From: a virus | Strand: one strand, 5' to 3' | Length of the DNA stretch: 30,276 nucleotides | Virus record (IMG/VR): IMGVR_UViG_3300037847_003835 | Coordinates: 1-30,276 of that record | Shown here: positions 1-30,276 of the stretch, piece after piece | How positions within the stretch are numbered: the first letter of the stretch is position 1 | Layout of the letters: the number at the start of each line of letters is the position of its first letter | Notes under the pieces: model-generated | Told to the model about the DNA's origin: nothing | What the model saw: the letters and a program-made list of their open reading frames with translations, nothing else | The model's database searches: none | Program-made: the position numbers and the translations under genes

Positions 1-101
1 AAGAGATAAACATGGCTATAGGTAACGCATTTAATAGACAGGGTGGCACCGGATCAGGTGGGGGCGGTGGATCTTCTGATGGTACTATCAAAGAGGTAAC
101 A
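1..101. repeat. Terminal direct repeat, left copy
   Basis: The first 101 bases recur at 30176-30276 with one mismatch (A at 99, G at 30274). This is the expected signature of a circular or circularly permuted phage genome assembled with an end overlap. It could also be a very short true terminal redundancy. Joining the ends restores the reading frame of the 86-aa gene. Confidence 0.93.
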
Positions 102-272
102 TTTACAGATCAAACCTCTCTAACGATTACACACGATTTTGAAAATATACCGACAGTGATAATTATAGACACTTCTGGTTATCTCGTACATGCTGAGGTT
201 CAACATGCTACAAGCAGTCAAATATTGATAAATTTTTCAGATTCTTTGTCGGGGACTGTGATTATAAGATAG
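12..272 (+). CDS. Small tail-tip/fibre-type protein (86 aa)
   Basis: The protein has a short head, then a glycine/serine-rich linker (about residues 11-24), then a compact beta-rich domain ending in GTVIIR. That domain resembles the C-terminus of the 553-aa fibre encoded just downstream. Both contain the block LVHAEV followed by a (S)D(S/A)L(S/T)G turn and a hydrophobic last strand. A virion location, perhaps as a small receptor-binding or fibre-tip accessory, is inferred from this likeness and from its position. The start at 12 is the only ATG before the linker. The ribosome site (GGGAAGAG on the circular map) is weak. The gene is duplicated in part at the right end by the contig overlap. 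No enzymatic motif is visible. Confidence 0.75.
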   Translation: MAIGNAFNRQGGTGSGGGGGSSDGTIKEVTFTDQTSLTITHDFENIPTVIIIDTSGYLVHAEVQHATSSQILINFSDSLSGTVIIR

Positions 273-312
273 AATGGTATTGTCTTTTCAACCCTAACAC
301 AAGGAAAATAAT

Positions 313-1974
313 ATGCCATTTAATAACTATGCACCTCAATACATTTTTAAAGGACAAGTTCAATCGGACACTGCTCCTAGTAACAATAATGATCTAGTTC
401 GAAAACAAGATGTATCAGGTCTCTCTTTTATCTCTTCGATTGCTTCCGGATCATCATCTTATCTATCTGTTTCAGGTGGTGAGTTATCTGTATCATCACT
501 TTTGATCTCTGATGTACATGTTGACGGTACACAAACATCTCTAGCAAACTTTATATCCAACGAAGGATCAACAGCTGGATCACTCAAAAAGGGTGATATC
601 TTAGTTTTGACAAATGCAACAGGTGGAGCAGAAACATATATTGTTTCCGGTGCTGATGGATCTACTGCAAATAATTATACACAAATTGAATCAGGTCTTA
701 CCTCTGCTGAGATCGTTGCAAAACTTACAGGTGGTACAGGGATCAATATCGCCTCAAACGGTACGATCTCTTTTAATGGTGATACAGACGTTGTTTCAGA
801 AGGATCTACAAATCTATATTATACAGATGCACGATTCAACACTGCATTTGGTGGGAAGAGCACATCTGATCTTTCAGAAGGATCTAATCTATATTTCACA
901 AATACTCGCGCTCGTGGTGCTGTAACTGCTGCTGCGGGTGGTCCTTTAGCCTACGCAAACGGTATTTTTTCTGTCAGCATCAGTAACTCAGGTGCCTTAG
1001 ATTCAGGAACATCTCTAGGTGTAAGAGTTGATGACACAACAATAGGAATAACTGCCGGAAATCGATTAGAGTTTAAAGGTGATTCCGATAATGTTTCTGA
1101 AGGTTCTTCTAACTTATACTTCACTGATGCTCGTGCTCGTGCTGCATTCTCTGCAGGAACAGGAATCACAATCAGTGGAGCAGGTGAGATCGCATCTTCT
1201 ATTACTCAATACACAGATGCAAATGCTATAGCTGCTTTTTCAGGTGGGAAAGGAATCAATTTAGATAATGCTGGTGAATTAACAGTAGATTTTTCTGAGT
1301 TCTCAACATCAGACATTACAGAAGGCACAAAACTCTTTTACACTGATGCGCGTGCTCGTGCTGCTCTTTCAGCAGGAACAGGAATCACCTATAACAGTTC
1401 TACAGGTCAGATCGGTTGTTCCATTACTCAATATACTGATTCAAATGCTCGTGCTGCTATTAGTGCAACAGGAAACATTTCTTATAACTCCTCAACAGGT
1501 GTTATTTCAACAAGTTTAACACAATATGCTGATGCAAATGCTAGAGCGGCTGTTTCAGCTGGTAATGGACTTGATTATAATTCTTCTACTGGTGAATTCT
1601 CTTTGGATCTAAAAGCAAACTCTGGTCTTGCTATTGATTCAACAGAATTAAAAGTTACTTTAGGTGAGGGTCTTGGCTTTTCACCTGATGGATTTATTGA
1701 AGTAGAAGCTGGAAGTGGCCTTGAAATTAATAGTGGCGATCAATCTCTACAGGTTGATAAGACATATTTCAGAAAAGTTTTCTCTGCTCAATCATTTTCT
1801 GCTAACACTGCAAAAACAATCAATCACGCATTAGGTGAGAAATACGTTCAAGTATCTGTTTATGATTCTTCTGATAACCTCGTACACGCAGAAGTATCTC
1901 TTACAGATGCAAACAATCTTACAGTAACTACAAGTGATGCCTTGACAGGTGTTACAGTAGTAGTTAGTATATAA
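313..1974 (+). CDS. Repeat-containing tail fibre (553 aa)
   Basis: A long protein rich in Ser, Thr, Gly and Asn. Residues about 158-435 hold seven degenerate repeats with the core (L/Q)Y(T/A)DARARAA(F/L/I/V)SAGTGI. Such YTDAR repeats are typical of trimeric, beta-structured phage fibres, many from aquatic phages (recalled from family knowledge, not searched). The last ~70 residues (485-553) match the domain of the preceding 86-aa protein (LVHAEV block), suggesting a shared tip or trimerisation module. The ribosome site AAGGAAA lies before ATG 313. The gene is last in its transcription unit, with a strong terminator 57 bases after the stop. Most likely role: host recognition at the tail tip. 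The N-terminal anchoring region (about 1-60) is not one I recognise. Confidence 0.85.
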   Translation: MPFNNYAPQYIFKGQVQSDTAPSNNNDLVRKQDVSGLSFISSIASGSSSYLSVSGGELSVSSLLISDVHVDGTQTSLANFISNEGSTAGSLKKGDILVLTNATGGAETYIVSGADGSTANNYTQIESGLTSAEIVAKLTGGTGINIASNGTISFNGDTDVVSEGSTNLYYTDARFNTAFGGKSTSDLSEGSNLYFTNTRARGAVTAAAGGPLAYANGIFSVSISNSGALDSGTSLGVRVDDTTIGITAGNRLEFKGDSDNVSEGSSNLYFTDARARAAFSAGTGITISGAGEIASSITQYTDANAIAAFSGGKGINLDNAGELTVDFSEFSTSDITEGTKLFYTDARARAALSAGTGITYNSSTGQIGCSITQYTDSNARAAISATGNISYNSSTGVISTSLTQYADANARAAVSAGNGLDYNSSTGEFSLDLKANSGLAIDSTELKVTLGEGLGFSPDGFIEVEAGSGLEINSGDQSLQVDKTYFRKVFSAQSFSANTAKTINHALGEKYVQVSVYDSSDNLVHAEVSLTDANNLTVTTSDALTGVTVVVSI

Positions 1975-2030
1975 GAGTTGGTCATTTAGTCACCTTTGGG
2001 CTATTTGTTTTGACTCCAATACTGGTTAGG

Positions 2031-2058
2031 CTCCTCTAGACGATCTAGGGGAGTTTTT
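2031..2058 (+). terminator. Rho-independent terminator after the fibre gene
   Basis: A 10-bp stem (CTCCTCTAGA / TCTAGGGGAG, one G-U pair) with a CGA loop is followed by TTTTT. It separates the tail-fibre cassette from the early region. Confidence 0.9.
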
Positions 2059-2083
2059 CTTTTTGTGTTTTTTTATAAATAAA

Positions 2084-2115
2084 TGTTTACTTTTTCTAAA
2101 CATTAGTGTTATACT
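2084..2115 (+). promoter_or_regulatory. Early promoter with palindromic operator, copy 1
   Basis: The palindrome TGTTTACTTTTTCTAAACA (2084-2102) has perfect 6-bp arms, TGTTTA and TAAACA, 7 bases apart. A -35-like TTTACT (2086-2091) and a -10 TATACT (2110-2115) lie 18 bases apart, so the palindrome covers the -35 box and spacer. The same arrangement occurs at 4838 and, on the minus strand, at 15162. A protein bound here would control transcription start. The binder is unknown. Confidence 0.8.
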
Positions 2116-2147
2116 AAATTTACTAACCAAAACCAAAGGAGTACAAC

Positions 2148-2462
2148 ATGACCAAATTTATATTTTTATGTGAGGAGCATGGGATCACAATACAAACAGA
2201 TTCCTACTGTCATTTTTTCGACAATGCCAAAAACGCAGCAGAGGCTGCTTTTAAGTTGATGCAAGGAGGTGATACTACAGACTGGGAAAACAATGAACCT
2301 CATAACCGTATTGTCATTCATAACGGTAATCAAGATGATTTGTTAGAGATTGCAAATTATTATAGTTTCACACAATACAAAGAAAGATTTCACTTATTAG
2401 AGGCTGTATTTTATGAAGAGGTACATCTTGCATTTTACATCAGAGGTTTATTAAATGAGTAA
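2148..2462 (+). CDS. First early-region protein, unknown (104 aa)
   Basis: I do not recognise this protein. It is a small soluble protein with no membrane segment, rich in aromatic and acidic residues, and has two Cys and several His but no clear zinc motif. It is the first gene behind the operator-controlled promoter at 2084 and has the strong extended ribosome site AACCAAAGGAG (2131-2141). Its end overlaps the start of the replication initiator by 8 bases, so the two are translationally coupled. First-expressed phage genes of this size often encode host-takeover or anti-defence factors, but nothing in the sequence shows that here. Confidence 0.8.
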   Translation: MTKFIFLCEEHGITIQTDSYCHFFDNAKNAAEAAFKLMQGGDTTDWENNEPHNRIVIHNGNQDDLLEIANYYSFTQYKERFHLLEAVFYEEVHLAFYIRGLLNE

Positions 2463-3081
2463 CTTTCAAAAGATATATGATGAAGAGTTTTATCTAATGT
2501 TTGCTCTTCCTTCTCAAGCAGGTCGAGTTCTAGCAGGACTGTTAAAGCACGCACAGCATAAAGATACACAAGTCAAGAATGGATATAGAATCAAATCCTG
2601 TTATCCTTCTCAAACTTCTATAGCTGCTTTCTTTGGTGTTACAGAAAGAACAGTTCGAAAAGGTGTAAAGCAACTTCAGGATCATGGGTTGCTTGAATGC
2701 AAAACAGAAGGAAGAAGAAATATCTATTCAATATTTTATCCAATAGGTTTAGATAATTTACAGGAATATCTCGAAAAAATACAGGATCAAATGAACCTAT
2801 GTCATGACAAAATACAGGATCAAGTGTGCAATAATATAGGATCTACTGTGACACAAATACAGGATCAAGTAGGACAGCAATATAGGATCAAGTGCGACAG
2901 TAAAAAACAGGGGCATATCAAAAAACGGTTGCATCTGGTCGATACAAAAGGCACTACTGAACAAATGTCAAAAGAGAAAAGAAAAGAGCAATTAAAAGAG
3001 CATACAAAAGAGAACAATATTTTTAATCAAGATCCATTTGATATTTCAGATCTACAAGACTTTTCTAACTGGAGAAAATAA
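2455..3081 (+). CDS. Replication initiator, winged-helix, lambda O-like (208 aa)
   Basis: Residues about 10-100 form a winged helix-turn-helix. An SYPSQTSIA-like segment (CYPSQTSIAAFFGVTERTVR) is the recognition region, followed by KQLQDHGLLE and a beta wing ending in IYSIF. This is the usual layout of phage replication initiators such as lambda O and DnaD-type proteins. The middle of the gene carries five iteron-like DNA repeats (2779-2891), two of them out of frame, so the repeat is kept at DNA level and probably is the origin. The C-terminal part is polar, Lys/Glu-rich and AT-rich at DNA level. It overlaps the upstream gene by 8 bases and its stop overlaps the next ATG. With its neighbour at 3081 it forms an O/P-like pair. 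The proposed role is to bind the iterons, open the origin and recruit the host helicase through the loader. Confidence 0.75.
   Translation: MSNFQKIYDEEFYLMFALPSQAGRVLAGLLKHAQHKDTQVKNGYRIKSCYPSQTSIAAFFGVTERTVRKGVKQLQDHGLLECKTEGRRNIYSIFYPIGLDNLQEYLEKIQDQMNLCHDKIQDQVCNNIGSTVTQIQDQVGQQYRIKCDSKKQGHIKKRLHLVDTKGTTEQMSKEKRKEQLKEHTKENNIFNQDPFDISDLQDFSNWRK
2779..2891 (+). other. Iteron array, probable replication origin
   Basis: Copies of ATACAGGATCAA lie at 2779-2790, 2812-2823, 2834-2845 (10/12 match), 2857-2868 and 2880-2891 (11/12 match). Start-to-start spacing is 33, 22, 23 and 23 bases, close to two or three helical turns, which puts the sites on one DNA face. The copies at 2834 and 2880 are out of frame with the others, so the repetition is not a protein repeat. 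All lie within the initiator gene, as in lambda ori. A strongly A-rich stretch follows at about 2965-3045 and could be the unwinding element. Each copy contains GATC. Confidence 0.72.
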
Positions 3082-3728
3082 TGCAACAAGAAAAAAAACT
3101 TACAGAAAATCAAATAAAAGCAATCAATAAATTTACAAGTTTGATTTGTGCAAACTGGTCAAGATTGGATACTCAAGAATGGAGATTTGCATTTACAAAA
3201 CTAGCCGCTGGAACATTTGCAGATTGTGATGCTGCTGTCATTGAAAAAGCAGCATGGCATGTTCTCCAAGAGATTACTTCCTCTTTTCCTCCTTCTATGG
3301 GTCAGATTCTTAATAAGTCTAAAGAGATAATTGGATCGGGTCGTGCTAGAGTTGTAAAATTACAAGCATGTGAAAAATGCGATCAAGGAAAAAGATTGAT
3401 TGTTTACTGGTTGTTAGAACATGAAACACATAGACACGTAAAACATAACGGTATTTGTGCATGTGATTGTCAATATGGAAAGGCACAACAGAAGAGATTA
3501 GGACTTGAGAATATACATGTCTGTGTTGGTAAGATGCAAGATCATCCTCGTTTGATAAATGATCGTATATGGTTTCAAACTCGAAAGGGTGAGAGACCGT
3601 CTTTAGAGATCGAGAAATATGATATGGATAACTTCTATAAGTTCTGTCCACCTCTGGCTACTGATTTTAGAAAGAAATATGAACATGTACTTCAACAAAT
3701 TGCAGATGCTCAAGAATTTAATAAATAA
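3081..3728 (+). CDS. Probable helicase loader with zinc-binding region (215 aa)
   Basis: Residues about 8-85 are helical and include W-x(7)-W spacing and the motif FPPSMGQI, as seen in phage G39P/loader-type N-terminal domains where a helical bundle ends in FPP-x-x-x-x-I. Residues 97-130 hold CEKC and CACDC, a likely zinc site. The rest is basic and polar. The gene directly follows the iteron-bearing initiator and overlaps its stop, the position of lambda P. I infer that it brings the host DnaB-type helicase to the origin. No Walker A motif is visible, so it is not a DnaC/DnaI ATPase. An alternative reading is a general early zinc protein. Family assignment is by motif memory only. Confidence 0.55.
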   Translation: MQQEKKLTENQIKAINKFTSLICANWSRLDTQEWRFAFTKLAAGTFADCDAAVIEKAAWHVLQEITSSFPPSMGQILNKSKEIIGSGRARVVKLQACEKCDQGKRLIVYWLLEHETHRHVKHNGICACDCQYGKAQQKRLGLENIHVCVGKMQDHPRLINDRIWFQTRKGERPSLEIEKYDMDNFYKFCPPLATDFRKKYEHVLQQIADAQEFNK

Positions 3729-3735
3729 TTCAATC

Positions 3736-3764
3736 TTGACAATACAACGATTTGAGAGGATAAT
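3736..3764 (+). promoter_or_regulatory. Near-consensus sigma-70 promoter
   Basis: TTGACA (3736-3741), a 17-base spacer and GATAAT (3759-3764) form an almost perfect sigma-70 promoter in the 82-base gap between the loader and HNH genes. It has no TGTTTA/TAAACA operator, so it should not be controlled like the other early promoters. Confidence 0.75.
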
Positions 3765-3810
3765 ATACGAAACTATTCTCTCTTTCCTCTTCTGTAATCA
3801 CAGGATAATT

Positions 3811-4476
3811 ATGATTCAACATCGTATAGCTACAGCAATAAAAAAGATTGAAACAATCACAGATAGTATTAATTACTACGAACTTGCAAAGAAAGATCAA
3901 GAGGAGGCACTCGATAATCTCATTGCATCGTATTTGCAGGAATGCACAGCCGAAGAAGATAAGGAAGGTGTTTCTAGTCTTATCAGATATCTATATTGGT
4001 ACACTGATATTACAGCAATGAAGATCAGTGAGATGACAGGAGTTGATAACAGAACACTATCAAAGAGAGCCGGATCACTAATTCTATCTGCAAAATGCCA
4101 ACGATGTGGCTCAACCTATGCAAGAGAAAAAAAGAGTAGAACAGATCAAGGGTCTGCAATTTGCCCAAACTGTATACATGCCGATGCTTTGGATTCACAC
4201 AAAGCATTTTTAGAGGATTGGGTCGATAACTCATGGGCTACTCATAAAAACCCAAAGATGGATCAGGGAACATATGCAGCTTATCTTCATTCTGCGCATT
4301 GGAAAAAAACAAGATCACAAGCACTTATGAGAGCCGGATATAAATGTCAGGCCTGCTCTACCAAAGAGGAAATATTAGATGTGCATCATAACAGTTATGA
4401 GAGACTAGGATCAGAAGAGCCTCAAGACCTGATCGTTCTCTGTCGGACGTGTCACAACAAGGTGCATAAAAAATGA
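3811..4476 (+). CDS. HNH endonuclease with HTH and zinc ribbon (221 aa)
   Basis: Domain order: a helical N-terminus; an HTH-like segment at about 64-90 (SEMTGVDNRTLSKRAGSL); a zinc ribbon C96-x2-C99...C118-x2-C121; then a C-terminal HNH domain with CQAC (179-182), VHHNS (191-195) and CRTCHNKVH (211-219). HNH proteins of this class are metal-dependent nucleases that nick or cut DNA, and some phage versions aid packaging. This one is among replication genes rather than next to terminase, so a role in host DNA breakdown, recombination or homing is equally possible. An in-frame opening reaches back to 3619, but that would overlap the loader gene and cross the promoter at 3736. ATG 3811, preceded by AGGA, is preferred. 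The stop overlaps the next start (ATGA). Confidence 0.85.
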   Translation: MIQHRIATAIKKIETITDSINYYELAKKDQEEALDNLIASYLQECTAEEDKEGVSSLIRYLYWYTDITAMKISEMTGVDNRTLSKRAGSLILSAKCQRCGSTYAREKKSRTDQGSAICPNCIHADALDSHKAFLEDWVDNSWATHKNPKMDQGTYAAYLHSAHWKKTRSQALMRAGYKCQACSTKEEILDVHHNSYERLGSEEPQDLIVLCRTCHNKVHKK

Positions 4477-4820
4477 CTTGCTTAATATCTACAAAACGAA
4501 AAGAGGAAGATGGATCACATTCTGTATTATGCACTTGTTTATCTTGTGGATATAGTGCAAGGGTTGATTATAATTTTGAAGTCCTTATATGCCTAGCTTG
4601 TGGTGCTAAACTGTATAAAACAAAGTATTTATCACAGAAGGCCCTGAAGCAAAAAATCAAAGAACTAAAATCAGAACTACAGCAAGAACTAGACGCAACT
4701 GCTAAAACTGTTATAGCTGGTTTCTCACCTGCAAAGCCCTTTCAATCCTACAGAAAGAACAAACAACGATTGAAGAGGATCTCCGCTCTGCCAAAAAAGA
4801 TCAAAAAAGATAAGAAATAA
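4473..4820 (+). CDS. Small zinc-ribbon protein with basic tail (115 aa)
   Basis: Two CxxC knuckles, CLSC (about residues 22-25) and CLAC (about 39-42), form a likely zinc ribbon. A charged helical segment and a strongly basic C-terminus (KRISALPKKIKKDKK) follow. Such small ribbons usually bind nucleic acid or RNA polymerase. The substrate cannot be told here. It is coupled to the HNH gene by a 4-base ATGA overlap, so the two are likely made together. It is the last gene before the second operator-controlled promoter. Confidence 0.8.
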   Translation: MTCLISTKRKEEDGSHSVLCTCLSCGYSARVDYNFEVLICLACGAKLYKTKYLSQKALKQKIKELKSELQQELDATAKTVIAGFSPAKPFQSYRKNKQRLKRISALPKKIKKDKK

Positions 4821-4837
4821 TAATCTTTTTTTAAATA

Positions 4838-4869
4838 TGTTTACTTTTTTTAAACATTTATGTTATACT
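4838..4869 (+). promoter_or_regulatory. Early promoter with palindromic operator, copy 2
   Basis: The palindrome TGTTTACTTTTTTTAAACA (4838-4856) overlaps a TTTACT -35 (4840-4845). TATACT (4864-4869) follows after 18 bases. It is nearly identical to the 2084 copy and, in its arms and T7 centre, to the minus-strand copy at 15162. It begins the second early operon. Confidence 0.8.
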
Positions 4870-4892
4870 ACTTTTAACCAAAGGAGTAAACA

Positions 4893-5084
4893 ATGAATCA
4901 TTTTATAGCAATCGACGTTCAGGATAAAGAAGGCAATATAATCTTAACCTGTGCATCAATGAGAGTTGCAATTGCATATTGTAACTTGCACAACCTTCAA
5001 ATCATCGATCAGGATCTTGTACCTGAGTTGGATGATGATGGAGAGTTCACAAACCAAAACATCTTAATCATAACCGTACAATAA
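4893..5084 (+). CDS. Small early protein, unknown (63 aa)
   Basis: I do not recognise this. It is acidic, with a beta-strand-like start (HFIAIDVQDKEGNIIL) and a DDDGEF turn near the C-terminus. It is the first gene behind the operator promoter at 4838, with the extended ribosome site AACCAAAGGAG (4876-4886). The strong signals suggest high early expression. Fourteen bases separate it from the next ATG. Confidence 0.75.
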   Translation: MNHFIAIDVQDKEGNIILTCASMRVAIAYCNLHNLQIIDQDLVPELDDDGEFTNQNILIITVQ

Positions 5085-5098
5085 CCAAAGGAGCAACC

Positions 5099-5419
5099 AT
5101 GCCATTATTTCCAGATGAAGAACTTCCTACAATAGGATTCAGAGGTAATCAAAAAATAGTCATACCTCAAAATGTAGACTACATAAACAAATTAAAAGCA
5201 GATATTGAACAACTAGAAGAACAGATCGAGGTTCTAAGTCAAAAGATACCTGATGCAACATTTAAGGGTACACCTCACGATCTTCTGGTTCTTCTGTTAG
5301 ATATCAAATCTCTAAGTGATAGATTGACCTCAAAACAATCTCATCTTATCAGATCATTATCTGACAGATTACAATCAGAATCCAATAGATTAGATCGAAT
5401 GCTGGGGGTTTCAAAATGA
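5099..5419 (+). CDS. Coiled-coil early protein, unknown (106 aa)
   Basis: After a short N-terminal strand region, about residues 25-45 (NKLKADIEQLEEQIEVLSQK) and 60-100 have heptad-like spacing of Leu and Ile, so a coiled-coil dimer or oligomer is likely. There is no catalytic motif. It has the extended ribosome site AACCAAAGGAG (5083-5093). Its TGA overlaps the ATG of a hidden 38-aa membrane peptide at 5416. Confidence 0.75.
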   Translation: MPLFPDEELPTIGFRGNQKIVIPQNVDYINKLKADIEQLEEQIEVLSQKIPDATFKGTPHDLLVLLLDIKSLSDRLTSKQSHLIRSLSDRLQSESNRLDRMLGVSK

Positions 5420-5532
5420 ATATGATTGACTTTGCAAACGCATGTATTCAACATCGCACAGAAATATATACATTTCTCTTCTTTCTCTTCCTTATCTCTT
5501 CTCTTTTCCTTCTAGGAGCAAACAATGAATAA
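5416..5532 (+). CDS. Hidden small membrane peptide (38 aa)
   Basis: This short frame starts in an ATGA overlap with the upstream stop and ends with a TAA overlapping the next start at 5525. The product has about 18 polar residues and then one strongly hydrophobic helix (IYTFLFFLFLISSLFLLGA), with an ANNE tail. The double overlap and single membrane helix argue for a real, translationally coupled gene. Possible roles, as inference only: inner-membrane modulation, superinfection exclusion or an antiholin-like effect. The DNA under the helix is a CT-rich tract that also contains the ribosome site for the next gene (AGGAG), so a purely regulatory tract is the alternative. Confidence 0.6.
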   Translation: MNMIDFANACIQHRTEIYTFLFFLFLISSLFLLGANNE

Positions 5533-5869
5533 CCTTGATAGAAAAGAAATTATGGAATCTAGTATAAGAGCATTAGAATGTCAGTTAGAAGGCATTGAGA
5601 AAATAACAAATCAACTCTATAAGACTATTATTCACTATGAAAAATTATTATATGGCTATAGAACCGATGACTGGGACGTTGATAAATGGAGAAAAGCCAT
5701 GCTAGATAGAAGAGAAAGAATCATGGCAGATATTGAGATTGGTATTGATATAAATGAAAATCTAGATGAATATCAAAAAGAAAGATTTAAAAAAATGCTA
5801 TGGCTTTGCACAAACAAACAAGAGATTGATTTTTTAGAAAATTGTATAAGGAGATCAGAAGATGACTAA
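5525..5869 (+). CDS. Charged helical early protein, unknown (114 aa)
   Basis: Almost wholly helical and highly charged. Residues about 10-50 look coiled-coil (EGIEKITNQLYKTIIHYEKL). There is no recognised domain. The ribosome site TAGGAG lies 7 bases before the ATG. It overlaps the upstream membrane peptide and the downstream SWIM protein, so it sits in a coupled early operon. Confidence 0.75.
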   Translation: MNNLDRKEIMESSIRALECQLEGIEKITNQLYKTIIHYEKLLYGYRTDDWDVDKWRKAMLDRRERIMADIEIGIDINENLDEYQKERFKKMLWLCTNKQEIDFLENCIRRSEDD

Positions 5870-6263
5870 GCAGGAAATCATAGAACATCTTAATCAGTAT
5901 GTAGATCAGATTGTCGAACAACACAAGTTTGAACTCTTCTCTCGATATGTAAAAAGTAAGAAGGTCCAATTTGTAGCTTGTTCTGTTGCACCAAACTTAG
6001 AATATACCTACATGACAGGAAAGACCGTTATTGGTGGTCATACTGTTGAGATATTTGATCGAAAAGGTGGTAGAGAGCCTCAAAAAATGTCTTGTACTTG
6101 TGCAGATTGGTCTCATAGACTGAAGAAACAGCAAAAGCCTTGTAAGCATATATTCGCATTTGTTGAAAGATACCAGAGCAAAAGAAAGTACTTACTTGAA
6201 AAAGCATGGCTTATAGAGCAGAAGAAACTCAAAGAACTTAATAACCAAAGGAGAATAAGATGA
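5862..6263 (+). CDS. SWIM-type zinc finger protein (133 aa)
   Basis: Residues about 81-101 carry the SWIM signature CxC-x(n)-CxH, read as CTCADW...KPCKHIFAF. Before it is a beta-rich part ending in VEIFDRKGG, and after it a basic helix. SWIM fingers bind DNA or proteins and occur in MuDR transposases, Swi2/Snf2 helicases and some recombination factors. A single stand-alone SWIM domain in a phage early operon suggests a DNA-binding accessory, perhaps in replication or recombination. It overlaps the preceding gene by 8 bases, and its stop overlaps the next ATG. Confidence 0.75.
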   Translation: MTKQEIIEHLNQYVDQIVEQHKFELFSRYVKSKKVQFVACSVAPNLEYTYMTGKTVIGGHTVEIFDRKGGREPQKMSCTCADWSHRLKKQQKPCKHIFAFVERYQSKRKYLLEKAWLIEQKKLKELNNQRRIR

Positions 6264-6460
6264 AATACATTATTCATTTCACAACTGGATTCTACTTTTC
6301 ATACTTCTGCAAATCTCTTAGAGGTGCAAAGTTAGAAGCAGGAAGGAAAGCAAAGATTCATAACTTCACTGTAAATGAAGAGAATCATATCTATATTTAT
6401 GAGTTTGATGGAATGTTACCCATAGCATCTAAAACTATCAAAGGCTGGAAAAATCACTAA
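6260..6460 (+). CDS. Small early protein, unknown (66 aa)
   Basis: Not recognised. It is a basic protein with a beta-alpha-beta look (KYIIHFTTGFYFSY..., a helix with RGAKLEAGRKAKIHN, then HIYIYEFDG). It has the extended ribosome site AACCAAAGGAG (6243-6253), lying inside the end of the SWIM gene. Confidence 0.75.
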   Translation: MKYIIHFTTGFYFSYFCKSLRGAKLEAGRKAKIHNFTVNEENHIYIYEFDGMLPIASKTIKGWKNH

Positions 6461-6477
6461 AATCAAAGGAGAATAAA

Positions 6478-6741
6478 ATGAAACTCAATCTATACATATC
6501 TAAATTGATCAGATCTATTATCTGCAAGGTAGGAAGACAGGAAGCATCTAAATTGTTAGGGTTATCTAGAACCTCCATCTATTTGAGAGAATACAACAAA
6601 TTTAAAGATGATAATCAAATCAAAACATTAGAACCTATTTCAAAAGAATATTGCAAACTACATCCAAAAGAAGATCTTAGAGAGGTATTGATGCAAGGAC
6701 TACATTTTTATTTAGAAGATATTTTGAAAGACAAAGTATAA
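6478..6741 (+). CDS. HTH protein at the early/late boundary (87 aa)
   Basis: Residues about 16-40 (KVGRQEASKLLGLSRTSIYL) read as a helix-turn-helix of the Fis/resolvase style: Q-E-A-S, a glycine turn, then a recognition helix. The remainder is helical. Being the last gene of the early region, just before a terminator and the late packaging genes, it is a natural candidate for a transcription regulator, either a late activator or the protein that binds the TGTTTA-N7-TAAACA operators. That link is inference. The ribosome site AATCAAAGGAG (6461-6471) is a variant of the early consensus. Confidence 0.7.
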   Translation: MKLNLYISKLIRSIICKVGRQEASKLLGLSRTSIYLREYNKFKDDNQIKTLEPISKEYCKLHPKEDLREVLMQGLHFYLEDILKDKV

Positions 6742-6768
6742 CAATTAATTGTCAATCTCAATATAAAA

Positions 6769-6794
6769 GGCTAGATTTATTCTAGTCTTTTTTT
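6769..6794 (+). terminator. Rho-independent terminator ending the early region
   Basis: The stem GGCTAGA / TCTAGTC (7 bp with one G-U pair), with a TTTAT loop, is followed by seven T. It separates the early operon from the methyltransferase/terminase genes. No clear promoter lies between it and ATG 6808, so late transcription may depend on read-through or a non-standard promoter. Confidence 0.8.
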
Positions 6795-6807
6795 ATGGGA
6801 GTTCTTC

Positions 6808-8502
6808 ATGGCAGGAAAGAAGAAGAAAGAGAGTATAGGAGAATATGTAGATATTGATTCACTTGTTGAATGGGAGCATAACCCCAGAATCAACACAGAA
6901 GCAGTTTCTAAGGTTGCAAGGTCTATAGAAAGATTTGGGTTTGCTTCTCCTGTAATAGCACGAGAAGAGGATTCAATGGTGATTGCAGGTCATACTAGAA
7001 TTGCAGCTGCTAGATCTCTAGGATTGCAAACTGTACCTGTTAGATATATGAAACTATCGAGAACAGAGGCTGAACTTCTAGCAATAGCAGATAATAAACT
7101 GGGTGAGATATCAGACTGGAATGAAGATATGCTTAAAGATATTCTTACCGCTCTTCCTGAAAATGATCTTGATGATATCGGATTCTCTCAAGATGAACTG
7201 GATTCACTTTTAGAAAACATAGATACAGAACTACCTCCTGAATCTGATAATGCTGTTTATGATACTGATTATGATGATGCAGATAATCTAGACCTAGAAC
7301 GCGTGAAAATAGCAGAAGAAGGTGGGATCTATGCTGTAGGAGATCAATATGTTCTATGTGGTGATTGTGTTGAAATATTGCGTAGTTTTCCTGATAACTC
7401 AATAGATAGTATTGTTTGTGATCCTCCGTATGGCATCGGCTTTATGGGTAAAGATTGGGATCATTCTGTACCAACTGAAGAATGGGCTAGAGAATGTTTT
7501 AGAGTATTAAAGCCCGGAGGTCATATTGTTGCTTTTGGTGCTACAAGAGCAATTCATAGAATGGTTTGTGCTTTGGAGGATGAAGGATTTGAGATTAGAG
7601 ATATGATCAACTGGTTATACTTCTCAGGTTTTCCAAAAAGCATGGATATATCAAAACAGATTGATAAAATGAAAGGAGTAGAAAGAGAAGTTGTAGGAGA
7701 AGATAATAGACCAAAACCATCCTATATGTTAGAAATAGGAAAAACAGAAGCAAACACTAGAAATATAACAAAACCAGCTACAGAAGAAGCACAATATTGG
7801 GAAGGTTGGGGAACAGCCTTAAAACCTGCTCAAGAGCCTGCTATCCTTTGCAGAAAGCCGATAGAGAAGGGTTTGAATGTATCAGAGAATGTTTTGAAGT
7901 GGGGAACAGGTGCGATCAATATAGATGCTTGTAGATTTGGATATGGTGATCCTTGTTGGGTAGGTAGTCAAGAGCAATTGAAAGATCACAATGGTTTTTC
8001 TAGTGTATATGTTGATCCAAAATTGCCAAAAGAAAAAGCAGATGATTATTTTGTTAAAGCTCCTGAAGGAGGTCGATGGCCTGCAAATATATATCAATGT
8101 GCAAAACCTTCAAGATCCGAACGTGAAACAGGACTTGATGATCTAGAGAGTAAAAAAGGACATGAAGCGGTTCATAGAAAAGAAGGAACTGCAGGTCTTG
8201 AGAATCCGAGAGCAGGAGCAGGAAGAACAGCAAGCGAGGTAAAGAACTTTCATCCTACAGTAAAACCTACCAAACTCATGGCATGGTTATGTCGTCTTCT
8301 CACCCCAAAAGGCGGGATCGTATTAGATACCTTTCTAGGCTCAGGGACTACTGGCGTTTCTGCATCTATGGAAGGATTCAAGTTTATAGGTACAGAAATG
8401 AATCCTGAATACTGTGATATTGCTCTTCAGAGAATCAAACATGCAACAGGTCATGATATAATGAAGGTTGAAGGTGTTATATTTGAGGTGTCAAATGTCT
8501 AA
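6808..8502 (+). CDS. ParB-like domain fused to N6-adenine-type DNA methyltransferase (564 aa)
   Basis: Residues about 10-135 are a ParB/Srx-type domain with NPR (25-27) and GHTR (61-64). Residues about 175-545 form an amino-methyltransferase with DPPY (205-208) and FLGSGTT (509-515). Motif IV precedes the AdoMet-binding motif, the beta-group order. DPPY favours N6-adenine methylation. The ~300 residues between should hold the target recognition part, and a HPTVKP segment lies before the FxGxGTT motif. ParB-methyltransferase fusions are known in phages and prophages, often near terminase genes. Likely roles are protection of phage DNA from restriction or marking DNA for packaging. The ribosome site GGGAG lies 7 bases before the ATG. 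GATC is unusually frequent in this genome, so GATC is a testable target, but this is inference. Confidence 0.88.
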   Translation: MAGKKKKESIGEYVDIDSLVEWEHNPRINTEAVSKVARSIERFGFASPVIAREEDSMVIAGHTRIAAARSLGLQTVPVRYMKLSRTEAELLAIADNKLGEISDWNEDMLKDILTALPENDLDDIGFSQDELDSLLENIDTELPPESDNAVYDTDYDDADNLDLERVKIAEEGGIYAVGDQYVLCGDCVEILRSFPDNSIDSIVCDPPYGIGFMGKDWDHSVPTEEWARECFRVLKPGGHIVAFGATRAIHRMVCALEDEGFEIRDMINWLYFSGFPKSMDISKQIDKMKGVEREVVGEDNRPKPSYMLEIGKTEANTRNITKPATEEAQYWEGWGTALKPAQEPAILCRKPIEKGLNVSENVLKWGTGAINIDACRFGYGDPCWVGSQEQLKDHNGFSSVYVDPKLPKEKADDYFVKAPEGGRWPANIYQCAKPSRSERETGLDDLESKKGHEAVHRKEGTAGLENPRAGAGRTASEVKNFHPTVKPTKLMAWLCRLLTPKGGIVLDTFLGSGTTGVSASMEGFKFIGTEMNPEYCDIALQRIKHATGHDIMKVEGVIFEVSNV

Positions 8503-8959
8503 AGTTGGAAGACCGTTAAAGTTGAATGAGATTGTTATTCAAATGCTAGAGAAGGCCTACAGTCTCGGCATGTCTCCTAAACTAGCATGTGATCATGCCT
8601 CTGTTTCACAATCTTCTTACAATACTTGGATGCAAAGAGGAGAACAGGATCGTTATGACAATGAAGAAACCATCTTTGCAGATCTGAATAGGAGAGTAAA
8701 AAAAGCTAGGTCAAATCACGCACTTGCGAATCTTGCACTGATTCAGAAGGCAGCAAAAGAAGATGGAACTTGGACCGCAGCGGCATGGCTCCTCGAAAGA
8801 GTACACAAGGAATATCAAAAACAACCCGAGCAGATTGTAGAGGTTAATGTAGATAATAGACAGTTATCGGTTGTGCAGTTGATGAAGGAATTACAAAGTT
8901 CTGATGAAGAGATCAAAGAGTTGATTGCTAGACCTGTGATAGATCTAGATGAGGAGTAG
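8495..8959 (+). CDS. terS: Terminase small subunit (154 aa)
   Basis: The N-terminal ~60 residues are a helix-turn-helix of the terminase small subunit type: SLGMSPKLACDHASVSQSSY, with YNTWMQRGEQ after it. A long helical region and NRQLSVVQLMKELQ follow. It should recognise the packaging site and regulate the large subunit. ATG 8495 is chosen because GAGGTG (8485-8490) is its ribosome site. The longer frame uses a TTG inside the methyltransferase gene. It overlaps that gene by 8 bases. Confidence 0.82.
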   Translation: MSKVGRPLKLNEIVIQMLEKAYSLGMSPKLACDHASVSQSSYNTWMQRGEQDRYDNEETIFADLNRRVKKARSNHALANLALIQKAAKEDGTWTAAAWLLERVHKEYQKQPEQIVEVNVDNRQLSVVQLMKELQSSDEEIKELIARPVIDLDEE

Positions 8960-8962
8960 AGA

Positions 8963-9268
8963 ATGAATGCAAGTATAAAGAATGTTCATTTTGGTAAATG
9001 GTTGAATAGAAAGATAGGATCGAAAACGCACTTTTGCCAGAGGTTTGAGTGGAAATCTAGAGAGTTATTAAGATGGTGTCAGGGTAAAAACTTTCCGAAA
9101 TCGCCTGTATTATCTCAACTTCTCTACGATCTACATCTTCATATAGGTCAGGAATATACATCTTTACTTGCAGAATGTCACGAGCAACTTATGAAGGATC
9201 ACAAAGTATATAAATATGAACAGGAAAAAATTAGAAGACAACTTGAAAAAGAAACAGCAACTGATTGA
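8963..9268 (+). CDS. Small HTH-like protein between terminase genes (101 aa)
   Basis: The protein is basic. Residues about 8-65 could be a lambda-repressor-like HTH (GSKTHFCQRF, then SRELLRWCQGKNFPKSPVL and a Leu-rich helix), and a charged helix closes it. The assignment is weak. It lies 3 bases after terS and overlaps terL by 53 bases, so it belongs to the packaging operon. It may be a DNA-binding packaging accessory or a regulator. The ribosome site GAGGAGTAGAG is close to the ATG. Confidence 0.65.
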   Translation: MNASIKNVHFGKWLNRKIGSKTHFCQRFEWKSRELLRWCQGKNFPKSPVLSQLLYDLHLHIGQEYTSLLAECHEQLMKDHKVYKYEQEKIRRQLEKETATD

Positions 9269-10691
9269 GTATGCAAAGAATTATCCTCTTTCTGTTTCTC
9301 TTCTTTGGGTTCCTCATTGCCATAACTGGAAAGGCATAACAGGAGAACGGGATCGGGGTTGTGGTAGACCTATGAAAAGAATCAAAGGCGATCTGTATAG
9401 GTGTGATCATTGCGATATTACAGAGAAGAGAACATCACAACAACATTCTCTTCTCTCTTTGGGTTCTGAAAGCACATTGATATCAGGAGGAAACAGGGCA
9501 GGCAAAACAGAAGTAGGAGCATGTCTATCTGTCGCTTTTGCGAGCGGTTCAAAAGAGCAATATGTCAGAGATTGGTTACAACTTAATAACCTACCCCTTG
9601 ATCTAGTTCCTGAGAATCCTTCAACGGTGTGGTGTGCCTCTCTGAGTTACAAAGACGGTCTAGAATACCTCAGGCCAAAGTTAGATAAATATCTACCTAT
9701 AGGAACAAAGAAAACACGTTGGACTTCTCAAGATCGGGCGGTTGCTATTCTTCCCAATGGAGGCAGGATAGTATCTATGAGTTGCGATTCAGGAAGAGAA
9801 GGTTTTCAAGGTGGATCAGTCTCTATGGTTTGGATTGATGAAGAGCCTAATGATGAGGGTATATTTCATGAATGTCTTCTTAGGACAGTAGATCAAAAAG
9901 GAAAAGTTATAATTACAGCTACACCATTAAAAGGTTTATCTTGGATGTTTGAAAGATTTGTGGAAAATCCTGCAAAGGGTTTTGAGGTTGTGAAAATATC
10001 AGGTCTAGATAATCCTTATGTATCTAGTTTTAAGATGAGGAGAACAGTATCACACCTTACAGAAGCATCTCAAAGATCTAGATTGTTTGGTGAGTTCTCA
10101 AGTCAATCAGGCCTTGTATATCCTGAGTTTTCAAAAGATACTCACTTGATAGATATAGAAGAAATTCCAAACCACTGGAGAAGATATATATCTATTGACT
10201 TTGGTTCTTCTCATCCCTTCTGTGCTTTATGGGTTGCAGAGGCTCCTGCTGGTTACTACTCTTCTGATACTACTCTGATTGTATATCGTGAATTGTATTG
10301 GACAAATAAAACAACCATAGAATCAGGAAGAGAGATCAACAGAATAAACAAGCTGCATAATGAAGAGATACATTGGTATGTAGCAGACCCTGAAAGTAAA
10401 GATGGGCGTCTCACACTCGGGAGAGAATGCAATATAAGAACCTTGCCGGCACCAAAGCATCTAGGAGTGAATGAAGGGATCAATATGGTTCGAGAATATC
10501 TTCAGATTGATAAGGAAGGCAAATCTAGATTGTTATTTACTAAGGACGTGAAAAACACATTAAGAGAGTTTCGTCTCTACAAGTGGGATAATAAAAGCAA
10601 AAAGGATGTCGTGAAAAAAACAAATGATCATGCGATGGATTCTCTGAGATATGGAATCATGCAATATCGTAGAATGTTGGCACATAAATAA
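9216..10691 (+). CDS. terL: Terminase large subunit (491 aa)
   Basis: This is the packaging motor ATPase and nuclease. The Walker A motif is GGNRAGKT (91-98), Walker B is MVWIDEE (204-210, D208/E209), and the coupling motif is TATP (234-237). The C-terminal RNase H-like nuclease has ISIDFG (D328), VADP (D391) and NDHAMDSLRYG (D471, D475). An unusual N-terminal zinc-ribbon-like segment (C35, C49, C63, C66) precedes the ATPase. It may bind DNA or the small subunit. The length is normal for the family. The start overlaps the upstream gene by 53 bases and has only a distant AAGGA, so translation is probably coupled. Confidence 0.95.
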   Translation: MNRKKLEDNLKKKQQLIEYAKNYPLSVSLLWVPHCHNWKGITGERDRGCGRPMKRIKGDLYRCDHCDITEKRTSQQHSLLSLGSESTLISGGNRAGKTEVGACLSVAFASGSKEQYVRDWLQLNNLPLDLVPENPSTVWCASLSYKDGLEYLRPKLDKYLPIGTKKTRWTSQDRAVAILPNGGRIVSMSCDSGREGFQGGSVSMVWIDEEPNDEGIFHECLLRTVDQKGKVIITATPLKGLSWMFERFVENPAKGFEVVKISGLDNPYVSSFKMRRTVSHLTEASQRSRLFGEFSSQSGLVYPEFSKDTHLIDIEEIPNHWRRYISIDFGSSHPFCALWVAEAPAGYYSSDTTLIVYRELYWTNKTTIESGREINRINKLHNEEIHWYVADPESKDGRLTLGRECNIRTLPAPKHLGVNEGINMVREYLQIDKEGKSRLLFTKDVKNTLREFRLYKWDNKSKKDVVKKTNDHAMDSLRYGIMQYRRMLAHK

Positions 10692-10729
10692 GAGGACAAT
10701 ATAAGACCTTCAAAGAATAAATTATAAGA

Positions 10730-10735
10730 TATAAT
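10730..10735 (+). promoter_or_regulatory. Possible -10 box before the portal gene
   Basis: A perfect TATAAT lies in the 64-base gap before the portal gene, but no good -35 hexamer is found 16-18 bases upstream. The ribosome site TAGGAG follows at about 10744. It may be a weak or activator-dependent promoter. Confidence 0.3.
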
Positions 10736-10755
10736 GCACACAATAGGAGTATACA

Positions 10756-13700
10756 ATGAGTGATAATTATTTTGTTAGGTTATATAATGCTATATTGGGT
10801 AAGAGTTATGCCAAGCAAATAGAGAAGCCAAAAGAAGAAAATCGCGGTGCTAGTTGGAACAGTGCGGGCGGTGTCAATAATACATTCTCAGCACAGGTTT
10901 CAATGGATGCATTTGGTATACATGGTTATACTCATGCAGGTGTCAAAAGACTATCTCAAGATCTTGCAGCCTTACCTCTTCGATTGATTAAAGGGTATGG
11001 AGATCAAGCGGTTGAATTGATGGATCATCCTGTATTAGATTTGATTAGAATGCCTTCAACAGATGTAGATGAGTTTCTTTTCAGAGAACAGATAACCATC
11101 GATCTAGTTTTATCAGGTAACTGTTATATTCTTCTTCTCGGTTCTTCTGATCGTCCTGTCTCTATGGTTAGATTGCATCCTGAAGAGGTTAGAATCGTTA
11201 CAGATCCACAGAAGGGTCTTGTAGGTTATGAACATAATTCAAGCGGTTCTGTAGTTATGTATCCTCCTGAAAGAATCATACATGGTAAGAATGCAGGATA
11301 TCAAAAGGGGCCTCAAGCCTTATATGGTACAGGTGCAATTCAACCCCTTGCAAGAGAACTTGATGCTGATCTTAACTCTCAAAAACTTGTATCAGAAGCA
11401 ACCTCAAAGGGTCGACCTGATGTTCTTCTGTCACCTAAGGAAGATGGTGATATATGGAATAAAGAAGTAAGAAGACAGATCCTTGATCAATATAAAGGCA
11501 TGCAAAAGTCAGGCGGTGCTATGGTTATGTCTGGGCAGGTTCAAATAGATATGCTTCAGTTATCTCCTCGTGATATGGAATTCCAAGCATCAAGAACATT
11601 TGCACGAGAATCTATTTCGGCTGTTTTGGGTGTACCTCCTTCTGTTCTAGGTCTTCCAACTGCTAACTATGCTCTAGGTCGACAGCAAGCGGTTGAATAC
11701 TGGAGTAATCAGATTAAGAGAGGTAAGAGAATAGGATTGTTATTCACTCGTATTGCAAGACTATGGGAGGATGATCTACACTTCGAGCATGATTATACAG
11801 AAGTTGAAGCACTACAATCTGTAAGAAATGATAAATTGCTACGTGTTGAAAAGCATATCTTTTTCGGTATTTCTCCAGAGGTTGCATATGCTGCTGAAGG
11901 TCTAGAGTTCCCACGAAAGCAAGAGCCTAAGGATATAGGAGAGGAAGAGGATGAGAATGTTAGATATCTTCTTGATGTATACAAGGCTGTTGATTATGGT
12001 GATAAGTCTAATGCTCGGGCTGCTATGAATGCACTTCCTGAAGGAACACAAACAGCATTGAAACGCAAAGCAAAAGAACATAACGAAGAACATGGATCTA
12101 ATCCTAAGAAGAAGGTAACAAATGTTAATTATTTGGCTGTGTCTTATCATAGAGGATTGGGAGCCTATGAAAATAATCCTGCTTCTGTACGTCCTTCTGT
12201 TAATTCTGCTCAACAGTGGGCAATGGCTAGAGTAAATTCTTTTCTCTATGCTCTTCGTAATCAAAGATATAGATCTGGAAAACACGACACCGATCTTCTT
12301 CCTTCTGAACATCCTATGAGTGGAGAAGAAAAACTATTTGACCTGTTAGAAACCAAAGAGCTTCCTTACAATGTAAAAGGTTTTGATTCTGAATATCTAG
12401 AATCTATGGAGGTTGTGAATGTCCCTAATAATCCACAAGTACAGGAAGAGGATGAGATATTGAAAAACATTCTGGGAACTCCTGCAAACTGGAGAGACTA
12501 CAAACAAGCTCATCTGTTTTTTAATGAGAATCAGGACCAAATGAAAGAAGGATATTATATCAGAATAGGAAGAAGATTAGATACTGATGATATTCTTAAT
12601 GCAGCACCGGAAAAAGGTAAGATTGTAGTATTTAAAGACCTTCTCGATCTTGCTGTTGATCATCTCAATGGTCGATATGGTAGGCCACCAATAACAGAAG
12701 ATGAAAGAAGAGCAGCATATCAAGTTATCAAACAATACTTCGACGTAATCAAACAAGAGGCTCCTTTATTGCTAGATTCATATCTAGGTTTTGACAGTAA
12801 AAAAAAAGATGATGAAGAACTCACCAACTTCCCAAAGAGAGGAGACAATAAAAAGATCAGTCTCAGAAACTCCCAATACCGGACTTTTGACCCTGATTAT
12901 GCTGAAAAACTTAAAATAAACTATCCTTCTATATGGAGAGCAGGCGGTAACATAAGAGGTAATGAACAGTATAAAAAACTTAGACCTATAGCAAAAAGAG
13001 GTGGAGTTCCTGAAGGATTATCAGAAGAACGTGCAATCAAACTTAGAGAAGCATGGATCGCTCGACATCTCAAAGATGGTTCTCAGTTTTCGGATGCTGA
13101 TCACCCTGTAAACCTGTCAACGATTGCCGGAATAGTTGCACAGATCAAATGGTTAGCAATCGGGTCTATAGGTCAGAGCAAAATGAAAAAGGTTATCAAT
13201 CAGATGAAAAAAAAGATTGATGCTTCAAAGAAGGAAGAGAGAGCAAAGAAAAGATACTGGAATAGATGGGTGAAAAACTCACAAGGAAAAGCAGAGAAGG
13301 AATTGCTGAGAAGATTCAAGAGTTATCTAACTGCTGCAAAGAAGAGATATGCAAAAAGAATAGAAAAGATTGATAGTCAAGAGAAGTCCTTAATTGTCGA
13401 TAGAGAAACCTTTTTGGCAATACAAGAAGAGAGACAGGAACTTGATCGGGCTGTTGGTGATACATGGCTAAAATGGTGGATGCTTACAGGAAATCAACAA
13501 CTAGATGATCTTTATAACAGAGCAGGAAAAGAAAGACCTTTGGATCTTGTTTTTGGTAATCGTGACTATGCAAGGCAGTTATGGAATGATTCAGTTCAAG
13601 ATATAACAACTAGCACAGGAAGATCGATCATGTCTGTAGTTGAAAAAGGTCTTGAGAATGGATTATCCACAAGAGCAATAGCACAGAATCTAGTAGATAC

Positions 13701-14025
13701 AGATCAAAGTGGTATTTTTAACTTAGGAAGAGCAAACAGGATCGCTAGAACAGAATCGACAAGGGTAGTAAATCAGGCAACTACAGAATCATATAGAACA
13801 CTACAAGCAAACGGTATTCAAGTGAAAAAACAATGGTTGACAGCAAGAGACGAAAAAGTTAGAGATTCACATGTTACACTTGATGGACAAACTGTTGCAG
13901 CAAATGAAAACTTTCAACTCCCTTCTCAATATGGAGGATATGAAGCCTCTTCTCCTGCTTCTTTTCCTGTAGCAGGTGAAAACATAAACTGTAGATGTAC
14001 AGTGATCCCTGTACTCGATGAATAA
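10756..14025 (+). CDS. Portal protein fused to MuF-type minor head protein (1089 aa)
   Basis: Residues about 30-395 are an HK97-family portal, with the typical GVPPSVLGLPTANYALGRQ (about 295-313) and the wing/stem region after it. Residues about 880-1089 are a MuF/SPP1 gp7-type domain with RIARTESTRVVNQATTESYR, KQWLTARDEKVRDSH and the closing NINCRCTVIPV. Between them lie two extra modules. One is at about 400-520, with YHRGLGAYENNP...SVRPSV and KHDTDLLP. The other is at about 710-800, with YPSIWRAGGNIRGNEQY and a W-I-A-R-H motif. From memory, such modules occur inserted in other phage head proteins, and their job is unknown to me. A basic coiled segment (about 805-880) links to MuF. Normally portal and MuF are separate genes. 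The fusion would place twelve MuF copies at the portal vertex. Confidence 0.88.
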   Translation: MSDNYFVRLYNAILGKSYAKQIEKPKEENRGASWNSAGGVNNTFSAQVSMDAFGIHGYTHAGVKRLSQDLAALPLRLIKGYGDQAVELMDHPVLDLIRMPSTDVDEFLFREQITIDLVLSGNCYILLLGSSDRPVSMVRLHPEEVRIVTDPQKGLVGYEHNSSGSVVMYPPERIIHGKNAGYQKGPQALYGTGAIQPLARELDADLNSQKLVSEATSKGRPDVLLSPKEDGDIWNKEVRRQILDQYKGMQKSGGAMVMSGQVQIDMLQLSPRDMEFQASRTFARESISAVLGVPPSVLGLPTANYALGRQQAVEYWSNQIKRGKRIGLLFTRIARLWEDDLHFEHDYTEVEALQSVRNDKLLRVEKHIFFGISPEVAYAAEGLEFPRKQEPKDIGEEEDENVRYLLDVYKAVDYGDKSNARAAMNALPEGTQTALKRKAKEHNEEHGSNPKKKVTNVNYLAVSYHRGLGAYENNPASVRPSVNSAQQWAMARVNSFLYALRNQRYRSGKHDTDLLPSEHPMSGEEKLFDLLETKELPYNVKGFDSEYLESMEVVNVPNNPQVQEEDEILKNILGTPANWRDYKQAHLFFNENQDQMKEGYYIRIGRRLDTDDILNAAPEKGKIVVFKDLLDLAVDHLNGRYGRPPITEDERRAAYQVIKQYFDVIKQEAPLLLDSYLGFDSKKKDDEELTNFPKRGDNKKISLRNSQYRTFDPDYAEKLKINYPSIWRAGGNIRGNEQYKKLRPIAKRGGVPEGLSEERAIKLREAWIARHLKDGSQFSDADHPVNLSTIAGIVAQIKWLAIGSIGQSKMKKVINQMKKKIDASKKEERAKKRYWNRWVKNSQGKAEKELLRRFKSYLTAAKKRYAKRIEKIDSQEKSLIVDRETFLAIQEERQELDRAVGDTWLKWWMLTGNQQLDDLYNRAGKERPLDLVFGNRDYARQLWNDSVQDITTSTGRSIMSVVEKGLENGLSTRAIAQNLVDTDQSGIFNLGRANRIARTESTRVVNQATTESYRTLQANGIQVKKQWLTARDEKVRDSHVTLDGQTVAANENFQLPSQYGGYEASSPASFPVAGENINCRCTVIPVLDE

Positions 14026-14031
14026 ACAGGT

Positions 14032-14631
14032 TTATCCTATTTTATATTCTTTTTTCAGTTTGCTAGGAACAATGCCACCAAAAGAATCATAGTTTTTTAA
14101 TATTGCCTTAACGGATTCACGATCTAGGATGTACTTGCTTTTAAAGTAAGAGGAAATACTTGTATAAGGTTGTCTGTAATTCTTTTTGATGTATTGTAAT
14201 TCTTTTTGCCAGTTATCAGATCCTACAACTAGAATATCTTTAGGGAAATCTTCACCACGATACACATATAAACCAAGACCATGTCTAGCAATCGCCTTTG
14301 TAATACATCTCTGAATCGTTGTTATCACATCCTGACTAGTGAGATCTTTTACTGGTATAGATTTATTGTAGTGATTTGTTATTGCTAGATATTCAATGTG
14401 TTCTATGTCGTTAATTTGAACTCCTGCTTTAATCCAAGCTGTTTTATTATCGTGGTGATAATTTAAACCGTCTTTATTCTCATATACTGTTGATTTTGCA
14501 TTTGGATAGTTTGAGATCAATATCTTCCAAGCATCTGCCCAAGATAGATATTTAAGGTTTGCGGATCCTTTGGTTCTTACAAATTCATCGCAATTGATTT
14601 TTGATAATATTTCGAATGTTGATTCTTTCAT
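14032..14631 (-). CDS. Sak3/DUF1071-type single-strand annealing protein (199 aa)
   Basis: The N-terminus has the family hallmark YLSWADAW (28-35). The C-terminal half has DVITTIQRCITKAIARHGLG (101-120), followed by LYVYRGEDFP, the pattern of Sak3-type recombinases (DUF1071). These anneal complementary single strands in phage recombination and repair, and usually work with an exonuclease, which I do not see here. The C-terminus (about 140-199) looks like an add-on and may bind host SSB or act otherwise. It is the last gene of the minus-strand operon that starts at the 15162 operator. The ribosome site AGGAG lies inside the end of the small gene before it. Its 3' end faces the portal gene's end with only 6 bases between, so the transcripts converge. 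Confidence 0.8.
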   Translation of the reverse strand: MKESTFEILSKINCDEFVRTKGSANLKYLSWADAWKILISNYPNAKSTVYENKDGLNYHHDNKTAWIKAGVQINDIEHIEYLAITNHYNKSIPVKDLTSQDVITTIQRCITKAIARHGLGLYVYRGEDFPKDILVVGSDNWQKELQYIKKNYRQPYTSISSYFKSKYILDRESVKAILKNYDSFGGIVPSKLKKEYKIG

Positions 14632-14634
14632 TGT

Positions 14635-14811
14635 TTATCTCCTATTCTTTTTCGATCTTTTTCTTTTTGCTTTCTTTTTATTGTATTCTTTTTCAGTTTG
14701 AGCTTTTCTAGGGTTCTGTATTCCTGAAGGAAGTAGCCCCCTACTTTTGCATTTATCGTCAAACTCGTTTGACAAGCACATTTTTCTATTAATACTGGTT
14801 TGATTTTTCAT
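14635..14811 (-). CDS. Hidden small basic protein (58 aa)
   Basis: This is a short gene starting at 14811 (minus) with the early-type ribosome site AACCAAAGGA (14818-14827). The product has two Cys near the middle (residues 12 and 21) and a very basic tail (KKKAKRKRSKKNRR), suggesting RNA or DNA binding. Its stop codon lies 3 bases before the start of the annealing protein, so the two are coupled. No family is recognised. It fills what would otherwise be a 230-base gap. Confidence 0.68.
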   Translation of the reverse strand: MKNQTSINRKMCLSNEFDDKCKSRGLLPSGIQNPRKAQTEKEYNKKKAKRKRSKKNRR

Positions 14812-14829
14812 GTTAGGTCCTTTGGTTAT

Positions 14830-14847
14830 GGGAGGGTAAAACCTCCC
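14830..14847 (-). promoter_or_regulatory. Leader hairpin between minus-strand early genes
   Basis: GGGAGG and CCTCCC form a 6-bp GC-rich stem with a 6-base loop, between the 74-aa gene's stop and the ribosome site of the 58-aa gene on the minus strand. There is no U-tract after it, so it is not a simple terminator. It may stabilise or separate mRNA segments. Confidence 0.4.
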
Positions 14848-14861
14848 TTGTTGATTATTGG

Positions 14862-15086
14862 TTATCTTTTGAAGATTTCCATTCTTACTTTATTTGATAG
14901 TGTTTCACAATCACGATAAAATTGATCAATTTTTTTTCCTTTTATGATTTCAAAACCAACAATTTTATCCATATATTCATCACTATATATAACAGCGGCC
15001 AATTTTTTATTGATATCATCTAATTGATTCCAAGTGAGTTTTGTTATGTCGATTGATTGTAATGTTTTTAGGTCCTGTTTAGTCAT
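14862..15086 (-). CDS. First minus-strand early protein, unknown (74 aa)
   Basis: This is a small helical protein, Lys- and Asp-rich, with no recognised motif. It is the first gene of the minus operon behind the operator promoter at 15133-15162, with the ribosome site AACCAAAGGA (15096-15105). Its promoter and leader match those of the + strand early genes, so it should be expressed with replication. A role as a partner of the annealing protein is possible but unsupported. Confidence 0.75.
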   Translation of the reverse strand: MTKQDLKTLQSIDITKLTWNQLDDINKKLAAVIYSDEYMDKIVGFEIIKGKKIDQFYRDCETLSNKVRMEIFKR

Positions 15087-15132
15087 TTTGTTTTTTCCTT
15101 TGGTTGGATTGTAAGTTCGTCTTACATAATTA

Positions 15133-15162
15133 AGTATAGCATATGTTTAAAAAAAGTAAACA
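15133..15162 (-). promoter_or_regulatory. Early promoter with palindromic operator, copy 3 (minus strand)
   Basis: Read on the minus strand, TGTTTACTTTTTTTAAACA (15162-15144) equals the 4838 operator exactly. A TTTACT -35 (15160-15155) and a TATACT -10 (15138-15133) lie 16 bases apart. It drives the minus-strand early operon that ends with the annealing protein. Confidence 0.8.
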
Positions 15163-15176
15163 TAAATAACAAAGAA

Positions 15177-15205
15177 TTGTATTATTTTTTCCAAATAGTT
15201 GTATA
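15177..15205 (+). promoter_or_regulatory. Weak candidate promoter for the head operon
   Basis: TTGTAT (15177-15182), 17 bases, then TGTATA (15200-15205). The head and tail genes lie downstream of a minus-strand operon and probably need their own promoter, but the match is modest. Confidence 0.3.
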
Positions 15206-15243
15206 TGGTGATCGCCTTTGGTATATTTGCAATGAGGATCTAT

Positions 15244-16074
15244 ATGCAAAAATACACCTATATTATGAAAAGATCAGAACCTGCTTCTAGTAAAAAGGAA
15301 AAGGTTTCTTTTGTCGCGTCTTCTGCTACTCCTGATCGCTATGGTGATATTATCGATCAAAAGGGATGGGTCTTAGATAACTATAAGAAGAATCCTGTTG
15401 TGTTGCTTAATCACGATTCTAACCAATTACCTATAGGAAAAGGCAATGTTTACCTCCGAGATGACAAACTTGTTATTGATGTTGAGTTCGATTCAGAAGA
15501 CGAAAGAGCAAAAGAAGTTGAAAGAAAAGCAAAAAAAGGATTCATGAATGCTGTCTCTGTTGGTTTTCGACCTCTTGAAAGCAAATCAAGATCAGAACTC
15601 CCTTCAGATAATAAATACTATGGACAACGGGGCATGTATTATAGCAAAGCAGAATTATTAGAAGTATCAATCGTAACAATCCCAGCAAATGGAGAGGCTA
15701 CAATGTTAGAGCAAAAGTTTTATAACGCAATGAAAGAAGAGATTCTTAAAGAAGTGAAAGCAGCTATGCAAGATAATCTCATTGTGAATAAACATATCCT
15801 TAATGTAAAAGAAGAAGATGATCGCTATATCGTAGAGTTTGCTAAGCCTGAAATGGAAATGGAAGAAGAGGCCATGAAAGAAGAAGAAGAAAAGGCTATG
15901 GAGGAAGAGGAAGAAGAAAAAGAAATGGATTCTGAAGAAGATGAAAAAGATATGGAAGATGAAGAAACAGAATCTTATAATGATGAAGAAGAAGAGAAGG
16001 AAGAGGAAGAAGTAGAAGAGAAAAGTTTTAATGATTTAATCGAGGCATTTGCCTATATACTCACGTCAAAATAG
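15244..16074 (+). CDS. HK97-type prohead protease with acidic tail (276 aa)
   Basis: Residues about 18-155 form an S78-family prohead protease. Key segments are VSFVASSATPDRYGD, VVLLNHD (H57) and MNAVSVGFRP (S105), then LLEVSIVTIPANGEA. It cleaves the capsid protein's N-terminal scaffold during maturation. Residues about 203-260 are extremely Glu-rich with Met and Asp, unlike standard proteases. This tail may be a scaffold-like or self-removed segment. ATG 15244 is chosen for AGGA five bases upstream. An in-frame TTG at 15199 and ATG 15265 are alternatives. The gene lies directly before the major capsid gene, as usual. Confidence 0.88.
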   Translation: MQKYTYIMKRSEPASSKKEKVSFVASSATPDRYGDIIDQKGWVLDNYKKNPVVLLNHDSNQLPIGKGNVYLRDDKLVIDVEFDSEDERAKEVERKAKKGFMNAVSVGFRPLESKSRSELPSDNKYYGQRGMYYSKAELLEVSIVTIPANGEATMLEQKFYNAMKEEILKEVKAAMQDNLIVNKHILNVKEEDDRYIVEFAKPEMEMEEEAMKEEEEKAMEEEEEEKEMDSEEDEKDMEDEETESYNDEEEEKEEEEVEEKSFNDLIEAFAYILTSK

Positions 16075-16083
16075 GAGAAACCT

Positions 16084-17535
16084 ATGAACACCAAAATAGA
16101 AGAGGCGAAACGTCTAATTGCTGGCATTGTCTCACATCAAAAAAACACAGACGACCGTTTGCGAAACTTCGAGGATCAAGTAAAAGACTTGAAACATGCT
16201 CAAAAGTTACTTGCAGAAGGTCAAACCAAAACCTATGAACCAGAAGTTCATAACAATGATTTTGCCTTGAAGCAATACAAGAATGAAGATGGATCTGTTC
16301 AATGGAATACAGCAACCGTTTCTAAGAATATTGCTGGTCAGGGAAGAGTAAACATTGAGCAAAAAGGTCTTCTAGATGCTGACGTTTATGCTAACCAATG
16401 GCACGCAGATCTTTGCAAAATGAATCAAGATCGTTCTTTGGCTCGTATGATGATGAAAGATCCTTATACACCAAAAGCAGATATGAAGTTATACTCACAC
16501 CTTCAAAAGGCTCCTTCTTTTATGAAAAATGCAGTAAATAAGATCTTTGCTGATTCTGCTGGTGTTGGTGGTGAATGGATTCCGGATGAATTCAGAACAG
16601 AGTTGTATCAAACCTTTCAAGTTCCTCGTGGGTTGCGTGCTTTGCTTCCTTCTGTACAAATGGAACGTGAAACACTTCTTATTCCAAAACTCTCTAGAGG
16701 TGGACGTCCTTACATTAAAGGTGTTGCTACTGATGATCTTGCTAAGTATCAAGCATCAACCATCGAAACAGCACAAAAGACAGTTAGAGCAAAAGGTCTA
16801 GCTACTCTTATGAATATTGACGATGCAGCCGGAGAAGATTCTGCATTTGCAATTATCCCCGCTTTATCTCGTCAAATCGCTCAGGATCTTGAAGATGCTT
16901 TCGAAGATTGTATGATCAATGGTGATACAGCCGCAAGTCATCAAGATGATATTGCAAACTGGAATATTAGAGAACGTTGGGGAGCCTCCGGACTTGGTGG
17001 ATCTTCTGATCATCGTCGTTTGTTCTTAGGAATGAGAGCAGCTGCAAAAGACAAAGGATCAGATGTAAATACAAGTGCAGGAACATTTACTTTTGCAGAA
17101 TTCATGAGTGTTGTTTCTCAACTTGGAGAACTTGCAGTTGGAAACAAAGTTTGTGTTGTATCTCCTGAGGCACTTGTAGCAAACTTCTTAGTTCTCGATC
17201 AAGTTGTAACCCTTGAGAAGTTTGGCCCACAGGCAACAGTTCTTACGGGTGAACTTGCTAGATTGGCGGGTATACCTATTGTAATGTCTCGTTTCATGTC
17301 TGCTGATATGAATGCATCCGGTCTTTATGACAATTCAACCAAAGACAAATCAGGATTCTTAGTATTCAATACTGATTCATGGTATCAATATGTCAGACGA
17401 CAAATCACAATCGAATCTGATAAAGATATCGCTTCTGGTGCTATACAACTTGTTTCAACAATGCGTGCAGTTATGGATTCTCCTGATGCTGATGCCTTAA
17501 AAAATGTTGCATACGGTTATAACTTACCTATTTAA
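16084..17535 (+). CDS. Major capsid protein, HK97 fold (483 aa)
   Basis: The N-terminal ~140 residues are charged and helical (delta domain, likely removed by the protease). The body follows: GVGGEWIPDEFRTELYQ marks the N-arm, LLIPKLSRGGRPYIKG the E-loop region, then the spine helix (PALSRQIAQDLEDAFEDCMI) and the P/A domains with KVCVVSPEALVANF and the GIPIVMSRF region. The C-terminus is DALKNVAYGYNLPI. This order and length fit the HK97 Phage_capsid family. The ribosome site AGGAG lies just upstream. It sits between the protease and a small virion-type protein. Confidence 0.93.
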   Translation: MNTKIEEAKRLIAGIVSHQKNTDDRLRNFEDQVKDLKHAQKLLAEGQTKTYEPEVHNNDFALKQYKNEDGSVQWNTATVSKNIAGQGRVNIEQKGLLDADVYANQWHADLCKMNQDRSLARMMMKDPYTPKADMKLYSHLQKAPSFMKNAVNKIFADSAGVGGEWIPDEFRTELYQTFQVPRGLRALLPSVQMERETLLIPKLSRGGRPYIKGVATDDLAKYQASTIETAQKTVRAKGLATLMNIDDAAGEDSAFAIIPALSRQIAQDLEDAFEDCMINGDTAASHQDDIANWNIRERWGASGLGGSSDHRRLFLGMRAAAKDKGSDVNTSAGTFTFAEFMSVVSQLGELAVGNKVCVVSPEALVANFLVLDQVVTLEKFGPQATVLTGELARLAGIPIVMSRFMSADMNASGLYDNSTKDKSGFLVFNTDSWYQYVRRQITIESDKDIASGAIQLVSTMRAVMDSPDADALKNVAYGYNLPI

Positions 17536-17552
17536 TCTTCAAGGAGTTTACA

Positions 17553-17921
17553 ATGATTATTTCTCATACTTTAGAATTTGCAGGTTCTAATCTTTCTGGA
17601 TTCGTCGTAATTCCTGAAGGTGCTAGAATCGAAAGATGTTGGTTAATGCTAGAGTCTTCTCTGGCTGCTGATGGTACAAATCACTTAACATTCAATGTTC
17701 GTGGTTCTGATGGTGTTACTGCTGTAGCAACTCAAACAACTAACTCGGGTGCAAGTGGTATTTCTATCACTGGTGTTACTCCTGTTGAATTGGCTTTGTC
17801 AAATGCTGACAAACAAGTTTATTCTGATGGTGGTTACATCAAACTTGAATGTGACAAAGGCGGATCTCCTGCTAACAACAAAGTTGTTTTTGGAATCAAA
17901 CTAGCACTTGCAAGAGACTAG
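17553..17921 (+). CDS. Probable capsid decoration or small virion protein (122 aa)
   Basis: A beta-rich protein full of Gly, Ser, Thr and Val with no enzymatic motif. It directly follows the capsid gene with a good ribosome site (AAGGAG), the usual place for head decoration proteins. The sequence (SNLSGFVVIPEGARIERCWL, then repeated short strands) would fit a jelly-roll or similar fold. The role is inferred from position. Confidence 0.6.
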   Translation: MIISHTLEFAGSNLSGFVVIPEGARIERCWLMLESSLAADGTNHLTFNVRGSDGVTAVATQTTNSGASGISITGVTPVELALSNADKQVYSDGGYIKLECDKGGSPANNKVVFGIKLALARD

Positions 17922-17932
17922 GATTTAGATGA

Positions 17933-18544
17933 ATGAGTTTGGTATCTGTATCAGTATTAAAAGAGTATCTTCCTGAGATACAAGGATCTAGTATTGATGC
18001 AGATCTAACCTCACTTATTTCCCGAGTAGAGGGTTTTATCGCTCGCTACTTGGGTTTTCCTTTGTCAGATAGTGCAACATCCTATACTTTGGATTCTTCA
18101 ACATATACACTATATGCTGATAAACCTATGTATGGACTTGAATATGTATTGCAATCACCACTTAAGCCGATCATCTCGATCACGTCGATTCATTCTGATG
18201 TTAATCGGGTATATGGTTCTGATACTCTGATAGAAGGATCTCAATATGAGATAGACAAAGAACTAGGACGTATCATCCTCAAAGATGTCTCTCCTGATTC
18301 TTTTGATGTTGGATTTAGGGCCATCAAAATTGTCGGTTCTTTTGGTTTCAGTACATCAAACCCACCGTCAGACCTTGTACATGCTATTTGTGTGTATTGT
18401 GCACATTTACAACGTGCAAAGAGCAATCAAGGAAATGTATCTATCACACAAAGAAATAGTACGGTTACATTATCACCTAGAACAATGCCTTTGGAAGTCA
18501 AAGAGATACTAAGAGGATATAGAAATGTCTCAACTATCTTTTGA
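17933..18544 (+). CDS. Head-tail connector/adaptor (203 aa)
   Basis: The N-terminal helices (SVSVLKEYLPEI, then DADLTSLISRVEGFIARYLGF) are the pattern of gp6/gp15-type adaptors that bind below the portal. A beta insertion follows, and helices (PPSDLVHAICVYCAHLQ) return before a tail ending VKEILRGYRN. It lies 12 bases after the decoration gene and overlaps the gp10-like gene by 20 bases, as expected for the neck cluster. Confidence 0.75.
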   Translation: MSLVSVSVLKEYLPEIQGSSIDADLTSLISRVEGFIARYLGFPLSDSATSYTLDSSTYTLYADKPMYGLEYVLQSPLKPIISITSIHSDVNRVYGSDTLIEGSQYEIDKELGRIILKDVSPDSFDVGFRAIKIVGSFGFSTSNPPSDLVHAICVYCAHLQRAKSNQGNVSITQRNSTVTLSPRTMPLEVKEILRGYRNVSTIF

Positions 18545-18914
18545 TGATTTCCTCAAGCGAGTAAGAGAAGCAGATAACAGACTTCTCCAAGAGTTAGAGC
18601 GGGTACTTATTCGATCCGCTCTAAGAATGGAAAGAGATGCAAAGAGAAACGCAACCTCTTATCCAAAAGTACAAACTGGAAGACTTAGATCTTCTATCAC
18701 AGGTCTTGTAGATGCTCCTCTGGGATCTCCTAGGGTAGTACTAAGAGCAGGCGGATCTACCTCTGGATCAGATGTGGATTATGCTGAATATGTTGAATTT
18801 GGTACTCGTTATATCAAGCCTCGTTTGTTTCTGGGTCGGGCTGTCAACTCAGAATCTCAACGTCTTCCTGATCGGTTATCTTCTCTTCTTAATGTTGCTC
18901 TGGGAGCAGATTGA
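18525..18914 (+). CDS. HK97 gp10-like neck protein (129 aa)
   Basis: A long N-terminal helix ends in RNATSYPKVQTGRLRSSI, followed by VDYAEYVEFGTRYIKPRLFL, the hallmark segments of the HK97 gp10-like family. Such proteins act at the head-tail joining stage. It overlaps both neighbours, the adaptor by 20 bases and the tail terminator gene by 4. Confidence 0.82.
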   Translation: MSQLSFDDFLKRVREADNRLLQELERVLIRSALRMERDAKRNATSYPKVQTGRLRSSITGLVDAPLGSPRVVLRAGGSTSGSDVDYAEYVEFGTRYIKPRLFLGRAVNSESQRLPDRLSSLLNVALGAD

Positions 18915-19366
18915 TGTCTGATATCATACATGTACAAGTATTGTCTAGATTGAAGACTTTAACAGCTGCAGATTTTTCAAGCGGTTTTTCAGGTCTTGAT
19001 CTATCCGGTCGTGTTGTTATTGGTGCTGTTCTGAATGCCCCCCAAGTTCCTGCTGCTAGTATTGTTTTTATTGATACCATAGAACAACAGGGTAGGACAT
19101 TAGGAAGATATATTGGTGAATCTGTATATCAAATTGTATGTTACGCAGGTGGTGATGTTCTGGAAACTAGAATAAAGAATGCTATGAATCTAGCCGGCGA
19201 TATTCAAAAAGCAATTACTTCTGATCGTACACTAGGACTTTCAGGCCTCACTCAAGATGTAATTGTAAATTTTACTGCTCTAGATGGTGAGGAATATGGT
19301 ATATCTAACACAGGGATCTCACTATTAGAGGTTAGAGTATCCCATCAATCACAATTCGGTGTATAG
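18911..19366 (+). CDS. Tail terminator-type protein (151 aa)
   Basis: An alpha-beta protein of the size and position of gpU/tail-completion proteins, which cap the tail tube and set its end. Visible parts are an N-terminal helix, PAASIVFIDTIEQQGRTLGR and VYQIVCYAG strands, a helix (NAMNLAGDIQKAI) and a final strand LLEVRVSH. The start may be ATG 18911 or the next ATG 3 bases on. The family is assigned by gene order plus fold impression, not by a diagnostic motif. Confidence 0.62.
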   Translation: MMSDIIHVQVLSRLKTLTAADFSSGFSGLDLSGRVVIGAVLNAPQVPAASIVFIDTIEQQGRTLGRYIGESVYQIVCYAGGDVLETRIKNAMNLAGDIQKAITSDRTLGLSGLTQDVIVNFTALDGEEYGISNTGISLLEVRVSHQSQFGV

Positions 19367-20122
19367 ATGAGTTGGTATAATAAAGATTTTAAAAGAAGGG
19401 TTCCGTTTTTGATTGATTGCTCAAGCACTTCATCAGGAGCAATTGATTTTTCTGTCACCATTCCAACCGAATATGATGATTTTTGGAACAATACTCGATC
19501 AGATGGTTTTGATGTTGTAATTACAGATTACACAGGTCAACAACTTGCTTTTCAAAGATTGACTTGGAACCCTGCAACCCCTAGAGGTATTTTTCAGGTG
19601 TCAGGGTATACCTTGCCGGCATCTAATACGATGCTTGTAGGTTATGTATATTGGGATAATGCAGATCAATCAAGTGATCTATCTACCTCTGTATCTGTTA
19701 GTAGTGCGAAGTTAGGACAAATATATTTAGGCGCACCTTTTGGAAATGTTATCAATCTGCAAAGTAGATCGGGTTTGTCTACTGTTCCGACTACTATTGT
19801 ACAAAAAGATGTAGATGAGAAAATAGATATATTTTTCCCTGTCTCTCAATTACTTGCACCAAGATCGCTTCCATACAATGAAAGACTTGATTTTAAATCT
19901 ATCCGATACATAGATGTACAGGTTTTGAATTCATCAGGGATAAATCAGGCCTCAATGTATGCACTTGAAGAAACTAGATTAATAGCTGGTTTTTGCAGAG
20001 TAAGAGTTCAAGCAGGTGCAACAAATACAGATTATGTAGTCAGAGCTTTAATTTATAGTTCTGATTCAGAAGTTTTTATATTATCATGTTTATTACAAGT
20101 TAGACAATTACTACCATCTTAG
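19367..20122 (+). CDS. DUF2341-like beta-sandwich virion protein (251 aa)
   Basis: It begins WYNKDFKRRVPFLI, continues with DFWNNTRSDGFDVVITD and has GYVYWDN near residue 101, a pattern resembling DUF2341 domains, beta-sandwich modules found in surface proteins. The C-terminal half is beta-rich and not recognised. It lies between the tail terminator and tail tube genes, where an extra gene is unusual. A virion surface or tail-decoration role is inferred. It starts immediately after the upstream stop, so it is coupled. Confidence 0.6.
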   Translation: MSWYNKDFKRRVPFLIDCSSTSSGAIDFSVTIPTEYDDFWNNTRSDGFDVVITDYTGQQLAFQRLTWNPATPRGIFQVSGYTLPASNTMLVGYVYWDNADQSSDLSTSVSVSSAKLGQIYLGAPFGNVINLQSRSGLSTVPTTIVQKDVDEKIDIFFPVSQLLAPRSLPYNERLDFKSIRYIDVQVLNSSGINQASMYALEETRLIAGFCRVRVQAGATNTDYVVRALIYSSDSEVFILSCLLQVRQLLPS

Positions 20123-20131
20123 GAGGTTATC

Positions 20132-21088
20132 ATGCCATTACAATTCGGACGCGGTGCATTTATAAAATTAGGAGAGGAATCAACATATGGAAACATTGCG
20201 GGGGCTATGGGTGTTGATAATAGAATCATATCCGCAAGTTTTCAGAAGACACAAGAGAAGGAAAGAAAAACACACCTATCTCAATCCGGCGGAGGTGGTT
20301 TCCAAAATGGTCATTTCGAAGCCTTTCTTAATTGCGGCGGTTCTATTGATCTTCCTTTGCTTTATGAAGGTACAGGGATGCTTTTGAAGGCTGCTGTAGG
20401 TAATGCAACAACTTCAGGATCAGGACCTTACGAGCATCTTTATATTCCTACAGCAGATGGGACTGTTCCATCTTTGTCTATTGCACTACAAAGAGGTACA
20501 GGAATCAGTAACTCAAAAGAGATCTTTTTAGGTTGTAAGGTTGCATCTATGAATATCTCAGGATCGGCAGGGGAAGAGATCACTGCTTCATTTGAGATCA
20601 TTGCACAGGATTCTCAATCAAGAGCAGCTGCTTTAACTTCTTCATTTGGATCTGGGAAACAAATGTTTCATTATGAATGTGGTAATCTTTCTTACAGTGG
20701 TAACAGTTTTGCAATGAAATCTTTTGAATTCACACTTGATAACAAACTCGAAAGAAGAAACGTATTAGGTGATAAGAAAACCTTAGAGCCAGTTGTATCT
20801 GATGTTAAGGACGTTACTTTATCCGTTACTCTAGAGATGGAAGACAATCTGTTGTTTGATAACTATCTAGCAGGAACTCAATCAGATGTCGTTTTTACAT
20901 TGACAAATAGTGATGGTGATGCTTGTGAAATAACAATCAGAAATGCCTATGTTGTTGATTATGATGATGCTATCAACACATTTGGACCCATCGAGAGAAC
21001 AATGACCTTTGTAGGTGAATCTGATGCAGTTGATGAAGCAATACAGATCAAGATAACAAATCAACAAGCTTCTGCGGTTGCTAATTAA
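20132..21088 (+). CDS. Major tail (tube) protein (318 aa)
   Basis: The N-terminus RGAFIKLGEESTYGN resembles tail-tube proteins. The remainder is beta-rich with paired modules ending in FEFTLDNKLERRNVLG and MTFVGESD, the usual strand-turn pattern of tube subunits. The position fits: after the terminator and before the chaperone and tape measure genes. The ribosome site TAGGAGG is strong, as expected for an abundant protein. At 318 residues it is longer than lambda gpV, so one domain may be surface decoration. Confidence 0.8.
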   Translation: MPLQFGRGAFIKLGEESTYGNIAGAMGVDNRIISASFQKTQEKERKTHLSQSGGGGFQNGHFEAFLNCGGSIDLPLLYEGTGMLLKAAVGNATTSGSGPYEHLYIPTADGTVPSLSIALQRGTGISNSKEIFLGCKVASMNISGSAGEEITASFEIIAQDSQSRAAALTSSFGSGKQMFHYECGNLSYSGNSFAMKSFEFTLDNKLERRNVLGDKKTLEPVVSDVKDVTLSVTLEMEDNLLFDNYLAGTQSDVVFTLTNSDGDACEITIRNAYVVDYDDAINTFGPIERTMTFVGESDAVDEAIQIKITNQQASAVAN

Positions 21089-21342
21089 TGATCTCTAATC
21101 TGATCAAAAGAATATTAAAGAAACTAGAATGCAATCTCACAGATTTGGAAAAATACTCTGGGATTGAATATTCTATTTTGTGGAGAATGCTGAATCACAA
21201 TCAAGATCCTACAGATTGGGAGATCCAACAATTAGAAAAGGTATTATCTGAGAAAACAAATTATAAACAATCATATATAAATAAAAGATTAAAAAAATAC
21301 AAGGCAGGTGTATATTATGGAAATATTAAAGGAGATCGCTGA
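21088..21342 (+). CDS. Small HTH-like protein in the tail operon (84 aa)
   Basis: Residues about 10-55 (LKKLECNLTDLEKYSGIEYS, then ILWRMLNHNQDPTDWEIQQL) look like a Cro/CI-type helix-turn-helix. The C-terminus is basic. Its start overlaps the tube gene stop by one base, and it overlaps the chaperone gene. A DNA-binding protein here is out of place among tail genes, so it may regulate early or late expression, or only resemble an HTH. Confidence 0.6.
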   Translation: MISNLIKRILKKLECNLTDLEKYSGIEYSILWRMLNHNQDPTDWEIQQLEKVLSEKTNYKQSYINKRLKKYKAGVYYGNIKGDR

Positions 21343-21835
21343 AGCATCAACATTTCAAGTAGAATGTTTTGGCGGAAAATTACTAATAGAAGGAAGAATA
21401 TTAACAGCCCCCGAAATAGAACAGATCGGGCTAGGTTCTTCTCTTTTGGCTCAAGAGGTCTTGATGAATAACAAACAGCAAGGTCTTAGTAACATTGATC
21501 AGATAAGAGAAAAAGCAGATAAAGAAGGTATGGAAGGTCTAGACGAAACAGAACTTCTTAGGCTACTCGACTTTGCAAAATCAATCAGGCCTGAAACGAT
21601 GGCGAGAATATCAGAGGATCAAGATAAGATACTCTGTAAGGTTATTAAAAGAGCCTCTCAAGATGGTGTTACGTGGGAAAATATAACCCTTTGTCATGCT
21701 ATGGAACAAATGAATCCTGATAACAATGTTCTTTGGGTGGGAGTATTTACTTCTGATGATCGAAACAACATTATAAACAAGGCTATGCAGGGCCAGCAGG
21801 AGGCAATAGAACGGTTACAACGATTTCAAGGATGA
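21317..21835 (+). CDS. Tail assembly chaperone, G-type product (172 aa)
   Basis: An acidic, mostly helical protein lying between the tube and tape measure genes, the invariant place of gpG-type chaperones that coat the tape measure during tail assembly. The N-terminal half has strands (FQVECFGGKLLIEGRILTAP); the rest is helical. ATG 21317 is preferred over the GTG at 21308. The frame ends at TGA 21833, but a second frame opens there and carries a T-type domain, so a fusion product is expected by +1 frameshift at 21824-21827. Confidence 0.8.
   Translation: MEILKEIAEASTFQVECFGGKLLIEGRILTAPEIEQIGLGSSLLAQEVLMNNKQQGLSNIDQIREKADKEGMEGLDETELLRLLDFAKSIRPETMARISEDQDKILCKVIKRASQDGVTWENITLCHAMEQMNPDNNVLWVGVFTSDDRNNIINKAMQGQQEAIERLQRFQG
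21824..21827 (+). other. Probable +1 programmed frameshift site (TTT C)
   Basis: In the G frame the end reads CGA TTT CAA GGA TGA. Slipping one base forward lets the Phe tRNA move from TTT to TTC and continue as AAG GAT GAT, giving ...RFKDDPNYVF. The +1 frame is open only after a TAG at 21807-21809, so the shift must occur between about 21810 and 21835. A -2 shift is the alternative. Confidence 0.6.
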
Positions 21836-22052
21836 TCCCAACTATGTATTTCTTATTGATCTTGTTGCTCGTACTTATGGAAAACTTCCTAGCGAGGTTC
21901 TTAGGTTGGATTTTGATGATCTCTATATATGCGTACATTGCATTATACAAAGGTCGAAACGGTTTAATAAGATTCTGAGGAAACAAAGCAAAGGAAAAAA
22001 TAGCATGCTCTTTCCAATTATAAATATCTCAGACCTTACTGATATGATATAA
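21828..22052 (+). CDS. Frameshift extension of the tail chaperone, T-type (74 aa)
   Basis: Frame +1 relative to the G product encodes KDDPNYVFLIDLVARTYGKL, then PSEVLRLDFDDLYICV, and ends at TAA 22050. The LAR.YG.LPSEVL.L...DL pattern is typical of T-type chaperone domains in siphoviruses. The extension has no ribosome site or start of its own at the right place, and the fused product would be about 244 residues. It binds the tape measure in the GT scheme. Without this reading, 21836-22069 would be an unexplained gap. Confidence 0.75.
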   Translation, partial: KDDPNYVFLIDLVARTYGKLPSEVLRLDFDDLYICVHCIIQRSKRFNKILRKQSKGKNSMLFPIINISDLTDMI

Positions 22053-22069
22053 TAGGTTGCAAAGAGGTT

Positions 22070-24346
22070 ATGATGGCTCAAAATCTAGTAGAATATGTTT
22101 TAGATATAAAGACAAAGGCAGCGGAAAAAGGTCTTGATAATGTTGTTGATGCTTTGGAAGACGTTGAGAAGGAACTGAAAAAGACACAAAGAGAAAGTGC
22201 AGATACATCATCCTCTTTTAATAAGTTGAAAAAAGCCGGCATGGCTGTGGGGAAGGTTACGGCTGTTATGGCTGCTGTAGGTGTTGCTGTGTTGGCAGCA
22301 GGAAAAGCCGCTTTTGAAGCCTCTAAGAAGGTTACAGATCTAGTTAACGAGTTGAATGATTTATCTGTTAGAAGTGGGGTATCTGCGAAAACGATACAAG
22401 GACTTAGACAGGCTCTTTTATCTAGTGGACAATCTGCAGAAGGTCTTAACGAAATACTCGGTGCTATCTCCGGACAGTTTGCACAACTTGGAGCAGAAGG
22501 ATCTGCGGTTGAGAAAAAGTTCCTTTCTTTTGGTGTAGCAGTAAGAGATACAAATGGCGATCTTAGATCAAACAATGATATTCTTCTGGATTCTATCAAA
22601 CTATTACAGGGGATCTCTGATTCTTCAGATAGATCAAGAGCATCTGTTGCTTTATTTGGTGAAGCGGGTGCAAAGTTGAATCAAGCACTTGCAGCAGGTG
22701 ATTTTGAAAAGTTCTTATCATTTACAGAAAAGTTTGGTATTGATACAGGACCTGAAGCAAGTAAAGCAGCTGCACATTTTCAATTTGTATTATCAGGATT
22801 AGGAACGGTTTTAAATGGAACACTTCAAAAGTTTGTAACTGCTACAGATGGACAGAATAGATTTATAAAAGGCATGATCAAACTAGGCGGTATCGTAGCA
22901 TTTACAGGATCACTTGTAGAATCCTTTGGTGATGAAATTGGTTTTGTTACTGATAAACTTCTAGACCTTCTCAAGTTTGGAATCAAGCAAACAATACTCA
23001 TTCTAACAGGACCTTTTGCTCTTGCATTAGGATCAATCATCAACAATTTAGAATTGTTTGGAATACAAGTTGATTTTGTGAATAAAGCCATGTCTAGTCT
23101 TGCAAATTTTACGATTGAAACAGTAGATCCTACAAATAGACTATCCAATGCAATAGACAAAGCCAAAGCAGACATGAAAGAATATAATGAAGCTATGGAA
23201 GGGGTCAATATTAATTTAGATGCATTTGGTAACGGTGCAACTGAAGCATCTACTGAAATGAATAATCTAGGGAAAAGCACAGAGGAAACGACAGAAAAAA
23301 TTAGAGATTTAAATGATGTTATAAGTGATCTTTTTGGAAAATTTGTATCTTTTAATATTGATAAATTTGTATCTGATTTTGCAATTGGTTTTGCTGTTAT
23401 TGATAAGATTATAAACAAATCATTTGATGCTTCTAAAATTGATCTATTTGCCAACACATTGAGAAAAAAACTATTTGGTCAAGTTGTACAATTTGCTGAT
23501 ACAAGCGATCCTTTAAAAATTCCTGATATGGTAGTTGAAGCAACTAAATTTACTGGATTTCAGGAATTTCTTGATAAAATGAAATTAGGTGTAGCAGAGA
23601 TCTTTTCTATTGCTGTAAAGGGTTTGGGACGATCTGCATCTAAGATATCAGGAGCATTGAGTAAAGGACTTTCAGCAGGTGCAGCTTTAGCGGTTACAGG
23701 TGTTTTAGCAGTTCTCAAAATTGCTCAAGGACTGGGTCAAAGAGGATCAACTGTTAGAGAAGTAGAAAAGAGTGTCGAAGAAGATATCAGAGCAACAGCA
23801 AAGGCTATAGAACTAGGTCTTCAGGCTCTTCCTAGAATACTCTTTAATGTACTACCTCCGATCCTTATTGAGTTTATTGATCGTTTGATCTTTGGACTAC
23901 TCAAAGGATTCGCTGAACAGTTTAACAATGTGATAAATGTTTTTAAATCTCTTTTCACTAGAGAGGGAAGACAGGAATTAAAAGCACAGAGGGACAGAAG
24001 ACAGGAAGCCAGAGGGGAAGAGTTTAGAAGAAGATTAGAGCAACTTGTCAATATTGCAGGATTCAGATCAGGCGGTCGGTTTCTTCCTTCTGCTAAAGGT
24101 GGAATCAAGTTTACAGGATCGGATGAGGGTCTTGCCATGTTGCATCGTGGGGAGTTTGTCGTGCCAGAGACGGGGCAAATGCCACAAGCAGTCCAAAGAA
24201 CTATGGGCATGGGTCAAGGAGGTATGACTATCAATATTAATGCAGCTGTAGTAGAATCCAATGCTGTTGATGAGTTAGTTAGACAGATTGAGAGAAGGTT
24301 CCAAACATTTGGATCTTCTACTTCTCCCTTATTTGGAGGTCGATGA
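22070..24346 (+). CDS. Tape measure protein (758 aa)
   Basis: A long, mainly helical protein with an N-terminal coiled coil and several hydrophobic stretches: about 53-85 (AVGKVTAVMAAVGVAVLAAG), near 275-300, near 310-335 (ILILTGPFALALGSIINNL), about 537-557 and 590-620. The C-terminus ends in a Gly-rich region (GMGQGGMTININA) and RFQTFGSS. It sets tail length. At about 1.5 angstrom per residue it predicts a tail near 110 nm. No lysozyme or peptidase motif is visible. ATG 22070 or the next ATG may start it, behind AAAGAGG. It overlaps the next gene by 4 bases. Confidence 0.9.
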   Translation: MMAQNLVEYVLDIKTKAAEKGLDNVVDALEDVEKELKKTQRESADTSSSFNKLKKAGMAVGKVTAVMAAVGVAVLAAGKAAFEASKKVTDLVNELNDLSVRSGVSAKTIQGLRQALLSSGQSAEGLNEILGAISGQFAQLGAEGSAVEKKFLSFGVAVRDTNGDLRSNNDILLDSIKLLQGISDSSDRSRASVALFGEAGAKLNQALAAGDFEKFLSFTEKFGIDTGPEASKAAAHFQFVLSGLGTVLNGTLQKFVTATDGQNRFIKGMIKLGGIVAFTGSLVESFGDEIGFVTDKLLDLLKFGIKQTILILTGPFALALGSIINNLELFGIQVDFVNKAMSSLANFTIETVDPTNRLSNAIDKAKADMKEYNEAMEGVNINLDAFGNGATEASTEMNNLGKSTEETTEKIRDLNDVISDLFGKFVSFNIDKFVSDFAIGFAVIDKIINKSFDASKIDLFANTLRKKLFGQVVQFADTSDPLKIPDMVVEATKFTGFQEFLDKMKLGVAEIFSIAVKGLGRSASKISGALSKGLSAGAALAVTGVLAVLKIAQGLGQRGSTVREVEKSVEEDIRATAKAIELGLQALPRILFNVLPPILIEFIDRLIFGLLKGFAEQFNNVINVFKSLFTREGRQELKAQRDRRQEARGEEFRRRLEQLVNIAGFRSGGRFLPSAKGGIKFTGSDEGLAMLHRGEFVVPETGQMPQAVQRTMGMGQGGMTININAAVVESNAVDELVRQIERRFQTFGSSTSPLFGGR

Positions 24347-25203
24347 TGGGTAATGCAAAGTTTTATTATTTTCCTGAGCCTGATGCAAGGCAACTTAGAA
24401 CGATTGATCTAGGTGAGAAACTAGGAGAGTTGTTTTCAGAGTTTCAATATGATGTAGCAGAATCTATTTCGAGGGGTGGAAGAAGATATCTATCACATGG
24501 ATTGCAAAGGGAGTTCGTAACGATTCAACGGGATAGAATGCTATTAGGTGAGGATCTTGCTATCAAGTTAGAATCTATGCAAAATCATCTCGATAGAGGC
24601 GGTTATGTTTCTTTTTGTGCTGATGCTGACAAAGCGTATATACATCCTTTGCTTAATACAGTAGAACAGGGATCTGCTACACAATTATTTGGATCAAATC
24701 CTTTTAAAGATATCACAGGTGCAAATCTTCCTGTTACGGGTGATTATGTAACAATACAGACAGATTCTCCTACATCAATCATAGAGAAGTCAAAGATCGC
24801 AGGAGTTGATGGTTCCTTCTCTTCTTCAACCGGTGGTAGTGTTACTTTTAATCCAAAGATGATATATACATATCCAGAAAGAGCATTTGCACGATATTAT
24901 CGTTTTTGGCCTACATTGAGAAGAGCAGCATCTGACATAGGGCAGAACATTATAACAAATGAGAACGGTCGTTTGTTTTCGCTTAATGTACGATTATATC
25001 TAGATACACATACATTATTTAACTTTCATTCTGGATTTGATGGGATTGATAGATCACCAAACTTCAAACCTTCTGATGTTCCTGCTGCTTCAGGTGGATC
25101 AAATCCATTTACATCTGTAGCTGGTATTTCTAGCACAGAAAGAATTCAAGGTCTAGCAATACTCAACGAGATAGCAAGACAACAGGGTAAGAGCATATTA
25201 TGA
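24343..25203 (+). CDS. Tail tip protein, distal-tail position (286 aa)
   Basis: Not recognised by motif. It lies directly after the tape measure gene and before the large hub-type protein, where distal tail proteins are encoded. The N-terminal part (LGELFSEFQYDVAESISRGG, then LQREFVTIQR) and beta strands with FCADADKAYIHPL suggest a ring-forming tail protein. Helices near the C-terminus end in LAILNEIARQQGKSIL. The next ATG overlaps its stop by 4 bases. Confidence 0.65.
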   Translation: MMGNAKFYYFPEPDARQLRTIDLGEKLGELFSEFQYDVAESISRGGRRYLSHGLQREFVTIQRDRMLLGEDLAIKLESMQNHLDRGGYVSFCADADKAYIHPLLNTVEQGSATQLFGSNPFKDITGANLPVTGDYVTIQTDSPTSIIEKSKIAGVDGSFSSSTGGSVTFNPKMIYTYPERAFARYYRFWPTLRRAASDIGQNIITNENGRLFSLNVRLYLDTHTLFNFHSGFDGIDRSPNFKPSDVPAASGGSNPFTSVAGISSTERIQGLAILNEIARQQGKSIL

Positions 25204-27650
25204 GTTGGGATCTTGAATTTGTCGGGTCTTTAAACAAATCTTCTCTATATGTAAGATATAGACTAGAATTTATTGGTGTTCTTAATGCACTTGGAGAACC
25301 CTTTTCTGTATCAGATGATCAAGGGGTTATTCAGATTGCTAGGGGTTCAGTAAGGATAACAGGATCAAGGGTAATACCTCAAAGATGGTCTGTTTCATTT
25401 GGTGGATTCTCTCTTCAATTATCGGGTGATATTAGATCAATATTGCCAAAGATGAGAAGAGGACAGATCGCGGTTCTTCAATGCTCAATTAATAGGCAAG
25501 GATTCAGAAACCTAGCAATAGGATCACTTGATACGATATCAGGGCAAAGAGGTCTATTCTCGTTGGGTTTTAAAGATCTTCTATCTGCTTTACAAACGTC
25601 ACTAGATACCAGAGCAGGCACAGTTTTTTCGGATACAGATCCTCCTCATTTCTCATTATTTTATGAAGTAGGAAGAACAACAACAACAACTAGTACTTTT
25701 GGGGGTTCTGATGGTACTTTAAATGTAGCAGATGCATCTTTTTTTAAAAAACAAACAGGATCAAAGGGTATTGCCAGAATTACAAATACATCAGTAGACT
25801 TTTATGTATTTTGGACCGGTTCAACAAGTACAACCCTAACAGGATGTACTACAGCAGAATATAACAATACATCTAGAGTATCGGCACCATCAGGATCTAC
25901 GGTTCGCTATTGTGCATGGCTACAAGGAGAACCATATGAGATCCTCGCAAGTATTCTAACGAGTACAGGAACAGGTAACAATGGAGAGTTCGACGTTTAT
26001 CCGGTTGAATGGTCTATAGGTGGGAAGATAGACAAACAGATCTTCGATGTATCAGATGCCAAAAGAGCAAGCAAAGAGATAACAAGATCAGGAGATGCTG
26101 ATTATGATATAGGTTTCGCAGTGGAATCTCCTTTGTCAAATGGATTCAGATCTATTGTAGATATCTTTTTAACTGTGGGCATTTTTCCCGTTTACAGACA
26201 GGATTCGATATCAATTAGAGCCTGTACAGATCCAGAAGGAATAGAGACACGAAAAACACCTGATCTAAGAGCAGAGATATCAGATTATGATATCATTGAT
26301 GTATTATCACATGACTTCTTTTCACCGGATATATCAAACATCTATAGAACTACATACATCAAATATAACTTTACAAATGTTTATTATTCCGGTGGTGTTT
26401 ACAATGGATCTCGTGTTGATTCTCTTCCCGCACTGTCAGAGATAGAGAGAGATTTCAGTTTGTACTATTTAGCAGATCCTGATAATAGACAATCACAAGC
26501 TCTTCAAGATTTGCGTAGATTAAGAGTTTGGGATCTATACATCTCTGAAAGATTGTCTGTTAGATTGCCTTTGCGGTTTGCTACATTGGTGGCCGGTGAT
26601 ATTGTAACTTTTAGATCTAACTATGTTGAGCACTTGTATGATACAGTTGATCCTATCTATAAGGGTAGATATTGCATGGTGTTGGGTTGCGATTACTCAA
26701 TAGATGCTCAAGAGTGTACTGTCACATTAGGCATTCCATCTCCCAAAATGCAAAGAACAGAAGACACAGAAGATTCTGACGGTGCATATAGTGGATGGTT
26801 ACCTAACTCAACATATAACAATACTCAGTTATTTGTATGGTTATCTAGTGATGTAGATATGTCAGAATCCGGTGGAGATGTCACAACATGGATCGATAGA
26901 CAGAACTCCTTTTCATTCTCGAATCAAGCAGGCAACAACAACACGTACAACACAGGAGCAGGATCACCATCTAAATCGATCACTGTCTCAGGTTTTCATT
27001 TTGCTAGATTTGCATTTGGTGATCATGAATTCCTTGCTACAGATTATAATGCAAAAATGGATCTATCGGGTACAGATGGAATTTGTGTAGCTATGTTAAT
27101 AAGGGCCTATGCTGATCCTATTGGTGATACTGATTTTTCAGGCGGTACTTATTATAAGGCCCCTCTTGTAAACTGTGGGAGGTCTTATCAGTTACATCTC
27201 TTAGATTCCTTCTCAGGCTCAACCTATACAAACGCAATAGGCTACGACAACAATACAAACACCTTTCATCAAGATAATCAAGTTGCACCGCCTGACTCAA
27301 ATTGGAAAATTGTGATCTATTCTTCTGCTGATGTTGGTGGTTATAGTGGTGAGGAAGGATTATATGTCAATGGTACAAGAGTCAACACTTCAGATTTTCC
27401 ACCTACAAATGCAGATATTTCTCTCTCTCCTGATTTTCGTATAGGTCGAGATCCTGATATAAACTACACAAATCAAACACAACAATTTAATTTTGCTTTT
27501 GGCTCTTTTGATCTTGCCGAGTTACTATCTTTTTCAATACCTTTACACGATGCAGAACGGGAAAAAGTAGAGGGTTATATTGCTCATAAATTTAAACTAA
27601 CCTCTCTTTTACCTGCTTCTCATCCTTACAAAAACACTGTTCCAACGTAG
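25200..27650 (+). CDS. Tail hub-type protein with C-terminal lectin-like domain (816 aa)
   Basis: Residues about 1-530 form a beta-rich tail tip protein, with RLSVRLPLRFATLVAGDIVTF near 455-475 and a VTLGIPSPKM end, the look of tail hub/baseplate proteins. After an acidic linker (DTEDSDG), residues about 545-816 resemble a concanavalin A/LamG-type lectin sandwich. It opens with LFVWLSSDVDMSES...TTWIDRQ and closes with LAELLSFSIPLHDAEREKVE, GYIAHKF and LPASHPYKN, an ending seen in many such domains. The module probably binds surface sugars of the host. A hub with an attached lectin combines tail closure and adsorption. The assignment of the N-terminal part rests on position. Confidence 0.75.
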   Translation: MSWDLEFVGSLNKSSLYVRYRLEFIGVLNALGEPFSVSDDQGVIQIARGSVRITGSRVIPQRWSVSFGGFSLQLSGDIRSILPKMRRGQIAVLQCSINRQGFRNLAIGSLDTISGQRGLFSLGFKDLLSALQTSLDTRAGTVFSDTDPPHFSLFYEVGRTTTTTSTFGGSDGTLNVADASFFKKQTGSKGIARITNTSVDFYVFWTGSTSTTLTGCTTAEYNNTSRVSAPSGSTVRYCAWLQGEPYEILASILTSTGTGNNGEFDVYPVEWSIGGKIDKQIFDVSDAKRASKEITRSGDADYDIGFAVESPLSNGFRSIVDIFLTVGIFPVYRQDSISIRACTDPEGIETRKTPDLRAEISDYDIIDVLSHDFFSPDISNIYRTTYIKYNFTNVYYSGGVYNGSRVDSLPALSEIERDFSLYYLADPDNRQSQALQDLRRLRVWDLYISERLSVRLPLRFATLVAGDIVTFRSNYVEHLYDTVDPIYKGRYCMVLGCDYSIDAQECTVTLGIPSPKMQRTEDTEDSDGAYSGWLPNSTYNNTQLFVWLSSDVDMSESGGDVTTWIDRQNSFSFSNQAGNNNTYNTGAGSPSKSITVSGFHFARFAFGDHEFLATDYNAKMDLSGTDGICVAMLIRAYADPIGDTDFSGGTYYKAPLVNCGRSYQLHLLDSFSGSTYTNAIGYDNNTNTFHQDNQVAPPDSNWKIVIYSSADVGGYSGEEGLYVNGTRVNTSDFPPTNADISLSPDFRIGRDPDINYTNQTQQFNFAFGSFDLAELLSFSIPLHDAEREKVEGYIAHKFKLTSLLPASHPYKNTVPT

Positions 27651-27656
27651 GCAAAC

Positions 27657-27830
27657 ATGAAAGAATATTGGTGGGTAAGAAAATTACTATATAACGGTGA
27701 GTATTATTATCTGTATGTTGTAAAAGAAGCAGCTATACAAATATATCAAAAGACAGGATTTGAAATAAATATAGATCCTTTAGAGGTCCCTAAAGAAATA
27801 AGAGAAAAAGAAGAGAATAAACATGATTAG
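27657..27830 (+). CDS. Hidden small protein before the lysin (57 aa)
   Basis: This short frame lies between the hub gene and the cell-wall enzyme. It begins MKEYWWVRKLLYNGEYYYLY, is rich in aromatics, and has a charged C-terminus (REKEENKHD). It overlaps the next gene by 8 bases, which supports translation, and it closes a 172-base gap. The function is unknown. The ribosome site is weak (TAGG). Confidence 0.55.
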   Translation: MKEYWWVRKLLYNGEYYYLYVVKEAAIQIYQKTGFEINIDPLEVPKEIREKEENKHD

Positions 27831-28407
27831 ATACTCAATAGATAATCCTCCTGTGATAGATAAGTGTATAGATCTAGGTTTTGCGTGGTTTAAAGGCAAG
27901 TACGATCTAAATATTATCGCTTGTAGGAACATGTTAGAAAGGACAGACACTTTTCAAGATACGATTCATGTAGTGTATTGGGATCAAAAATGGATAGAAT
28001 ATGTTTTCCCTTGTACAACTCACGCAGGTCAACACTATCTTTTGAATCCATCGAGATCGGCAGGGGTTGCAATCCTCAAACATGATCATCAATATAGAAG
28101 CAGTTTCAAGATAGGAATGCGGTCTAGTGGGTATGAATGCCTTGTTCCTTGTAAAGATATTCCTGTTTGGAGAGATGGCAATCGTGATGAGGTTATTGAT
28201 TATGGAGGAGAGGATCACGATTCAGCAGGAATACAAATTCATCGTGCAAATTCTTCTAATACTTCTTTAAGAATAGGAAGATATTCTGCTGGATGTGTAG
28301 TTCTACAGACAGGTTTCGATGACTTCATGAATCTATGTCACAAGCAGGTTAATAACAGAAAAGGATCAACATTTACACTAACAATTCTAAAGGGGATACA
28401 CCTATGA
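27823..28407 (+). CDS. Probable cell-wall hydrolase, YkuD-like (194 aa)
   Basis: The C-terminal half contains GIQIHRANS (H140) and, 15 residues later, GRYSAGCVVLQ (S155, G157, C158). H-x(14-17)-S-x-G-C is the active-site pattern of L,D-transpeptidase/YkuD folds, with Cys as nucleophile. The N-terminal part has KWIEYVFPCTTHAGQHYLLN and IPVWRDGN segments, seen (from memory) in a family of phage proteins placed in lysis regions. Two small membrane proteins follow. I infer an endolysin that cuts peptide cross-links. It lacks a signal peptide, so it needs a holin. ATG 27823 overlaps the 57-aa gene. Confidence 0.65.
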   Translation: MIRYSIDNPPVIDKCIDLGFAWFKGKYDLNIIACRNMLERTDTFQDTIHVVYWDQKWIEYVFPCTTHAGQHYLLNPSRSAGVAILKHDHQYRSSFKIGMRSSGYECLVPCKDIPVWRDGNRDEVIDYGGEDHDSAGIQIHRANSSNTSLRIGRYSAGCVVLQTGFDDFMNLCHKQVNNRKGSTFTLTILKGIHL

Positions 28408-28796
28408 AATTACCTTACGCAACACTTACAAAGATCTTAATGGATCAAATCTATACTACATACATTAGAGTAAGGGCAGCACAAGATCCTGATTCTGATG
28501 GCGGTCGTAAAGTAACTAGAAAAGAAGTATGGGATCTTGTCACCAACTTTATTCTTATAACAGGGATGAAGATGGAAGAACTTATTTCTATAAACAATGG
28601 TATGAAGTACAACGTCCGTTTTAGATGGCAAGTAATACAAGTAATTGTCAAAAGTTTGAACGAACTACCAGAAGCATTTGAAGAAGCAAAAGCCGACGAC
28701 AACAAGATAGATAAACAGGAAGCAATTGAAATAATTGGTCAAATATTGAAAAAATCGATCCCTGAGATTCTTAATCTTGCAGAGGATGAATTATAA
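28404..28796 (+). CDS. Acidic helical protein in the lysis region, unknown (130 aa)
   Basis: A helical, soluble, acidic protein. A DPDSDGGRKV segment near residues 27-36 resembles an imperfect calcium loop, but spacing to the final Glu is wrong for a classic EF-hand. DDNKIDKQEAIEII near the end is a second weak loop-like segment. Its start overlaps the hydrolase stop (ATGA). The function is unknown; it may be a lysis regulator. Confidence 0.7.
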   Translation: MKLPYATLTKILMDQIYTTYIRVRAAQDPDSDGGRKVTRKEVWDLVTNFILITGMKMEELISINNGMKYNVRFRWQVIQVIVKSLNELPEAFEEAKADDNKIDKQEAIEIIGQILKKSIPEILNLAEDEL

Positions 28797-28803
28797 TAGG
28801 CCT

Positions 28804-29031
28804 ATGGATATCTCAACTCTAATTAATGCTGTAACTGGTCAGTTTGGTGCTTTGGTGCTTGCGTGTGTTGTATTGTATAATTTTATGCAACAGCAAAAGC
28901 AACATATGGAGAGACTGTATAACGATAACAAAGAAGATCGTAAATTATATAGAACTACACTTACAAATCTATCACAGAAAATTGATAAGATAGGTGAGGA
29001 TGTAGCAGAGATTAAGAAGGAATTGAGATAA
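28804..29031 (+). CDS. Small membrane protein with coiled coil, holin candidate 1 (75 aa)
   Basis: One N-terminal membrane helix (about FGALVLACVVLYNFM) is followed by a charged helix or coiled coil (TLTNLSQKIDKIGEDVAEIK). This is the shape of BhlA/XhlA-type haemolysin-like holins. ATG 28804 is preferred. The frame reaches back to a TTG at 28777 that would overlap the upstream gene. The stop overlaps the next ATG by one base, and a similar protein follows. Confidence 0.6.
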   Translation: MDISTLINAVTGQFGALVLACVVLYNFMQQQKQHMERLYNDNKEDRKLYRTTLTNLSQKIDKIGEDVAEIKKELR

Positions 29032-29288
29032 TGGAAATGATATATGATATTCTTCTTAATGCGGGCCCTATTGGATTACTAGCTTTATATGCTATTTATT
29101 CAAACTCACAAAGTGAGAAAAAGATTGAAATGCTTTTGCAGCAAAAAGAAGAGAAAGAAGAACAAATTAGAAATAGATGGATTGCAGTGGTTGAAAAAGT
29201 ACAGAAAGAAAGAGATGACATTGAGAAAGATATATCTCGACGATTAGAACACATCGAGAAGATTCTGGAGAAACAGCATGAAAAATGA
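29031..29288 (+). CDS. Small membrane protein with coiled coil, holin candidate 2 (85 aa)
   Basis: The N-terminal membrane helix (AGPIGLLALYAIYS) is followed by a long charged coiled coil (EKKIEMLLQQKEEKEEQ and onward). It resembles its upstream neighbour in build, so the pair may be holin and antiholin, or holin and a spanin-like partner. It overlaps the upstream and downstream genes. Confidence 0.6.
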   Translation: MEMIYDILLNAGPIGLLALYAIYSNSQSEKKIEMLLQQKEEKEEQIRNRWIAVVEKVQKERDDIEKDISRRLEHIEKILEKQHEK

Positions 29289-29550
29289 GACTGAAAATCG
29301 TGCATGTGCTCTAGAGTTGAACAATGTAATCTATGAATTGCAATCAAAAGGTCATTCCGACAACGCAATAGCTAACGGGATTTTATTTGCTCTAAGCATT
29401 CATATCATTAATTCACGATTTTCTGTAAATGAAATTATAGAGCAACTCACAAAACTATTTTACAATATAAAAGCAGAATTGGGAAAACTTGAGGATAATG
29501 ATCAAGTAGATATACAGCAACAAGAGCCAATAAATCAACAATGGGACTAG
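29278..29550 (+). CDS. Last gene of the late operon, unknown (90 aa)
   Basis: A helical soluble protein (ALELNNVIYELQSKGHSDNA, then GILFALSIHIIN) with a Gln/Asp-rich tail. Not recognised. It overlaps the previous gene by 11 bases and is followed by a terminator region. Its place beside the lysis genes is the only clue. Confidence 0.7.
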   Translation: MKNETENRACALELNNVIYELQSKGHSDNAIANGILFALSIHIINSRFSVNEIIEQLTKLFYNIKAELGKLEDNDQVDIQQQEPINQQWD

Positions 29551-29562
29551 TCTGTTGACATA

Positions 29563-29618
29563 AAAAAAACCTTCCTGCTTTTGGTTTTTCCTCCTTTCTC
29601 CTTTAGGGGGGTTTTTTT
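29563..29618 (+). terminator. Terminator region closing the late operon
   Basis: Two overlapping hairpins. AAAAACC (29565-29571) pairs with GGTTTTT (29583-29589). CCTCC (29590-29594) can pair with GGGGG (29606-29610), before seven T at 29612-29618. The outer AAAAAAACC (29563-29571) can also pair with GGTTTTTTT (29610-29618). Confidence 0.75.
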
Positions 29619-29667
29619 CTTTTGCGTAATTATTTTTTTATGTTATAGTTTACATCCGTTCGTCATG

Positions 29668-29704
29668 GCTCTATAGATTGCATCTGATACTATAGGGCTT
29701 TTTT
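29668..29704 (+). terminator. Second rho-independent terminator
   Basis: GCTCTATAG (29668-29676) pairs with CTATAGGGC (29690-29698), 9 bp with one G-U pair and a 13-base loop, followed by TTTTTT. With the terminator at 29563 it insulates the tail-tip cassette from the lysis genes. Confidence 0.75.
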
Positions 29705-29721
29705 CTTTTTGTTGCTTGCTT

Positions 29722-29750
29722 TTGTGCTTTGCAATATATTGTACTATAAT
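29722..29750 (+). promoter_or_regulatory. Promoter of the tail-tip cassette
   Basis: TTGTGC (29722-29727), a 17-base spacer and a perfect TATAAT (29745-29750) lie directly after the terminator. This should drive the 136-aa gene and, across the contig joint, the 86-aa and fibre genes. Confidence 0.6.
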
Positions 29751-29773
29751 ATCAAAAAAGCAGGAAAAGAGAT

Positions 29774-30184
29774 ATGGGAATGAGTGACGCGAGATCCACA
29801 GGATCAGTTTCTGGTATAGGCACAACATACGATATAACAAAGAAAATAGAGATTGATCTAGGTTATACTCCTAGAACAGCTCGTTTTATTGCACACGTAT
29901 CACTAATAAATATTCAATGTTCAAATGCATCTCATTCAAATCATCCATCTGAGATAACTGTCTGTATTTCTGAAGATGCAGCCGGTGATCAAATGGTTCT
30001 CACAGATACAGTTACAGATTTACAAAGAGGCCTAACTGATACAAACTCCTCAACGGGAATCATCAGAATAGATGGGATCATTTCTTTGGACACTGCTGAC
30101 ACAGTCTATGCACATGTAAAAACAAATCAGGGAACCTTAACGATTGATCAGATAGTGATAACTTATAACGATGGGAAGAGATAA
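29774..30184 (+). CDS. Small virion-type beta protein, first of the tail-tip cassette (136 aa)
   Basis: A Ser/Thr/Ile-rich, beta-strand protein (KKIEIDLGYTPRTARFIAHV, then repeated short strands and QIVITYNDGKR). There is no enzyme motif. It precedes the 86-aa protein and fibre on the circular map, and 2 bases separate its stop from the next ATG, so it is likely part of the tail tip or a fibre-associated protein. ATG 29774 follows AGGA by 8 bases; ATG 29780 is an alternative. No family is recognised. Confidence 0.65.
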   Translation: MGMSDARSTGSVSGIGTTYDITKKIEIDLGYTPRTARFIAHVSLINIQCSNASHSNHPSEITVCISEDAAGDQMVLTDTVTDLQRGLTDTNSSTGIIRIDGIISLDTADTVYAHVKTNQGTLTIDQIVITYNDGKR

Positions 30185-30276
30185 ACATGGCTATAGGTAA
30201 CGCATTTAATAGACAGGGTGGCACCGGATCAGGTGGGGGCGGTGGATCTTCTGATGGTACTATCAAAGAGGTAGCA
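30176..30276. repeat. Terminal direct repeat, right copy
   Basis: Second copy of bases 1-101, with G at 30274 where the left copy has A at 99. It shows that the contig is circular or terminally overlapping. The 136-aa gene is complete before the truncated 86-aa gene. Confidence 0.93.
30187..30276 (+). CDS. 5' part of the 86-aa tail-tip gene, cut by the contig end
   Basis: The first 30 codons of the gene that is complete at 12-272. It is an overlap artefact or terminal redundancy, not a second gene. Codon 30 is GCA (Ala) here and ACA (Thr) in the left copy. Confidence 0.9.
   Translation, partial: MAIGNAFNRQGGTGSGGGGGSSDGTIKEVA

Follow-up and report, generated by a model that had tools for sequence, protein, structure and literature searches.

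Dyad operators at three early promoters of an uncultured phage and a candidate autoregulated repressor that varies with them

The window analysed here is the whole 30,276-nucleotide stretch of virus record IMGVR_UViG_3300037847_003835, in which a 19-bp dyad, TGTTTA-N7-TAAACA, is found at three promoters. We propose, with a probability of roughly 0.84, that these dyads are operators of the phage's own hth6478 product, which would be an autoregulated repressor of three early operons. The proposal draws on computed features, i.e., the three sites, their class-specific versions, the covariation of hth6478 and of its recognition helix with the operators, the position of the dyads in the core promoter, and a terminator. 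A palindrome with an unknown binder would thereby become one half of a specific, predicted pair of repressor and operator, from a group of uncultured phages that lacks a close named relative, and the operators would mark which of the phage's genes are early.

Operators, promoters and operons

A scan of the complete phage map (~30.2 kb) for TGTTTA-N7-TAAACA returned three sites with 0 mismatches, at 2084..2102 on the plus strand (operator 1, TGTTTACTTTTTCTAAACA), at 4838..4856 on the plus strand (operator 2, TGTTTACTTTTTTTAAACA, an exact dyad match) and at 15144..15162 on the minus strand (operator 3, read as 15162-15144, also TGTTTACTTTTTTTAAACA and an exact match). These are the three copies that the original prediction had located, and its claim that there is no further copy stands as well, since the whole-genome scan that it had called for found exactly three sites and, with the centre included (TGTTTACTTTTTYTAAACA), no fourth operator at <=3 mismatches. 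The last ~98 bases of the record repeat the first ~98, so that the map closes at ~30.2 kb and the absence of further copies is valid genome-wide. Chance occurrence of the dyads was rejected, as shuffled sequence gave a mean of 0.07 sites for TGTTTACTTTTTYTAAACA at <=3 mismatches and 0/100 shuffles reached three. Bare half-sites with 2 mismatches showed no excess over chance (5 matches vs 3.5 expected); the operator signal is thus the exact dyad combined with its T-rich centre and its position.

Every operator is accompanied by a promoter made up of TTTACT, a spacer of 16-18 and TGNTATACT, and at all three promoters a TG stands one base ahead of TATACT (extended -10). The predicted promoters lie at 2086..2115 (P1, plus strand, TTTACT-18-TATACT), 4840..4869 (P2, plus strand, TTTACT-18-TATACT) and 15133..15160 (P3, minus strand, TTTACT-16-TATACT). 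As had been claimed, the TTTACT falls within each operator copy and TATACT comes after it; the spacers measure 18, 18 and 16. The promoters are of the host sigma-70 type, their -35 boxes match TTGACA poorly, and the dyad is centred near -29; operator 1 covers the -35 and spacer of P1, a slot in which relatives carry class-specific dyads.

A terminator-like hairpin (2028..2056, plus strand) ends the late unit just 5' of P1, and the P1 operon (2148..4820, plus strand) comprises g2148, a DnaD-like replication protein with an HTH_36 match (rep2455, 2455-3081), g3081, an HNH protein (3619-4476) and g4473. The P2 operon consists of small genes of unassigned function (4893..6460, plus strand; g4893, g5099, g5525, g5862 and g6260) followed by hth6478 (6478..6741, plus strand) as its last gene. 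Its genes gave no informative Pfam match and g4893 no PHROGs match; g5862 has a weak SWIM-like match. Directly 3' of hth6478 a terminator hairpin (6765..6791, plus strand; -17.5 kcal/mol, z -5.6) ends the operon, and this hairpin is present in 8/8 relatives viewed, some of them with stem bases changed on both sides. The P3 operon (14032..15086, minus strand) holds g14862, g14635 and a Sak-type single-strand annealing protein (14032-14631). The gene content (DnaD/HTH_36-like, Sak) bears out the operons first assigned to these promoters, namely the replication operon, a second early operon and a remote annealing-protein operon on the minus strand. A late-promoter count gave 30/34; of the four misses, two (L156 and L177) are bad region extractions from truncated contigs.

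Operator classes in relatives and their covariation with hth6478

Among related phages the three promoter slots are kept but their sequence is not, and each phage has its own 19-bp dyad that is largely common to its promoters (TGTTGA-N7-TCAACA, TGTTGC-N7-GAAACA, TGTTAC-N7-GTAACA and others). The original prediction had counted lack of conservation of the palindrome against itself; the TGTTTA/TAAACA sequence is indeed not conserved, but the dyad architecture is, both arms having changed together with the cognate protein. All three slots are readable in five relatives (G006, G018, G019, G009 and G016) and every one holds a dyad, which supports the idea of one shared operator for a three-promoter early regulon. 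The dyad is fully common to the slots in 3/5 of these; site 3 is looser or hybrid in G009, where it is class-C-like although the HTH protein is of class D, and in G016, where it and the extra sites are hybrids. Class D as a whole is loose. A mismatch in at most 1 of 7 pairs was found in 31/42 distinct slot sequences vs 0.8% of shuffles, in a count for which site-1 regions were hand-picked and slots by protease homologues <63% and g4473 homologues <45% were excluded. Sites within one phage have a mean of 0.62 mismatches of 12 (21 pairs), and the same site in phages of different class a mean of 3.73 of 12 (88 pairs). In classes A-C and F it is the -35 that the dyad covers; in classes D and E the main sites have it over the -10. 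Extra copies stand ahead of inserted genes in G016 (16639 and 23397) and L037 (2244).

The hth6478 product is an 87-aa protein whose predicted structure has five helices (pLDDT 91.5) and the five-helix XRE fold, with Z under 8. Fold matches of the model are largely XRE proteins, C proteins and HigA among them, with weak Foldseek E-values (0.15) and a middling Z (7.1), and CylR2 is a profile/PDB match at E 0.007; on this profile match and the weak fold matches we call the protein XRE-like. There is no Pfam HTH above cut-off in hth6478 itself, HTH_3 and HTH_26 appear in 3/13 and 2/13 family members (best E 0.0008 and 0.0004), and the HTH_3 cut-off is passed by 0/10 records. A tblastn search of phage records gave no match up to E 1.

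In 11 close relatives, hth6478 identity is >=0.90 within an operator class (7 pairs) and <=0.73 between classes (48 pairs), with classes assigned by hand from the sites, and among genes present in >=10/11 of these relatives only hth6478 separates the classes fully; the AUC is 0.50 for TerL (9 contigs), 0.57 for hth8963 and 0.59 for the MTase. A Mantel test of hth6478 against the operator over 13 contigs gave rho 0.44 (p 0.0012, the lowest of 14 genes), and rho for TerL, hth8963 and the MTase is about 0 or below. The operator is predicted better by the recognition-helix residues than by the preceding 28 residues: corrected for residues 1-28, the partial correlation is 0.67 (p 0.0002, 13 contigs); reduction to 9 non-redundant contigs gave 0.69, and reduction to 8 gave 0.63 (p 0.002). 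In two distant pairs the operators are identical or almost so, G018/L037 (49% identity) with a helix residue, N30, that occurs in no other class, and L023/L034 (44% identity) with H35, likewise in no other class; L025/L034 is a counter-case, with operator similarity of 0.86 and proteins just 41% identical. The AUC comparison and the mismatch counts within and between phages used three of the five G016 sites and omitted the more distant L034 and L037; the recognition-helix tests used all five sites and, like the Mantel set, included those two. L028, L031, L033 and L240, whose hth genes and sites are almost identical to those of G016 or L032, were omitted from the Mantel and AUC sets, and L022 and L042 have an hth without a promoter slot. 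Correlations were also seen for g5099 (rho 0.56, 7 contigs, p 0.04), the tail fibre (rho 0.48, 9 contigs, p 0.011), the HNH protein (AUC 0.99, 9 contigs) and g3081, g21308 and g24343 (AUC 1.00, one within-class pair each); at comparable coverage, no gene among them makes a stronger candidate for binding DNA.

Identity and action of the binder

The hth6478 product is the likely binder of the three dyads. Of the candidates named at the outset (the HTH proteins at 6478, 8963 and 21088, or a host factor), it tracks the operator and the others fare poorly. The two further HTH proteins, whose HTH label comes solely from the first sequence reading, and the HTH_36 replication protein are all phage-encoded DNA-binding candidates, but their identities do not follow operator class: hth8963 is 97-98% identical to homologues in other-operator phages (G006, G018 and G009) and 74% in same-operator G007, hth21088 is 90% identical in other-operator G018, and rep2455 is 49% identical in L027, which has the same operator, and 74% in L030, which has another. 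They were rejected, and we consider it very improbable that any of them is the binder. A host transcription factor that couples early phage transcription to host physiology might be suspected from the sigma-70 type of the promoters and from the fact that TGT...ACA dyads are a common form of bacterial operator. What speaks against such a factor is that dyads differ even between phages whose terminases are 94-100% identical, and that they follow a phage gene; covariation with hth6478 and tracking of its recognition helix make a host factor about as improbable as the other phage proteins, and it too was rejected. One dyad lies near a replication gene, as replication or partition sites (iterons) might, but the copies are single, dispersed (2.1, 4.8 and 15.1 kb) and at fixed promoter positions, and in G016 dyads also precede inserted accessory genes; iterons were rejected and have hardly any probability left.

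A dyad over the -35 or -10, combined with a gene inside its own regulon ahead of a terminator, is the pattern typical of an early-gene repressor that also regulates itself. Once the phage has infected a cell, host RNA polymerase would transcribe the replication operon from P1, the accessory operon from P2 and the annealing-protein operon from P3, and the hth6478 product, probably a dimer, would accumulate from the end of the P2 operon, occupy the -35 and spacer of all three promoters and exclude polymerase, so that the early genes would go off, its own included. Binding, dimerisation, repression and timing are what we infer for the protein from these features. In relatives, protein and operators would have changed together to give each phage or class a private specificity. 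The poor -35 boxes leave room for help, and hth6478 could instead activate or time early transcription from the same dyads. We think this quite unlikely: the promoters have extended -10 elements, a protein bound near -29, or on the -10 as in classes D and E, should block polymerase, and activation would need another start for a gene that lies inside a target operon. Dyads on the -35 in some classes and on the -10 in others have, as predicted from their positions, the geometry of repression.

Relation to known regulators and to lysogeny

The system would work like Aca or Cro repressors, with the differences that it serves three operons and that its specificity is naturally diversified. Cro of lambdoid phages is a lytic shut-off repressor, and hth6478 resembles Cro/CI as an XRE-like HTH regulator with dyads over early promoters; unlike there, no divergent CI/Cro pair, tandem operators or lysogeny genes were found. 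Restriction-modification C proteins are small autoregulated XRE proteins, and two of them (C.Esp1396I and C.EcoT38IS) are the best Foldseek and tied-best VIA matches to hth6478, but no restriction gene was identified among the phage proteins scanned. Aca repressors are small HTH proteins encoded downstream in an early operon that repress themselves by polymerase exclusion at an inverted repeat in the core promoter (PMC9410906). The hth6478 gene likewise lies downstream in an early operon and has an inverted repeat (site 2) in its own P2 core promoter. Aca7 ranks with its best matches by structure (Z 7.1, 61 residues, 15% identity, tied with other XRE proteins), and no Aca-named match was found in PHROGs or NCBIfam. 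Unlike Aca, hth6478 is predicted to control three separate operons, replication and recombination included, its specificity varies widely among close relatives of this phage, and no acr gene was identified, the P2 genes having been compared by Pfam matches and g4893 by PHROGs.

Cluster A mycobacteriophages have one repressor and many sites per genome, and repressor and site consensus diverge together (PMC6550527); in this phage group, too, one candidate repressor and several sites diverge together. Cluster A phages are temperate, their many sites are oriented and mostly not promoter-associated, and the C terminus of the repressor, too, is followed by immunity, whereas the present phages have three (up to five) sites, symmetrical and at promoters, and no integrase was found. 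Repressor specificity and operators have changed in step among the relatives, and these classes resemble heteroimmune groups (PMC6550527). One global repressor over all early units would also suit a temperate or plasmid-like phage, in which hth6478 would be an immunity repressor that keeps a quiescent state and not only a late-acting shut-off. This is unlikely, if less so than the rivals above: Phage_integrase (PF00589) or Resolvase (PF00239) profiles matched 0 of 10 genomes or records, among which are several fragments (maintenance outside the chromosome would be compatible with this), TerL has no match among genome contigs and the MCP just two MAG contigs at 45-49% identity, and no promoter of hth6478 is visible apart from that of its target operon. 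A megablast of positions 1-12000 gave no match in phage records. The phage's own 19-mer found 18 stretches, most with unrelated flank, of which only L005 and L012 match the group's genes; a scan with class TGTTGTTTTTTTAATAACA returned 16, and an HNH-anchored scan no new contig with both site and hth.

It is a puzzle why seemingly non-integrating phages diversify repressor specificity like heteroimmune temperate phages. Tentatively, and with rather less than even odds, superinfection exclusion without lysogeny may drive the private classes, the first phage's repressor silencing the early operons of a same-class latecomer in co-infection. The recognition helix would then be under diversifying selection, and a natural protein-DNA code would be readable from metagenomes; the 13 protein-operator pairs, 9 of them non-redundant, span six or more natural specificity classes and allow helix residues to be set against operator bases. 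ArdC-N anti-restriction genes are absent from this phage's P2 operon; 7 related loci have one as the first gene after P1 or P3. The gene that adjoins hth6478 encodes a ParB-N/N4-N6 methyltransferase, with the terminator lying between the two.

Genome map and three predicted early promoters

The window record, of 30,276 bases, is one complete, closed phage map of ~30.2 kb, because its last ~98 bases (30179-30276) repeat the first (1-98) with one mismatch near the end, despite which an automated end-repeat check reported no end repeats. Pfam and PHROGs assign it both terminase subunits (small and large), portal/MuF, a prohead protease and an HK97-type capsid, a tail tube and tape measure, an endolysin-like protein, a Sak annealing protein, an HNH protein, a DnaD/HTH_36-like replication protein and a ParB-N/N4-N6 methyltransferase. 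Its TerL is ~28% identical to that of the best-ranked phage record.

Exact copies of TGTTTA-N7-TAAACA lie, as originally noticed, at 2084-2102 (+), 4838-4856 (+) and 15162-15144 (-), with TTTACT inside every copy and TATACT downstream of each, at spacers of 18, 18 and 16. The motif scan also bore out that the window holds no further copy, even at up to three mismatches with the T-rich centre included, and 0 of 100 shuffles yielded three such copies. TG precedes TATACT at all three promoters; if TATACT is the -10 box, the dyad would reach from about -38 to -20. P1, the replication promoter, lies 3' of the late unit's terminator-like hairpin (2028-2056), the accessory promoter P2 directly follows the final P1 gene, and P3, which serves the Sak operon, is divergent from the protease/capsid unit.

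Operator classes among relatives

Viral-contig scans with the methyltransferase, TerL, MCP, hth6478 (an 87-aa XRE-like HTH protein) and HNH proteins yielded a family of ~30-kb phages (G and L handles) that carry other 19-bp dyads in the same three slots. By the sites of each phage, these fall into class A (TGTTTA/TAAACA: the window, G007 sites 1 and 2, and L024 site 2 with one base changed), B (TGTTGA/TCAACA: G006 and G019, each at all three sites), C (TGTTGC/GAAACA: G018 at all three sites, L037 at two promoters), D (TGTTAC/GTAACA: sites 1 and 2 of G009, G016 and L032, site 3 being class-C-like or a hybrid in G009 and G016), E (TGTATC/GTTACA-like: L023, L034) and F (TGTAGC/GCTACA: L025). What is kept of the predicted palindrome is therefore its slots and 19-bp dyad form; the TGTTTA/TAAACA sequence itself is replaced in the other classes. 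At most one of seven pairs is mismatched in 31 of 42 distinct slot sequences, as against 0.8% of shuffles. Sites within a phage differ at a mean of 0.62 of 12 positions (21 pairs), against 3.73 of 12 when one site is compared between phages of different class (88 pairs; lowest 0). Because the dyads change in concert within each phage, they point to one trans-acting binder per phage.

Added operator-promoter copies accompany inserted genes in G016 (at 16639 and 23397) and L037 (at 2244); the genes inserted in G016 (locus L224, ~16639-17500 and ~23397-23760) encode 236 aa and 81 aa, each with its own operator-promoter. In more distant phages (TerL 63-65%), namely G021 and G023 at site 3 (L231, L235) and L127, this slot holds another shared promoter element, close to TATAAA-N7-TTTATA; it is perhaps a switch of this kind under a different regulator.

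The protein that tracks the operator

Three small HTH proteins had been proposed as binders, and only hth6478 (6478-6741, +) tracks operator class. A search of 26 records found it in 17, several of the remainder being fragments or distant, and in the loci compared it adjoins the methyltransferase gene on its upstream side. Homologues from phages with a same-class operator are 97 and 93% identical to the window's protein, and those from phages known to have a different operator at most 56%. Among 11 close relatives it splits the classes fully (within-class at least 0.90, 7 pairs; between-class at most 0.73, 48 pairs), a separation not seen there with terminase, portal, methyltransferase, hth8963 or others, and one for which some low-coverage genes also score high. 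The candidate hth8963 is only 74% identical in G007, which shares the window's operator, versus 97-98% in G006, G018 and G009, all with other operators, and hth21088 is 90% identical in G018, whose operator differs; both were rejected.

With residues 1-28 controlled, operator similarity follows the recognition helix of hth6478 (positions 30, 32, 33 and 35-39) with a partial of 0.67 over 13 contigs, and 0.69 over 9 or 0.63 over 8 non-redundant contigs. The G018 and L037 homologues are 49% identical overall, yet share a dyad class and N30; those of L023 and L034 are 44% identical, yet share nearly the same dyad and H35. The AlphaFold2 model has five helices (pLDDT 91.5). A profile search reached CylR2 (E 0.007), and fold comparison C proteins, Aca7 and HigA antitoxins (Z ~5.4-7.1); these fold matches reflect the common XRE arrangement and do not prove kinship. 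None of the curated families searched supplied a name.

A putative autoregulated switch and possible late elements

The hth6478 gene is the last of the P2 operon and is followed directly by a strong hairpin-T terminator, kept in 8/8 relatives viewed, some with both stem sides changed. The dyad lies on the -35 box in classes A-C and F and on the -10 box at the main sites of D and E, so that the conserved feature appears to be core-promoter occlusion rather than a fixed activator position, and for that reason an autoregulated repressor is the most economical mechanism, whose binding, dimerisation, repression and timing are inferred. The three early operons would fire at infection, and hth6478 would then close all three, its own included. 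Firing on entry fits with the ArdC-N anti-restriction domain proteins encoded first behind P1 (L225:8557-8835, L220:9152-9430, L217:10443-10715) or P3 (L223:1649-1927, L228:7121-7399, L160:1684-1956, L213:3628-3900) in several relatives; these genes, followed by a GGGAGGG...CCTCCC hairpin in inspected cases, look like movable early accessory cassettes.

Aca repressors (PMC9410906) likewise pair an inverted repeat in the core promoter with a regulator gene downstream in the operon; the hth6478 system differs in having no demonstrated acr. Protein and sites vary among relatives like the repressors and stoperators of cluster A mycobacteriophages (PMC6550527), a system from which these phages differ in that no means of lysogeny came to light: Phage_integrase and Resolvase domains occur in 0/10 records, of which several are fragments, and genome contigs yielded no close prophage. 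If they do not lysogenise, something else must account for the diversified repressor classes; competition during co-infection might be one such factor. Searches of open-access PubMed Central papers turned up no described equivalent in integrase-less phages, a result that argues only weakly for absence.

ACAAT-N2-ATTGT, a second dyad that is exact at 6741-6752 and has one mismatch each at 15169-15180 and 29731-29742, stands where the methyltransferase/terminase and protease/capsid units and the gene g29774 begin. Its count in the window alone shows no excess over chance, and it is exact at one or more corresponding places in G006, G016, G018, G019, G007 and G009; it is a possible late-gene control site. 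Upstream of the protease gene, the conserved promoter-like TTGTAYATGGTGATCRCCTTTGGTATATT (15199-15227, +) is a candidate late promoter, which, since the phage encodes a methyltransferase, might speculatively be methylation-sensitive. Its TTGY-N19-TATWTW form occurs in 30/34 loci, many copies having a spacer dyad with GATC.

Follow-up and report, generated by a model that had tools for sequence, protein, structure and literature searches.

The origin of phage lambda lies inside gene O, with four iterons that begin at nucleotide 349 of the gene and are spaced 20, 24 and 23 bases apart. In lambdoid phages each iteron is an inverted repeat, and in Stx phages, whose lambdoid origin is likewise located in gene O, the number of iterons is variable, six being found versus four in lambda (PMC7466680). 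The oriL of SPP1 is situated within gene 38 of the gp38/gp39/gp40 system (PMC6316719), and the origin of the S. aureus phage 80alpha (ORF20/21) appears to be embedded in ORF20 (PMC5499656). In the PLE satellites of Vibrio cholerae, the origin and the DNA-binding domain of RepA vary together (PMC8263062).

Here, we analysed a stretch of viral DNA of 30,276 nucleotides (IMG/VR record IMGVR_UViG_3300037847_003835, hereafter ‘the window’). Its segment 2779-2891 is very probably the iteron array of a lambda-like origin placed inside the gene of its own initiator, as the preliminary description of this DNA had proposed; conservation, concerted divergence, modular exchange and direct comparison with lambda all argue for this reading.

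As in lambda, the iterons are intragenic and come right after the DNA-binding domain (the array starts at nucleotide 325 of the gene), an A-rich, strand-asymmetric tract follows downstream, and the probable loader gene overlaps the end of the initiator gene in the way that P overlaps the end of O. The O-like PHROG families 678 and 391 are, moreover, common to O and the window initiator. Nevertheless, the window departs from lambda in several respects: the iteron sequence is another one and lacks clear dyad symmetry, there are five copies with one step of 33 bp, the initiator has no folded C-terminal domain, the proteins match neither the O nor the P Pfam families, the probable loader carries a cysteine-rich part in addition, and the A-rich tract lies further from the last iteron. 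Indeed, the best dyad in the window iterons has 0.52 of its 8-base arms complementary, versus 0.66 in lambda, so that they are not the inverted repeats known from lambdoid phages; Stx phage origins, which belong to close relatives of lambda and have palindromic iterons of the lambda type, differ from the window accordingly. As in the window, direct repeats and an AT-rich region are located in the initiator gene of SPP1 (oriL) and 80alpha, and a loader gene comes next (PMC6316719, PMC5499656), gp38/gp39 being likened by layout. However, SPP1 has oriR as a further origin and encodes a helicase of its own, whereas only one array is present in the window and no helicase gene was seen in it. Finally, the PLE origin is intergenic, whereas the putative window origin is intragenic. 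The locus would work like the lambda, SPP1, 80alpha and PLE systems, and it is not filed under the lambda O/P Pfam families.

The repeat array and the gene that carries it

The window corresponds to a complete phage genome of approximately 30,175 bp, since its first and last 101 bases are identical at 100/101 positions and contigs L005 and L006 are collinear with it across the end junction. Almost all of the genes share one strand; besides a gene for a Sak-type single-strand annealing protein (14032-14631), very few convincing minus-strand genes were seen. Rfam and tRNA scans gave no hits. A tail-fibre-like protein with imperfect YTDARARA-type repeats is encoded at 313-1974 in the window, 226-1506 in L004 and 3049-4434 in L006 (553, 426 and 461 aa, respectively), and these length differences suggest gain or loss of repeats. 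The features of the replication region are collected in table 1. Transcription from the promoter-like site of the replication operon would cross the iteron array. Judging from identities, the small upstream gene and the initiator vary in allele independently of each other. Between the loader gene and an HNH gene, a near-consensus promoter with an inverted repeat occurs in all three phages compared (window 3736-3784, L004 3340-3390, L005 6276-6325); this conserved site looks like a promoter with an operator.

Table 1. Features of the replication region, in positions of the window.
Position	Strand	Feature	Basis
2028..2056	+	Terminator-like hairpin and T-run, end of upstream tail-gene unit	Consensus scan
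2086..2115	+	Promoter-like site of replication operon, TTTACT-18-TATACT with TG	Consensus scan only; count no higher than chance
2148..2462	+	Small conserved-position gene upstream of initiator, overlapping initiator start	ORF, identities
2455..3081	+	Initiator gene, 208 aa; winged-helix domain ~1-110, tail 125-208 of low confidence	HTH_36, PHROG, AlphaFold2
2599..2694	+	HTH_36-match codons, residues 49-80	Pfam match, AlphaFold2 model
2644-2682	+	Recognition helix, ~residues 64-76	Pfam match, AlphaFold2 model
2779..2790	+	Iteron 1, ATACAGGATCAA	
2812..2823	+	Iteron 2, ATACAGGATCAA	
2834..2845	+	Iteron 3, ATATAGGATCTA, frame 1	
2857..2868	+	Iteron 4, ATACAGGATCAA	
2880..2891	+	Iteron 5, ATATAGGATCAA, frame 2	
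2969..3026	+	A-rich, T-poor tract, 12-bp period (CAAAAGAGAAAA), candidate unwinding element	TRF; AT and skew
3081..3728	+	Probable helicase loader, 215 aa	AlphaFold2; VIA-align
3736..3764	+	Promoter-like TTGACA-17-GATAAT overlapping GAGAG..CTCTC inverted repeat, right edge of replication unit	Consensus scan

A search of the window with ATACAGGATCAA returned three perfect 12/12 copies (iterons 1, 2 and 4), one 11/12 copy (iteron 5) and one 10/12 copy (iteron 3), spaced 33, 22, 23 and 23 bases apart, exactly as first described. Relative to the gene start, the copies fall in frames 0, 0, 1, 0 and 2, so that three reading frames are used and one DNA word yields three IQDQ peptides, one NIGST and one YRIK. 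The helical spacing that had been claimed for them holds only approximately: at 10.5 bp per turn, the offsets amount to 0, 3.14, 5.24, 7.43 and 9.62 turns, i.e. a slow progressive twist, the lambda iterons giving 0, 1.90, 4.19 and 6.38 turns for comparison.

Dinucleotide shuffles of the initiator gene never reached such an array (0/150). A codon-shuffle array score was attained in 1/150 cases, but this score is too coarse, as poly-K/E codons can form arrays, and a fixed-position synonymous test was used instead. With the protein held fixed and the phage's own codon usage, synonymous resampling reached the observed similarity between iterons in none of 100,000 trials (129/150 pairwise matches, versus a null mean of 93 and a maximum of 122), and the outcome was the same, 0/100,000, in all three phages resampled. 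Because multiple frames are used and neither the dinucleotide shuffles nor the resampling reproduce it, the repeat is a DNA signal; the earlier argument that two out-of-frame copies cannot be explained by a protein repeat is thus upheld. That an IQDQ-type peptide was the selected feature and the DNA repeat its by-product is hardly credible, even though the frame is shared by three copies and in-frame 24-bp repeats make up the arrays of L049-L053 (see below). Indeed, the other two copies give different peptides in other frames, the L005 repeat is also read in three frames, the region encoded by the array is predicted to be disordered, and the resampling speaks against it in three phages; for the window, L004 and L005, a protein-level repeat is largely excluded.

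The gene bearing this DNA signal encodes a winged-helix protein, as had been supposed from the letters alone: HTH_36 is its best Pfam model (E 9e-8), and the AlphaFold2 model displays a winged helix that is confident to approximately residue 110, confidence being low from residue 125 on. Owing to this low confidence, most of the array probably encodes a disordered tail, where constraints on the DNA would burden the protein little. The protein also matches several PHROG initiator and O-like families, at E ~1e-9. PHROGs 678 and 391 match both the window initiator (9e-9 and 4e-9) and lambda O (2e-35 and 3e-39), an overlap that lies largely in the wHTH region, and the L004 initiator matches PHROG 678 at 2e-11. 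PF04492 (Phage_rep_O), by contrast, is matched by lambda O (6e-36) but neither by the window initiator nor by its relatives, for which HTH_36 is likewise the best model. When its profile was compared directly with that of lambda O, the window initiator gave no meaningful match. No near relative of either the initiator or the loader was found among 50,697 phage records, and scans of bacterial genomes with the loader and the terminase retrieved no close relative.

In Pfam as well as in fold searches, the initiator matches general wHTH transcription factors best, and the operon promoter is upstream of the array, as would be expected if the protein bound in its own gene as an autoregulator that represses or tunes the operon, replication starting elsewhere. 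We consider such an operator improbable: in PHROG the protein matches initiators and O-like proteins, most of the protein in sister cassettes is covered by matches to DnaD-like loaders, and five intragenic copies approximately 22-24 bp apart, with an A-rich tract and then a loader-like gene behind them, agree far better with lambda and SPP1 than with a repressor.

The A-rich tract and the candidate loader

The A-rich stretch pointed out earlier is real and strand-asymmetric. Its segment 2977-3026 is 78% AT with an A-T skew of 0.54 (A over T), close to the lambda tract (76% and 0.47), and it is separated from the last iteron by about 80-85 bp, versus 4 in lambda. DNA stability in the genome is lowest elsewhere than at the array, and direct repeats without the strong dyad symmetry of lambda resemble plasmid iterons; both observations would suit a plasmid-type copy-control or incompatibility locus that titrates the initiator, strand opening taking place elsewhere, e.g. 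in AT-rich intergenic DNA near 2069-2110 or 4800. This is, however, quite improbable, as the window genome contains only single scattered near-matches to the iteron outside the array, with no second cluster, and as an A-rich tract adjoining the array recurs in sister phages. DnaA boxes are absent from the array region and show no excess genome-wide. GC skew, which had been put forward as a check on an origin at this site, displays no switch at the array, but skew says little here because nearly all genes are on one strand.

The 215-aa protein encoded next, whose start codon overlaps the initiator stop, is the probable loader. Its AlphaFold2 model comprises an N-terminal helical bundle (residues 9-86) followed by the cysteine-rich part. 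Among Foldseek PDB candidates, the top VIA-align match of the bundle is lambda P bound to DnaB (9oa1_Z), tied with AAA lid domains; this match is weak (Z 6.8, rmsd 3.0, 81 residues aligned, 17% identity) and within the chance range for helical bundles. Of the lambda P family, both PF06992 and phrog_109 are matched by lambda P itself and neither by the 215-aa protein or its relatives. Sequence gave no proof of homology to lambda P, since the hhalign score ranked 90/294 among shuffled and unrelated controls, and given this ranking the visible resemblance of FPPSMGQ / FLPSPGQ was set aside as evidence. As the fold match is within the chance range and the profiles are unsupportive, it is chiefly the order of the genes that makes a loader role probable. 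The position of a loader-like gene after the initiator stands as first described, whereas its likeness to lambda P is weak in structure and finds no support in sequence profiles.

Related phages and the exchange of initiator-iteron modules

A search for conserved iterons in related phages, suggested at the outset, found all five iterons kept in L004 and all five positions kept in L005. The L004 initiator is 70% identical to that of the window and its iterons are at equal spacing. Identity reaches 93% within the iterons versus 77% in the spacers, and codons for the same residue are kept at 18/19 sites inside the iterons, versus 71/107 outside (p 0.008). L004 also possesses an extra iteron copy in inverse orientation, within the loader gene (2824-2835), which is found neither in the window nor in L005.

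L005 is more distant, with an initiator 43% identical to that of the window and a next gene 80% identical. Its array keeps the five window positions (offsets 0/33/55/78/101) and frames exactly, while copies 2-5 are ATAGGTGAAGAAAAG-like and the first copy is degenerate; copies 2-5 are 81% alike among themselves, versus 48% when compared with the same-index window copies. Within the wHTH, the two phages differ most in helix 3 (25% identity) and the recognition helix (40%), residues 1-50 being 68% identical. Concerted co-divergence of an initiator and its binding sites would be expected to leave such a pattern, which rests on one phage pair because the two-gene form is found only in L004 and L005 besides the window (L006 is truncated).

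The same comparisons bear on a further proposal, namely that GATC in each iteron ties the origin to adenine methylation, as in P1 oriR. GATC is indeed present in all five window iterons, and likewise in L004 and L051. However, it is missing from the iteron region of L005, L048, L052 and L053, i.e. from four of the eight other phages checked, and it is generally enriched in the window genome (266 occurrences versus 149 expected from dinucleotides). The window also encodes a 564-aa protein with a ParB-like N-terminal domain and an N6/N4 DNA methylase (6808-8502), and the best curated matches of this methylase are of CcrM type, not Dam. The conserved GATC of P1 oriR-type origin repeats is therefore not a property of the window group, the methylation claim finds no support and is very improbable, and Dam-type methylation is unlikely as a mechanism common to these phages.

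Six more phages (the L048-L053 group) were reached through terminase relatives. In the slot of the window initiator they encode a larger initiator of approximately 330-336 aa, and a repeat array begins approximately 300-340 nucleotides into the gene, just past the wHTH codons. The repeats are GGATCACATGTT with a 24-bp period in L051, L049 and L050 (the last of mixed form), ACAGTAGAGACT spaced 42/24/24 in L052 and L053, and CA[AT]CA[CG][AG]TG spaced 24/25/24/24 in L048. The corresponding place in a distant relative (terminase 56%) is occupied by a 22-bp repeat, followed by a 90% AT tract. By codon shuffling, the in-frame 24-bp arrays of L049-L053 are indistinguishable from protein repeats and, taken by themselves, could be such repeats, and our argument consequently does not rest on them. 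In L049-L053, the two-gene cassette is replaced by the single 330-336 aa initiator, most of which matches a DnaD-like loader family, and a gene of 102-106 aa without window counterpart follows.

Across these phages, DNA-binding domains are 79-100% identical in all pairs with a common iteron type and 21-61% identical in all others. L005 and L049, for instance, share 91% identity in the upstream gene and 32% in the DNA-binding domain; L050 and L052 share 95% in the upstream gene, 83% in the initiator C-terminus and 35% in the DNA-binding domain. Iteron type thus tracks the DNA-binding domain rather than the flanking genes, which on sequence comparison is modular exchange, and iterons placed inside the initiator gene allow one crossover to move protein and site jointly. 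This linkage, like the array, its frames and conservation, the A-rich tract and the gene order, is established directly from the sequences. Tentatively, and at somewhat less than even chances, we suggest that at least six initiator-iteron specificities at one locus of one phage group arose both by exchange of DNA-binding-domain and iteron modules and by concerted divergence in place, with the register unchanged.

A proposed initiation pathway and its significance

Initiator binding, unwinding, helicase loading and use of the origin are what we infer from this arrangement. The replication operon would be transcribed rightwards, and the winged-helix domain of the 208-aa protein would bind as a multi-subunit complex to the five direct repeats, which follow one another at approximately two helical turns. 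The complex would destabilize the A-rich, strand-asymmetric tract, the co-expressed 215-aa protein would deliver the host (DnaB-type) helicase, and theta replication would then be begun by host primase and polymerase.

These results very probably extend lambda-style intragenic origins to a group of uncultured phages, in which the locus takes either a two-gene form (initiator and loader) or a one-gene form. The natural variants separate three things that are usually confounded, namely iteron sequence, iteron spacing and initiator sequence. Indeed, as iteron sequence and recognition helix change jointly between the window and L005, with spacing and frame unaltered, specificity and geometry become separately testable. 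The diversification of these origins may be driven by origin incompatibility between co-infecting phages, or by origin-targeting antagonists like Odn.

Follow-up and report, generated by a model that had tools for sequence, protein, structure and literature searches.

A probable +1 slip at TTT C joins two tail-chaperone-like frames in a marine bacterial virus and its relatives

Phage lambda has the tail assembly chaperones gpG and gpGT, and the G-T frameshift is conserved in double-stranded DNA phages (Xu, Hendrix, and Duda, 2004; in PMC5009743). Only about one GT per 30 G is needed in lambda (PMC5009743). Recoding of the G/GT type is already known in tailed viruses, as are its +1 versions. 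Listeria phages PSA, A118, and A500 use a +1 shift in tsh (CCC_UGA), as PSA does in cps, and the chaperone of the haloarchaeal virus HSTV-2 is very likely produced by a +1 shift (PMC5009743). Among the chaperones of the SEA-PHAGES collection, 350 forward versus 2368 backward slippery-site cases were positive (PMC10885494).

Two other groups of +1 sites are relevant here. Sites of the form UUU_Y are known from argI of E. coli and yopN-tyeA of Yersinia, and in bacteria UUU_Y tends to shift +1 even where no stop codon is adjacent (PMC5009743); in influenza PA-X, the motif UCC_UUU_CGU makes UUU_C a proven +1 site (PMC3498833). The bacterial prfB gene (RF2) carries a +1 cassette of the form AGGGGG-N3-CTT-TGA (PMC12421855).

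We analyzed an IMG/VR virus record of 30,276 bases (G+C 37%), the whole of which we call the window. A 101-base direct repeat (99%) is present at the contig ends (1-101 and 30176-30276), and the contig is therefore probably a complete or circularly closed genome. A +1 slip at TTT C very likely yields a GT tail-chaperone fusion in this marine bacterial virus, judging from the arrangement and conservation of the following features:

20132-21088, + strand: tail tube protein gene (Phage_tube_2, phrog_290; Pfam E 3.5e-27, PHROG E 1.5e-37)
21317-21835, + strand: G-type frame, 172 aa, the zero frame of the recoding (homologues aligned in 77 distinct loci)
21798-21803, + strand: SD-like AGGAGG, its last base 20 nt before TTT, a possible stimulator (anti-SD energy, synonymous-codon test)
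21824-21827, + strand: TTT C, the predicted +1 shift site (tRNA-Phe from UUU to UUC, C skipped), kept across relatives
21828-22052, + strand: T-type domain read after the shift, 74 aa (conserved +1 frame, dN/dS about 0.15)
21833-21835, + strand: zero-frame stop TGA ending G, not adjacent to TTT C in every relative
22070-24346, + strand: tape measure protein gene (PHROG tape-measure families, e.g., phrog_12506, E 1.3e-15)

A synteny scan also placed a phrog_290 tube gene upstream of G in three related loci (L122, L129, and L094), and tape-measure matches were found downstream in L122 and L074; the downstream ORFs of L128 and L094 had no match when scanned. Tail-tube and tape-measure neighbors are seen in the window and also, as far as loci were scanned, in most of the distant branches. 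Between the tail tube gene and G, the window also has an 84-aa ORF (21088-21342) with a weak HTH_26 match (E 0.048), and there is little or no space for an ORF of this type at that place in L074 and L112.

As originally predicted, the G frame ends at 21835, with the TGA at 21833-21835. T lies in +1 with respect to the G frame and is open from 21810 to 22052 (TAA at 22050-22052). It is closed upstream by a TAG at 21807-21809, and its only ATG and TTG codons fall well inside the domain (TTG near 21906, ATG at 22002), in agreement with the earlier statement that T is open only from 21810 and has no usable start of its own. G itself likely starts at ATG 21317 and not at GTG 21308, since relatives keep MEILKEI or MQILKEI at this end. 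If the C of TTT C is skipped, the junction would read ...LQRFKDDPNYVFLIDLVARTYGKLPSEVL and the GT fusion would comprise about 244 aa, joined through LQRFKDDPNYVF, with LPSEVLR and DDPNYVFLIDLVAR among the peptides of its T domain. Trypsin would cut inside the junction peptide proposed earlier, RFKDDPNYVF (R/FK/DD), so a mass-spectrometry check of this peptide needs another protease.

Scans of IMG/VR viral contigs recovered 77 distinct loci in which the G-T joint is intact, representing 24 lineages at 80% identity, and later scans of viral contigs added a few more. T lies in the +1 frame relative to G in all 77; none of them fuses the two in frame or has T in -1, and T is nowhere a separate gene with a conserved start. 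Identity of T to the window ranges from 100% down to about 35% (72-100% in near relatives, 35-50% in distant ones). The domain is under purifying selection (median dN/dS 0.15), and its substitutions number 774, 334, and 1479 at codon positions 1, 2, and 3, respectively. The retained identity, the invariable +1 relation, the low dN/dS, and the codon-position bias together show that the T frame is not open by chance. A search of prokaryote genomes for the family gave only one real match, on a contig of viral size that had been binned to a Verrucomicrobiales MAG. This contig (PBAL01000088.1, carrying L125/L170) is the only hint of a host and may be a mis-binned virus.

TTT followed by a pyrimidine is found in frame at the joint in 73 of the 77 loci (71 TTT_C and 2 TTT_T); the joint reads TTT TGA in L112, TTT TTC in L125, and TTT TTT CGT in L110. 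In an aligned subset of near, mid, and far sequences, all 42 have TTT C at the joint, and phenylalanine 192 is the only one of 43 invariant, degenerate residue columns to use a single codon. The codon that follows is CAA in the clade of the window and CAC, CGT, CGC, CTC, or CTG in others, from which we conclude that the skipped C is held as a nucleotide and not for an amino acid. CGN occupies the A site in 16 of the 24 lineage representatives, and several relatives read TCC TTT CGT where the window has CGA TTT CAA. The joint chance of the synonymous choices over 23 TTT lineages is about 3e-8, a value not corrected for phylogeny. In five near relatives (L017, L020, L021, L025, and L026) the T frame opens only just before TTT_C. 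Four others (L014, L015, L018, and L022) have sense codons in place of the adjacent stop, which comes later, so the signal does not include an adjacent stop in the clade of the window.

In the 42 sequences, we considered every candidate P-site codon from the stop that closes the T frame upstream to the stop of the zero frame. Only at TTT C could the P-site tRNA re-pair fully after a +1 slip in every sequence. The original prediction had placed a +1 slip at TTT C 21824; TTT C does lie there, the comparison of the 77 loci supports the interpretation, and the alignment with related phages, which it had proposed as a check, puts the joint at TTT_C. A -2 shift would lead into the same frame, and gpGT of phage Mu is a natural example (PMC3498833). 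However, no candidate codon allows -2 re-pairing in all 42 sequences, TTT allows it in none, and it is TTT_C that has been kept instead, which makes a -2 shift very improbable.

Separate translation of T, by re-initiation or internal initiation aided by the AGGAGG at 21798, would fit the location of this SD-like sequence just upstream and of the G stop within the beginning of T. Nevertheless, 13 of 18 near relatives have no ATG, GTG, TTG, or CTG in the stretch that begins 20 codons before the joint and ends 15 codons after it, no T start codon is conserved across clades, and a stop closes the T frame of the window only 24 nt upstream. We consider this route highly unlikely; the comparison disfavors both of the outcomes that the original prediction had named as speaking against it. 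In a single metagenomic contig one might suspect an indel from sequencing or assembly, or a gene in decay. The relatives refute this: the break recurs at the same place in 77 distinct sequences drawn from many samples, and purifying selection acts on T, leaving this explanation a negligible chance. Some bacterial genes and IS elements rely on transcriptional slippage (PMC3711429), but CGA TTT CAA contains no homopolymer of the usual length and the flanks vary while TTT_C stays, so that slippage, too, has almost no probability.

A +1 slip during translation would proceed as follows. Most ribosomes would terminate at TGA 21833, yielding the 172-aa G protein. In a fraction of them, the P-site tRNA-Phe (anticodon GAA) on UUU 21824 would slip one base forward and pair with UUC; C21827 would be skipped and reading would resume at AAG GAT GAT, giving the GT fusion of about 244 aa. 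The single tRNA-Phe, anticodon GAA, prefers UUC over UUU (PMC3498833), and P-site slippage on UUU_C is therefore the natural explanation. Their position and the parallel with lambda gpG/gpGT point to a role as tail assembly chaperones for G together with a little GT. Neither G nor T has a credible match in PHROGs, Pfam, PDB sequences, or known phages, and the putative chaperone role is suggested by gene order, size, and the fusion itself, not by homology. At the level of sequence, then, the +1 relation, the site, and the gene order are conserved and T is under purifying selection; the slip mechanism, its efficiency, the chaperone role, and any stimulation by AGGAGG are inferred.

The rest of the window shows no avoidance of in-frame TTT_C (33 seen versus 31 expected), and a second in-frame TTT CAA lies near the start of G (codon 13, 21350 region). 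The tetranucleotide alone therefore cannot set a high efficiency, and either context or a low required level must set the site apart. A slow A-site codon is not supported as the cause in the window, where CAA is common (28 per 1000). No signal of RNA structure 3' of the site emerged from consensus folding of the near, mid, and far groups. Upstream hairpins are able to stimulate +1 shifting (PMC6321510). The far clade (L088-L096, L114-L120, L126, and L127) has a small hairpin, GCNGUY-AAAC-GRCUGC, about 5 nt before TTT that folds well; its pair counts are not above those of shuffled sequences, and we do not claim it as a signal.

Another feature upstream of the joint is the distal SD-like sequence. 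Among loci of the TTT type, anti-SD energy reaches a sharp minimum of -9.5 kcal/mol, versus a mean of -1.0, in the window of 8 bases that starts 27 bases before TTT, and GGAGG ends 20 bases before TTT; in the CTT and GTT types the minimum lies at position -10. The distal GGAGG occurs in 54 of 77 loci versus 0.9% of comparable windows in G, an excess that follows in part from the conserved residues E-A. The codons over AGGAGG (CAG GAG GCA) are invariant within the near clade of the window. When amino acids were fixed and codons were drawn from the usage of each lineage, the observed energy was -10.4 versus -5.7 (Fisher p about 8e-5, 23 lineages). This is suggestive of an SD-like sequence held at synonymous positions, in lineages that are not fully independent. 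Two branches have a near AGGGGG without the distal GGAGG. It is possible that the upstream AGGAGG stimulates the +1 shift at TTT C. We know of no mechanism by which an SD sequence at 20 nt would promote +1 shifting; the spacing in RF2 is 3.

Two branches of the family have a different +1 signal, which resembles the prfB cassette. One (L121-L124, the same four contigs as L172-L175) reads (A/C)GG GGG TC(A/C) CTT TGA A, with AGGGGG in L122-L124 and CGGGGG in L121; the cassette of L122 lies around 3985-4003, and the opening of the T frame in L122 and L123 precedes the end of the stop by only about 14 nt. The other (L129/L130; L176-L178) reads AGG GGG TTG GTT TGA A. Both sit in a seven-member branch (support 100/97) among TTT_C members and are not sisters. 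L129 pairs in the tree with L128 (100/100), which has TTT CTC; their G proteins are about 76% identical while their recoding signals differ (AGG GGG TTG GTT TGA versus TTT_CTC). TTT CTC is likewise present in L180 and L181, whose G proteins share about 74% identity with that of L129. On the simplest reading, TTT_C gave way to an SD-plus-stop signal twice, independently; the inner branching of the tree is too weak to prove the number. More tentatively, and more probably wrong than right, the family could be viewed as committed to +1 shifting, with UUU_C plus a 20-nt SD-like stimulator and a twice-acquired RF2-like cassette replacing each other, the latter tying tail assembly to the RF2 level of the host.

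The UUU_C slippage class had been predicted from influenza PA-X and bacterial error sites, and about 24 lineages of conserved +1 sites now join it. In the open-access literature searched, neither UUU_C nor an RF2-like cassette turned up as described for a tail chaperone, and both variants appear to be new. Gene finders miss the T domain in these phage genomes. Natural sister pairs such as L128 and L129, in which the recoding signal was switched and the proteins stayed alike, make it testable what turns a common tetranucleotide into a programmed one and whether +1 shifting is promoted by an SD-like sequence lying 20 nt upstream.

Compared with lambda G/GT, the locus likewise lies between tail tube and tape measure and has two frames that overlap, a C-terminal T without its own start, and recoding near the end of G that is conserved in relatives. 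It differs in the apparent +1 shift at UUU_C, a -1 shift on a slippery heptamer being the commonest but not the universal form, and in that G and T have no detectable sequence kinship to known chaperone families. The Listeria, HSTV-2, and SEA-PHAGES cases likewise involve +1 recoding in tail genes, although their shift sites differ and the sequences are unrelated. With argI, yopN-tyeA, and PA-X it shares the proposed P-site movement of tRNA-Phe from UUU to UUC with no need for an adjacent stop, and several relatives carry the exact PA-X motif, TCC TTT CGT; unlike these, it concerns a phage tail gene and most members have GGAGG 20 nt upstream. The window is unlike prfB, having its SD-like sequence at 20 nt and the sense codon CAA in the A site. 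The cassettes of L121-L124 and L129/L176-L178, on the other hand, share the 3-nt spacer of prfB, with GTT in the L129 type, and differ from it in the base after TGA, which is A in these phages and C in prfB.
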